From assembly GCA_017456145.1 (NCBI GenBank), contig JAFTJZ010000037.1, positions 1-44,899 of the forward strand: DNA of 44,899 nt, in the 5' to 3' direction. Below are positions 1 through 44,899 of the stretch, piece by piece. A model generated the notes under the pieces. It ran no database searches, was not told the origin of the DNA, and saw only the letters and a list, made by a program, of their open reading frames with translations. This stretch comes from Clostridia bacterium. GTDB taxonomy: Bacteria > Bacillota > Clostridia > Oscillospirales > CAG-272. The translations under genes were made by a program, and so were the position numbers. The first letter of the stretch is position 1; each line of letters begins with the position of its first letter.

Positions 1-38
1 GCGCAAATTTCAAAAATTGGGTTGATGGAAAGTTTCAT
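1..38 (-). CDS. Small Cys/Thr-rich peptide, copy 1 (partial at window edge)
   Basis: This is the first 12 codons of a second copy of the 29-codon peptide gene at 1882-1971, and it runs off the left edge. The ATG overlaps the TGA of the 97-aa gene (ATGA), and the SD AGGAGG lies 6 nt upstream inside that gene's last codons. All visible codons equal those of copy 2 (start MKLSINPIF). Function is unknown. Whether it ends at the same place as copy 2 cannot be seen. Confidence 0.45.
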   Translation of the reverse strand, partial: MKLSINPIFEIC

Positions 39-328
39 GGTGAGCCTCCTTGCATTTTCATTTTTCGTACGCCAACAAAGCGTCTGTACCGATCATAGAG
101 CAACAGCCCAACGAGCACTATGTAGATCAGCATCAGCAACACGAAATATCCCGTCCCACGGCTGATATAGGCATACATAGTCTGCAGCTGCGTCAGGGCG
201 AGCAGCGATACGAGCTGCCGCGACGCCACATACCCGCACACAAGCGCAAGCAACAAGAGCATCAGCCAAAACGCTCTGTTGCCCCATAGCTTTTTGAGTT
301 CTCCTTTGAGAATGTGTAGGTAGGTCAT
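35..328 (-). CDS. 97-aa two-helix protein, ABC-2 permease deletion-fusion, copy 1
   Basis: The N-terminus (MTYLHILKGELKKLWGNRAF) looks like the start of an ABC-2-type permease: a basic amphipathic stretch leading into transmembrane helix 1 (about residues 18-36). The C-terminal ~56 residues are nearly identical to the end of the 797-aa permease at 7262-9655, including the last helix (about 58-78) and a basic tail. The long middle part of a permease is missing, so the gene looks like an internal deletion that stayed in frame. It follows the propeller lipoprotein gene by 27 nt and has an AAGGAGG site. Because an almost identical copy exists at 1968, it was duplicated after the deletion. It may be a stable small membrane protein or a relic. 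Confidence 0.6.
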   Translation of the reverse strand: MTYLHILKGELKKLWGNRAFWLMLLLLALVCGYVASRQLVSLLALTQLQTMYAYISRGTGYFVLLMLIYIVLVGLLLYDRYRRFVGVRKMKMQGGSP

Positions 329-355
329 GGCATAATCCCTCCTTATGTGAAGAGA

Positions 356-1597
356 TCAATCACCAACCGGCAGCTTGGAAAATGTCCATAATCCATCGTC
401 TTTCTGCGTCAAAACGCCGTAGATGTCCCCCAACCCAGTGGATTTAACGGGATGCAATACCCCGTACAAAACACCGTCAAAGCACATGACTTGATTCGCA
501 AAATAATCCGCTTCGAAATTTGTTTGCGCTCGTTCGAAATCCATCATTTTCTCTGCATCACCGCCATGAATTGATACGCGATAAAGTCCCGTTTGACGCG
601 TAGTGGTTTTTGTAGGATCACTTTCATCCAAATCATAAAGCCCGTAGTAAATATAATCACCGTCGCACCCAACGCAAACAACACCTGCGTTTTCCTGGGA
701 TACCAAAGTTTCTACCGCATTTGTCAGGATATTGTAGCTACAAATATTGCGGCTCAGCGCCTCTTTGATCGTGAATGCTCCGTCTGCATCCGTTGTTCCA
801 TATGCCATGTTGCCTACAATAAATTCACAAGTGGTCAACGCTGTTTGCGTGTAATTGGCGAATGAAGGATCGGTCAGATGAAAATAGGGACTGTCCATAT
901 AACGAACCAACACGGTGTTTCCTGCCGCATATATGCCCAGGAATGTACGCCCAGGCGGCGGTGTAATCGTTTGATAATCGCCACTCAAGGGATCAAACCG
1001 CAAAATATCACATCCTCCCTCGGCGCGGTCACGCTGCATCAGAATATAGCGATCTCCTGTAAAAATTTCACGAATGCTGTTCCCGTTGGTGGGAACAACG
1101 ATTTCAACCTCCTGCGTGTTCATATCAAAACGGTACAGTGCACCGTCCGTGTTTAGCATGGTGAAATTTTTTCCACACAGCGCATACAAATTTTGATCTG
1201 CAAGCGACCATACAAAATACCACGGCTGTGCAAAAAGCCCTGCATATCCCGTAGCGCATTCACAGTGATCGCACAAAGGATCGAAGCAGAAATAATATTC
1301 CTTTTGATTGGTTTTGTGTATGTAGGATAGATGCACGCCACCCGAGTGAATCTCCTGATCCATGACAAGAACCATACCCGGCAGATTAGAAAAGTAACGA
1401 TGTCGCCGGTAAAAAATGTGATTGTCTTCAGGAGTGAAGATATCAAAATCCAACGCCGGAGCTTCCTCGTGCTCGTCTTGTTCTTGGGGGGTCTGCCCGC
1501 CATCAGGTTCAGGCAACTTCTGCGGCATCTCGGTGGCGCAAGAAAACATAAGAACCAGTATTGACAAAATAATGAATACACTACAAAAACGTTTCAT
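356..1597 (-). CDS. Beta-propeller-like lipoprotein (DUF5050-type), paralogue 1
   Basis: The 413-aa protein has a type II signal peptide with lipobox VLMFSC, so it should be anchored outside the membrane. The body is made of short beta-rich repeats with YYFCFD, YRFDM and YRVSIHGGDAEKM motifs, as in DUF5050/propeller-like lipoproteins of Clostridia. After the first blades it carries a cysteine cluster, CFDPLCDHCEC. It is clearly related to the 412-aa protein at 2281 (same EMPQ mature N-terminus, same HSGG/HGGG region) and more distantly to those at 5294 and 11543. The SD AAGGAGA is well placed. The substrate or partner is unknown; a sensor or binding role at the envelope is an inference. Confidence 0.75.
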   Translation of the reverse strand: MKRFCSVFIILSILVLMFSCATEMPQKLPEPDGGQTPQEQDEHEEAPALDFDIFTPEDNHIFYRRHRYFSNLPGMVLVMDQEIHSGGVHLSYIHKTNQKEYYFCFDPLCDHCECATGYAGLFAQPWYFVWSLADQNLYALCGKNFTMLNTDGALYRFDMNTQEVEIVVPTNGNSIREIFTGDRYILMQRDRAEGGCDILRFDPLSGDYQTITPPPGRTFLGIYAAGNTVLVRYMDSPYFHLTDPSFANYTQTALTTCEFIVGNMAYGTTDADGAFTIKEALSRNICSYNILTNAVETLVSQENAGVVCVGCDGDYIYYGLYDLDESDPTKTTTRQTGLYRVSIHGGDAEKMMDFERAQTNFEADYFANQVMCFDGVLYGVLHPVKSTGLGDIYGVLTQKDDGLWTFSKLPVGD

Positions 1598-1654
1598 AAT
1601 CTTCTCCTTGTTTACAGGTGCAGACTCTCCTCGAAAAGATGCACCTACACCCCA

Positions 1655-1843
1655 CTAACCTGTAGTATCAGTCGGTTGGAAAACCAAAAATAGTAGTTTC
1701 AAATACGGCACTCCATTCTCATCTTTATTTGCCGCCGAGCTTGGGAAGATGCAAATGGACACCACCATTATAACGGAAAGAACAGCCGCAATGATTTTTT
1801 TACGTAAAGTTTTTTCTTCATACGTAATAAACACGAATTGCAT
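1655..1843 (-). pseudogene. Truncated small exported protein (remnant)
   Basis: The first ~25 codons match the N-terminal leader of the 182-aa exported protein at 3584-4132, including the hydrophobic signal segment, and the upstream DNA is also conserved. After the signal sequence the two proteins share nothing and this frame stops after 62 codons. It sits between the small peptide gene and a propeller lipoprotein gene, the slot that the 182-aa gene fills in the next cassette. It is most simply a decayed or deleted copy. The leader shows the same reading-frame oddity as its paralogue (see findings). Confidence 0.55.
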
Positions 1844-1881
1844 CCGATTCTTACACGTTTTTCATAGAGTTTACGAATTGT

Positions 1882-1971
1882 TTACATTTCCGGTACTTTG
1901 CAACAGGTGTGGGTAATGGTGGCGGTGCCGGCCGCGCAAATTTCAAAAATTGGGTTGATGGAAAGTTTCAT
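1882..1971 (-). CDS. Small Cys/Thr-rich peptide, copy 2 (29 aa)
   Basis: A 29-codon ORF opens with MKLSINPIF and ends with KVPEM. Cysteines are at 12, 23 and 24 and threonines at 16, 18, 20 and 22. Its ATG overlaps the stop codon of the 97-aa membrane-protein gene (ATGA), and the perfect SD AGGAGG lies 6 nt upstream, so translational coupling is likely. The stop TAA lies in the upstream region of the next small exported gene. The C/T-rich second half recalls modified peptides, and KVPEM recalls the tail of AgrD-type pheromones, but the leader is very short and no modification or AgrB-like gene is in the window. A truncated N-terminus of a lost larger gene is the main alternative. No function is assigned. 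Confidence 0.45.
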   Translation of the reverse strand: MKLSINPIFEICAAGTATITHTCCKVPEM

Positions 1972-2262
1972 GGTGAGCCTCCTTGCATTTTCATTTTTCG
2001 TACGCCAACAAAGCGTCTGTACCGATCATAGAGCAACAGCCCAACGAGCACTGTGTAGATCAGCATCAGCAACACGAAATATCCCGTCCCACGGCTGATA
2101 TAGGCATACATAGTCTGCAGCTGCGTCAGGGCAAGCAGCGATACGAGCTGCCGCGCCGCCACGCACCCGCACACAAGCGCAAGCAACAAGAGCAGCAGTA
2201 AAAACGCTCTGTTGCCCCATAGCTTTTTGAGTTCTCCTTTGAGAATGTGTAGGTAGGTCATG
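1934..2262. repeat. Long direct repeat, copy 2
   Basis: Second copy of the 329-bp repeat at 1-329. Differences cluster in the first-helix and junction part of the 97-aa gene. The copies are separated by 1933 bp, so the whole unit of exported gene, propeller gene and 97-aa gene behaves as a tandem duplication. Confidence 0.9.
1968..2261 (-). CDS. 97-aa two-helix protein, ABC-2 permease deletion-fusion, copy 2
   Basis: It is nearly identical to the protein at 35-328, with changes mainly in helix 1 and the junction (WLML to LLLL, GYVAS to GCVAA). Two predicted membrane helices flank the segment LVSLLALTQLQTMYAYISRG, which matches the end of the 797-aa permease. Both copies keep an open frame, and several differences are missense. 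The start has the SD GGAGGAG 6 nt upstream and lies 19 nt after the propeller lipoprotein gene. The stop overlaps the start of the 29-aa peptide. It may assemble with another permease, or be a relic carried by the duplication. Confidence 0.6.
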   Translation of the reverse strand: MTYLHILKGELKKLWGNRAFLLLLLLLALVCGCVAARQLVSLLALTQLQTMYAYISRGTGYFVLLMLIYTVLVGLLLYDRYRRFVGVRKMKMQGGSP

Positions 2263-2280
2263 TTGGGCTCCTCCGTGCAA

Positions 2281-3519
2281 TTAGTTATCTCCCTCCTTTA
2301 GGGTGGAAAATACCCATTCTCCATTTTCGCTCATAGTAATCGTTCCGTACATCTCTACGAATTTTCCCGGCGTATCGCAGCGGACGTTACAATATACCAC
2401 GCCGTCATAGCACGCTGCCCAATACACGTACAGATCATCTGCCCTGCCGGTATGTGCAGCCGAAAAATCGATCATCGGTTCTGCCTTACCGCCGTCGGTG
2501 GAAACACGGTATAGGATATTTCCGCAATGCTCAACCTGCGTTTCATCTTCCTTAGCGATGGGGTTGAGAATAAAGTAAACGTACCCTCCACCGTAGCCAA
2601 CCACGCGAACGTTGAGATCATCGTAAGAAAGTAGGGTTTGAATTTCACCCGTGTCAACACGAATGGTTTGAATGCTTCGTGCCGAGGTTTCCCACACTAC
2701 CGGCTCGCCGTCAGCCGACGCCGCACTCACTACCACATTTTGGTCAAGATACAGAAATTTTCGGGGCAGCTCCGTAGCGCGGTATTCCGAAAAATTGCGA
2801 TCTGTCTGATACAGCGTAGGGTCGTCCATAAAGGAAACCAAGATGACTTCTCCACTGACACGCAGCAGCTTGAATGCGCGCCCCTCGGGGGCTTGTATCG
2901 ATAGAACCTCTCCGCTTTGCGGATGATAGCGTAAAATTTCGTAACCGCCCGTCTGTAGCTTGCGCGTTACAAATATATCGCTCTCGCTTGCATATAACCG
3001 GGAAAGCGGTTCCCCATTACTGTCGATCACTCTTTTGGCAACCATGGTGTCCATATCGACCCTGTATAGAACACCGTCATTCGGCGCGCGATTCTCAGGA
3101 TCGGACACAATCGCTGTAGCATATAAACAGCCGTCCGAAGGTGACCAAATAACATTCTCAATGTAGCATAAAGGCCCGTTGTAGCCAAACAGACAGCTTG
3201 TGTGGTTACACAGTGCATCAAAACAGAAAAAATATTCCTTCAAATCGGCCTTGTTTACATAGCTCATGTGCATTCCGCCGCCGTGAGCCTCTTGATCATT
3301 GAGAAGCACCATGCCGGGGATATTACAAAAGTACGGCGTGATATAGGAGTAGACCATGCTCTCTTCGGGTGTAAAGATAGATCTATCGATCGGCGCGGCA
3401 TGTTCGATTTTCTCATCACTATGCTCAAAGCCGCTGTCTTGGGGCATTTCATGAGCACAAGAAAGAAATAGCGATATTCCGATAATGATAGCTAAAAAGG
3501 CTATGATTCTTTTTTGCAT
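2281..3519 (-). CDS. Beta-propeller-like lipoprotein (DUF5050-type), paralogue 2
   Basis: This 412-aa lipoprotein has lipobox SLFLSC followed by AHEMPQ. Repeated beta-strand motifs (YRVDMDTM, LRYHPQSGEV, YRVSTDGGKAEPM) suggest a propeller of short blades. The cysteine cluster reads CFDALCNHTSC. It is the closest relative of the 413-aa protein at 356 and shares its overall length. The gene follows a 34-bp perfect palindrome and precedes the 97-aa membrane-protein gene. No catalytic motif is visible, so a ligand-binding or scaffolding role outside the cell is an inference from family and context. Confidence 0.75.
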   Translation of the reverse strand: MQKRIIAFLAIIIGISLFLSCAHEMPQDSGFEHSDEKIEHAAPIDRSIFTPEESMVYSYITPYFCNIPGMVLLNDQEAHGGGMHMSYVNKADLKEYFFCFDALCNHTSCLFGYNGPLCYIENVIWSPSDGCLYATAIVSDPENRAPNDGVLYRVDMDTMVAKRVIDSNGEPLSRLYASESDIFVTRKLQTGGYEILRYHPQSGEVLSIQAPEGRAFKLLRVSGEVILVSFMDDPTLYQTDRNFSEYRATELPRKFLYLDQNVVVSAASADGEPVVWETSARSIQTIRVDTGEIQTLLSYDDLNVRVVGYGGGYVYFILNPIAKEDETQVEHCGNILYRVSTDGGKAEPMIDFSAAHTGRADDLYVYWAACYDGVVYCNVRCDTPGKFVEMYGTITMSENGEWVFSTLKEGDN

Positions 3520-3541
3520 AAATTTCTCCTATTTCTTCTCC

Positions 3542-3575
3542 CCCCATGGAAAAGGCATATGCCTTTTCCATGGGG
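3542..3575 (-). other. Perfect palindrome, intergenic RNA hairpin A
   Basis: A 34-bp perfect palindrome has outer arm CCCCATGG, inner arm AAAAGG and the centre CATATG. It lies between the 182-aa exported gene and the propeller gene, both transcribed leftward. No T-run follows on the transcribed strand, so it is not a normal intrinsic terminator. Its twin is at 6541-6574 at the same position in the neighbouring cassette. It could stabilise or process the mRNA, attenuate transcription, or bind a protein. Confidence 0.8.
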
Positions 3576-3583
3576 ATGATCAA

Positions 3584-4132
3584 TTATTCGTATCCATAAA
3601 TCAGGAAATCGTCAACAATGTATTTTGTACATGTGTGCTGTATCTCACCGTAATTCGGTTTCACAGAAGTCTCACCAATATTATAATCGAAATATGTGAA
3701 AATTCTTTGTAACAAACCTATTTTTGACATATCGTAGTTAATACTAATAGTGATCGAATATAATGAATCTCCTTCATCCATCCAAGCATACCCAGAAGTT
3801 TCTTCCCTATCCGTGATACCAATGTAACAGTTTCTTGCTGTAATATACCAAGCTACATTCATAGACATATCCTCATCATCCATCACAAGATAAGAATAGG
3901 CCTCTTGCCTTTTGTTCGATACCGTTCGTGCCCCATATGACTCACAATAAGAATGGAATGTCACACCGCCTACAACATAAGTACGATAATGCCATGTCGG
4001 ATTATACTCAACATTTTCAGCAGCCATAGCATTTACTGCAAACATCGGCACCAACATCAAAACGGAAAGAACAGCCGCAATGATTTTTGTGCGTAAAGTT
4101 TTTTCTTCATACGTAATAAACACGAATTGCAT
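3584..4132 (-). CDS. Small exported protein, unknown function (182 aa)
   Basis: The frame from ATG at 4132 encodes an odd 16-residue N-region (MQFVFITYEEKTLRTK), a hydrophobic signal segment and a likely cleavage at NAMA-AEN. The mature part is rich in Tyr and Thr and has no motif I recognise. An ATG at the GTATGAAG site would give a classical MKKK signal-peptide start but is in the +1 frame across an A6 run. The upstream 60 bp and leader are conserved with the remnant at 1655-1843. The gene precedes a propeller lipoprotein gene, as do the other two small exported genes, so the two products may act together. Confidence 0.6.
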   Translation of the reverse strand: MQFVFITYEEKTLRTKIIAAVLSVLMLVPMFAVNAMAAENVEYNPTWHYRTYVVGGVTFHSYCESYGARTVSNKRQEAYSYLVMDDEDMSMNVAWYITARNCYIGITDREETSGYAWMDEGDSLYSITISINYDMSKIGLLQRIFTYFDYNIGETSVKPNYGEIQHTCTKYIVDDFLIYGYE

Positions 4133-4190
4133 CCGATTCTTACATGCTTTTCACTGAATTTACGAATTGTTTACACTTTTTTAGATGACC

Positions 4191-5279
4191 TTATTTTTCA
4201 AGCAGCGCCTCCACATACGCCGCATCGACCCACATCGCGGGGCGGACGCCGTTATACGCATCGGCTCTCTCCATGTTTAAGCCGAGTCCGGTCGTCGCTG
4301 CATATTTGTTGTTTACGTTACCCGCCATACGCAGCCAATAGTTTACCGATTCCACACCATACGCGTTTCCGATGCGCGTATTTTCTTTGACACGTGCTCG
4401 CACGTAGTCAGTCATAAGTCCGGGACAGTTTTCTTTGGCTTGCAACCTGTAAAGGTCATCTGCGCACAAGGCAAAAATATAATCATCGGTCTTGACATCA
4501 TTCAGTGTTGTTAAGCGAATATTACCGCGTTCACTATCGTCAAACGCAAATTCGTAAAATGTACCATTCAGCCAGGTGCGCAGTGCTGAATTTTTCCATT
4601 CCGCGTATTGATTGAAATCATTTTGACTGAGCAACTCCAGCACATATCGACTCACCAAAAAATATGCGCTGCCATCCGCATTTTTGTCCAGCACCAACCA
4701 CTCAATTGGTTCAGTACCGTTAGCACTATTGTTATCTTGCTCGTAGTGACCGAAGGAGATCGTTGTTCCTACGGGAAAGACTGCCCAGCGCGCTTCCAGC
4801 TCATATGCGCCATCTGTCTGCCAAATGCCGCTATCCGCATCGCGATTCATTCCCCAAAACCAACCAAGAAAGTCATATCCTTCTCGTTCAGGTACAGGGA
4901 GCGTATATTCTTCTCCGTATGTTACGGGAAATGTTAGCTTTTCATCGGTTCCGTCATTTATGTACAGCGTCAGCTCGTACGATTTAGGCTCTCTGCAATA
5001 TTTGAGGGTGATATCAGATTCGACCATGTCCAAATTAAAATCCCACGCGCGCTCCACACCGTTTTCCTCAATGAACCAACCGACGTTGTTATGTCCGATG
5101 ATCAGAGCCGGTTCTTCCGGTTTAGATACATATCCGCCGGAAGCTATAGTCTGTGTTTCCACGCGAGCAAGATAATCGTAATCCAGCGTTACGGTATAAG
5201 TTGTCACTTCTTGCGGCGCGGCCTCGCAGCTGCACAGTAGCATGATATACAATGCAAGCGAAAAAACGATGCGTTTCAT
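4191..5279 (-). CDS. InlB-repeat plus DUF6273 lipoprotein, paralogue 1
   Basis: A signal peptide ends in the lipobox MLLCSC. Two InlB/Flg_new-type repeats follow (TYTVTLDYDYL ... GWFIEENG, then LTLYINDGT ... GYDFLGWFWG). The C-terminal half is a DUF6273 domain: FGHYEQ, PIEWLVLDKNADGSAYFLVSRYV, LRTWLNGTFY and the terminal GVRPAMWVDAAYVEALL. I place the start at ATG 5279 because GGGAGGT lies just upstream; an ATG 18 nt further up has no SD. The start is 14 nt after the propeller gene at 5294, so the two are co-transcribed. DUF6273 is common in surface proteins of gut Clostridia; its role is unknown to me. Confidence 0.8.
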   Translation of the reverse strand: MKRIVFSLALYIMLLCSCEAAPQEVTTYTVTLDYDYLARVETQTIASGGYVSKPEEPALIIGHNNVGWFIEENGVERAWDFNLDMVESDITLKYCREPKSYELTLYINDGTDEKLTFPVTYGEEYTLPVPEREGYDFLGWFWGMNRDADSGIWQTDGAYELEARWAVFPVGTTISFGHYEQDNNSANGTEPIEWLVLDKNADGSAYFLVSRYVLELLSQNDFNQYAEWKNSALRTWLNGTFYEFAFDDSERGNIRLTTLNDVKTDDYIFALCADDLYRLQAKENCPGLMTDYVRARVKENTRIGNAYGVESVNYWLRMAGNVNNKYAATTGLGLNMERADAYNGVRPAMWVDAAYVEALLEK

Positions 5280-5293
5280 AGATACCTCCCAGT

Positions 5294-6508
5294 TCATTTT
5301 CTCTTATCGACAATTGATGTTGGGCGAATAATCTCTCCCGTATCAAAATGAATCTCTGCAAAAAAAGGTTGACCAAATTTATTCGCTTTGAAATCAAATT
5401 CAAAAATCCACCCGTATAATACACCATCGAGTACAGTATAATGATTAATAAAATCCAATGTGTGTGTTTCATCCGTATACACTGCGCGTACATTACCACC
5501 GTCGTGGTCACACGCATACAACGTTGACGATCCAAGCAAATATTTTGCGCCCTCCGGATCGGTAGGTGCATATATTTCCGGATCGTTTACCTGCCTGAAC
5601 TCTACGGGCGAGTAATAAACAGCATCATCACAGAGGCGATATGTCAACACTGGCACATCCACCAAATATCTCCATTCCCCTGTTTTCGTGTTCATAATGA
5701 TTAATCGCAATTGTTGTGTTGGCTGTCCATTAGGCGCTGCAATCAAACTGTTTTCCGGCTTAACTTGAAAATATAACATACCATCCAAATACTGAAGTTC
5801 GGAAACACCCAAGAAACCTGCTTCCTCTAAAGATAGTAATTTTGTCTGCTCCCATGTGGTTGTATCAATTCGATAAAAAGAACCTTCCCATGTTGTTAGC
5901 ATCATTCCACCTGTGAGGACTCGCAGTGTTTCACTGTTTCCACGCAGTTCGTATACTTTTTCACTATTACCTCCTTCCAGTGAGACACGACAAACAAAAG
6001 AGTGGTAGTCATTTGGCAGGTCAGGGTTGCCTCCGTCTTTAAGATATTTCCGAGTATAATAAACATATTCGTCCTCTACAAACATCGCATTATTGGGGGT
6101 AATGTTATCATATCCAACCTCAAAAAGAACCTCAATTTCGCCTGTTAGTAGATTCTTTGCGCAATAATACCGTTTCTGGGCCACCCTTCCCTCAAAAACA
6201 AAATAGAAAATACTATTTTTTATTGCTTTAGGCTGCATGCTCCCTTTGTGGAAAATACAGCTTTGATTACATTCAAGATTCTCACAAAGCCCATACACCA
6301 GTTCTCCCGTAATACGATCATAAGTCGCATCGTTCCATTTGTTGATGACGTAATTTCCCCAGCATACAGAAGCATATGTCGGCATTCCAATGACGCGAGA
6401 CTCCAAGACTTCAAAAGAGAGGTTTTCGGGGATACGTTCAGCACAGGAAGACAACATACACAGAAATAAAACAAGCAAAAAAATCAGTATACATTTATTA
6501 TTTCGCAT
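5294..6508 (-). CDS. Beta-propeller-like lipoprotein (DUF5050-type), paralogue 3
   Basis: The 404-aa protein has lipobox MLSSC. Blade-like repeats include YRIDTTTWEQTKLLSL, YYSPVEF and LYACDHDGGNVRAVYTD. The cysteine cluster is CENLECNQSC, spaced like that of the other paralogues. It is closer to the 391-aa protein at 11543 than to those at 356 and 2281: both share ASVCWGNYV/SAVCWNQYV, TGEWRYLVDVPV/SGTWHEMVDVPV and a C-terminal FAEI...IIP block. It is followed closely by a DUF6273 lipoprotein, the same pairing as in the 9698-12718 operon. Confidence 0.75.
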   Translation of the reverse strand: MRNNKCILIFLLVLFLCMLSSCAERIPENLSFEVLESRVIGMPTYASVCWGNYVINKWNDATYDRITGELVYGLCENLECNQSCIFHKGSMQPKAIKNSIFYFVFEGRVAQKRYYCAKNLLTGEIEVLFEVGYDNITPNNAMFVEDEYVYYTRKYLKDGGNPDLPNDYHSFVCRVSLEGGNSEKVYELRGNSETLRVLTGGMMLTTWEGSFYRIDTTTWEQTKLLSLEEAGFLGVSELQYLDGMLYFQVKPENSLIAAPNGQPTQQLRLIIMNTKTGEWRYLVDVPVLTYRLCDDAVYYSPVEFRQVNDPEIYAPTDPEGAKYLLGSSTLYACDHDGGNVRAVYTDETHTLDFINHYTVLDGVLYGWIFEFDFKANKFGQPFFAEIHFDTGEIIRPTSIVDKRK

Positions 6509-6540
6509 AATTAACTCCGTTTAAATATGGTATCGAGGTG

Positions 6541-6574
6541 TCCCCGAGAAAGGGCATATGCCTTTTCTCGGGGA
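6541..6574 (-). other. Intergenic RNA hairpin B
   Basis: This inverted repeat has a stem of outer TCCCCGAG and inner AAA around the same GGCATATGCC centre as hairpin A, with one mismatch. The outer stem differs from hairpin A on both arms, so pairing is kept by compensatory change. It lies between the small exported gene at 6614 and the propeller gene at 5294. No T-run follows. Confidence 0.75.
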
Positions 6575-6613
6575 TGTGCCTTTTGTAGTTAATAAGGACA
6601 ACGAATCTGTTGT

Positions 6614-7078
6614 TTAATCATAATATCTCATTGTCCAGCCTGCCTGCCCGGGTGTCCAATATCTCTCGTTATATTCGTGCCAACTTTGACCGCCGGCTGT
6701 TGCCGCAAAATCAAAAGCGACCCATGCTTCAGCCGGAGAATAAATTTCTTCATATGTGAAATCATATAAATCCTCAAAATATCTTGCGTTATCGTGCGTA
6801 GAAGAATATCCTATTACATCCCAGAAATATTCACGATCATCATCTTCCGCCGAAAAACCCAACATAAATTCAGTTTTGTGCGTGTCTAAATACCCACCCA
6901 GACAATCAGCAGCTACTGCAATATTTCCATCATGGACATTACTGTTATTCCAAGTTCCGGTAAAGCTGTAATAACCGTATGTTTTCACCGTAGAACCGTC
7001 CCCTGTATTTAGATATTGTTCATTAAAATACGAATAGGTTCTATCTACGGTACGGCGCACCGCAAACGACGGCAACAC
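6614..7078 (-). pseudogene. Small exported protein, start region lost (154 aa)
   Basis: The longest frame starts at GTG 7078, inside what is clearly the hydrophobic core of a signal peptide. Reading upstream in frame gives ASLVFVALCLIVGSVLPSFA, but a TAA lies directly before it and no ATG is available. Thus the charged N-region and start codon seem to be missing or frame-shifted. The mature part is Tyr/Asp/Glu-rich (YSYFNEQYLN, WTPGQAGWTMRYYD) with no recognised domain. It occupies the same slot before a propeller lipoprotein gene as the 182-aa gene. Either it is a recent pseudogene or it starts at an unusual site. Confidence 0.5.
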
Positions 7079-7168
7079 GCTACCTACGATAAGGCAAAGA
7101 GCTACGAAAACGAGGGATGCTTATGAAGGCTGTCAACCGCTCTCATATATAGTGTAATTTGGAAGGGT

Positions 7169-7188
7169 AAATCTATCGCTTTTTGAAA
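7169..7188 (-). promoter_or_regulatory. Shared GATAGATTT motif B
   Basis: On the minus strand this reads TTTCAAAAAGCGATAGATTT, about 90 nt upstream of the 154-aa exported frame. The same core is found upstream of the 12718 operon and twice upstream of the anti-sigma gene. It may be an ECF-sigma promoter element or operator. Confidence 0.35.
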
Positions 7189-7231
7189 AATTTATTCATA
7201 ATTTTTTGCATAATAGTATTCTTGGTTCATT

Positions 7232-7258
7232 ATATCACGAAAGTATGTTTCATGATAT
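7232..7258 (-). other. Inverted repeat after the permease gene
   Basis: Arms of 11 bp (ATATCATGAAA and its partner, one mismatch) enclose a 5-nt loop just after the permease stop codon. There is no T-run, so termination here is possible but not shown. Confidence 0.35.
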
Positions 7259-7261
7259 ACC

Positions 7262-9655
7262 TTAAATCTTCATGCTTCGCACGCCAACAAAGCGTCTGTA
7301 CCGATCATAGAGCAACAGCCCAACGAGCACTGTGTAGATCAGCATCAGCAACACGAAATATCCCGTCCCACGGCTGATATAGGCATACATAGTCTGCGGC
7401 TGCGTCAGGGCGAGCAGCGCAAGCTCCTGCGGGAAGTGGGCAAGCAGTGCGTAAAGCAGCGCGGGAATACCGACCAGCACCACCATTCCGCTCAAGGTCG
7501 GCAGCTTGTGACGCAGCGCGGCGGACAGCGCACAGAACAGATATCCCAGCAGTGCCCCGACCAGCGCCGAGAGTATAAAGTCAAGCAAGAGATAATCGCC
7601 CAGTGTCATGGTCATGGGCGTGACGGAAAGCTCTCGGACGCTGTAGAGATACGTATCGAGATCGGTCATCTCAAAGCCGTGACGAATGGTGAAATAATCG
7701 CAAAGACGAAAGGCAAAGGAGACACACGCACAGAGGGGCACACAGGCCCAAAGCTTGGCGCAGAAGGTTCGCTCCCGCCCCCGCCGCGTGCTGCGCAAAA
7801 TGGCCGAAAAGCCGCTTTGCGAACCTTTTTCGGAATATTCGATGGTAAAGATGCCATAACACAGAGCGATCAGAGCAATCAGAAGAAAGACATCCATGTC
7901 GCGAGTGAAATAGTGGTTATAGCCCGTGTCGTAGATGATCTTTGCCTGTGCGCCGGTGGCTTTGTTGCCGCGGTGAACCATCTCAACGTACTGCTGTACC
8001 TCCTCAAAGATGCTCTCCTCGGATATGGCAGCGTGATAAAGCTCCATATAAGCAAAATATTCTTCGCTTTCTATATGACCGTACCAACGAGAAGTTTGCA
8101 CCGTATCATACTGTTCCAAAATATCATCAAGACGGGCACGCTCGGCGACAAGATACGCCTCCTGCTCCTCCGTGCTCAGTGGCTGCAGCTCGGATATATA
8201 GGTGCGGTAACGGGTCTGGAAGTAGTTTTGCATATTACCGACATCGTCTGCGACGAATGCGCACTTGAGATACAGAAGTGCGGCAATGACCAGCAGCAGC
8301 GCCGCAAGGTGAATTTTTTTCCATTCATACGGCACCAGTGCAACGGAATATTGCCAATATCGCCGTGTGCGGCGGGCGGCGGTGCGCTCGGCCCGACGAG
8401 TCAGATGTGCTCGGCTCTTCTGAATACCGCCTGCCAGCGTCGCACCAAGTCGCTTGACCCGTCCTGCGAGCGAGCGCAGATTTTTGCTGTAGAGAACCAC
8501 ACCGCAGATGGCAAAGACGACACACAAGAGGAGCGCAAGGCAGACCAAGAACGTGATCTGATTGACGCAGATGCCAAAGAGAGAGACCGTACGGAAAAAA
8601 CTCAGCGGTGTCGCGCCGTCAAACAGAGAGATCATATTCAGATAACGGATGGGAGGCGCGGTGCCAAGATACGTCGCCGCCCAGATTGCATACTGCGCAC
8701 CGACCACGGCACCGCCGCCAAGGAAACAGCCGATATAGGGCAGCTTGAGCGCGGCAAGGGCGGCGCAGAGCAGCGTATACGTCAGATAGCCCAGCAGCCG
8801 CAAAAGAGTATGTACGACAAGATATAGAGCGATACTCCGGGCAAAGGGCACCGTTTCGCAGCCCTCAACCAGGCGAATGTCCGCCCACGGAGAGGAAAAT
8901 CCACAGCGGATGCCGACCGCCAGCGCCGCCGTACCAAAAAACAGCAGCGAGACGGCAAGGCTGCTCCCCGCAACGGTAAACATTTTAGCAAGCGCCGTCT
9001 GTCCCCGCCCCTTGACGGTGGCATGGGTCAGCGGACGGGTGCCAAGGCTGTCCTCGGACAAGAACAGGTAAGCAATCATGGCACTCAGAAACACCAGCAA
9101 AAGCACCCCCGTCGCCGTGCTGCTTGACAGATATTGATCGTAGCCATAGGTATAATCGTCGCCGCGGGAATCCTGCTCCAGCAAGGTGGTATAGGTCTCA
9201 ATCAACTGTCTGCGGGAGACGATGGAAAAGTGATCCTCCCGGTAGCCGTAGTCCAACAGGCGATTGAGCTGCCGCTGCGACGTGCCGATGATGGTGTGCA
9301 TCCGTTCCTCATAACCGTCGACCACCTCGGCATAGTTTAGCGCCGCGCCGAGCAGCCGCGAGTCATCGTACGGACTCTCGGGGAAATAGGTCTTGGGCAT
9401 CTCGGGGTCCTCTTCCTTGTTTGCGCTGGCACGAATGGCGTTGAAATAGTATTCATCCAGTTTCTTCTTGTACTCTCGCGTTCCCTCGGGATCCTCTCGC
9501 ACCATTTCGTAGACCGCCATTTCATAGTCCTTGGCGGGCAGGGGAACCGTGTTAAAATACACCACCCCGAAGTTGATCAAAATGAGGCTGACCAACAGCC
9601 GGATCAAAACGCGGGATGAAAACAATTTCTTCATTTCAAAACGATACAACTGCAT
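7262..9655 (-). CDS. ABC-2-type permease, two tandem halves (797 aa)
   Basis: The protein has two homologous-looking halves. Each starts with a basic segment and one membrane helix (MKKLFSSRVLIRLL; YEWKKIHLAALLLV), then a large extracytoplasmic loop of about 150 residues rich in Glu, Asp and Tyr, then about five helices. This is the layout of fused ABC-2/BcrB-like export permeases, which need a separate ATPase; none is in the window. SD AGGAGG is 6 nt before ATG 9655. The gene ends the run that starts at 12718, 42 nt after a DUF6273 lipoprotein gene. The last ~50 codons are the source, or a sister, of the sequence in the 97-aa genes. Exporting or sensing a cell-envelope compound together with the lipoproteins is an inference. 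Confidence 0.8.
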   Translation of the reverse strand: MQLYRFEMKKLFSSRVLIRLLVSLILINFGVVYFNTVPLPAKDYEMAVYEMVREDPEGTREYKKKLDEYYFNAIRASANKEEDPEMPKTYFPESPYDDSRLLGAALNYAEVVDGYEERMHTIIGTSQRQLNRLLDYGYREDHFSIVSRRQLIETYTTLLEQDSRGDDYTYGYDQYLSSSTATGVLLLVFLSAMIAYLFLSEDSLGTRPLTHATVKGRGQTALAKMFTVAGSSLAVSLLFFGTAALAVGIRCGFSSPWADIRLVEGCETVPFARSIALYLVVHTLLRLLGYLTYTLLCAALAALKLPYIGCFLGGGAVVGAQYAIWAATYLGTAPPIRYLNMISLFDGATPLSFFRTVSLFGICVNQITFLVCLALLLCVVFAICGVVLYSKNLRSLAGRVKRLGATLAGGIQKSRAHLTRRAERTAARRTRRYWQYSVALVPYEWKKIHLAALLLVIAALLYLKCAFVADDVGNMQNYFQTRYRTYISELQPLSTEEQEAYLVAERARLDDILEQYDTVQTSRWYGHIESEEYFAYMELYHAAISEESIFEEVQQYVEMVHRGNKATGAQAKIIYDTGYNHYFTRDMDVFLLIALIALCYGIFTIEYSEKGSQSGFSAILRSTRRGRERTFCAKLWACVPLCACVSFAFRLCDYFTIRHGFEMTDLDTYLYSVRELSVTPMTMTLGDYLLLDFILSALVGALLGYLFCALSAALRHKLPTLSGMVVLVGIPALLYALLAHFPQELALLALTQPQTMYAYISRGTGYFVLLMLIYTVLVGLLLYDRYRRFVGVRSMKI
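7271..7419. repeat. Third, partial copy of the permease-end repeat
   Basis: This stretch encodes the end of the 797-aa permease and aligns closely with about 59-207 and 1992-2140 of the long repeats. Similarity ends at the motif AGCAGCG, which marks the deletion junction in the 97-aa genes. Confidence 0.8.
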
Positions 9656-9697
9656 AGGCAGCCTCCTGAGTGTTCTTTTTGATTTTTACGTCTGTTT

Positions 9698-10825
9698 TTA
9701 TTTATTTATCAAAGCATCCACATATTCTGCATCCACCCACATCGCAGGACGGACGCCGGCGTATGATTTTCCCATCACAGCATGATAATTGCTGCCGGAG
9801 GTTGTTATCTCATAACTGTTATAATCCTTGGCATACCGCACCCAATATCCGTAAGATTTGTAGGAATCCAATTGTCCACGATCTTCGGCAGGGTGGACAT
9901 CTTCTTTTTTCGCCGTGCTATCCGTCATCATGCCCACGCGATACTCATTACTTGCAAGAAACCGAAGCTCCTCAAGACTCAACAGAAAAACGCGATCGCT
10001 CGTCCCGACATCCTCAAGGTACGTCAATCGGATATGCGCACGCGCCTCGTCATCAAACGCACCATTGTAGAAAACACCGTTGAGCCACGTGCGCAGCTCC
10101 CGCTTTTCCCAAGCCATGGCGGTGTAATCATCTCCCGAATGAAACGGCATCCACTCCAGCAAATATCGGCTGACCAAAAAGTACGCGCTGCCGTCCTCAC
10201 TCTTGTCCACCACCAGCCATTCGATGGGTTCTTTCCCGTTTTGTGCGTCTCCGTCCTGCTGATATTCACCAAAGAACACCTTGGTGTCGGGCGACACGTC
10301 AGACCATAAGGCGAGGTACACCGTGTTAACCGTTTCTCCATTCTCTGCAATTACGGTCATATCATGATCTGTATCCCATCCAAGGAAGGTATGTCCCTCC
10401 CACGTTGGGACAGGCAGCGTATCATTTGTCCCATATTTCACCTGACTGATCTCAACGCGATCTGTCCCGTCGTTATAGACCAATGCATACGAATAGACAG
10501 ACACCTGTTCCTCTCGCAGAATTTTCAAAGTCAGATCCTCGGTAACAACATCAACCGTAAAATCCCACTGCCGCCACTGTCCGTTTTCCTGCACGAACCA
10601 GCCCAGGTTTTCAAATCCCACTTTGCCTGGCGTGTGGGAGGGTGGCTCGACCAATTCACCCTTTGGGACCGTCTGCGTCTCGACCTGACCGAGATAATCA
10701 TAATCCAGTGTGACGGTATATGTAGTTTTTTCTCCCTCTCCATTCCGATCCGCCGCCACCTCGCAGGAGCAGACAAGCACACATACAAGCAGCAGTGTAC
10801 TTATCATATATCGAATCCTTTTCAT
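9698..10825 (-). CDS. InlB-repeat plus DUF6273 lipoprotein, paralogue 2
   Basis: The 375-aa protein has lipobox VLVCSC, then two InlB-type repeats (TYTVTLDYDYLGQVETQT...; YALVYNDGT...HTFLGWDTD) and a DUF6273 domain (FGEYQQDGDAQNGKEPIEWL, LRTWLNGVFY, YAGVRPAMWVDAEYVDAL). It is collinear with the protein at 4191 over its whole length. SD GGAGGT is 8 nt before the ATG. It stands between a short DUF6273 gene and the ABC-2 permease gene and is probably co-transcribed with both. Surface binding is likely; no ligand can be named. Confidence 0.82.
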   Translation of the reverse strand: MKRIRYMISTLLLVCVLVCSCEVAADRNGEGEKTTYTVTLDYDYLGQVETQTVPKGELVEPPSHTPGKVGFENLGWFVQENGQWRQWDFTVDVVTEDLTLKILREEQVSVYSYALVYNDGTDRVEISQVKYGTNDTLPVPTWEGHTFLGWDTDHDMTVIAENGETVNTVYLALWSDVSPDTKVFFGEYQQDGDAQNGKEPIEWLVVDKSEDGSAYFLVSRYLLEWMPFHSGDDYTAMAWEKRELRTWLNGVFYNGAFDDEARAHIRLTYLEDVGTSDRVFLLSLEELRFLASNEYRVGMMTDSTAKKEDVHPAEDRGQLDSYKSYGYWVRYAKDYNSYEITTSGSNYHAVMGKSYAGVRPAMWVDAEYVDALINK

Positions 10826-10868
10826 CCTTTTTACCTCCGTGTTTGATCCTCTCTTATACCATGCGGTT

Positions 10869-11546
10869 TCATTCTACTCCCTGCATAAGCCGCGCCTCCA
10901 CATACGCCGCATCGACCCACATCGCGGGGCGGACACCGGCGGGGATATAGTCACTGCTTTGAGGCAAGGCTTCTACCCCGGTACACGTATAGCATTTATA
11001 AATACCCGTTGGGACTCCGCGCAGGAAATATGCGTAAGATACGTATCCGTCAAATTTACTGGTAGCGCCCACCGTTTGATTGCCGCGCATGACTGCCGCA
11101 TAAGACGTCAAAAAGCCCGATCTCTGTGTGCGGGGTACCATGAGCGCAACCTCATCTTCGTTCAAAGAAAAGACTCGCTGCGTTTGACCAACGTCTGCAA
11201 GATAGGTGGATAAAATAGATGTCTGCTCCTCTGAGGAAAAAGCTGCAGGATAAAATGTATCGCTCAAAAAAGCGGGAACATCGTCCTCTGTTCCTTGCGC
11301 CGGGCCAAAAGCACGCCAATCTAAAATGTAACGACTGGTCAAAAGATATGCACTGCCGTCTGCTTTTTTGTCGATGACCCACCACTTCTCTATTGTCCCT
11401 CCCACCATGACTTCTATGGTTTCCGTTTGCGACAAATCATCGTGGTCCAACGTCACCGTGTAGGTTGCTGCCTTTTCACCTTGGCACGCACTAAGCACCG
11501 ACAGGGATATAGCAGTGAGTAACGCGAAAATTACCGTTCTTTTCAT
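10869..11546 (-). CDS. DUF6273 lipoprotein with internal deletion, paralogue 3
   Basis: The 225-aa protein has lipobox VLSAC and the beginning of the first InlB repeat (TYTVTLDHDDLSQTETIEV). It then jumps directly from GGTIEK into the DUF6273 part at WWVIDKKADGSAYLLTSRYI, omitting about 120 residues present in its two paralogues. The end, GVRPAMWVDAAYVEARL, is intact. The ATG overlaps the stop of the upstream propeller gene by four bases, so the two are coupled. The frame is open, so the shortened protein may be made. Confidence 0.75.
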   Translation of the reverse strand: MKRTVIFALLTAISLSVLSACQGEKAATYTVTLDHDDLSQTETIEVMVGGTIEKWWVIDKKADGSAYLLTSRYILDWRAFGPAQGTEDDVPAFLSDTFYPAAFSSEEQTSILSTYLADVGQTQRVFSLNEDEVALMVPRTQRSGFLTSYAAVMRGNQTVGATSKFDGYVSYAYFLRGVPTGIYKCYTCTGVEALPQSSDYIPAGVRPAMWVDAAYVEARLMQGVE

Positions 11547-12718
11547 TTGTTTACCACCGTCGCGGGAATGATCTCATCGGTCTTTGTGCGGATCTCGGCA
11601 AAATAGGATTCGGTATACGCCTGTGTCTCGGGGTCATATTCACGTATCCATGCGTAAATGATGCCATCCACAACGGCATAATAGTCGGAATAATCGAGCC
11701 GTCCGCTCTTATCCGTCCAGATCGGGCGAATGTTCCCGCCGTCAAGGTCACAGGCGTACAGTGTGGCGGAGACCGATGCATACGTCGGATGGTCGCTGTC
11801 CGCACCACCGATCAGACGATCCTCGCAAGGCAGAAAATACACCGTATCCTGCTCGATATAATAGTTTGCCACGGGCACGTCAACCATCTCGTGCCACGTG
11901 CCGCTTGCAACGTCGATGGTGATGACCATTTGGAGGGTAGTATTGTACGAATAATAGCCGAACAGAAGAATCCTTCCGTCCACGTAATCCATGCGCACAA
12001 CAGAGCGTATCGGGGCATCCTCCAAAGAGGCCAGTGTGGTCTGCTTTCCGCTTGCGATCTTGATCTGCAGAAGGACATCATCGCTCATGGTATACATATT
12101 GCCGTCCTTGATCAGATACGGCACCTTTGCATGGTCAATCGTGTAGACCTGCTCGCTCTCGCCGCCCTCGACGGGAATGCGGCAGATGGCAATGCCGTAG
12201 CTCGTCCCACCTGTTTGCAGGGGGACGTTAACGCCGCGGGTATAATACATCCAGCCGTTGTCAACGAAGATCGCCGACCCTGCTCTGTCCTTGTAATCAA
12301 TGCACACCAGCTCCATGATCTGACCGCTCTGCAGATCATAGCTGCAATAGCGGATTCCTTCTCGCGCTGAACGCCGCAGGGTAAAATAGACCTTACCGTC
12401 CGCAACGGTCTCCACACGGAGGATGCTCCTCTCCAGATAACAATCGCCCTCGCAGGTTTCGTCGGTGCAAAAATCATCGCGCACCTCGCCCGTGGCGCGG
12501 TTGTATATCGTGCCGCCCGAGGTCACGACGTATTGGTTCCAGCAAACGGCGCTCTGATATTGCATGACGTTGGTCGTCGGCTCATGGGCATAACGAACGC
12601 TGTCGTCGGGCGGCGCTGCGATCTCATCGGCGCAGCCGTACAGAGCCGCGCTCAGCAAAAGCTGGACGCAGGCAAGCAAAATGATAAATAGGCGATTGGG
12701 TTTACAAAATTTTTTCAT
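11543..12718 (-). CDS. Beta-propeller-like lipoprotein (DUF5050-type), paralogue 4
   Basis: The first gene of the leftward operon encodes a 391-aa lipoprotein with lipobox ALYGC. Blade-like motifs include YNRATGEVRDDFC, CSYDLQSGQIMEL, CRIPVEGGESEQVYTID and LYACDLDGGNIRPIWTDKSG. The cysteine cluster is CTDETCEGDC. It is most like the 404-aa protein at 5294. SD AAAGGAG precedes the ATG, and a GATAGATTT motif lies about 53 nt upstream, facing the divergent ECF sigma gene. It is probably the best conserved, least rearranged member of the set. Confidence 0.78.
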   Translation of the reverse strand: MKKFCKPNRLFIILLACVQLLLSAALYGCADEIAAPPDDSVRYAHEPTTNVMQYQSAVCWNQYVVTSGGTIYNRATGEVRDDFCTDETCEGDCYLERSILRVETVADGKVYFTLRRSAREGIRYCSYDLQSGQIMELVCIDYKDRAGSAIFVDNGWMYYTRGVNVPLQTGGTSYGIAICRIPVEGGESEQVYTIDHAKVPYLIKDGNMYTMSDDVLLQIKIASGKQTTLASLEDAPIRSVVRMDYVDGRILLFGYYSYNTTLQMVITIDVASGTWHEMVDVPVANYYIEQDTVYFLPCEDRLIGGADSDHPTYASVSATLYACDLDGGNIRPIWTDKSGRLDYSDYYAVVDGIIYAWIREYDPETQAYTESYFAEIRTKTDEIIPATVVNK

Positions 12719-12770
12719 GCTCGTGCTCCTTTGATCAGGGGTCTATATAATAACAATGTGTCGATCGTAT

Positions 12771-12783
12771 AAAATCTATCACC
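12771..12783 (-). promoter_or_regulatory. Shared GATAGATTT motif A
   Basis: Read on the minus strand as GGTGATAGATTTT, preceded by CGGGAAA. It lies 53 nt before the first gene of the leftward lipoprotein/permease operon. The same core recurs at 7169 and twice at 13484-13533. It is a candidate target of the adjacent ECF factor. Confidence 0.4.
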
Positions 12784-12873
12784 TTTCCCGAAAAATCCTT
12801 CCACGCGCCGTAAATATTTACAATTTATTCACAAAATCCATGCATAAACAAAGAGATCGCCCCCCTTTCCCCC

Positions 12874-12903
12874 CTTGACAAGCCGTCAAGGTTATGGTAT
12901 GAT
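12874..12903 (+). promoter_or_regulatory. Sigma-A-type promoter of the ECF sigma gene, with dyad over -35
   Basis: TTGACA (12875-12880), a 17-bp spacer and TATGAT (12898-12903) lie about 45 nt upstream of the ECF sigma gene. A dyad CTTGAC-N5-GTCAAG at 12874-12890 overlaps the -35 box and could be an operator. Confidence 0.65.
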
Positions 12904-12950
12904 AAAAAAAAGAGCAAAGAAAGCTGAAGTAAAGAAGAGTTTGATCTGAC

Positions 12951-13487
12951 ATGGAAAAACACACCGAAATCACCGCGGATGAGGCATTCAGTCTGTACTA
13001 CAAGAGTATTTACAACTACATACTGTCTCATCTGCGCGGCGACAGTTATCTTGCCGAGGATATCGCAAGTGATGTTTTTGCCATTCTGTATCACAAGTGG
13101 GAGAGCATCCGCCCCAAAACGAATGCGGTCATCGCCGCATGGCTGTTTGAGACGGCAAGAAACGTCCTGAGAAATCATCACCACGCGCACACGCGCGCAC
13201 CGATCATTCTGTCACTGGATGACATGGTCGACCTGATCTGCCCTGAGGAAGACAACGCCGCCGCGCAGGTTGCCAATGATCTGAATTACCACCGGCTGCT
13301 CCAACAACTTCGCGCCTCCCTATCCGCCCGAGATCGCGCGTTTTTCGATGCTATGTACATTGAGGAGCTCTCTGTGACCGCCTTGGCACAAAGGTTCAAC
13401 ATCAAGCCGGAGCAGGTCTACGTCCGCCGATCTCGTCTCAATCGCCGTCTGCGGACCATCATTTCAAAAAAATTTCAAAAAAAGTGA
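12951..13487 (+). CDS. ECF-type RNA polymerase sigma factor
   Basis: The 178-aa protein has sigma region 2 at about residues 10-80 (AFSLYYKSIYNYILSHL, YLAEDIASDVFAILYHKW, AAWLFETARNVLRNHHH). Region 4 is at about 110-172, with the helix-turn-helix ELSVTALAQRFNIKPEQVYVRRSRL. There is no region 1.1 or 3, as expected for ECF factors. It directs core polymerase to a small regulon. It is divergent from the lipoprotein/permease operon at 12718 and is followed by an anti-sigma-like gene, so the array is the natural candidate regulon. Its last codons overlap the first copy of a 39-bp tandem repeat. Confidence 0.85.
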   Translation: MEKHTEITADEAFSLYYKSIYNYILSHLRGDSYLAEDIASDVFAILYHKWESIRPKTNAVIAAWLFETARNVLRNHHHAHTRAPIILSLDDMVDLICPEEDNAAAQVANDLNYHRLLQQLRASLSARDRAFFDAMYIEELSVTALAQRFNIKPEQVYVRRSRLNRRLRTIISKKFQKK

Positions 13488-13549
13488 TAGATTTTCTTCA
13501 CGCATGACATATTTCAAAAAAAGTGATAGATTTTCTTCACGCATGACAT
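13472..13549 (+). repeat. Perfect 39-bp tandem duplication
   Basis: Two identical 39-bp units (13472-13510 and 13511-13549) begin inside the last codons of the sigma gene. Each holds AAAGTGATAGATTTTC, the motif also found upstream of two array operons, and a short dyad GTGA...TTCAC. The repeat lies directly upstream of the anti-sigma gene and could double a regulatory site. Confidence 0.9.
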
Positions 13550-13606
13550 TATTCATATGAGCAATGCGCGCTCGGCAAACCAACGCAGAAAGGAGAACGC
13601 GAGAAC

Positions 13607-14464
13607 ATGGAGCAGCATCCCGATATCCAACAAATCCGACAGCAGCTCCGCACCCTGTCTGTCGAGGAACAGATACAATATCTCAACGGCATCATCGACG
13701 CCGAGCTGGACAAATCTCCGAGCGAGCGTGACATCGGATCGATCGATGCCCTCTCCGCGTTGCTCCGTCAAGTCACGGCAGGCACGGCATATGATGTGTC
13801 CGATGTCAAGCTTATGCAAATGCGGGCATATACGAAAAAGAAAGCACGCAGGATGGGCAAGCCTATGCATTCCCATACCTCTTGTCAGCGCGTTACCCGA
13901 CGCAGCCGATTTGCCGTCGCCGCAGCCGCGTTCCTTTTGGTCTTTGCCATTTCACTGCCCGTTGCGGCACACGCAGGCGGCTTTGGAACGCTTGGCGAGC
14001 TGATTGCCTACGTTGCCCGTTATCTGGAGCCGGGCGAGAAACTCGAATCGAACGGCATCACCATCATCAAGGGCGAGGAGCCGATGAAATACGAGAGCAT
14101 TGAGACGTTTTTACAGAAAACGGGCTCTGACGTTGCCTGTCCGACAGCATTGCCGCAGGGCGTCGGCATCCGGGAGGTGCTCACACTGGGAGATCTTCGC
14201 ACCGTACCGCAAAGTGACGTTATCTTCGTGTTTGAAGATCAGCGTTACAGCCTGACGGTCAGCAATTACTTCTGGTGGGATGATCCGGAGCTGATCTGTA
14301 TGCGTTACCGCTGTACTACCTATCAAGCACCGATCGGAACGGCATACGTCTTCGCGCTTGAGGACGTATATCAGGCGGTTTTGCACTGCGGGGAATATGA
14401 ATATACCCTCTGTGCACCAAGCTATACGGCACTTTTGTCTTTGCTTGACGGCTTACAAGCCTGA
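13607..14464 (+). CDS. Anti-sigma-like membrane protein with DUF4367-type C-terminus
   Basis: The 285-aa protein has a cytoplasmic N-terminal region of about 100 residues, rich in charged helices and able to bind the sigma factor. One membrane helix follows at about 104-124 (FAVAAAAFLLVFAISLPVAA), then an extracytoplasmic domain with YESIETFLQKTG and DDPELICMRYRC that resembles the DUF4367 family. No zinc-binding HXXXCXXC motif is visible. SD AAAGGAG is about 10 nt upstream. Its position 3' of the ECF gene makes it the likely anti-sigma factor, sensing an envelope signal. It ends at a strong terminator. Confidence 0.72.
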   Translation: MEQHPDIQQIRQQLRTLSVEEQIQYLNGIIDAELDKSPSERDIGSIDALSALLRQVTAGTAYDVSDVKLMQMRAYTKKKARRMGKPMHSHTSCQRVTRRSRFAVAAAAFLLVFAISLPVAAHAGGFGTLGELIAYVARYLEPGEKLESNGITIIKGEEPMKYESIETFLQKTGSDVACPTALPQGVGIREVLTLGDLRTVPQSDVIFVFEDQRYSLTVSNYFWWDDPELICMRYRCTTYQAPIGTAYVFALEDVYQAVLHCGEYEYTLCAPSYTALLSLLDGLQA

Positions 14465-14486
14465 CGCGCAACCACCCATACGTATC

Positions 14487-14525
14487 GGGCGGGGATCTCA
14501 CCGATGTGAAAATCCCCGCCCTTTT
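14487..14525 (+). terminator. Intrinsic terminator after the anti-sigma gene
   Basis: A 10-bp GC-rich stem (GGGCGGGGAT and its complement, 14487-14496 and 14512-14521) is followed by TTTT. Confidence 0.88.
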
Positions 14526-14529
14526 GATA

Positions 14530-14558
14530 TTGACAGAACCGAAAACTCATGGTATACT
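14530..14558 (+). promoter_or_regulatory. Sigma-A promoter of the rhamnosidase gene
   Basis: TTGACA (14530-14535), a 17-bp spacer and TATACT (14553-14558) lie about 30 nt before the start of the gene at 14597, directly after the previous terminator. Confidence 0.88.
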
Positions 14559-14596
14559 ATACATAATCATTACACGCAACCGGAAAGGATTCTGAC

Positions 14597-17500
14597 ATGA
14601 AATTTTGTAAAAAAGCAACTTTTTGGAGCCGTTGTTTTTTACGCTGCCTGTGCCTTGCACTGGCACTGCTGCTGATGCTGCTCACGGGATGCACCAAGCC
14701 CCCGGAACATAAAGACGGCAACGAGCAGGAAAACAAAGACGGCAACAATCTGCTGCCCGCCGAGCCCAACCCCGCGGGCAATGCCCCGCATACACTCAAG
14801 GTCAATCTGCTGGAGCACGCCTTTGGTGTCGATCGCAGCAATCTCCGTTTCAGCTGGGTCATGCAGGCGCAAGGAAACGATCAAAAACAAGCGGCATATC
14901 GCATAGTGATAGCAAGCTCTGCGGAGAATATGGCTGCACAAGCCTATCTGTATGACAGCGGTTGGGTCGACTCCGCGCAAAACACATCGGTCTCCGTTGC
15001 TGCGCTTGCCGCCAAGCTCCGTGACAACACCCTGTACTATTGGAGCGTTGCGACCCGCGACACCAACGGCAACGAGAGCGACCTCTCCGCACCGCAGCCC
15101 TTCAGCACAGCCGTGGGCAAGGCATGGGCAGACACTGCCGGCATCTGGGCAAGCGCGGACAACGGCGACGCTATCGTCGCACCCACCTCAAGCGATTGGT
15201 CGGATTATACCGTAGACGTGGAATTCATCATTGATTCCAACGCGCTCGGCTTTGCTCTGCGGGCCAAGGATGCCGCCAACTTCTATATGTGGCAATTCAA
15301 GGTGGACGGCGGCAAGGCGATGCTTTACCCGCACGTCTTCAAGGACGGCAGCTTTGTCGGCAACAAGGCGATCTATTCCGTTACCGTGCCGAGCGAAGTC
15401 GCCTTCGGGATCGGCGATACCGTCCGCGCCCGCATGGTCTGTGAAGGAGATACCGTCTCGACCTATCTTGCCGATGAGAGCGGTGACTACATTTTGATCG
15501 ATCAGGGCGATATGTCTGCGTACGGCTTTGCCGCGGGCGTGGTGGGAATGCGCACGGGCGGCTCGGAGGGCGGTCGCGTCATATCGATGGATATTTACAA
15601 TCACCCAGCCGAAAATTCGATTCTTTACCGCTCTGCTTTTGCTGCAGGCAGCAACCCCTTCTCCAAATGCTCGGTTACGAACGGTGCCCTCACCGTCCCC
15701 AAGGGGCTGAGCACCGCCAATCTGCTTGACCTTGCCGTCTTGGAAGAGCTGGTAGGCAGCGGCAGTGACAAAAGCGGCGACGATTTCGTCTTTCTGCGCA
15801 CCGAGCTTTCCCTGTCTGAGGAGCAGTACAAGCGCCTTGATCGCGCCATTTTAAGCGTGAGCGCGACATCACCCGAAAATACGCGCCAGTTTGTCTATAA
15901 TATGTACGTCAACGGCAGCTGCGTCGGCGTCGGTCCCTCCCGCCTGGGGACGACGCCGGACCAAAAGGTCGTGCTTTACTACAACACCTATGATATCACC
16001 GATCTGCTCGGGGAGGGGGCAAACGCACTCGCCGCAATCAATTACACCACGGTCGGCCGCGCCTTTCTCTGCCAGCTGACGCTGCACTACAGCGACGGCA
16101 GCAGCGAGATCGTACTCAACTCTGCCCGCGATGCGGCGCAGTGGAAATCGCTGGCCGCTGACGACGTCTTCGGCAAGGACAATTCCATCGGCACCAATTA
16201 TTATACCGCACACGCCAACAACATCGACAGCGCCCTTTACCCTCACGGCTTTGCGACCACCGACTTTGACGATGCGACGTGGAGTGCCGTCAGCGTCGGA
16301 GACAGCATCGCCGCAGGCAAGGAGCTGCTCCCTTCGCAAACCGACAATGTCACTCGTTATGAAAGTGACCCTGCCGCGATCGCCGTCAGCAAGCAGAGCG
16401 ACGGCTCATATGTCATCGACCTCGGTCGTGAGATCGTGGGCGGCGTTCGTTTCACTGCCGACCTGCCCGCATCGGCACAGCTGCAGCTCTCCTATGGTGA
16501 GCAGTTGAATGAAGACGGCTCGGTCAGATCCAAGCTGCTGGCAACCAACAGCTATACCGAAACGTGGCAGCTGGTCAAGGGAAAGCAAAGCATTGAGACC
16601 ATTGATATGCTGACCTACCGTTATCTGCAGATCAGCGGCTGTCCCATAGAGATCACCCCCGATATGGTACGCGGTCTGGAGATTCGCGCCGCCTACAACG
16701 AGGAGGAGTCCGCCTTCACCTCGGACAATTCCCTGCTCAATGATATTTACGAATTGATGAACCACACCGTCAAGGTCACCACGCAGGATCTTTACGTCGA
16801 TTCGCAATCCCGCGAGCGTCTTGCTTATGAGGGCGACCTGATCATCAATCTTCTGGCAGCGCACGCCTTTGAGGACGATTACAGCATCGGCAGATTTACC
16901 GCCGAATATCTCTACACCCACCGCACCTGGCCCGCGGAGTATTATCTGTTCACGGCCATGTTTGCGCTGGACGACTACATGGCAACGGGGGATTCCACCT
17001 CTCTTACAAAGTATTACGACATTCTTACCTCACGCAATTACACCGACCGCATCCACAGCGATTACGGACTTCTGACCACAAACAATACCAAATCCTCGTC
17101 CACCGACGCGGTGCTGGTCGATTGGCCCGGCGGTGAGCGGGACGGCTACGATATGAATGCCACCTACAACACCGTGCTCAATGCGAGCGCCGTGCTGGCA
17201 TATGATAATCTCTCCCAAATCGCAACCGCGCTCGGTAAGACCAACGATGCCAAAGAATTTTCCGACCTTGCCAATGGCATCCGCAGCGCCATGATCGAGC
17301 ATTTGTATGACAGCGACAAGGGGGCCTTTGCGGACGGTCTGAACGCTGACGGCACCCCCAGCGAACACTTCTCCCAGCATGCGACGGCCTTTGCGCTCGC
17401 CTGCGGTATTTACACGGATCAGGCAATGGCGGATCGTCTGGCGGCGACCATCGACGCGCAGGGCGAGATCCGTATGAGCGTGTACGGTGCCTACTTCCTG

Positions 17501-18022
17501 CTCAAGGGGCTGTACGACTCCGGCAACGGTGACATTGCAAACAAGCTTTTACTGGATACTGACACCTCCGAGAGTGCCCGCACGTGGGCGAAGATGCTCT
17601 ACACGCTTGATGCAACCATCACGACCGAGGCATGGGGAGAGAAAAACAAAAACAACATGACCTTCTCCCATCCTTGGGGAGCCGCGCCCGCTTATGCCAT
17701 CAAAAACGGCATTTTCGGCATCAACCCGACCTCGGCAGGCTACGACACCTTTGATATCCGTTTCCAGACCGCAGGGATCGACTCGGCAACGCTGACCGTT
17801 CCCACCATCAAGGGCTCGATCACGGCAGCATTTGAGGAGAATGAGGGGGGCTACCACGTCGCCCTGCGCATTCCCGCCAACACCGCGGCAACCGTCTACA
17901 TCCCCGCCAAGGAAGGTGCGACGTTGACGGTCGAGGGGAACGGCAGTGCACTCTCCGCTTATGAGAACGGATATTTCAAGGTAGAGATCGGCTCCGGCGA
18001 CCACAGCTTTACCGTCAAGTAA
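14597..18022 (+). CDS. GH78 alpha-L-rhamnosidase-like lipoprotein (1141 aa)
   Basis: The signal peptide ends in the lipobox LLTGC, followed by a Glu/Asn/Lys-rich linker. Next come an Fn3-like GH78 N-terminal domain (about 55-170), an inserted concanavalin-like domain (about 180-335), the rhamnosidase beta-domains, and the (alpha/alpha)6 catalytic barrel. The acidic motif at 735-747 (DSQSRERLAYEGD) matches the GH78 motif D..REr..W.GD: D735, E740 as likely general acid, and D747. E1011 in TTEAWG is the likely general base. The C-terminal beta-sandwich closes the protein. It should release alpha-L-rhamnose from plant or bacterial glycans at the cell surface. It is a single-gene transcript with its own promoter and terminator. 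Confidence 0.87.
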   Translation: MKFCKKATFWSRCFLRCLCLALALLLMLLTGCTKPPEHKDGNEQENKDGNNLLPAEPNPAGNAPHTLKVNLLEHAFGVDRSNLRFSWVMQAQGNDQKQAAYRIVIASSAENMAAQAYLYDSGWVDSAQNTSVSVAALAAKLRDNTLYYWSVATRDTNGNESDLSAPQPFSTAVGKAWADTAGIWASADNGDAIVAPTSSDWSDYTVDVEFIIDSNALGFALRAKDAANFYMWQFKVDGGKAMLYPHVFKDGSFVGNKAIYSVTVPSEVAFGIGDTVRARMVCEGDTVSTYLADESGDYILIDQGDMSAYGFAAGVVGMRTGGSEGGRVISMDIYNHPAENSILYRSAFAAGSNPFSKCSVTNGALTVPKGLSTANLLDLAVLEELVGSGSDKSGDDFVFLRTELSLSEEQYKRLDRAILSVSATSPENTRQFVYNMYVNGSCVGVGPSRLGTTPDQKVVLYYNTYDITDLLGEGANALAAINYTTVGRAFLCQLTLHYSDGSSEIVLNSARDAAQWKSLAADDVFGKDNSIGTNYYTAHANNIDSALYPHGFATTDFDDATWSAVSVGDSIAAGKELLPSQTDNVTRYESDPAAIAVSKQSDGSYVIDLGREIVGGVRFTADLPASAQLQLSYGEQLNEDGSVRSKLLATNSYTETWQLVKGKQSIETIDMLTYRYLQISGCPIEITPDMVRGLEIRAAYNEEESAFTSDNSLLNDIYELMNHTVKVTTQDLYVDSQSRERLAYEGDLIINLLAAHAFEDDYSIGRFTAEYLYTHRTWPAEYYLFTAMFALDDYMATGDSTSLTKYYDILTSRNYTDRIHSDYGLLTTNNTKSSSTDAVLVDWPGGERDGYDMNATYNTVLNASAVLAYDNLSQIATALGKTNDAKEFSDLANGIRSAMIEHLYDSDKGAFADGLNADGTPSEHFSQHATAFALACGIYTDQAMADRLAATIDAQGEIRMSVYGAYFLLKGLYDSGNGDIANKLLLDTDTSESARTWAKMLYTLDATITTEAWGEKNKNNMTFSHPWGAAPAYAIKNGIFGINPTSAGYDTFDIRFQTAGIDSATLTVPTIKGSITAAFEENEGGYHVALRIPANTAATVYIPAKEGATLTVEGNGSALSAYENGYFKVEIGSGDHSFTVK

Positions 18023-18045
18023 GCCATACCGCATACAAGCACCGA

Positions 18046-18074
18046 AAGGGGCTGCGTCAATGACGCAGCCCCTT
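18046..18074. terminator. Bidirectional terminator hairpin
   Basis: A perfect 14-bp stem (AAGGGGCTGCGTCA) with a one-base loop sits between two convergent genes (18022 plus, 18090 minus). The leftward transcript has CCCCTTTC after the stem; the rightward one has only a weak T-run. Confidence 0.82.
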
Positions 18075-18089
18075 ATATGCTTAATATCA

Positions 18090-18779
18090 TCAGATCTTAT
18101 ATGCGGTATCAACGGGAAGTGCCCAGATGATTCCCTTGGCGTCGGTCTTGAGTCCGTGCTCGCGGTTGACCTCGGTCATGATCCCGGCGGCGATGCTCTC
18201 GGGGGCAAGGATCATAATGATCTCCTTTTCATCCTCCGCGGCCTCGTCGGGAGCGTCAAACTGCTGGAGCTTTTCGCTACCGGCAAGACGTGCGCGCATG
18301 ATCGTTCCGCCCGTCGCACCGGCCTTTTTGGCCGTTTGCATGACTTGATCGGTATAACCCTGATTGACGGAGATCATGATCAATTGGTGTTTATATTCGC
18401 TCTTCATTTCGTTCTCTGCTCCTTTTTCGGTGATTTCTCTGTTGGCTCGTATCAAAATCTCGGCAGTCAAGCGGTTGAGCGCAGACAGGGAGAGGATCAT
18501 CATCAATCCCCCATATCGGGAATTGGTATCCAGATTTTTGCCAAGCTCGCCCGCAAGGCTGTTGACCACACCCGCGGGGGCAAGGCTGATGATGATATCC
18601 TTGTCGTTACTTCCCAGCCCGAAAATATCCATCATCTCCGAAGGTGCGGTACCGAACCCGACCGATTGGATATGGAATCGGACGTTTTTGGCATCCAGCA
18701 TTTCCATATATGCCTTGCTCTTACCGCGCATAATGATCGATAAGATCATCATCATACGATTTGTATCCGGTATGCTCAT
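18090..18779 (-). CDS. PII-like protein, two tandem GlnB-type halves, DUF1538 partner
   Basis: The 229-aa protein has two alpha/beta halves. Each begins with a strand (RMMMILSIIMRG; KHQLIMISVNQG) and contains a PII-like turn (TGGTIMRAR in the second half) and a strand of the type KDIIISLAP / KEIIMILAP. PII proteins bind nucleotides and small metabolites and regulate transporters or enzymes. The start ATG overlaps the stop of the DUF1538 gene (ATGA), with AAGGAGGT upstream, so the two are translationally coupled. It probably gates the membrane protein. The typical T-loop is not clearly recognisable, so the effector cannot be told. Confidence 0.75.
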   Translation of the reverse strand: MSIPDTNRMMMILSIIMRGKSKAYMEMLDAKNVRFHIQSVGFGTAPSEMMDIFGLGSNDKDIIISLAPAGVVNSLAGELGKNLDTNSRYGGLMMILSLSALNRLTAEILIRANREITEKGAENEMKSEYKHQLIMISVNQGYTDQVMQTAKKAGATGGTIMRARLAGSEKLQQFDAPDEAAEDEKEIIMILAPESIAAGIMTEVNREHGLKTDAKGIIWALPVDTAYKI

Positions 18780-20299
18780 TCCCGTACCTCCTTATCGTAG
18801 AAAATCATATCGTCCTCGATCTGCAAAAGCTCGTGGCGAACCTTGGTCAGTTTCTTACGCTGTTTCATTTTGGAGACCAGACCCATGACCTGAATGGTAA
18901 TCAACGGGGTCATGGCGACCATGGCGACAATGCCGAAGGCATCGGTCATGATATTTCCGCCGAGCATATCGCAAGCACCGATTGCAAAGGGGAGAATAAA
19001 CGTCGTCGTCATCGGACCGCTTGCAACACCACCCGAGTCAAATGCAATACCGGTATAGATCGGCGGCACGAAGAAGGTGATGACCAGCGAGGTCACATAT
19101 CCGACGATCAGAATGGGCAAAATGGGGATGCCCGTCAACACGCGCAGCATCGAAAGCCCCACCGAGGTACCCACACCGATGGAGAGCGCCAGACCGATGG
19201 CGCGCTGCGAGATCGCACCGTTGGTAACCTCCTCGACCTGCTTTTTGAGAGAATGGACCGCAGGCTCGGCGCTGACGACGAAGTAACCCATCAACATACC
19301 GATCGGAATGAGCGCATATTTATAATCGCTGCCCGCGATCTGCGCGCCGATCAAGCGACCCGCGGGCATAAAGCCGATGTTTGCACCCGTCAAAAACAGA
19401 ACAAGGCCAAGGTATGTATAGACAAAGCCGACACAGATCTTGAGCATCTGGTGGCGGTGGAATCTGCGTGTCAGCAGCTGGAAGACCAGAAGGACACCCA
19501 AAATCGGCAAAAGTGCAATCAGCACCTCCTTGGCGTAATGCGGGATTGCCTCAACGAATGCCATAAACGCATCCTTTGTCGTTTGTGCGATCAGGATGGT
19601 GGACTCAGAGGTCTGAGGCTCCGGCTGAAAGCAAATGCTCAGGATCAGCACCGAGAGGATCGGACCGATGCTGCAAAGCGCAACCAGACCAAAGCTGTTT
19701 TCTTGCGCATTTTTGGACTTGCTCATCGCGGCCATGCCGGCACCGAGTGCCATGATAAAAGGCACGGTGATCGGTCCCGTGGTCACACCGCCCGAGTCAA
19801 AGGCAGCGGGAATAAAGTCATTCGGCGCAAAGAAGGCAAGCACAATGACCACAGCATAAAAGATCAGCAGCAGGCGGGAGAGCGGAATCCCCTTCCGTGT
19901 GCGGATCATGGAGATCACCAGAAAAAGTCCCACGCCCAGTGCCACCGACAGGATCAGCACCATATTGGGGATAGAAGGCACTTGCTCGGCAAGAACCGTC
20001 AGATCGGGCTCGGCAATGGTGATCAGCACACCCAGCACAAAGCAAACAATGAGCGGCAGAATGATCTTTTTCGCCCTGCCCAGCTGCACACCGATGCCCT
20101 CACCCAGCGGCTGCATCGAAATGCCCGAGCCGATGGTAAAAAGCCCCATACCGAGAATCAACAATAGCGTTCCGAATAAAAACAACACCAAAATGCCCGT
20201 CTCCATCGACGCCACCGACACACTGAGCATCAGTACAATGGCGAAGATCGGCAACACGGACTGTATCGCCTCCTTAAGCGCTCCCCCGAATTGTTTCAA
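18776..20299 (-). CDS. DUF1538 integral membrane protein (507 aa)
   Basis: Two DUF1538 repeats are present, each with about six membrane helices. Each repeat has a conserved motif: DFIPAAFDSGGVTTGPITVPF in the first and YTGIAFDSGGVASGPMTTTF in the second. This internal duplication is typical of transporters with inverted or tandem repeats; the substrate is unknown. The start is TTG 20299, with GGAGGG eight bases upstream; no ATG fits. The cytoplasmic tail is basic. It is coupled to the PII-like gene and driven by a strong promoter at 20405-20433. Confidence 0.85.
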   Translation of the reverse strand: MKQFGGALKEAIQSVLPIFAIVLMLSVSVASMETGILVLFLFGTLLLILGMGLFTIGSGISMQPLGEGIGVQLGRAKKIILPLIVCFVLGVLITIAEPDLTVLAEQVPSIPNMVLILSVALGVGLFLVISMIRTRKGIPLSRLLLIFYAVVIVLAFFAPNDFIPAAFDSGGVTTGPITVPFIMALGAGMAAMSKSKNAQENSFGLVALCSIGPILSVLILSICFQPEPQTSESTILIAQTTKDAFMAFVEAIPHYAKEVLIALLPILGVLLVFQLLTRRFHRHQMLKICVGFVYTYLGLVLFLTGANIGFMPAGRLIGAQIAGSDYKYALIPIGMLMGYFVVSAEPAVHSLKKQVEEVTNGAISQRAIGLALSIGVGTSVGLSMLRVLTGIPILPILIVGYVTSLVITFFVPPIYTGIAFDSGGVASGPMTTTFILPFAIGACDMLGGNIMTDAFGIVAMVAMTPLITIQVMGLVSKMKQRKKLTKVRHELLQIEDDMIFYDKEVRE

Positions 20300-20404
20300 A
20301 AACCTACCCTCCGAATCTGCAATTGATCTATCTGCAAGAGCGTAAATCGACGCCCCGTAATTTCCATATAACTTGATAACTTGAACATTTTATTTCATGT
20401 TAAT

Positions 20405-20433
20405 ATTATACCACACTTCCTTTTGGTTTTCAA
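20405..20433 (-). promoter_or_regulatory. Sigma-A promoter of the DUF1538 operon
   Basis: On the minus strand TTGAAA, a 17-bp spacer and TATAAT lie about 105 nt upstream of the TTG start. The leader contains the repeated word CAAGTTAT, whose meaning is unknown. Confidence 0.78.
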
Positions 20434-20484
20434 GTGGTAATCCATACGATTTTCAAGCCAAGTAAAACGGTTTTTTGGTCGTTT

Positions 20485-21381
20485 TCAGGTATCACATGAT
20501 TGGGGCGTGTCCAGCGTCACTCTCTCTCGGGTAAATCCCCTGCCGTGCACCTCCTTGATCTGGGTGATGGTGATGAATGCATTCTCGTCCACATCCTGAA
20601 TGATACGGCTTGCTGCGTGCAGCTTTCTCTTGGGAATGACACACAGCACCCCCGGCTGCTCGCGGCGGCTGTGCCCCGTCTGGGCGAGCAGCATGGTCAC
20701 GCCTGCCTCCAGCTCGGTCAGCAGCCGGCAACGAATGACCTCGTGGTGAGGGGTGACGACAAAGATCTGGATTTGTGAGCTGCCCAGCACCATAACCTGA
20801 TCCAGCACCAACGATTCAATGACCAGCATCACAATTCCGTATAAAATTGACTCGGGTGCGGCAAAGAGCGCCTGCGCACCGATGATGATGGCATCAACGA
20901 TCCAGACGCACAGCGAAACGGACCAGTGCAGATATTTGTGCATAATGAGATTGAGTGCGTCGGTACCGCCCGTGGAGGCGCCGATCCGCATGACCAGACC
21001 AAGAGCGACACCCAACAGCCCGCCGCCGCACAGTGTAGCAAGCAGGACGTTATCGGTCATGCGGTCGATCCCGGGGATCCTTTGCATGACGGCGAGAAAC
21101 GCCGGGTACAGCACCGAGCTTGCCACCGTGGCAAATAGGAATTTTTTACCCAGCGTCAATCCACCCAGCAGCAGCGTAAAAAGATTAAAGATCAGCACGA
21201 TGGCAGCCGTATCCAGCGGCAAAAGCGGATCGAGCACGATGCCGATACCCGTCGCACCACCCATAATAATATCGTGCGGCATGACAAATGCCGCAACAAG
21301 AAATGCCAGCAGCAGATTGCCCGCCACGATCGATGCCGCGTCCAGCAGCCATTTTTTTGTGTGTTTTCGGTTTAGTTTCAT
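20485..21381 (-). CDS. YitT family membrane protein (DUF161 + DUF2179)
   Basis: About five or six membrane helices occupy residues 10-190, with the family motif VMPHDIIMGGATGIGIVL and GASTGGTDALNLIMHKY. A soluble DUF2179 domain follows at about 205-290 (QIQIFVVTPHHEVI, GVTMLLAQTGHSRREQPGVLCVIPKR). I start at ATG 21381, which has AAGGAGA upstream; an in-frame ATG 45 nt earlier lacks an SD. The family is widespread in Firmicutes and its transport role is not settled. The gene appears monocistronic. Confidence 0.85.
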   Translation of the reverse strand: MKLNRKHTKKWLLDAASIVAGNLLLAFLVAAFVMPHDIIMGGATGIGIVLDPLLPLDTAAIVLIFNLFTLLLGGLTLGKKFLFATVASSVLYPAFLAVMQRIPGIDRMTDNVLLATLCGGGLLGVALGLVMRIGASTGGTDALNLIMHKYLHWSVSLCVWIVDAIIIGAQALFAAPESILYGIVMLVIESLVLDQVMVLGSSQIQIFVVTPHHEVIRCRLLTELEAGVTMLLAQTGHSRREQPGVLCVIPKRKLHAASRIIQDVDENAFITITQIKEVHGRGFTRERVTLDTPQSCDT

Positions 21382-21486
21382 GGTGTTCTCCTTCCGGGCG
21401 GGCGGTGCGTTATCCGCGCCTGCCAAAGTCCTTGCCCCTTATGTCATTATATTCTCTTTTCTTTCCCGATATTATACGAAAAGTCA

Positions 21487-21525
21487 CCGACCGTTCGGGC
21501 GAGATCTGCTCACACGGACGGTCGG
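21487..21525 (-). terminator. Possible terminator after the AUC-start gene
   Basis: An 8-bp stem (CCGACCGT and complement) with a 23-nt loop is followed on the minus strand by TGACTTTTC. A TATAAT box for the next gene (about 21462-21467) overlaps the end of this region. Confidence 0.45.
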
Positions 21526-21552
21526 CTTTGGTATTATTTTGTCATTCGCACC

Positions 21553-22092
21553 TTACGCCTGCTTTCCACTTGCGTCGCGGTACATCTGCTGGTACATATT
21601 GAGTAAAAAATGCAGATTGTCCTCGCGCTTGAGGAAGACGTTTGTCACTTCATTGACCATATCGGACACTCCGTCCGAATCATCATATTCCACACTCCCG
21701 TCCCCAAAGATTGCACTGAGCGCCTCGGACAGGCGGTGCATGGAGTTAAAGGAATTTTCGGTCATCGCTCTTTGCAGCGCGACCATCTGTGCAAAGATCT
21801 CGCGCGGCGTGGGCATATCGGTCGCGGCAGCGTGAATTTCCTTGGTCGGGGCGGCGTGCTCAATCGCCACAGCATCTTCTGCGGCGTTCCCGGCCAAATT
21901 GACGGTATCGATATTGTTGTTCATTTGATGTTCCTCCAAATTTATGTTTGGCGGACACACCAGGCATATGGTATTCTCTTTTCCTTCGACCCAGTGTGCC
22001 CTGCCGGATTTGACAAGACCTACTGCCCGCTTGGGCCAGGTCGGCTTATATACATTTCCTTGTTCATCGGTGACAAATACGTTTTTTTCGAT
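21553..22092 (-). CDS. Conserved hypothetical protein with apparent AUC start (179 aa)
   Basis: An open frame that looks like true protein extends 44 codons upstream of the first GTG (21960). It contains KNVFVTDEQGNVYKPTWPKR, then AVGLVKSGRAHWVEG and NTICLVCPPN, a pattern I associate with small conserved Firmicute proteins that have no known function. The only codons near the SD GGGGGAG are ATA and ATC. ATC 22092 is spaced 6 nt from the SD, and an in-frame TGA lies five codons above ATA. The C-terminal half is acidic and helical (MVALQRAMTENSFNSMHRL, LNMYQQMYRDA). Internal ATG 21924 has its own GGAGG and could give a shorter product. Confidence 0.65.
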   Translation of the reverse strand: MEKNVFVTDEQGNVYKPTWPKRAVGLVKSGRAHWVEGKENTICLVCPPNINLEEHQMNNNIDTVNLAGNAAEDAVAIEHAAPTKEIHAAATDMPTPREIFAQMVALQRAMTENSFNSMHRLSEALSAIFGDGSVEYDDSDGVSDMVNEVTNVFLKREDNLHFLLNMYQQMYRDASGKQA

Positions 22093-22168
22093 GGGTATCT
22101 CCCCCTTTTGTCATGATCGTGGCAAGCTCTGTTTTTTCTGATGGGTGCCGTCCCCGCCTTGCGATATC

Positions 22169-22197
22169 AGTATACCATATTTTTTCATCTTTGTCAA
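22169..22197 (-). promoter_or_regulatory. Sigma-A promoter of the AUC-start gene
   Basis: On the minus strand TTGACA (22192-22197), a 17-bp spacer and TATACT (22169-22174) give a near-consensus promoter. The expected transcript has a leader of about 70 nt before the AUC. The promoter begins right after the terminator of the PepSY gene. Confidence 0.88.
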
Positions 22198-22200
22198 GAC

Positions 22201-22240
22201 AAAAAACAGCCGTCTTATCGGAAAATCCGACAAGACGGCT
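22201..22240 (-). terminator. Intrinsic terminator of the PepSY gene
   Basis: A 15-bp stem (AGCCGTCTT core, one mismatch) with a three-base loop is followed on the minus strand by GTTTTTTG. Confidence 0.9.
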
Positions 22241-22257
22241 CGGCATCACACGCGGTG

Positions 22258-23223
22258 TCAATCGCGATCTTGCTCCTTATGGTAGGAAAGGATCTCACCC
22301 GTGCGAGCATGGATGGTGTAGTCATACTCCGTGTATCCTTGGCGAAATTCAACTTCATACACCAACAGCCCGTCGTCATAATCGAGCTCGGTACGCTGCA
22401 TGATCACATCGGCAGCCGTAACCCCTGCATGACTTCGTGCGATCTGCTCTGCGTCAGTCGAGGAAATACGATCCTGCGCGGCTGCATCAGGTGCATCGGG
22501 TACAGGCGCGGGTGTGCTCGGCGCGGATGCGTCAGGGATCCTGTCCACATCCACTTCGCGCGCGAGAATGGCTCCCGTGACGGCGTGGATGGTGTAGTCG
22601 TACTCAACGCGCTCCGTGTCACTGCGCTGCTGATAAAATTCGATCTCATACGCAGGCGCTCCGTCGTCATAATCAAACTCGGTGCGCTGCAGAGTCACCT
22701 CGGTGGCGGCCAATCCTGCGTCCTTCTGTGCGATCTGCTCTGCCTGAGCGGCAGTGATGCGCTGTTGCAGGTCCGCGGAGGGTGCAGCTGCAGTAGGAGT
22801 GCTGATCTCCTGCACCGAATCAGAGGCAGGCTCTGCAGATATCGGGGTGGCAGCGGGATCCTGCGCAGGGCGCGTCATCGCGCCATTGCTCCCTTCACTC
22901 TCGTAAAAAAGCACCTCTCCCGTCAGTGCGTGAATGACATAATCATACTCCACGCGTCCTTGGCGAAATTCGATCTCATATTCGGGTACGCCGTCATCCA
23001 GATCGTAATCTGCACGATCCATAACAACGTCGGCAGCGGTCAGCCCCGCGTGCTCCAGTGCGATCTGCTTGGCCGCATCGGCAGAGATGGCATCCTTGGG
23101 CGGAATCTCATCAATATCGCAGGCAACGGCGGTCAGCACCATCAACGCGACAAGCAAAACGGCGATGAGCAGCGTCCACGTTTTGGTGGTAAATCTGTTT
23201 TTGATGTGAATCGGGTTGAACAT
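22258..23223 (-). CDS. Membrane-anchored protein with three PepSY domains
   Basis: An N-terminal hydrophobic segment (about residues 15-33, ending TAVAC, a weak lipobox) is followed by three PepSY repeats of about 70 residues. These are separated by Pro/Ala-rich linkers and each has DYDDG...YEIEF.....EYDYTIHA.TGEIL. PepSY domains bind or inhibit other envelope proteins such as peptidases; no enzyme domain is present. I start at ATG 23223 because GGAGGT is 6 nt upstream; the ATG two codons earlier abuts the SD. It is a monocistronic gene with a terminator at 22201-22240. Confidence 0.82.
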   Translation of the reverse strand: MFNPIHIKNRFTTKTWTLLIAVLLVALMVLTAVACDIDEIPPKDAISADAAKQIALEHAGLTAADVVMDRADYDLDDGVPEYEIEFRQGRVEYDYVIHALTGEVLFYESEGSNGAMTRPAQDPAATPISAEPASDSVQEISTPTAAAPSADLQQRITAAQAEQIAQKDAGLAATEVTLQRTEFDYDDGAPAYEIEFYQQRSDTERVEYDYTIHAVTGAILAREVDVDRIPDASAPSTPAPVPDAPDAAAQDRISSTDAEQIARSHAGVTAADVIMQRTELDYDDGLLVYEVEFRQGYTEYDYTIHARTGEILSYHKEQDRD

Positions 23224-23397
23224 GGTCATACCTCCTTTGTTTGGTTGCATTGACAGCCGAACAGGGGAGTCACCCGAGCCCGTCGTCTCATCCGCAATGG
23301 AGGAGAACGGAGGGTCGACGGGCTTGGGACACAGTGATGTCAATCGGCATCGGATGATATAGTATGTGCGATGCGAGTATGATGTATTCGGTATAAA

Positions 23398-23943
23398 TCA
23401 GCCGAAATATCTCTCCAGCAGCCCCTGGAACGCCTTACCGTGGCGAGCCTCGTCACGTGCCATCTCATGAACGGTGTCATGAATTGCGTCAAGGTTCAGC
23501 TGCTTTGCCAGCTTAGCCAGCTCAAACTTACCTGCGGTCGCGCCGTTCTCGGCAGCAACGCGGGCGGTCAGGTTCTCCTTGGTGGAGGCGCTGAGCACCT
23601 CACCGAGCAGCTCTGCAAACTTTGCAGCGTGCTCTGCCTCCTCGTAGGCGGCCTTCTCCCAGTAGAGAGCGATCTCGGGATAACCCTCTCTTGCGGCGAC
23701 GCGAGCCATAGCGAGGTACATACCGACCTCGGAGCACTCGCCCTCAAAGTTGGCGCGCAGACCCTCGATGATCTCGGCGGGCGCATCCTTGGCAATACCG
23801 ACAACATGCTCGGCAGCCCAATCCAGCTTATCATCCTTGATTTCCTCAAACTTTTCGGCGGGCTGCTTGCACTGAGGACATTTCTCGGGCGCTGCATCAC
23901 CCTCGTGAACATAACCGCAAACCTTGCATCTGAACTTTTTCAT
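23398..23943 (-). CDS. Rubrerythrin with N-terminal rubredoxin domain
   Basis: The N-terminal rubredoxin-like iron site has the pairs CKVCGY and CPQCKQ (residues 6-24). The ferritin-like diiron domain has the motifs [31 protein letters not shown] and [12 protein letters not shown]. The rubredoxin domain at the N-terminus is the arrangement of reverse rubrerythrins, which reduce hydrogen peroxide in anaerobes. The start at ATG 23943 fits the SD AAGGAG better than the ATG two codons earlier. It follows the Rrf2-type regulator gene by 66 nt and is likely co-transcribed. Confidence 0.92.
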
Positions 23944-24009
23944 AATCATTTCTCCTTTCGCGTCACGCGCTATGCATCATGTGCATTTGATTTTGTTTTT
24001 TATAATTTT

Positions 24010-24474
24010 TTAATTACATGGAGGCATCTCACCCTCATAGGGTACGGGATCGGACATCATCGCGTCCCTTGCCAGAAGATCGGCAAGCGTGACCGCGGAG
24101 AGCTGCGCGGCGACAGAGCGATTGACCTCGGCGAAAAAGCGATTGACCACACAGCGCCCGGTCTTCTCTCCCATGCGGGAGCAGACAAATCCTTTTTCCA
24201 AGCATCGATTGAGGTACAGAGGACCGTCGATCAGCTCAACGATCCGCAGCACCGAGATCTGCTCGGGCGGCATGGCAGGAAAGTAACCGCCGTGCGCCCC
24301 TTTTACGGCGCATAACAGTTGTCCCTCCTTCAGCTTTCGCAAAATCTTCAAAGCAAATTGCGGTGCAATTCCCGCCATACCGGCCAGCGTCGGCGCATCC
24401 ATGCGCTCTTTGCTTTTGGCAAGCAGAAACATGATCCGCAGTGCGTTATCTGCCTCTTGCGTCAACCGTAGCAT
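24010..24474 (-). CDS. Rrf2 family transcriptional regulator
   Basis: The 154-aa protein has a winged helix-turn-helix at about residues 1-85 (TLAGMAGIAPQFALKILRKLKEG, GAHGGYFPAMPPEQISVLRIVELIDG). Cysteines follow at 91, 98 and 108, the usual place of the [Fe-S] cluster ligands in IscR/NsrR-type sensors. It probably senses iron-sulfur or redox state and controls itself and the downstream rubrerythrin gene. An imperfect dyad covers its -10 box. Confidence 0.88.
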   Translation of the reverse strand: MLRLTQEADNALRIMFLLAKSKERMDAPTLAGMAGIAPQFALKILRKLKEGQLLCAVKGAHGGYFPAMPPEQISVLRIVELIDGPLYLNRCLEKGFVCSRMGEKTGRCVVNRFFAEVNRSVAAQLSAVTLADLLARDAMMSDPVPYEGEMPPCN

Positions 24475-24546
24475 GATGTCCTCCTTTCGTATCGGGAAGT
24501 TCCCTCCCCTTTTGTCGGACAGGAGCCTCGGAATGTATACCTTTTT

Positions 24547-24585
24547 GGTACACTTTAATTATACCATATTTTTTTCAAATGTCAA
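24547..24585 (-). promoter_or_regulatory. Rrf2 promoter with dyad over -10
   Basis: On the minus strand TTGACA (24580-24585), a 16-bp spacer and TATAAT (24558-24563). An imperfect dyad GGTATAATTAAAGTGTACC (24547-24565) covers the -10 box and is a candidate autoregulatory operator. Confidence 0.75.
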
Positions 24586-24680
24586 TACCTTTTTCAAAAT
24601 TTTTTCAAAAATTTTTTATACGCAACCTGCTATTGCAATTTGCGACAAAAAACGCCCCAAAAAAATGCGGCTGCGCAACA

Positions 24681-24715
24681 TAATATGCCCCGGCTATTTG
24701 ACAGGGGGCATATTA
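24681..24715 (-). terminator. Hairpin after the MFS gene
   Basis: An 11-bp stem (TAATATGCCCC and complement) starts 9 nt after the MFS stop. The T-run on the minus strand comes only about 15 nt later, after a second GC-rich stretch. Confidence 0.55.
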
Positions 24716-24723
24716 GCCGAACG

Positions 24724-25980
24724 TCAGCGGCTCGTTTTCTTCCTTTTTCCCTCGCCTTGGGCAGCACGCCGCGAGAGCGCCACAGAAACCACCACACCCG
24801 CCACGGGAAAGATCAGCGCGAACAAAAAAGCATACCGCAATTCACCACCGCACCACTGGGCGATCTGACCCGCGACCGACGGCCCCGCAAGGCAACCGAT
24901 ATCTCCCCCCAACGCCAGCAGGGCGAAGGTGGAAACGCCGCAGCCCCGCATCTGCACCGAGGCACGGCTGTAGGTCCCCGGCCACAGGATCCCCACCGAC
25001 AGCCCGCACAGCCCACACCCGACAAGCGCGAGAAGAGGCCATGGCGCGAGCGCCGCGATCAGATAGGAGAGGATACAAAGACCGCAGGACAGGGTGGTCA
25101 AGCGGGCAAGATCGATCCGCTCGCTGTGCAGCCCGTAATAAGTGCGGGCAATTGCCATCATCAACGCAAAGGCAGAGGGACCCAGAACGTCCCCCAGCGT
25201 TTTGTCCACACCCAAAGCCGCCTCAGCAAAGTTGGAGGCCCACTGGCTCATGGCTTGCTCGGCCGCCCCTGCGCAGATCATCAGAACAAAGAACAAAAGA
25301 AACGTCATCCGCCGCGCTCGCTTAGCTCTTTTGATCTCATCGGGGTAACACGTCGTTTCGGTCACGCCGTCCACTGCCTCATCCGCCTCCAGACGGTAGA
25401 CAGGAACCACACAAAAGGCAAGGGCACCGACCGCGGGCAATATCGCCCACAGCGCTGCGAGCAGCCGCCAATGCTCCATACCGAATACCACGAAAAACAC
25501 CGTGGAGATCAGCGTCGTACCCAGCTGCCCCCAGCAATAAAAGGAATGGAGCAGACTCATGCTACCGCTTTTATCCTCCACGGGACACGCCTCCACCATG
25601 GGGCTGATGATCACCTCGATCAGCCCACCGCCCATGCCGGCGATCACCGTTGCAATACACAAGCCGACAAACGGGGAGGGCAACAGTGTGGGCAATACCG
25701 CCATTCCGAGCATCCCTACCGCGGCAAGCACGTGGGCGGCAATGGCAGCGTGTCGATAACTGCAGGATTTCATATATATGGATGCCAGCGCATCCATGGA
25801 CAGCTGCGTCGCAAACGTGAGAGCGATCAGCGCACTGACCATGCTAAGCGATAGTCCGTATTCCCGCTGGAAGGTCAAAAACAGCAGCGGAGGGTAATTG
25901 ATGACCAATGCCTGCGTCAGATACCCGACATAACAGGCAAGAAGTGTCTGCCGATGGGTCAATCGGTTGCGAATCTTCAT
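24724..25980 (-). CDS. MFS transporter (12 helices)
   Basis: About 418 residues form twelve predicted helices in two bundles, with a charged central loop (VTETTCYPDEIKRAKRARRM). Family features include the glycine-rich helix IAGMGGGLIEVIISPMVEACP and SFYCWGQLGT, which recall sugar-type MFS proteins of the FucP/FHS branch. I start at ATG 25980 (MKIRNRLTHRQTL), since the ATG two codons upstream is too close to AAAGGA. The substrate is unknown. The gene is divergent from the carbohydrate-binding-like genes at 26227, so a sugar is possible. Confidence 0.82.
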   Translation of the reverse strand: MKIRNRLTHRQTLLACYVGYLTQALVINYPPLLFLTFQREYGLSLSMVSALIALTFATQLSMDALASIYMKSCSYRHAAIAAHVLAAVGMLGMAVLPTLLPSPFVGLCIATVIAGMGGGLIEVIISPMVEACPVEDKSGSMSLLHSFYCWGQLGTTLISTVFFVVFGMEHWRLLAALWAILPAVGALAFCVVPVYRLEADEAVDGVTETTCYPDEIKRAKRARRMTFLLFFVLMICAGAAEQAMSQWASNFAEAALGVDKTLGDVLGPSAFALMMAIARTYYGLHSERIDLARLTTLSCGLCILSYLIAALAPWPLLALVGCGLCGLSVGILWPGTYSRASVQMRGCGVSTFALLALGGDIGCLAGPSVAGQIAQWCGGELRYAFLFALIFPVAGVVVSVALSRRAAQGEGKRKKTSR

Positions 25981-26037
25981 ATCCATATCCTTTCCGATGA
26001 TAACAAGCGCGTCGCAGCGCCAAAACAATCGTTGCAA

Positions 26038-26066
26038 AGTATAGCACCTTTTGAACTTTTTGTCAA
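26038..26066 (-). promoter_or_regulatory. Sigma-A promoter of the MFS gene
   Basis: On the minus strand TTGACA, a 17-bp spacer and TATACT. The -35 box lies 19 nt from the -35 box of the divergent promoter at 26086. Confidence 0.85.
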
Positions 26067-26085
26067 TAGTTTTGGAGCAATTCTA

Positions 26086-26114
26086 TTGACAAGGGGAGAT
26101 TTATCCATTATAAT
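26086..26114 (+). promoter_or_regulatory. Sigma-A promoter of the 26227 operon
   Basis: TTGACA (26086-26091), a 17-bp spacer and TATAAT (26109-26114), a full consensus. A leader of about 105 nt with a GC-rich dyad follows. Confidence 0.9.
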
Positions 26115-26226
26115 ATATTCATATGATCGCGCGCCTGTCACGCGGCGCGCAGCGGACGCAAGCGCCTTTTTTGAAAAAGGATTCTTGCACACTCCGAAAA
26201 TGTTACACACCCAAAGGAGATCCGAT

Positions 26227-27390
26227 ATGCAACTTTCCGAACGTGTTCAGACCCTTCTCGCCACCCCTGCCGTCGGCTCACCGTTCAAGAAGATGTACAG
26301 CGATTATGTTTCCGACTTTACCCAGCGGCAGCTGATCAGCTTTGACCGCCTTGATCTCCCGGGGCTTTGCACCGTCCCCGAGGCAGAGATCGATAACGAC
26401 ACCATGCGGGAGGGCACGGGTGCTTTGCGCTGGGTGCTCCCCGAGGAGACGAACGGTCTGAAAAAAATGTGCTGGGCAGACGGCAAGCAGTTCCATCTGG
26501 ACGTCACCGATCGGCACAGGACGACCTTAAAATTATGGCTGTTCGTTGATACCACCGACGGCATCGTCTGTGACCACGATTCTATCTACGGCGCACAGGC
26601 GGGACAGGCAACCTTCTTCTTCCGTGTGCTGGATCAGAACGGCGGGCAGTATTGCTGGAATCACACGCTCACGGGCGACGGCTGGCATGAGATCGAGCTG
26701 TCCTTCAACATTCACAACGGCTACACCCCAGGGTTCGATATGCACAACATCACCGGCTTTTACATGATGTTCGCGGGGCACGCGGGCACCGTGGTCGAGC
26801 TGGATGATCTGCGTGTGGTGGAGTACAGCACCGACCATCTCCCCGCCGCAGCGCCCAACGGCGGCAGACTGATCACCGCAAGCGAGTACGATGCGCTGGA
26901 CGGTGCCATCGTACAGGAATGGTACGGCGCTGCTTATGACACCAACGACAAAATGCAAGGGAAATCTTCCTTGCGCTGCATCGGAGATGCGACGGTCAAT
27001 GATTTCCGTACCATTGTTGCCAACCTTTCCATCCCCATCACCCAAGCAGAGGATGTTTTGGTCGTTCACGCCAAGATCCGTGACCTTAACACCGTCAGCA
27101 GCATCTTTATTGAGCTCAATCAGGTGCAGGATGTACATGAATACGAGATCAGCATCCCTGCCGAGAAATTTGCCCACTACGGGCTGAGTCGCAACGATAC
27201 GTGGAGCGAGCTGCGCATTCCGCTCTCGGATATGAAACGCAATCTGCGTCAAGAGGAGTTTGGCAACGGCGACAGCATTCTGCTGCAGAATTTCCGTTAT
27301 TGCATCAGCGCCCGCGGGGACGCTACTTACGAAAGCCATATTGATCTGGTCTATGTGACCAAGCGCGAAAATCTTGAAAATCGTGAATGA
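26227..27390 (+). CDS. Carbohydrate-binding-like protein without signal peptide (387 aa)
   Basis: The protein has two beta-sandwich-like domains (about 30-200 and 215-385), each ending with motifs typical of the galactose-binding fold. It matches the C-terminal two thirds of its neighbour at 27409 along its whole length: CDHD..YG.Q..QATF.FRV, WHEIELSFNIHNG, EYDALDGAI.QEWYGA and IELNQVQD. SD AAGGAGAT sits before ATG 26227. No signal peptide or lipobox is visible, unlike its neighbour. It is 18 nt upstream of that gene and in the same operon. A role in polysaccharide binding is an inference; catalytic residues are not evident. Confidence 0.65.
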   Translation: MQLSERVQTLLATPAVGSPFKKMYSDYVSDFTQRQLISFDRLDLPGLCTVPEAEIDNDTMREGTGALRWVLPEETNGLKKMCWADGKQFHLDVTDRHRTTLKLWLFVDTTDGIVCDHDSIYGAQAGQATFFFRVLDQNGGQYCWNHTLTGDGWHEIELSFNIHNGYTPGFDMHNITGFYMMFAGHAGTVVELDDLRVVEYSTDHLPAAAPNGGRLITASEYDALDGAIVQEWYGAAYDTNDKMQGKSSLRCIGDATVNDFRTIVANLSIPITQAEDVLVVHAKIRDLNTVSSIFIELNQVQDVHEYEISIPAEKFAHYGLSRNDTWSELRIPLSDMKRNLRQEEFGNGDSILLQNFRYCISARGDATYESHIDLVYVTKRENLENRE

Positions 27391-27408
27391 AAAGGATGAA
27401 CCAACATA

Positions 27409-29085
27409 ATGAAAAAACTGTTTTCACTTCTTGCACTGTTGCTCTGCGTCAGTATATTGCTCACTGCCATCGGATGTAAGTCCGAGGACGCCGATCATCC
27501 CTCCACGGGAGAAGAACAAGGCCCGTCGTCAACCGACCCCGATGCATCGACCGAGCCGGTCGTCAACGGGCTGGGCATCGTCGTCAACGGTGAGGCGCGG
27601 TATCGTGTCGTGCGCGGCGATCTGGAAGACACCGCCATCCGCGACGCCATGATGAACCTGATCAAGGCCATTGAGACCGCCACGGGCGTCAGACCCCAAC
27701 CCGCCACCGACTGGGAGGAGTACGATGAGAGCATCAAGGAGATCATCATCGGCGGTCAAAACAATCGCCCCGCAGCGCAAGGGATCGTTGATGCGCTCGG
27801 CAGCAACGCCTTCCGTATCTGTGCCGTGGATGACAACATCGTCATCGCCGGCAGCAGCGACGAGGCGACGACCATGGCGGTCGAGCATTTCATCGCCACC
27901 TACCTTTCCGCACCGACGACCGTACTGGAGATTCCCAAAACGCTGGATGTCACCATGACCGTGATGGAGTATCAGACGCTGAATCATGATAAAACAGTCA
28001 CGCTCAAGCATTCCTACAGCGATTATATCGAGGATTATTATGAGGAGCCCTTGTTGTGCTTTGACGAGGGGGAAACAGGGTACGGCATCGAACGCGGCGG
28101 CTTTTATGACAACGATCATTCCATCGACGGCTTTGGCGCGCTGCGTTGGGATCTCAAGGGCGAGATCAAAAACGTCACCAAACTGGTCAACTACTCCTCC
28201 CGCGTCTTCTCCTTTGACGCATCGGACAAAAACGCCACCACGCTCAAATTCTGGCTGTACGTCAGCAACGCCTATAACGTCGTCTGCGACCATGACGCAG
28301 GCTACGGAAACCAAGGCAACCAGGCGACCTTCTATTTCCGCGTCATTGACAAAAACGGACGCACCCATGCATGGAACCACACCATCACCAATGCGGGCTG
28401 GCACGAGATCGAGCTGTCCTTCAACATTCACAACGGTGCTGATTCCACATTTGATTATGAGAACGTGGTCGGTTTCTGGTTTGGCCTTGCCACCTACGAT
28501 GACGTGACCATTCTGATCGACGATATGCGCGGCGTGACCTACGATACCGACTACAAGCCCGCCGAGATCACGGGGGAGAACAATCCCCGTCTGATCAGCG
28601 ATGCCGAGTACAACGCTCTGGACGGTGCCATTCTGCAGGAGTGGTACGGTGCCTCCTACGATATGGAGGACAAAGTGCAGGGTGAGTCCTCTCTGCGCAG
28701 CCAAGGCGATGCGACGGTCAACGATTTCCGCACCATCATCGCCAACCTCGATATTCCCATGGATCACGACAAGGACGAGCTGGTCTTCCACTTCAAGGTG
28801 GCGGACGTCAAAGCCCTCGCCTCGGTCTTTATCGAGCTCAATCAGGTACAGGATTCCCACGAATTTTCCGCAACCTTTACCATGGATGCCCTGAAAAAGT
28901 ACGGCTTTACGGGTGAGAATGATACGTGGTGCGAGATCCGCATCCCGCTTTCGGTCTTCAACGTCCAGCTGGGCAAAAATATGGGAGAGAGCGTACAGCT
29001 GTGCAATTTCCGCTTTGTCGGCTCCGCCAACGGCTCCGCCGTTTATGATTATCACATCGACCACATCTATCTGGTAGAGAAATAA
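27409..29085 (+). CDS. Lipoprotein with GH67-N-like and carbohydrate-binding-like domains (558 aa)
   Basis: The signal peptide ends in the lipobox TAIGC. Residues 50-170 form an alpha/beta domain (ARYRVVRGDLEDTAIRDAM, KEIIIGGQNN, FIATYL) similar to the N-terminal domain found in front of GH67/GH84-type glycosidases and DUF4838 proteins. The rest is homologous to the whole 387-aa neighbour. No catalytic barrel is present. It should sit on the outer face of the membrane and bind glycans. SD AAAGGATGAA is upstream. Confidence 0.7.
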   Translation: MKKLFSLLALLLCVSILLTAIGCKSEDADHPSTGEEQGPSSTDPDASTEPVVNGLGIVVNGEARYRVVRGDLEDTAIRDAMMNLIKAIETATGVRPQPATDWEEYDESIKEIIIGGQNNRPAAQGIVDALGSNAFRICAVDDNIVIAGSSDEATTMAVEHFIATYLSAPTTVLEIPKTLDVTMTVMEYQTLNHDKTVTLKHSYSDYIEDYYEEPLLCFDEGETGYGIERGGFYDNDHSIDGFGALRWDLKGEIKNVTKLVNYSSRVFSFDASDKNATTLKFWLYVSNAYNVVCDHDAGYGNQGNQATFYFRVIDKNGRTHAWNHTITNAGWHEIELSFNIHNGADSTFDYENVVGFWFGLATYDDVTILIDDMRGVTYDTDYKPAEITGENNPRLISDAEYNALDGAILQEWYGASYDMEDKVQGESSLRSQGDATVNDFRTIIANLDIPMDHDKDELVFHFKVADVKALASVFIELNQVQDSHEFSATFTMDALKKYGFTGENDTWCEIRIPLSVFNVQLGKNMGESVQLCNFRFVGSANGSAVYDYHIDHIYLVEK

Positions 29086-29110
29086 GAGATGGGACCTTGC
29101 CCCATCCCCG

Positions 29111-29142
29111 CACAAGGTGCTTTTTCAAAAAAGCACCTTGTG
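29111..29142 (+). terminator. Hairpin after the lipoprotein gene
   Basis: A 15-bp stem (CACAAGGTGCTTTTT and complement) with a two-base loop lies 25 nt after the stop. The T-rich tract is inside the stem and no T-run follows, so terminator strength is uncertain. Confidence 0.6.
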
Positions 29143-29283
29143 AATCTAAAAAAGCATGATCAAGTGGGGATCATTCAGTGGCTTTACGACACCGCAAGAA
29201 GAGGGGAGGCGCTTTGATTTGCAGGTCGGTGGGCTGTTGCGCTGCGTGTCATTCCGTGTCGGACAAAAAAATCAAAAAACCTC

Positions 29284-29312
29284 TTGACAAACCATAAAAA
29301 AAGAGGTATAAT
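29284..29312 (+). promoter_or_regulatory. Sigma-A promoter of tRNA-Gly
   Basis: TTGACA (29284-29289), a 17-bp spacer and TATAAT (29307-29312), 11 nt before the tRNA. Confidence 0.92.
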
Positions 29313-29323
29313 ATATCCATCGT

Positions 29324-29397
29324 GCAGGCATAGTTCAGTGGTAAAACATCAGCTTCCCAAGCTGAGGTTGCGGGTTCGATTCCCGTTGCCTGCTCCA
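29324..29397 (+). tRNA. tRNA-Gly (anticodon CCC)
   Basis: The cloverleaf can be drawn fully: acceptor GCAGGCA/TGCCTGC, D arm AGTTCAGTGGTA, anticodon stem TCAGC/GCTGA with loop TTCCCAA (anticodon CCC), T arm with GGTTCGATTC, discriminator T and an encoded CCA. A promoter and a terminator frame it as a single-gene unit. Confidence 0.95.
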
Positions 29398-29436
29398 AAA
29401 AGGAAAGGGATGGCATAAGCCATCCCTTTCCTTTTT
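29397..29436 (+). terminator. Intrinsic terminator of tRNA-Gly
   Basis: An 18-bp stem (core GGAAAGGGATGGC) with loop ATAA ends in TTTTT. Confidence 0.92.
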
Positions 29437-29463
29437 CGAATAAACATACCGAATCGAGCCCCT

Positions 29464-29539
29464 CAAATTGCCGCTCAGGCAATTTGGTTTGCGTGCGCTA
29501 CGCAGCACAGGCGGTTACTGCCTCGTTGCCGCGCACGCA
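29464..29539. other. Two inverted repeats between the tRNA and its duplicated end
   Basis: The first has arms CAAATTGCC/GGCAATTTG (29464-29486). The second has arms TGCGTGCGC/GCGCACGCA (29490-29498, 29531-29539) with an inner AGGC...GCCT pair. No gene is seen from 29437 to 29690. The structures may be a short mobile relic or a non-coding RNA. Confidence 0.5.
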
Positions 29540-29547
29540 GGGGGTCA

Positions 29548-29566
29548 GATTCCCGTTGCCTGCTCC
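29548..29566 (+). repeat. 19-bp duplicate of the tRNA-Gly 3' end
   Basis: Identical to 29378-29396 (T-arm end through the first two bases of CCA), 170 bp further on, in the same orientation. Such duplicates are typical attachment-site scars of elements that integrate into tRNA genes. The interval is too short to hold an element. Confidence 0.6.
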
Positions 29567-29690
29567 CAAAAGAGCACTGCCTTGAGCTGATATGCGCGAC
29601 GCGCGTTGAAAGAGACAAAGCGAACAAAACACTCTGCGCTGTGGAGGTATGCCGTTATTTCGCAGTAAAATCCTCCTGCGCATCTTCTTT

Positions 29691-29722
29691 CACCACTTAC
29701 CCCAAAAAATCCACCACTTACC
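29691..29722 (+). promoter_or_regulatory. Candidate LytTR operator (two direct repeats, 21-bp period)
   Basis: The 11-bp word CACCACTTACC occurs at 29691-29701 and 29712-29722, spaced two helical turns apart and ending just upstream of the -35 box. LytTR proteins bind paired direct repeats with this spacing; the reverse complement TAAGTGGTG partly fits the family consensus. Autoregulation by the adjacent gene is the likely role. Confidence 0.6.
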
Positions 29723-29731
29723 ACAAGTCTC

Positions 29732-29760
29732 TTTACAAATATCGCCCCGTGTGTTATAAT
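29732..29760 (+). promoter_or_regulatory. Promoter of the LytTR operon
   Basis: TTTACA (29732-29737), a 17-bp spacer and TATAAT (29755-29760), about 90 nt before the LytTR gene. Confidence 0.82.
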
Positions 29761-29850
29761 ATGCGCAGTGATAAGCGAGAGCAAGCCATGCACAGCCATC
29801 GCAAAACGGCTGCGATCCATGCCATCAATGCAACGTAAAGGAAGATCACC

Positions 29851-30327
29851 ATGAAACTTCATATTGAGATCGACCCCGCGTTTCCCGAGGAAATCGAGAT
29901 CACCTTGCGCTGCCAACGGCGCACGGAGGAATCCGCGCGTCTGGAGCGTCTGCTCGAGAACGCAATGCAAAACGAGTACAGCCCCCCGCTGCTGCTCACA
30001 CTTGGGGATACCGAATACTACATCCCACAGCGCAGCATTCTGTTCTTTGAGACCGACGGGCAGGGGCGCGTGACGGCGCATACCGCCAAAAACATTTATT
30101 ATACCGCCTCTCGCCTGTTTGAGCTGGAAAGCACCCTCCCCTCCCACTTCATGCGGGTCTCAAAATCGTGTATTCTCAACACGGCCGCCGTCACCGCGCT
30201 CACCCACAGCATCACGGGCAGCGGCGAGGTCATGTTCGGAGGAACCGAAAAGAAGGTCTACATCTCCCGCGCCTACTTCAAGGTCGTCAAGGAAAAGATT
30301 CACCGTATACATTTTCCCAACCAGTAA
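29851..30327 (+). CDS. LytTR family DNA-binding regulator
   Basis: The 158-aa protein has a short N-terminal segment of about 55 residues without a receiver domain. The LytTR domain follows at about 60-155: IPQRSILFFETDGQGRVTAHT, FELESTLPSHFMRVSKSCILN and KVYISRAYFKVVKEKI. This is the compact stand-alone form often paired with a small membrane protein in Firmicutes. The membrane-protein gene follows 28 nt downstream and probably modulates it. Direct repeats upstream point to autoregulation. Confidence 0.88.
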   Translation: MKLHIEIDPAFPEEIEITLRCQRRTEESARLERLLENAMQNEYSPPLLLTLGDTEYYIPQRSILFFETDGQGRVTAHTAKNIYYTASRLFELESTLPSHFMRVSKSCILNTAAVTALTHSITGSGEVMFGGTEKKVYISRAYFKVVKEKIHRIHFPNQ

Positions 30328-30355
30328 AAAGCCGATTATGAAAGGATATCAAGCT

Positions 30356-31126
30356 ATGAAAAATTCAAACCATCACCGTAAAGTTCCCGCGAGTACGCTG
30401 TTCTGGGCTCTGCTCCTGATCGCGCTGGCACTCCTTTTGCTGCTGGATGCCATCGGGCTGACCGACGCATGGCTCCCCCGCGGGCTTTCCATCTGGCAGC
30501 TGCTGCTGGGCGGCATCCTGCTCTGGCTTACCGTTCTCGGTTTTCTCAAGGCCAATGCGTTTTTGATCTACTTCCCTTTGGCGGGGCTGACCATGATCTT
30601 TGACGAGCTGATTCTCTTCCATCTCGGCTCGCCGCACGACGAGCTGGTCAAGCCCGTTCTGCTCTTGCTCATCGCACTGCTGCTCTCCATCGGCACGCAG
30701 ATCCTGATCAGCTCCTTCTCCACCCTTCGCAGCGATAGAATCACCGACAAGGTCACAGCTCGGCTCCATGCGAAGGGGGCAGGCACCTCCACCCGGTATT
30801 TCGATTGCACGACACCTTTCCACAGCAATATCGAGAACAACCTCGGCTGCACCCTCGTCTTTTTCAGCAACACCCAAGGATATCTTGGCGAGAGCTCGCT
30901 CTCTATTGAGAACAATCTCGGCTCGGTCGTGCTGCACGTCCCCGAGGACTGGCAGGTCATCCCGAATGTGGAAAACAGCCTCGGCTCCGTCCACTTCAAG
31001 CCCGCCCCGCATCTCAACGTCGAAAAGCGTCTGGTCTTGCGCGGAGAGAATAATCTGGGCAGCATCGTCGTCAAATACGTCCCGGCAGATCTCCCCGCCG
31101 ACACAGATGCCGCACAGGGGGATTGA
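30356..31126 (+). CDS. LiaF-like membrane protein (256 aa)
   Basis: Four predicted membrane helices lie in the first ~125 residues (FWALLLIALALLLLLDAIGL, WQLLLGGILLWLTVLGFL and two more). A soluble beta-rich domain follows with the repeated motif IENNLG.....F / VENSLGSVHF / ENNLGSIVV, as in LiaF/VraT C-terminal domains (cell-wall-active antibiotics response). SD AAAGGAT favours ATG 30356 over ATG 30338. It is co-transcribed with the LytTR gene, which it may regulate in response to envelope stress. Confidence 0.78.
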   Translation: MKNSNHHRKVPASTLFWALLLIALALLLLLDAIGLTDAWLPRGLSIWQLLLGGILLWLTVLGFLKANAFLIYFPLAGLTMIFDELILFHLGSPHDELVKPVLLLLIALLLSIGTQILISSFSTLRSDRITDKVTARLHAKGAGTSTRYFDCTTPFHSNIENNLGCTLVFFSNTQGYLGESSLSIENNLGSVVLHVPEDWQVIPNVENSLGSVHFKPAPHLNVEKRLVLRGENNLGSIVVKYVPADLPADTDAAQGD

Positions 31127-31134
31127 AATCAAAG

Positions 31135-31174
31135 AAAAAGCACCGCAAAGCATTGTCGCTCCGCGGTGCTTTTT
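31135..31174. terminator. Bidirectional intrinsic terminator
   Basis: A 12-bp stem AAAAAGCACCGC/GCGGTGCTTTTT lies between convergent genes and gives T-runs in both directions. Confidence 0.88.
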
Positions 31175-31182
31175 GTCAGCTC

Positions 31183-32799
31183 TCACTCTCCAAATATGCG
31201 ATAAAGATAAGAAAGAATGACCTCGCTTTGCTTGATGTAACCGTCATAGCTCAAATGAGCAAGATCGGTAATAACGATCTCCCCATCCACGCGATCCGCC
31301 ACGCGGTGGGAAAGTCCGTCAAGCACAAGATGGTTGGATAAAAGATAGATCCCGTCCTCCTCCCGTTCGCCCAGCGCAGCGGTCATGTAGGAGAAATGAT
31401 TGGACTGCGCGTATCTCTTGGCGGCGACGTTGACGTCCTGCGCCACAGCATATCCTACAGACGGACATAGATATTCCGTCATGATCAGCACGGAGATCTC
31501 CTTGTCTACCGATTTTCCGTAAGCGAGGATCGACTCCGCCATAATGCGGATATTATCCACCGATGCTGCAGTGTAACCGTCATTGGCACCAATACAGATG
31601 ACCACGAAATCGGGGACGGCCGCGCCGGTCTGTTTCATATAGTGGGAGAAATCAAAGTGGTAATTCAATCCTGTTTGTGCGTCGGTCTGCAGCTCGGGAT
31701 TGTAGAAGGGATTTTCGTTCTGCCCCACCTTTTCGTAGTTGAGATAATTGGCAGTGCTCCAGCCGCTGCGCCCTTCGCTGGGACAGGTGGCTGCCGTTTT
31801 GGTTCCGACCAGCGTCAGGCGCGAGCCAAGCGCGATCTGCAGTGCGGAGATGATCGTGCCGTCAGATATACGGCTGTCTCCCAGCAAAAGTCCCGTCAGA
31901 CGCATCTCCTCTTGCGCATCGACGGCAAGGATCGTAACCGTCTTGCGATATATCGTGACCAAAGCACCGTCAAGATAGGTCGTAATGGTCACATCCAGCG
32001 TATAATTGCCCGCGGTCATCTCGGTCAAGGTGTAGCTGTCGGCACGGCTCATGACCTGCGCCGTCTCACTCCCGTGATAATCGTAGGAAACGTACATATT
32101 TTCCGTCAGCCCCGATACAAACGCATCGGTATGCAAAGAATACGCCTCCCCCACCGTGACCGTCACGCTGTCGGGCAAAAGGACAACGGGAGCCGTCTCG
32201 CCAATGTCCATCACGGTATCTGACACCGTCAGCTCCAGATAACGGCTTGACACATACCGCACGTTGCCGCCCCAGACCACGCGGCTCCAGCCTGCCTGCT
32301 CGTTGATACCAATGCGGGTGATCTTCTCTCCCTGCCGCAGCTGCCCCACAACGGAAGAGCCCTCCTCGCTGCTCGGCTTGGTGCGGATATTGACGGGGCT
32401 GGTCGCATAAACCGTCTGCAGCACCGAGGTATACCCTGCCTCATCGGGATATGCAACGCTGTCCTCCCCCTCGGCGATTTCCTTGATCTGCCCTGCATCG
32501 GTGGAGCTGCCGTCGGAAAACGTGATCAGAAGGTGGCCACGGCTGTCGATCTGTACGCTGACAATGCTGCGCACAGGCTCCGTTTCGTTCGGCTCCGTTC
32601 CTTCACTGTCCTGCCCGCCGTCCGCACGAAGGCTGAGCAGCCATTCCTCCTCCGTACCGACAAAGCCGTGGCGCACGGCAATATCGTACGCCGATTCGCC
32701 GCTGCCGCAGCCGATCAGCAGAACACAGAGCATCAGGGTCATCATTGTCAGGCAAGCGCACACGGTGCGCCTTGCCATCATGGGTATTGGGGATTTCAT
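31183..32799 (-). CDS. Lipoprotein with SH3-like domain and SGNH hydrolase domain (538 aa)
   Basis: The signal peptide ends in the lipobox VLLIGC. Next is the surface-protein motif YDIAVRHGFVGTEEEWLLSL and a short beta-hairpin region. An SH3-type domain follows at about 130-195 (PVNIRTKPSS...VVGQLRQGEKITRI, WGGNVRYVSSRYLEL), then a beta-sandwich linker. The SGNH-type hydrolase has LLGDSRISDGT (nucleophile Ser), IGANDG (block III) and a late DLAHLSYDGY with a candidate catalytic His. The SH3 part likely binds peptidoglycan and the SGNH part could deacylate surface glycans. It is transcribed alone from its own promoter. Confidence 0.8.
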   Translation of the reverse strand: MKSPIPMMARRTVCACLTMMTLMLCVLLIGCGSGESAYDIAVRHGFVGTEEEWLLSLRADGGQDSEGTEPNETEPVRSIVSVQIDSRGHLLITFSDGSSTDAGQIKEIAEGEDSVAYPDEAGYTSVLQTVYATSPVNIRTKPSSEEGSSVVGQLRQGEKITRIGINEQAGWSRVVWGGNVRYVSSRYLELTVSDTVMDIGETAPVVLLPDSVTVTVGEAYSLHTDAFVSGLTENMYVSYDYHGSETAQVMSRADSYTLTEMTAGNYTLDVTITTYLDGALVTIYRKTVTILAVDAQEEMRLTGLLLGDSRISDGTIISALQIALGSRLTLVGTKTAATCPSEGRSGWSTANYLNYEKVGQNENPFYNPELQTDAQTGLNYHFDFSHYMKQTGAAVPDFVVICIGANDGYTAASVDNIRIMAESILAYGKSVDKEISVLIMTEYLCPSVGYAVAQDVNVAAKRYAQSNHFSYMTAALGEREEDGIYLLSNHLVLDGLSHRVADRVDGEIVITDLAHLSYDGYIKQSEVILSYLYRIFGE

Positions 32800-32856
32800 C
32801 CGCGTAACATCCTTTCCGTTTCGGGGGTATCATGAAAGTTATCATGTGCTTTATAC

Positions 32857-32885
32857 ATTATACCCTCTTTCGGAGGATTTGTCAA
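32857..32885 (-). promoter_or_regulatory. Sigma-A promoter of the SGNH lipoprotein gene
   Basis: On the minus strand TTGACA (32880-32885), a 17-bp spacer and TATAAT (32857-32862). Confidence 0.88.
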
Positions 32886-32928
32886 GAGGTGAATGAGTTA
32901 TGCTCCTGCGGACATACTTCTCTCCGCA

Positions 32929-34053
32929 TCACCCGAACACCTCGTGTGCGAGTGCACGGCTCCTTGTTTCCTTGGCGTCAAAATCCATGGCGCCGCTATA
33001 AATTTCTTCCAGTGCAAAATGAGGCGTAGCGGCATGGAGCAGCGCCTGCTCGGCGGCGCTCACCAGTGCATCCCGCTGCCGCTTGGCAGCACGAAGAGCA
33101 CTGCGCCCACCGCGGATCAGTGCAGGCTTGATCAATCGCCGCAATTTCACCAGACGGCGATACTGCTCCGCAGCCTCGGGCTCCGTCGCATCCGTGCCAT
33201 CCTGCGGGGCATCCACCAGAAATGCGACGCGGCTGTCCTCAAAATAGATGCCGTCGATGTACGCAGGGTAAACAGGATGACAGGAGACGGTCATTCTTGC
33301 CCCCTTGGCGCGCCCCTCGGCAAGCAGCGCCGCCAGAACCGCATATTCCACGCCATGGCAGCTCTCCAGACGACAGGTGCGCTTTGCCAGTGTTTCAAAG
33401 GTCGGTAAATGTGCCCAACCCTTCATCCCCAGACCGTTGGTACACACACATTTAGGCGGCAGCGTAGCAGCTGCTGCCGTTTTTTCCATTGCCCCCGCGA
33501 CCAGCCGCCGTGCCAAGCGTGCAAGTGCAGCCCGATCGAGCGCAGGCGCGATGGCATCGGCGATATTCTTCTCGCACAGTCCCGCCGCGCCAAGATAACG
33601 ATATGCCGTCGTGTACCGGGCGCTTTTTTCCTCCATCAATGCCGCGATCCGATCATGATGTGCAAGCAATGCATCTCGCGACCAGAAGGCGCCGAGATCG
33701 ATCAGCTGCTCATTGACGCCCGGTGCGCACGCCTCCATGGTGTGCGGCGCGGTGCCATCCAGAAAAATGACGCTGCGCCCATCGGCGTGAGTGAGAATGA
33801 CCGCGTCAAGCGACGTGGGATCGGAGGAGCAAAAATAAAGCTCCGCGGCAAAGCCTGCCGACTCGCCCGCCGCCACCATATCCCACATCAGGCGACTTTT
33901 ACCCGTTCCCGGACCGCCCTTGATAATATAGAGCAGCTGTGCTTGATTGCGAAAGAGCGTCTCATAATACGAGATGAATCCGCGCTCGCTGTTGGACGCC
34001 GCGAAAAACGCCCGCCTCTCCCCTTGCTTTGGGGGTGATACCCATGATTCCAT
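32929..34053 (-). CDS. P-loop NTPase of the PRK06851 type (374 aa)
   Basis: The Walker A motif GGPGTGKS lies at about residues 44-51, after a short N-terminal lead (AFFAASNSERGFISYYETLF). A second, degenerate nucleotide-binding half seems to lie after about residue 190, as in this family of duplicated NTPases, but its P-loop is hard to see. I start at ATG 34053 because AGGAGG is 7 nt upstream; an open frame continues further but is the complement of the SpoIIIAH gene. The function is not known to me. Its place next to SpoIIIAH raises a possible link to sporulation. Confidence 0.75.
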   Translation of the reverse strand: MESWVSPPKQGERRAFFAASNSERGFISYYETLFRNQAQLLYIIKGGPGTGKSRLMWDMVAAGESAGFAAELYFCSSDPTSLDAVILTHADGRSVIFLDGTAPHTMEACAPGVNEQLIDLGAFWSRDALLAHHDRIAALMEEKSARYTTAYRYLGAAGLCEKNIADAIAPALDRAALARLARRLVAGAMEKTAAAATLPPKCVCTNGLGMKGWAHLPTFETLAKRTCRLESCHGVEYAVLAALLAEGRAKGARMTVSCHPVYPAYIDGIYFEDSRVAFLVDAPQDGTDATEPEAAEQYRRLVKLRRLIKPALIRGGRSALRAAKRQRDALVSAAEQALLHAATPHFALEEIYSGAMDFDAKETRSRALAHEVFG

Positions 34054-34148
34054 AACAATCCTCCTATCCGTTGTGGCTTTCACGATATCATATGCAAAAA
34101 AGCAGCGATGCGGCACACATATACCACAAAGAATGGCGAACATAGAGA

Positions 34149-34183
34149 GCGCACGGTACTCTCCCCTAAGAGAGCCCGTGCGC
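34149..34183 (-). terminator. Hairpin after the SpoIIIAH gene
   Basis: Outer stem GCGCACGG/CCGTGCGC and inner stem CTCTC/GAGAG form one structure 18 nt after the SpoIIIAH stop. A clear T-run is lacking, so read-through into the NTPase gene is possible. Confidence 0.5.
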
Positions 34184-34201
34184 GGCAAGGTCTTCGGCAT
34201 A

Positions 34202-34858
34202 TTACTGCCGATGGTTGATGATGATGTTGATCGGCTCAAGCCCCGTCTGCTCATATACGACGGTGTTGATCTGGGCGATCTGGGCAGGCTGCAGCTCGCC
34301 CTCGCTCTTGACGACCACGTTGATGCTCTCTCCGTTGAGAATGGCGATGCAATCGTCAAATCCCTTGGAAATGAGCAGCGCCTCGATATTCGCCTCGGAA
34401 TCGATCTCGGCAGCAATGGCAGCCATCTCCTCCATGGCTTGCGCCTTGACCGCCTCATCGGCCAGCTCGCTGTCGATAACATTCTGCAGCACCTCCAGCG
34501 ACTCATCTCTTGCCTGGCGACGATTGAGCTCGGCAGTGGTGAAGTAATCCTCGGCTGCGCTGTTTTGGTTATCAACGTCTGCGGCACCGCCCTGACCGAT
34601 CATTCCTGCGGATTGATCGTAGGACGCGTAGGAATCATCGTCGCTCTCGGAGGCGAAAAAGTGCCAATTGAGTGCTACGGCGAGACCGATGAGCGCCACC
34701 GCGCCCACAATGATCCAATTACGTTTCCCCACGCGATTGATAAAGGCGAGCACGGGGTTGCTTTTTTTCTCCATTTGCTGTGTGACGTTCTCGCAGGTGT
34801 CACAGTCGGTGGCGTAGAGTGCGCCTGCGCGATCCTTCATACCGGATATCATTGCCAT
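34202..34858 (-). CDS. spoIIIAH: Stage III sporulation protein AH (SpoIIIAH)
   Basis: The 218-aa protein has a basic cytoplasmic N-terminus, one membrane helix at about 44-64 (NWIIVGAVALIGLAVALNWHFFA region), an acidic linker, and the YscJ/FliF-like ring-forming domain: YFTTAELNRRQARDESLEVL, ALLISKGFDDCIAILNGE, VVVKSEGELQPAQIAQINTVV. SpoIIIAH is made in the mother cell and pairs with SpoIIQ to form the channel to the forespore. ATG 34858 has AAGGAGG upstream. Unusually, no other spoIIIA gene is adjacent. A textbook sigma-E promoter lies just upstream. Confidence 0.9.
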   Translation of the reverse strand: MAMISGMKDRAGALYATDCDTCENVTQQMEKKSNPVLAFINRVGKRNWIIVGAVALIGLAVALNWHFFASESDDDSYASYDQSAGMIGQGGAADVDNQNSAAEDYFTTAELNRRQARDESLEVLQNVIDSELADEAVKAQAMEEMAAIAAEIDSEANIEALLISKGFDDCIAILNGESINVVVKSEGELQPAQIAQINTVVYEQTGLEPINIIINHRQ

Positions 34859-34901
34859 GATTTTTTCCTCCTTACAGTACATGGTTTTTGCTTTCACCGC
34901 C

Positions 34902-34930
34902 ATTGTATGGAGGCAAGAGAAAAAATATGC
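34902..34930 (-). promoter_or_regulatory. Sigma-E-type promoter of spoIIIAH
   Basis: On the minus strand GCATATT (34924-34930), a 14-bp spacer and CATACAAT (34902-34909) match the B. subtilis sigma-E consensus KMATATT-N14-CATACANT at every defined base. It lies 44 nt before the start codon. Confidence 0.8.
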
Positions 34931-34990
34931 CTGTAAAAAGAAAAAAGGGTGCCGATGTTTGGAAAATCGGCATACCCATGTGATCGGCAT

Positions 34991-35193
34991 TTCAGATTGT
35001 GCGAACATATCTTTCTAACGATCCTTCATTGTTATTCGTTCTTCTCCTCGGTAAAGAACGATCCCACCCCAAGACCCCGCCCTTGCTTCGCGCCTTCGCC
35101 AAACGATCTCGCATCGTTTGGTCAAATCGCACGCGGCGGCTGCATTTCTGAAACTTTGCTTTTCGTCGTGGAAAACTACGACGAAAAGCAAAG
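34991..35193. other. Intergenic element with inverted repeats between MurA and SpoIIIAH
   Basis: The region has two perfect inverted repeats: CCAAACGAT/ATCGTTTGG (35099-35121) and a 16-bp stem CTTTGCTTTTCGTCGT (35154-35169, 35178-35193). At its left edge is the 17-bp word TTCAGATTGTGCGAACA, also found at 43150. On the minus strand that edge encodes a frame ending in ERYVRTI. No gene is seen from 35194 to 35397. Confidence 0.55.
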
Positions 35194-35397
35194 AGGAGCT
35201 GACGGAAGAAATCTGTTTTTTGCAGTTTGGTTCTTATAGATCTCCTGCCATCTACCATCGGACATTCGCATAAAGGCAAGGGCTGCAAGCCCCCTTCTGT
35301 AGCAACAGAGACGGCGTTGCGCCGCCCGTGAGGGATTCGATGGAAGGAAGGCGCGGATATTGGGCCGCAGATATGAATTCTCTTTGGCAGGGCGGGA

Positions 35398-36663
35398 TCA
35401 TTCCTCCACCAGTGCGATATCTGCGCCGAGTGAGCGCAGCTTGCCGACAATATCGACGTATCCCCGTCGGATATTATCGACGCTGACGATCTCGGTCTGT
35501 CCTTCGGCGGCAAGTGCCGCGATAACCAGAGCGGCGCCCGCCCGCAGGTCGGTGGCGATCACCCGCGCGCCTCGCAGTTTCATGACGTTAACAAAGAAGG
35601 CACAGTTGTTTTCTACCGTAATGGCAGCCCCCATTTTCTTGAGCTCCTCGGTATAGCGGAAACGATTGGGCCAGACGTGCTCGGTGATGGCACTGGCGCC
35701 CTGTGCAATTGAGAACAATGCCGCAAACTGGGGGTGCATATCGGTCGGAAATCCCGGGTAAGCCTGCGTCTCGATCCGTGCGCTGCGGAAGGTGGGCTTT
35801 CCGATGACCGTAATGCTGTCCGTATCGTTATGCTCCACGACGGTAATTCCCATTTCCCGCAATTTCTCGGTGACGGTCTCCATATGTTTGGGGATGACCC
35901 CGCGCAAAGTGACTTCCCCGCCCGTAGCCGCGGCAGCCGCCATATATGTACCCGCCTCGATCATATCGGGAATGACCTCATAATGGCAACCATGCAGCAA
36001 GGGAACGCCCTTGATCTTGATGGTGGAGGTACCTGCACCCTTGATCTGGGCACCGCAGGTGTTGAGAAAGCCCGCAAGATCGACGACGTGCGGCTCACGC
36101 GCAGCATTATCGATGACGGTCTCCCCCTCGGCAGTGCAGGCAGCAAGCAGCATATTACAGGTTGCGCCGACCGAGACCTTATCAAAGACGATTTTGGCTC
36201 CATGCAAGCCGTTCGGCGCCTCGGCGCTGACAAAGCTGCCGTCGTCGTGAACCTGAGCGCCCAGCTTGCGGAACCCGTACATATGCATATCGATGGGACG
36301 TGCGCCGAGCAGGCACCCGCCCGACACACCCACGTGTGCGCGGCAATAACGGGCAAGCTCTGCGCCGAGAAGATAGGTCGAGCCGCGCAGCGTTGCCACC
36401 AGCTCGTCAGGAGAGGTTCCCTGCCGTACGCCGCGGGTATCGATCTGCACGGAGGTCTCTCCAAGCTGCGTGACCTTGGCTCCCATGGCGACAAGAATAC
36501 GTAGTGTTGCACGAATGTCTCCGATGGGAGGGACGTTATCGATCACACACACGTCGTTTGCTATGATGGTGGCATATAAAATCGGCAACACGGCATTTTT
36601 CATACCGCTGATCTCCACTTCCCCGTGCAGGGGGCGGGAGCCGTTGATGACAAGTTTATCCAT
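35398..36663 (-). CDS. murA: UDP-N-acetylglucosamine 1-carboxyvinyltransferase (MurA)
   Basis: The 421-aa protein has the EPSP-synthase-like double domain of MurA, which transfers enolpyruvate from PEP to UDP-GlcNAc in the first committed step of peptidoglycan synthesis. Visible signatures are ISGMKNAVLPIL (Lys22, Asn23 for substrate binding), the catalytic cysteine 117 in VSGGCLLGARPIDMH, and YPGFPTDMHPQFAALFSIAQG. Length is normal. GAGGT before ATG 36663 is the likely SD. A terminator of the upstream gene at 36691 implies its own promoter, which I could not locate with confidence. Confidence 0.95.
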   Translation of the reverse strand: MDKLVINGSRPLHGEVEISGMKNAVLPILYATIIANDVCVIDNVPPIGDIRATLRILVAMGAKVTQLGETSVQIDTRGVRQGTSPDELVATLRGSTYLLGAELARYCRAHVGVSGGCLLGARPIDMHMYGFRKLGAQVHDDGSFVSAEAPNGLHGAKIVFDKVSVGATCNMLLAACTAEGETVIDNAAREPHVVDLAGFLNTCGAQIKGAGTSTIKIKGVPLLHGCHYEVIPDMIEAGTYMAAAAATGGEVTLRGVIPKHMETVTEKLREMGITVVEHNDTDSITVIGKPTFRSARIETQAYPGFPTDMHPQFAALFSIAQGASAITEHVWPNRFRYTEELKKMGAAITVENNCAFFVNVMKLRGARVIATDLRAGAALVIAALAAEGQTEIVSVDNIRRGYVDIVGKLRSLGADIALVEE

Positions 36664-36690
36664 AAGTAACCTCGCGGACGGATGATTTCA

Positions 36691-36746
36691 AAAAAGCAGG
36701 AACAGCGAGCACAAAGCGAAGGATGGGTGCGGAAACGCTGTTCCTG
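36691..36746 (-). terminator. Intrinsic terminator after homoserine dehydrogenase
   Basis: Arms CAGGAACAGCG/CGCTGTTCCTG (36697-36707, 36736-36746) with a 28-nt loop are followed on the minus strand by a run of Ts. Confidence 0.78.
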
Positions 36747-36777
36747 TTTTTATTTTATGCGACAGATTTTGACTTTG

Positions 36778-37995
36778 TCACATCACACAGACAACACGGT
36801 AGATCGTCGCACACGCCCGAGCCGACGTAAGTGCGGCATCCAGTGCTTTGCGGGTGGTATTTTTGACGATCATAGCGCTGTATCCGCATTCACTGCAACC
36901 GACGAAATGAGCGGCACCCAAAGCCTCTGCCAGCTTGGTCGCCATGCCCTCGCAGCATACCATATAATCAGAAATCTCCAAAGCGGGATCGGACAGCTCA
37001 ATCACCGATCCATCCACCCAGTGCTGAGCAATCGCGCTGTCATACGGATGGGTAGCAATGTCGGTCATATCCGAAACCACGGCACCTGCGGTGGGCAGCT
37101 TTCCTGCGCCGCGACCGTAGAACATGGTCTGTCCCAGCATATCGGTGTCGGTCAGAATCCCGTTGAACACGTCACGGATGTGAGAGAGCGGGTTGGCATT
37201 CGGCACAGCGCAGGGAGCGACCCAGAGCTGCGTCTTCCCTTGCGCATCCTTGGCAGTATGACCGATCAGCTTAATGGCACAGCCGAGCTCTGCCGCCAGC
37301 TTGACATGCTCGACCTTGACCGTGCGGATGCCCTGCACCGGGATCTCATCCGGATTATACCGCACACCGTACGCCATCGCACAAAGGATGACGATCTTAC
37401 GCGCCGCGTCATGTCCGTCCACGTCGGCTGAAGGGTCGCGCTCGGCATAGCCCTTCTGCTGTGCCTCGGACAGCGCCGCCTCAAAAGAAATGCCGTCCTC
37501 TACCATACGAGTGAGGATATAGTTGGTCGTACCGTTGAGGATCCCATTGACGGACATGATACGGTCGGATGCCAGATCGTGCGCCATGGCACGCAAAATG
37601 GGGATACCGCCGCCCACGCTCGCCTCAAACAGATAATACACGCCCAACGCATCGGCGATCTGCAAAAGCTCGGTGCCAAACTTTGCCACAACCTCCTTGT
37701 TGGAGGTAACGACGCTCTTGCCCGCCAGCAATGCTGCTTTGGTGAAATCGTAAGCGGGATGTGAGCCCCCCATCATCTCGGCAACCAATGTGACCTCGGG
37801 GTCGTTGAGGATGATGTTGTAATCATGAACGATGCGATCCGCAAAGGGGCTGTCAGGAAATTCGCGCAGGTCGAGGATATATTTGATCTCGATCCCATCC
37901 CCCGTGGCGCGGCGGATACGATCCTGATTTTCCGTGATCACCTCGGCGGTGCCGCTGCCGACAACACCGAAACCAAGCAAAGCAATTTTGAGCAT
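36778..37995 (-). CDS. hom: Homoserine dehydrogenase
   Basis: The NAD(P)-binding Rossmann motif LLGFGVVGSGTAEVI opens the 405-aa protein. The family signatures follow: SNKEVVAKFGTELL, FEASVGGGIPILRAM, LNGTTNYILTRM and GYAERDPSADVDGHDAARKI. It reduces aspartate semialdehyde to homoserine for threonine and methionine synthesis. The ~85 residues after the catalytic part are a short C-terminal domain, possibly ACT-like but divergent. ATG 37995 is chosen for its GAAAGGAT SD; upstream in-frame codons lie in the promoter. It is transcribed alone. Confidence 0.92.
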   Translation of the reverse strand: MLKIALLGFGVVGSGTAEVITENQDRIRRATGDGIEIKYILDLREFPDSPFADRIVHDYNIILNDPEVTLVAEMMGGSHPAYDFTKAALLAGKSVVTSNKEVVAKFGTELLQIADALGVYYLFEASVGGGIPILRAMAHDLASDRIMSVNGILNGTTNYILTRMVEDGISFEAALSEAQQKGYAERDPSADVDGHDAARKIVILCAMAYGVRYNPDEIPVQGIRTVKVEHVKLAAELGCAIKLIGHTAKDAQGKTQLWVAPCAVPNANPLSHIRDVFNGILTDTDMLGQTMFYGRGAGKLPTAGAVVSDMTDIATHPYDSAIAQHWVDGSVIELSDPALEISDYMVCCEGMATKLAEALGAAHFVGCSECGYSAMIVKNTTRKALDAALTSARACATIYRVVCVM

Positions 37996-38056
37996 AAAAC
38001 GATCCTTTCTGCCCCCGATGCACGGGGGTGAGACAAAATTAAGGTAATTCCCATAT

Positions 38057-38085
38057 ATTATAGCACATTTTTTCAAAATTTGCAA
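38057..38085 (-). promoter_or_regulatory. Promoter of homoserine dehydrogenase
   Basis: On the minus strand TTGCAA, a 17-bp spacer and TATAAT. Confidence 0.78.
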
Positions 38086-38093
38086 ACATTTTC

Positions 38094-38122
38094 TTGAAAA
38101 AATTCAAAGAATGTGGTATGAT
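38094..38122 (+). promoter_or_regulatory. Promoter of the DUF4364 operon
   Basis: TTGAAA (38094-38099), a 17-bp spacer and TATGAT (38117-38122), 32 nt before the gene. It is divergent from the promoter at 38057. Confidence 0.78.
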
Positions 38123-38154
38123 ATAAGAAAGAGCGCAAAAAGGAGTGATTTTTT

Positions 38155-38703
38155 ATGCCAAGTGTACTGGGTGGCAAGCGAAACACCAAGGTATTTATCC
38201 TATATCTTTTGCAAAACATTCAAATTCCCGTGACCTATGTCACGCTCAACGATATGATCATGGAGACTGACTACGTGATGTATCTGGACTTTGCCGAGTG
38301 CTTTTACGAGCTTTTGGACAACGCCCTGATCGTTGCCGTAGGCGAGGAGGACGGGCAACCGACCTACACCGTCTCGCCGCAGGGCAAGCACGTCGCGCAG
38401 CAGCTGCACTCCGATCTGCTCCCCGTGGTGCTGGATGAGAGCCTGCGCTGCGCGCTGCGTTATCTGGATTTCAAGCGGCGGGGGGTCAAGACCGAGTGCT
38501 CGGTACGCGCCAATCCCGACGGCAGCGCAGAGTTCAGCTGCAGTATGCAGGAGCAGGGACGGCAGCTTTGCAGCACCACCATCCACTGTGACTGTCTGGC
38601 ACGGGCGCAGCAGATGGAGCGCAACTTCCGCGAGCGTCCCGAGGCGGTGTATAAGGGACTGTGGGCACTGCTCTCGGGCAACGTGAACTGCCTGTTCTCG
38701 TAA
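38155..38703 (+). CDS. DUF4364 family protein
   Basis: The 182-aa protein begins with a winged-helix-like region typical of DUF4364 (NTKVFILYLLQNIQIPVTYVTLNDMIME, DFAECFYELLDNALI, YTVSPQGKHVAQQL). A C-terminal alpha/beta part with several cysteines follows. These proteins are common in Clostridia and are presumed DNA-binding regulators; targets are unknown. AAGGAG lies before the ATG. It is followed 41 nt later by a sigma-factor gene, probably in the same transcript. Confidence 0.82.
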   Translation: MPSVLGGKRNTKVFILYLLQNIQIPVTYVTLNDMIMETDYVMYLDFAECFYELLDNALIVAVGEEDGQPTYTVSPQGKHVAQQLHSDLLPVVLDESLRCALRYLDFKRRGVKTECSVRANPDGSAEFSCSMQEQGRQLCSTTIHCDCLARAQQMERNFRERPEAVYKGLWALLSGNVNCLFS

Positions 38704-38744
38704 ACCGAATCGTTGATTGAAACCAAAAAGCAAGGGAGGTCTTT

Positions 38745-39341
38745 ATGTCGACAGAACGCACCCACGCACGTCGGGAGTCAGGTCAGCTGCACGCTCTCAT
38801 TCTGCGCGCAAAAGAGCGCGATCAGGAAGCGTTCGCCGCGCTGCTCTCCCGCTACACGCCGCTGCTTGAATCCCGCCTGCAGCACGTCCGCTCTGCCAAT
38901 ATGACCGAGGAGGACATGGAGGATCTGCGACAGGAGGCGTATTTATCCTTTTATCGCGCACTGATGCATTACGATCTGGAGCAATCCGAGGTGGAGTTCG
39001 GTCTGTACGCCAAGATCTGTATTGACAACGGGCTCTACAGTGCGCTGCGGGGAATGAAACACCTCAAGCGAGCGCCTATTCTACCTCTGGAGGTGATGGA
39101 TGAGCCCCCCGACGACTATCTCACCGACCCTTCCGAGCAGCTGATCGAGCAGGAGAAATTCAACGCTTTGTACGCCACCATTGAGACGACACTCTCCCCC
39201 TTGGAAAACCGCATCTGGCGCCTGTATATCACCGGGCAGACTGCCGCCACCATTGCCGCAAGCATCGGAAAGGACGAAAAGGCTGTGCATAACGCCATCT
39301 ACCGCATCCGCAAAAAGCTCCGCGCCACACTTGCGGAATGA
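38745..39341 (+). CDS. Sigma-70 family RNA polymerase sigma factor (SigH/ECF-like)
   Basis: The 198-aa protein has region 2 (ALILRAKERDQEAFAALLSRY, DMEDLRQEAYLSFYRAL, FGLYAKICIDNGLYSALR) and region 4 (LSPLENRIWRLYITGQTAATIAASIGKDEKAVHNAIYRIRKKL). The region 2 wording is closer to the SigH/Spo0H group than to the ECF factor at 12951, though it is too short to be sure. No anti-sigma gene follows. SD GGGAGG is upstream. Confidence 0.8.
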   Translation: MSTERTHARRESGQLHALILRAKERDQEAFAALLSRYTPLLESRLQHVRSANMTEEDMEDLRQEAYLSFYRALMHYDLEQSEVEFGLYAKICIDNGLYSALRGMKHLKRAPILPLEVMDEPPDDYLTDPSEQLIEQEKFNALYATIETTLSPLENRIWRLYITGQTAATIAASIGKDEKAVHNAIYRIRKKLRATLAE

Positions 39342-39360
39342 GAAAGGATAAGATAAAAAT

Positions 39361-39402
39361 GGGGTGAGAACCAAATGCATTTTTGCATCTGGTTCTCACC
39401 CC
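39361..39402. terminator. Terminator hairpin between convergent genes
   Basis: A 13-bp outer stem GGGGTGAGAACCA and an inner ATGCA/TGCAT stem, interrupted by one mismatch, end at CCCC. A T-run follows a few bases later on the plus strand. Bases 39403-39473 hold nothing I recognise. Confidence 0.75.
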
Positions 39403-39473
39403 CGTCGTTTTTACTTTGCGGCCGGGCACCGCCTTTTTTGCGCAGAGGCTGCGCAATGACACCGCCCCTGCGT

Positions 39474-40292
39474 TTATATCGTTTTGCCTGCTGCGTTTTC
39501 CGCGGTGCCCTTTTCGGACAGCTTTCGCACGGTGGCGGCAACACCGTACGCCAAAAGGAACATGGCCATAACGATGACCGTCAACAGGGCAAGTCGCCCC
39601 CAGACGCTCGGCGCGATTTTGATCAGCACGTCCATCACCGAGCCGCCGCCGTCGGCAGTGCCCGTGGCAAGATAGAGGTAATTGGCTCCCTCAATATTGA
39701 AATTGCAGATCAAGGCAAGAACCACCAGAATCGCCATAAATCCGGCCGCCGGCACGACCCCGCGCAGCCTCGGACGGAACGCGTGAACAAAGGTCATATA
39801 AAACACCGCAACGATCGGCAGAATGTGTTCCATCCAATACTGATAATAACGGTAATAGGTCGGCCCCGTCGTGGTAATGACCGAGGGCGTAAGCAGCGGA
39901 AAAATTCCGATCGTCAAGCAGACGTAAAAGCAGATCTGATACAAAAGCTTGCTCTTCTTTGTGATCATGAAAATGGCCATGATGCACGTCCATTCGCACA
40001 CCTGCAGCGGCAGCTTGTCCAGAAGATTCGTTTCTGCGGGGTCGCTGCTGCCAACGTAAAGAAGACGCCAGAAATAAGACATTTCCGCCAACAGCATGGC
40101 AAACGCAAAGAGGAAACGGAAGGTCTCCTCGTGTTTCCACGCGCGCAACCGCCCGCGGAAACGATACACAAGAAAAACAGACACCGCCAACAAAATCAGC
40201 GGGATCCAGTGCGCAAGCGAGTAATACGCAAAATCACCCTTTTCTCCGTAACCGAAAAAGCCATCCTTAAAAAATTGAACCCATACTTCCAT
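39474..40292 (-). CDS. YwaF/TIGR02206 family membrane protein
   Basis: The 272-aa protein has about seven membrane helices and the family features FRFLFAFAMLLAEMSYFWRLLY, LPLQVCEWTCIMAIFM, YYRYYQYWMEHILPI and a late N-F-N-I-EGANYLYL segment. The YwaF family resembles eukaryotic TMEM164; a membrane-lipid-related role is suspected but not established. GGAGGT precedes ATG 40292. It is transcribed alone from a nearby promoter. Confidence 0.82.
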   Translation of the reverse strand: MEVWVQFFKDGFFGYGEKGDFAYYSLAHWIPLILLAVSVFLVYRFRGRLRAWKHEETFRFLFAFAMLLAEMSYFWRLLYVGSSDPAETNLLDKLPLQVCEWTCIMAIFMITKKSKLLYQICFYVCLTIGIFPLLTPSVITTTGPTYYRYYQYWMEHILPIVAVFYMTFVHAFRPRLRGVVPAAGFMAILVVLALICNFNIEGANYLYLATGTADGGGSVMDVLIKIAPSVWGRLALLTVIVMAMFLLAYGVAATVRKLSEKGTAENAAGKTI

Positions 40293-40330
40293 AGTAATAC
40301 CTCCATTGATATTATCCGACAGTCATCCGT

Positions 40331-40359
40331 AGTATACCATAAAATATACGGCATTGCAA
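40331..40359 (-). promoter_or_regulatory. Promoter of the YwaF-like gene
   Basis: On the minus strand TTGCAA (40354-40359), a 17-bp spacer and TATACT (40331-40336). Confidence 0.75.
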
Positions 40360-40449
40360 GCCCTCGGGCACAAATTATTTATTAAGATTTTTTAAGAAAC
40401 GGGACTTTACCTTCTCCACCCGGAGAATCCAAAAAATTTTCACATAAAA

Positions 40450-40605
40450 TCACTTGCTCTCACCCTCAAGTATAACCGACCCGAACACATGGGCGTGGTC
40501 GCCGCAGCCGAATTTCTTTGTTGTGAACAATGTTACGTCGGCAATAAACTCCGTGCAGGCACACGGCTCTCCATCTTTTAACTCAAAAGTTTCTCCCCCG
40601 CCTTC
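40450..40605 (-). pseudogene. C-terminal fragment of an unidentified protein
   Basis: A 51-codon open frame just after the dehydrogenase gene has no start codon and an in-frame TGA directly above it. Its composition looks like real protein: ETFELKDGEPCACTEF, then VTLFTTKKFGCGDHAHV and SVILEGESK. It is probably the tail of a decayed gene of the same operon. I do not recognise the family. Confidence 0.45.
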
Positions 40606-40616
40606 TCATATTCACA

Positions 40617-41378
40617 TCACTTCTTCTGCTGCTTACACCAGATCTTCATGATCAGCTTATGCGGCAGGAGCTTGACCATATTAGCCTGTGCGCGGGCAGA
40701 AAAACCGCAGACAGAGACGTCCTTTCCGCGTTTCATATCCTGCAGTGCGCGGGTAACGACCTCCTCGGAGGTGTAGAACTTGTTGTAATAGGAGATGGTG
40801 TCATCCTTGACGGCGTGGTCAAAGAACTCGGTCTTGACCCAGTGCGGGCAGACCGCCATCTGACGGATGCCGCGCGCCTTCCATTCGACGTTCAGCGCAC
40901 GGGTAAAGGACAGCACGAACGCTTTGGTCGCACCATAGGTGTTGATATAAGGCACGGGCTGGAAGGAGGACATCGAGCCGAGTTGATAAATTTGGCTGCC
41001 CTCCCCAAGGCAAGGCAGTGATGCCAGCGTCATGCCGACCAGCGCCTTGGTGTTGAGATCGATCATACGATAATGATCGACCAGCGGGAAGTCCTCGCTC
41101 TTGCCAAAACGCCCAAAACCCGCAGCGTTGACCAGCACGGCGATGCGGGGATTTTCCGCCTTGAGCAGCGCGGCGTATTCATCGATGCTCTCCTCTCGCG
41201 TCAAATCCAGCGCAATGGCACGAACGGGCGCACGCAGCTCCGTCGCCATCTCCTCCAATCGCTCACGGCGGCGGGCGATCAGCCAAATCTCGTCAAAATT
41301 CTGCTGTGCGTCCAGCTGGCGAGCAAAGTCTCTGCCCATACCCGAAGACGCACCGGTAATAACGGCAATCTTTTTCAT
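40617..41378 (-). CDS. Short-chain dehydrogenase/reductase
   Basis: The 253-aa protein has the classical SDR nucleotide motif TGASSGMGRDFA, the structural NAAG motif (VNAAGFG), and a catalytic Ser-Tyr-Lys set in SMSSFQPVPYINTYGATKAF (YxxxK). It reduces or oxidises an unknown alcohol or ketone with NAD(P)H. The start ATG 41378 has GAGAGGT upstream. It follows the small membrane-protein gene by 11 nt in an operon with PFP upstream. Confidence 0.88.
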   Translation of the reverse strand: MKKIAVITGASSGMGRDFARQLDAQQNFDEIWLIARRRERLEEMATELRAPVRAIALDLTREESIDEYAALLKAENPRIAVLVNAAGFGRFGKSEDFPLVDHYRMIDLNTKALVGMTLASLPCLGEGSQIYQLGSMSSFQPVPYINTYGATKAFVLSFTRALNVEWKARGIRQMAVCPHWVKTEFFDHAVKDDTISYYNKFYTSEEVVTRALQDMKRGKDVSVCGFSARAQANMVKLLPHKLIMKIWCKQQKK

Positions 41379-41389
41379 AGGAATACCTC

Positions 41390-41827
41390 TCAAAATTTAA
41401 GTCGTTTTTGTTCGATACGGGCGCGGCATGCCTGCACAAGGATCAACAGCACATCGACAGCGAAGGCTGCCAGCCACGCCGCCCAGAATACGATATAGCC
41501 AAGCCCCGGCAACATTCCTGAGTGAGGATCCAGCCAAGCAAGTTGAGATGTCGCAACGAAGACGGTCTCACCGATCAGCAGTGCGGCGGCAGTGATCAGA
41601 AATGCCACCGAAAAGCGCAACCCGCGCTTGAAGGTGTCGGCCCTACGGTGTGCGCGACGGTTGAGGCAGAACAGCAGCACGATATGCGCCGTCAAAAGCG
41701 TAAGGGACAGAATCAAGCCGGCATCGACGTAGGCACCAACGTAGGTGGGAATACCCAGCGTCAGCCAGGTAACGATGTGACACAGCAGCGCATAAATCAC
41801 GCCGACGCGGATGGGGTTCTTTTGCAT
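41390..41827 (-). CDS. Small integral membrane protein (145 aa), unknown function
   Basis: Four predicted helices are present: about 10-27, 37-54, 73-93 and 110-130. A basic cytoplasmic loop (NRRAHRRADTFKRG) and a basic C-terminal tail (CRARIEQKRLKF) fix the topology. I do not recognise a family. SD GGAGGA is upstream. It lies between PFP and the dehydrogenase with short gaps (19 and 11 nt), so it is co-transcribed. Confidence 0.72.
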   Translation of the reverse strand: MQKNPIRVGVIYALLCHIVTWLTLGIPTYVGAYVDAGLILSLTLLTAHIVLLFCLNRRAHRRADTFKRGLRFSVAFLITAAALLIGETVFVATSQLAWLDPHSGMLPGLGYIVFWAAWLAAFAVDVLLILVQACRARIEQKRLKF

Positions 41828-41846
41828 GGAAAATCCTCCTCAGTGT

Positions 41847-43103
41847 TTAATCAAACCGATAAAACTTAGGCACGCCGCCCGCATACGGCAGCGAGATCTT
41901 TCCCTCGATGACGGGGGCTAAGTAATGGCAGCCGGCGTCGGTGATGTTGTTCCCTGCCTCGTTGATGTAAGCTGCATCCACGTAGCGCACCTGATTGGCG
42001 ATGGCGGCGACCGGCTTATGTCCGATCTCGGTGCGATAGGGGGCGTTCGATACACGGTCGATGGTCATCATCTCTCCGCTGACCCCCTGCGCGGCTGCCA
42101 TGACAGCGCCCTCGCCCGTGCGGAGCGACTCCTCAATATCGGTCGCACTGAGCAGGTGTGCGCCGCAGCGCTGGGGAAGATTGAGCTCAATGGAGCGCAC
42201 CTTACAGCCGATCTGCTCACGGACGGCATATTCCAGCGCCTTGCCCGCGCCACCGAGCTGTACATGTCCAAAGGCATCCGGACCGACGCCCGATGCCGCG
42301 CCCACGGGAGTTCCGTCGGCGAGATGGATACCCTCGGAGATGGCAACGACAACGTTGGGATGCTTTGCCAATGCCGCGCGCAGGTCGTCCATAAAGCCTT
42401 CCATCGAGAAATCGCGCTCGGGAAGATAGACGTAATCGGGGGCGATACCATCGACCACGCGACCAATGGCAGCAGCGGCGGTCAGCCAGCCCGCATCACG
42501 CCCCATGATCTCCACGATGGTGACAGCAGGGACGGTATAGACGGCGCAGTCGAAGATGATCTCGCGGGTAACGGTGGCGACGAATTTAGCCGCAGAGCCA
42601 AAGCCCGGCGTATGGTCGGTGCCCATCAGGTCGTTATCGATGGTTTTGGGCACACCGATCAGCGTCATGGGGTAGCCGACCTTTTCGGTATAAAATGACA
42701 GCTTGGCAACGGTATCCATGGAGTCATTGCCACCGATATAGAAGAAGGTGCGGATATCGTATTTTTTGAAGATTTCAATGATTTTTTCGTACGTTTGCTC
42801 GCCTGCGAGATCATCGGCTGCGGGCAGCTTATGGCGGCAGGAGCCAAGGGCTGCGGCGGGGGTGTGGGCGAGCAGGGCAAGGTCATCCTCTCGGATGCTG
42901 CCGTTCTCGTCGGTGAAGGTTTCGGAGAGGTTGATCAGGTGATCACAGAGCACGCCGTCGATGCCGTTTCGCATTCCGTACAGAGTGCTTTTCTTTTGCT
43001 TAAGCATACCGCTTATGACGCCTGCGAGGGTGGCGTTAATGGCGGCGGTGGGGCCACCGGATTGACCGACGATGGCGTTGCCGTGGATGATGATGTTGTT
43101 CAT
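41847..43103 (-). CDS. 6-phosphofructokinase, PFP type
   Basis: The 418-aa protein has GQSGGPTAAINATLAG at the N-terminus (phosphoryl-donor loop), the active-site stretch IGGNDSMDT, PKTIDNDL and IMGRDAGWLTA, and a C-terminal YVDAAYINEAGNNITD. GGND with a non-glycine after GG, and the length above 400 residues, place it with the diphosphate-dependent branch, though donor preference must be measured. It phosphorylates fructose 6-phosphate in glycolysis. ATG 43103 is chosen for AAGGAG. Confidence 0.9.
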   Translation of the reverse strand: MNNIIIHGNAIVGQSGGPTAAINATLAGVISGMLKQKKSTLYGMRNGIDGVLCDHLINLSETFTDENGSIREDDLALLAHTPAAALGSCRHKLPAADDLAGEQTYEKIIEIFKKYDIRTFFYIGGNDSMDTVAKLSFYTEKVGYPMTLIGVPKTIDNDLMGTDHTPGFGSAAKFVATVTREIIFDCAVYTVPAVTIVEIMGRDAGWLTAAAAIGRVVDGIAPDYVYLPERDFSMEGFMDDLRAALAKHPNVVVAISEGIHLADGTPVGAASGVGPDAFGHVQLGGAGKALEYAVREQIGCKVRSIELNLPQRCGAHLLSATDIEESLRTGEGAVMAAAQGVSGEMMTIDRVSNAPYRTEIGHKPVAAIANQVRYVDAAYINEAGNNITDAGCHYLAPVIEGKISLPYAGGVPKFYRFD

Positions 43104-43150
43104 ACGATAGACTCCTTTTGGTGGTGCGAACATAGCACTTTAGGCTGTAT

Positions 43151-43310
43151 TCAGATTGTGCGAACAAAGCGTTCTGGCGTTGATTGGTTATTGTTCATTT
43201 CTTTGATACACGTCAAATGAAACGATGTTTCGACTTCGTCGAAACCCAAAGGTTCCAAAGGGTCTTTCTTCAAAAGACCCTTTGGCGAGGTCAAGGGGCA
43301 AAGCCCCTTG
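43151..43310. other. Intergenic element with three hairpins upstream of PFP
   Basis: Three perfect stems follow one another: GTTTCGAC/GTCGAAAC (43227-43245), CCAAAGGGTCTT/AAGACCCTTTGG (43255-43285) and CAAGGGGC/GCCCCTTG (43292-43310). The left edge shares TTCAGATTGTGCGAACA with 34991. On the minus strand it encodes MNNNQSTPERFVRTI and a stop, similar to the frame end at 34992. It may be a dispersed repeat or a leader RNA for PFP. Confidence 0.55.
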
Positions 43311-43323
43311 TGCCGTTCCCTAC

Positions 43324-44280
43324 TCAATAAAACGTCGCGACCTCGGGGTCGGGGCACTGCCCCTTCTCCCACGCGGTGGCATGAAGAACGGGACCTTTTT
43401 TACTATAGAGCTTGTGGGACTCGATGGAGACACGGGCGGTGACGGTAAGCCACTCACGGGTCTTGAAGGGCACCTCTTCGGGAAAGATGCAGACCAGCCC
43501 GTTAAAGGCAATATCGTCCGCACAGCAGGTCATGACGTGCCGTCCGATGACGATGGTGCTCTTATTGAGCGAGCGGTCGCGTCCGACGATGCCGAGGAAA
43601 CGCAGCGTTTTGCCGTCGTATTCCGTCATATTCTCCGCCAGATCGCGGTAGAAAACCGCGTAATCCTTGGGATCGATCTCGACCACGTCCGCCTCCATAT
43701 CGTAAGGCAGCGGGTCCTCGATCTCGTCGTATTCCACGTGCCCATCCGGATAATCGTAGGTGATGTTACAGCGACGGTTGGTCGCGCGGATGACCTTATG
43801 GATGGTCTCCTTATCAATATCCGCAGGTGTGCGGTTGAGCACCACCATCTCCGCGCCCGTCAGCTTGTCAACCATCAGCTGGCGCATATTGGCGTTATAG
43901 GTCAGAAATGTTGCCGCGTCGGCAAACATCATCTCCTGAAACACCCCCCAGTTCTCGGGCATTACGCGGTAGAGATCATCAAGCATCCACATACCGTTAT
44001 ATTCAATGATGACGCGATTCATTTTGTGTTTCTTTTGCAGCGAGGTCAGATATTCCTCGGTCAGCTGCTCGATATCCTCAATGATCTCAAGACAGACGTT
44101 GCTTGAGGCGAAGGTGGTGGGATCCAGCTCGTCCTCGCCCTCCTCGCACTGGATGATCAATGTTTTTTCTCCCGCGTTGAAACGGCTGTCTGCCATGGAT
44201 TCCTGAATGATGTGGGTCTTCCCCCCCTCCAGAAAGCCGGTGAACAGATACACGGGGATTCTCTTTTGTTGCTGTGCCAT
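43324..44280 (-). CDS. CobW-like GTPase with DUF1980-like C-terminus
   Basis: The 318-aa protein starts with VYLFTGFLEGGKTHIIQES, a P-loop of the CobW/SIMIBI type in which the usual GXXGXGKT is GFLEGGKT. VVLNRTPADID is the base-binding (NKxD-like) loop. No CXCC metal motif of CobW is visible. The C-terminal ~120 residues (KTLRFLGIVGR, CCADDIAFNGLVCIFPEE, WLTVTARVSIE) resemble the DUF1980 domain of YcgQ-type proteins. It likely belongs to metal handling with the CobW gene just upstream, 18 nt away. AAAGGAG precedes the ATG. Confidence 0.75.
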   Translation of the reverse strand: MAQQQKRIPVYLFTGFLEGGKTHIIQESMADSRFNAGEKTLIIQCEEGEDELDPTTFASSNVCLEIIEDIEQLTEEYLTSLQKKHKMNRVIIEYNGMWMLDDLYRVMPENWGVFQEMMFADAATFLTYNANMRQLMVDKLTGAEMVVLNRTPADIDKETIHKVIRATNRRCNITYDYPDGHVEYDEIEDPLPYDMEADVVEIDPKDYAVFYRDLAENMTEYDGKTLRFLGIVGRDRSLNKSTIVIGRHVMTCCADDIAFNGLVCIFPEEVPFKTREWLTVTARVSIESHKLYSKKGPVLHATAWEKGQCPDPEVATFY

Positions 44281-44298
44281 GGTCTACTCCTTTGCCTA

Positions 44299-44899
44299 TC
44301 AAATACCGAACAGAGCAGCGACAGCCGCCTTGTTCAGCCGCGAGCCGATCACGCAGATCCTACCCGTAATGTCCGCACCGCCGCGGCGGATGTCGATCTC
44401 ACCGGGGATGTAGTCAAAGTGGAGCCAGCTGCCATCGTCGCAGGGCACAATTCCCTTGGCGCGCAGAACAATACCGTACTTATCGGCGTTTTCCTCCAGC
44501 GTCGTCAGTACCGCACGGATGTCAGCCTCGGCAAATTTCTTGGCACTCTCCGCACCCCAGCTGGTAAACACATCATCGGCGTGATGGTGGTGGTGATGTC
44601 CGTGGTCGTGATGATGGTGGTGATGATGATGCTCATGCTCATGCTCATCGTCATCGTCGTGATGATGGCAGCAGCAATCGGGATCGTCACACTCGTCCTC
44701 ATCGTGGTCGTGATGATGGTGGTGATGATGCTCATGCTCATGCTCATCGTCATCATCGTGATGATGGCAGCAGCAATCGGGATCGTCACACTCGTCCTCA
44801 TCATGATCGTGATGATGTTGGTGTTGATGTTGATGCTCGTGCTCATCGTCATCGTCGTGATGTTGGCAGCAGCAATCGGGATCGTCACACTCGTCCTCA
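44299..44899 (-). CDS. CobW-family metallochaperone GTPase, C-terminal part (runs off edge)
   Basis: The visible 199 codons begin with at least three copies of a 33-residue Cys/His/Asp/Glu module (EDECDDPDCCC followed by H, D and E-H runs), then a His tract. The CobW C-terminal domain follows: AVLTTLEENADKYGIVLRAKG, SWLHFDYIPGE, GRICVIGSRLNKAAVAALF. The GTPase part lies beyond the right edge. CobW/ZNG1 proteins deliver Zn, Co or Fe to target enzymes and often have short His-rich loops. Tandem amplification on this scale is unusual and suggests high-capacity metal binding. Confidence 0.82.
   Translation of the reverse strand, partial: EDECDDPDCCCQHHDDDDEHEHQHQHQHHHDHDEDECDDPDCCCHHHDDDDEHEHEHHHHHHHDHDEDECDDPDCCCHHHDDDDEHEHEHHHHHHHHDHGHHHHHHADDVFTSWGAESAKKFAEADIRAVLTTLEENADKYGIVLRAKGIVPCDDGSWLHFDYIPGEIDIRRGGADITGRICVIGSRLNKAAVAALFGI
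44602..44898 (-). repeat. 99-bp tandem repeats encoding a metal-binding module
   Basis: Three consecutive units (44898-44800, 44799-44701, 44700-44602) keep an exact 99-bp period and reading frame. The first ~33 bp of each are identical. The His-rich half varies, with Gln replacing several His in the unit nearest the edge. More units may lie outside the window. Confidence 0.92.

Follow-up and report, generated by a model that had tools for sequence, protein, structure and literature searches.

A candidate ECF-controlled cell-envelope module of surface lipoproteins and an ABC-2 exporter, expanded in tandem in one lineage of the Clostridia

Genes for surface lipoproteins, small exported proteins and an ABC-2 type permease form an array next to an ECF sigma factor gene in a Clostridia bacterium. 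Sequence comparison suggests an ECF-controlled cell-envelope module that was tandemly expanded in one lineage, a reading to which we give an even chance of being right. An envelope signal would release the ECF factor from a membrane anti-sigma factor, and the ECF factor would then transcribe the array together with its own anti-sigma gene, which would amount to negative feedback. The surface lipoproteins would catch a ligand, most likely an antimicrobial or another surface-active compound, and the exporter would remove or handle it.

The array and its probable continuation

The window, that is the whole analysed stretch of 44,899 nucleotides, starts at base 1 of its contig (C42). Positions 1-12718 hold four propeller-like lipoproteins, three DUF6273 lipoproteins, three small exported proteins and three permease-derived genes. 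Every one of them is on the minus strand, and a divergent ECF/anti-sigma pair adjoins them. The original prediction had given this inventory and orientation, and ORF positions and Pfam matches bear it out, the open reading frames being confirmed at the coordinates it gave:

1..38, minus: remnant of an ATPase start, truncated at the contig end (cut copy of the 1882..1971 frame)
35..328, minus: permease stub (DNA 97.3% identical to 1968..2261)
356..1597, minus: propeller-like lipoprotein, type B (DUF5050 below cut-off; copy comparison)
1655..1843, minus: truncated exported protein, signal sequence kept (ORF)
1882..1971, minus: remnant of an ATPase start, a frame of 29 residues that opens with MKLSIN (shares 4 bp with the permease stub, like the intact pair on C57)
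1968..2261, minus: permease stub that keeps just the first and the last membrane segment (repeat and sequence comparison)
2281..3519, minus: propeller-like lipoprotein, type B (copy similarity; no Pfam match)
3584..4132, minus: small exported protein, complete frame (ORF)
4191..5297, minus: InlB-repeat/DUF6273 lipoprotein, 4-bp overlap with the preceding gene (ORF, Pfam)
5294..6508, minus: propeller-like lipoprotein, type A (DUF5050 30 bits, cut-off 27)
6614..7120, minus: exported-family protein, no in-frame start codon for the signal sequence (frames; profile match)
7262..9655, minus: full ABC-2 type permease, 797 aa (family search; beside ABC ATPases in relatives)
9698..10825, minus: InlB-repeat/DUF6273 lipoprotein (Pfam)
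10869..11546, minus: DUF6273 lipoprotein, InlB-type repeats deleted (Pfam)
11543..12718, minus: propeller-like lipoprotein, type A (DUF5050 below cut-off; copy comparison)

DUF5050, which we take to be a propeller family, exceeds its cut-off in one of the four window propellers (5294..6508), stays under it in two (356..1597 and 11543..12718) and is absent from one (2281..3519). The label propeller thus denotes a predicted fold, based on DUF5050 and on likeness among the copies; a search of the propeller profile against solved structures by sequence gave none at E 1. DUF6273 lies over the Pfam cut-off in all three of its lipoproteins and the Listeria-Bacteroides repeat in two, the repeat part of 10869..11546 having been lost through an internal deletion.

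No family of Pfam or NCBIfam, and thus no Pfam ABC-2 membrane family, reaches its cut-off with the 797-aa permease, which by sequence also matches no solved structure at E 5. The original prediction had placed the ATPase outside the window, correctly, and had proposed extending the contig to the left. Contig C57 of the same genome, which probably adjoins C42 (the adjacency is inferred), supplies about 23 kb of further array on the same strand. Part of it is an intact ABC ATPase (ABC_tran, 4.8e-28) whose gene overlaps a half permease (PF12730 at E 0.028, under cut-off) by 4 bp. An ATPase encoded with a permease, as expected of an ABC-2 exporter, is therefore found on C57 and not inside the window, where two ATPase-start remnants come after the two permease stubs; the exporter context is borne out by the C57 gene. 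This ATPase is nearest to GldA/DrrA and ABCA types (NCBIfam, PDB neighbours) and scores 114 bits with the lantibiotic-protection model (cut-off 309.75), short of a LanFEG/BcrAB-type assignment. Exporters with ATPases of the GldA/DrrA/lantibiotic-protection type resemble the present one in ATPase type, permease and 4-bp overlap (on C57). They differ in that here the permease, of about 800 residues, reaches no cut-off in Pfam or NCBIfam, each transporter is accompanied by several lipoproteins, and the ATPase reaches no NCBIfam cut-off of these models.

How did the array grow? Read in transcription order, the succession exported protein, propeller, and DUF6273 gene or permease stub occurs three times, as had been proposed, and the predicted mixture of intact, internally deleted and start-less copies is confirmed by the deleted DUF6273 gene and the start-less exported gene. 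Three repeat pairs link the copies: 1-329 and 1934-2262 (97.6% identical), 1760-1889 and 4049-4179 (91.6%), and 48-207 and 7260-7419 (95%). Neighbouring lipoproteins are only 35% identical, whereas the intervening linkers reach 97.6% identity, which indicates that the linkers were copied or homogenised recently; the lipoproteins themselves are too divergent (dS saturated) to be recent duplicates. Cassette duplication with deletions is supported, whereas a response to envelope stress and duplication as a means of surface diversification stay conjectural. The five type-A propellers of this genome form one clade with a same-genus copy as sister, which points to expansion within the lineage. The two contigs together hold three full permeases, one ATPase and 13 intact propeller-type lipoproteins; this is the outcome that would be left by unequal recombination at the near-identical linkers, if it multiplied lipoprotein genes and deleted permease and ATPase parts.

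The same recombination could have produced mostly debris. In a decaying tandem-duplication tract a few lipoproteins and one exporter would matter, the rest would be remains of unequal crossing-over and copy number would be meaningless. Such decay fits the permease stubs and ATPase remnants, the exported genes that are truncated or lack a start, the deleted DUF6273 gene and a propeller fragment on C57. However, 13 of 13 propeller lipoproteins compared have full frames, the closest pair (dN 0.28 versus dS 1.96) is compatible with purifying selection, with dS near saturation, and it is chiefly permease, ATPase and exported genes that have suffered losses; we regard decay as possible, if somewhat unlikely. 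That the array is an assembly or binning product, in which strain variants of one short array were stacked or mixed in the draft bin, is very unlikely. The 2.92-Mb draft assembly does comprise 117 contigs with a contamination estimate of 7.49%, and contig ends fall inside a repeat, but the repeats within C42 are resolved and enclose different lipoproteins, similar modules are found in relatives' loci, and all four DUF6273 matches of the whole genome are confined to the two array contigs.

DUF6273 itself raises a further possibility, namely surface display diversified by a diversity-generating retroelement acting on this domain. In PMC10743442, DUF6273 domains are described as targets in gut phages and their models as resembling C-type lectins. 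The genome has no RVT_1 match, as against three of 14 control genomes with one, and on this ground the explanation was rejected as having practically no chance.

The ECF pair and a shared promoter motif

The control region and the motif sites comprise the following features:

7169..7179, minus: motif GCGATAGATTT before the internal exported/propeller unit of the array (motif scan, promoter comparison)
12772..12782, minus: motif GTGATAGATTT before the first array gene (motif scan, promoter comparison)
12875..12903, plus: sigma-A type promoter-like site TTGACA-17-TATGAT before the ECF gene (11/12 matches)
12951..13487, plus: ECF sigma factor, 178 aa (Pfam Sigma70_r2 3e-9; NCBIfam sigma70-ECF 3.9e-18)
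13484..13494, plus: motif GTGATAGATTT, first copy upstream of the anti-sigma gene (motif scan)
13523..13533, plus: motif GTGATAGATTT, second copy upstream of the anti-sigma gene, a 43-bp tandem duplicate (motif scan)
13607..14464, plus: probable anti-sigma factor, 285 aa (position; a single membrane segment, judged by eye; homologues next to ECF genes)

The product of 12951..13487 is a short ECF-type sigma factor with regions 2 and 4: residues 10-169 match NCBIfam sigma70-ECF at 65.6 bits (cut-off 42.9), and in Pfam region 2 reaches 37 bits (cut-off 24) and r4_2 17.8 bits, under its cut-off of 25.7. With the product of 13607..14464 no Pfam or NCBIfam model reaches its cut-off, and so none assigns it to a known anti-sigma domain family; it is called a probable anti-sigma factor because of its position, its single membrane segment and the presence of similar proteins next to ECF genes elsewhere (loci L074, L076, L090 and L120). 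This ECF factor is rare, its homologues occurring in 9 of 295 family genomes, in none of the other five genomes of the genus and, in an order-wide sample, in one of 394 genomes, the bacterium's own. A scan of genome contigs with the ECF alignment gave two loci, a roe-deer MAG contig (G055:C30) and a weak Parabacteroides match.

The pattern GYGATAGATTT occurs four times in the 2.92-Mb genome, always within the ECF/array locus, and its reversed control not at all; since it was built from sites picked by eye, only the absence of further genome sites counts as a test. The first array promoter and the anti-sigma promoter are alike across 50 nt (0/60 shuffles equally good), and the first and the internal array promoter are not significantly alike taken alone (11/60). 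The distance from the motif to a possible -10 element, judged by eye, differs between sites. The ECF gene itself has the sigma-A type site and no copy of the motif; such sites are not in excess (two in the region scan against a shuffle mean of 1.3). The divergent promoter of the closest ECF relative (39% identical) contains GATAGATTTT (0/60 shuffles); this relative faces an FtsX-type ABC transporter, not the lipoprotein/permease module.

A similar arrangement is found in another genus (G117), in which TTTGTGA-N(14-16)-CGACGT occurs four times in the genome, three times in the ECF locus with a spacing of 14 bases and once elsewhere with 15. Of the three locus copies, one precedes the anti-sigma gene and the others a propeller-like gene each; the site at the second propeller-like gene played no part in making the pattern. 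The array promoters of the window and of G117 are not alike (35/60 shuffles), and each of the two cases is thus based on a motif of its own. Loci L074 and L075, with a divergent ECF gene, gave no significant shared promoter (6/60 and 16/60 shuffles), and a likeness of the window and L076 upstream of the anti-sigma gene was discarded as the match falls in the ECF gene ends. The proposed ECF linkage of the array is thus supported by a locus-confined motif and by the same wiring in one other genus, both of which point to probable co-regulation.

The module in relatives and the small exported proteins

The permease family is common, with members in 63 of 295 family genomes, and the core module across the family consists of lipoproteins, the large permease, the ATPase and often an ECF gene. 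Relatives with these genes and without the sigma pair had been named as evidence against the original prediction, and they exist in part: among 18 relatives' permease loci picked by hand, 11 have an ECF-like gene and seven no ECF match, three of the seven being cut by contig ends. In the same genus, genome G004 lacks an ECF homologue and yet contains the module, which lies there at the end of a contig. Where an ECF-like gene directly precedes the permease, relatives' permeases bear an N-terminal box, which suggests that the transporter may act as its own anti-sigma factor.

What do the small exported proteins contribute? The exported protein might be an effector or a signal, with lipoproteins and exporter protecting the producer or processing it. 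An exported-family profile made from four proteins, all picked from module loci, gave two further strong members, one in G022 and the start-less window copy (6632 to 7120, E 4.2e-9), both directly adjoining a type-A lipoprotein; of the four profile members three do so and one is separated by a DUF6273 gene. As the four were found through module loci, only the two new matches are independent. Besides this adjacency, such a secreted-protein system would fit the finding that the exported proteins match no known family. However, strong matches occur in only five of 295 genomes against 63 for the permease, most of the modules seen being without an exported protein, and the profile missed the complete window copy at 3584-4132; we consider this explanation quite unlikely. 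Eleven weak profile matches were left out as covering only the N-terminal, signal-sequence part of the model, and against solved structures the profile gave one chance-level match (E 0.54). A lactococcin-972-like bacteriocin cluster was set aside, the six exported proteins compared having no such Pfam or NCBIfam match at E up to 10, although HMMER filters drop most weak matches. Also unlikely is an undescribed ECF-controlled unit of a secreted protein, propeller/lectin-like lipoproteins and an ABC-2 exporter, in which the linkers would swap old divergent lipoprotein genes in the expressed array.

Known systems and implications

Pairs of ECF sigma and anti-sigma genes linked to a target operon form a known class (PMC7406223, PMC8999054). 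As in that class, the ECF gene is here followed by a probable membrane anti-sigma gene, and target and anti-sigma genes have a common promoter motif; a difference is that the ECF gene is preceded by a sigma-A type site instead of a copy of that motif, and that its partner matches no known domain family. ECF257 neighbourhoods, named in PMC8999054, likewise place an ECF gene beside an ABC transporter, but ECF257 is counted there among ECFs without a cognate anti-sigma factor, whereas here a probable one is present. The individual parts are of recognisable kinds, and a limited search of open-licence PMC literature found no account of exactly this combination. This agrees with the original view that no such set had been described, although the core module recurs across the family and its kind is therefore not unique.

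For an orphan pair of ECF and anti-sigma genes the analysis thus puts forward a candidate regulon: if ECF control holds, promoters with GATAGATTT would be the predicted ECF targets. The near-identical linkers between divergent genes make recombination between surface cassettes testable. Finally, the analysis ties DUF5050-like and DUF6273 lipoproteins, a family of 800-residue permeases and a family of small exported proteins into what may be one family-wide module.

Gene content of the array and its continuation in the same genome

The open reading frames of the window bear out the gene positions of the original prediction. The genome comprises 2.92 Mb in 117 contigs (completeness 95.38, contamination 7.49) and the window begins at the first base of its contig, C42. 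When this genome was searched using the permease and one propeller lipoprotein as queries, the array was met again in the last 23 kb of a second contig, C57, where it runs on the same strand as in the window. Types A and B are our names for two groups of propeller-like lipoproteins that separate in the tree.

Features of the array in the window and on C57
12951..13487, plus strand: ECF sigma gene
13607..14464, plus strand: probable anti-sigma gene
1..12718, minus strand, genes 1-4 from the ECF side: type-A propeller lipoprotein, DUF6273 lipoprotein (internally deleted), DUF6273 lipoprotein, full permease
genes 5-8: exported protein (6614..7120, no start codon), type-A propeller, DUF6273, exported protein (3584..4132)
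genes 9-13: type-B propeller, permease stub, truncated exported protein, type-B propeller, permease stub
C57:39704-62523: three further type-A and six type-B propeller lipoproteins, one propeller fragment, one DUF6273 lipoprotein, one further lipoprotein-like frame, two full permeases, a half permease, two stubs
C57:53202-54113: intact ABC ATPase

Pfam supported DUF6273 in all three window lipoproteins so named, and the genome's four DUF6273 matches all lie on C42 and C57. DUF5050, a propeller family, exceeded its cut-off in one of the four propeller-like lipoproteins of the window. At least one gene of the C57 stretch is on the opposite strand (8565-9140 of the extracted locus L020, flavin-reductase-like by eye). 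C57 ends within the repeat at the position that corresponds to window base 1916, C42 begins at the one that corresponds to base 1934, and the orientation is equal, so C57 and C42 probably adjoin. A large secreted protein of 1141 residues, glycosidase-like by eye, is encoded at 14597-18022, downstream of the anti-sigma gene.

Each permease stub of the window is followed by a short frame starting MKLSIN. This frame agrees with the beginning of the C57 ATPase gene at 25 of 26 positions and shares 4 bp with the stub, the same overlap as between half permease and ATPase on C57; for these reasons the stubs resemble permease-ATPase pairs whose middle parts have been deleted. Three stubs, both of those in the window and one on C57, have an identical internal junction; the fourth (L020 12776-12955) has a different end.

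Age of the linkers and of the lipoproteins

The linker at 1-329 is 97.6% identical to that at 1934-2262 and dS between the two window stubs is 0.04, whereas the type-B lipoproteins beside these stubs have diverged to a dN of 0.65 with saturated dS. Identity is 32-42% among the genome's own type-A copies and 23-63% among its type-B copies. In the tree the type-A copies group in a single clade (support 96/92), to which a copy from the same-genus genome G004 is sister (100/100); the type-B clade included only one sampled relative, and its own branch is weak. Near-identical linkers between divergent lipoproteins, together with the type-A clade, thus suggest that type-A lipoproteins multiplied within this lineage some time ago and that copying or homogenisation of the linkers is recent. 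A full frame is present in each of the 13 propeller lipoproteins compared, as is, by eye, a lipobox cysteine (a simple pattern script chose the wrong cysteine in two). The nearest pair has a dN of 0.28 and a dS of 1.96, the latter close to saturation; these values are consistent with purifying selection.

Elsewhere in the genome, contig C32 carries six tandem, closely alike lipoprotein-like genes of about 280 residues on one strand (L022:1060-6185). Within the window, 26680-27132 and 28396-28854 share pieces 75-98% alike, some 1.7 kb apart, and a tandem repeat of about 100 bp occupies the right end (44601-44899).

Promoters and distribution in relatives

How might such an array be controlled? 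The ECF gene is preceded by a sigma-A type site (11/12 matches); the region holds two such sites against a shuffle mean of 1.3, hence no excess. The motif GYGATAGATTT is common to the regions upstream of the first array gene, the anti-sigma gene and the internal exported/propeller unit, being doubled before the anti-sigma gene by a 43-bp direct repeat (13472-13553, 97.7%). It occurs four times in the whole genome, always at the ECF/array locus (reversed control, 0), and as it was derived from these sites the actual test is the absence of further ones. In ungapped comparisons, each against 60 shuffles, none was as good as the array/anti-sigma or the anti-sigma/internal-unit pair; 11 equalled the array/internal-unit pair (not significant) and 17 the ECF/anti-sigma pair, which has no motif in common.

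In G117, a genome of another genus, a motif unlike the window's is common to the array and anti-sigma promoters (0/60 shuffles), and the array promoters of the two genomes are not alike (35/60). The pattern TTTGTGA-N(14-16)-CGACGT occurs four times in G117: three times in the ECF locus, including a site upstream of the second propeller-like gene that was left out when the pattern was built, and once on a different contig, there with 15 bases between the two halves. Two further loci, L074 and L075, gave no significant promoter similarity (6/60 and 16/60). The comparisons in the own genome and G117 support a wiring in which the ECF factor would drive both array and anti-sigma gene. The closest ECF relative (genome G055, 39% identical) has GATAGATTTT in its divergent promoter (0/60), and the genes divergent from it are FtsX-type ABC transporter-like as read from translation. 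G055 also holds three consecutive ECF/partner pairs with an opposite-strand gene pair between each (L115:5459-19119, contig C107).

Counting the own genome throughout, the ECF factor was matched in 1 of 6 genus genomes (E 1e-8), 9 of 295 family genomes (1e-12) and 1 of 394 in the order sample (1e-20), and the permease in 63 of 295 family genomes and 30 of 71 genera (1e-20). Eighteen permease loci (17 other genomes) were hand-picked among the matches, mostly the strongest; that of G280 was chosen for a nearby ECF match and G278 also had one, while L076, chosen for its ECF alone, stands outside the count. An ECF-like gene adjoins or lies near the permease in 11 of the 18; some of the ECF calls scored weakly, at 21 to 35 bits against a profile of three own sequences, and four were read as translations. 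No such gene was found in the other seven, three of which (L071, L078 and L080) are truncated upstream by contig ends. By reading, two further modules in the own genome (C85, C58) each have an ECF gene of their own; other modules there have none.

Ten of 30 permeases compared, some partial ones left out, are extended at the N terminus by about 40-50 residues that include an IGxIDDKW-like box (L077, L079, L081:15097-17613, L082, L083, L084, L085, L088, L118, L122:5535-6782). In all ten cases the gene immediately upstream is ECF-like (for L118 this is just a weak match at the contig start); none of the 20 permeases without the extension has such a gene there on the same strand. In relatives with the extended permease, the transporter itself may be the anti-sigma factor.

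The exported protein and a proposed mode of action

A profile was built from four relatives' exported proteins, every one found in module loci. Among 295 genomes it had six strong matches, spread over five of them: besides the four rows of the profile itself, these were a protein of G022 and the start-less window gene (E 4.2e-9). Both new matches directly adjoin a type-A lipoprotein, as do three of the four rows, the fourth having a DUF6273 gene between. Eleven weaker matches cover the N-terminal part only, the complete window copy (3584-4132) is a weak member at best and was missed by the profile, and no known Pfam or NCBIfam family matched. It is improbable that the small exported protein is an effector or signal, with lipoproteins and exporter protecting its producer or processing it. 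Only slightly less doubtful is a single ECF-controlled unit of exported protein, propeller/lectin-like lipoproteins and ABC-2 exporter, in which the linkers would swap divergent lipoprotein genes by recombination.

The kinds of parts are already known; the ECF group ECF257, for example, is listed with ABC transporters beside it in PMC8999054. A limited literature search found no description of the gene set, the array form or the contrast between linkers and lipoproteins. We propose that basal synthesis would supply the ECF factor, which the membrane anti-sigma protein would sequester until an envelope signal frees it. The free factor would then transcribe the array of lipoprotein and exporter genes together with the anti-sigma gene, and the additional anti-sigma protein would shut the response off. 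Judging from the kind of genes, as for the signal and shut-off steps, the lipoproteins would act at the surface jointly with the ABC-2 exporter, and their target would most likely be a harmful surface-active compound.
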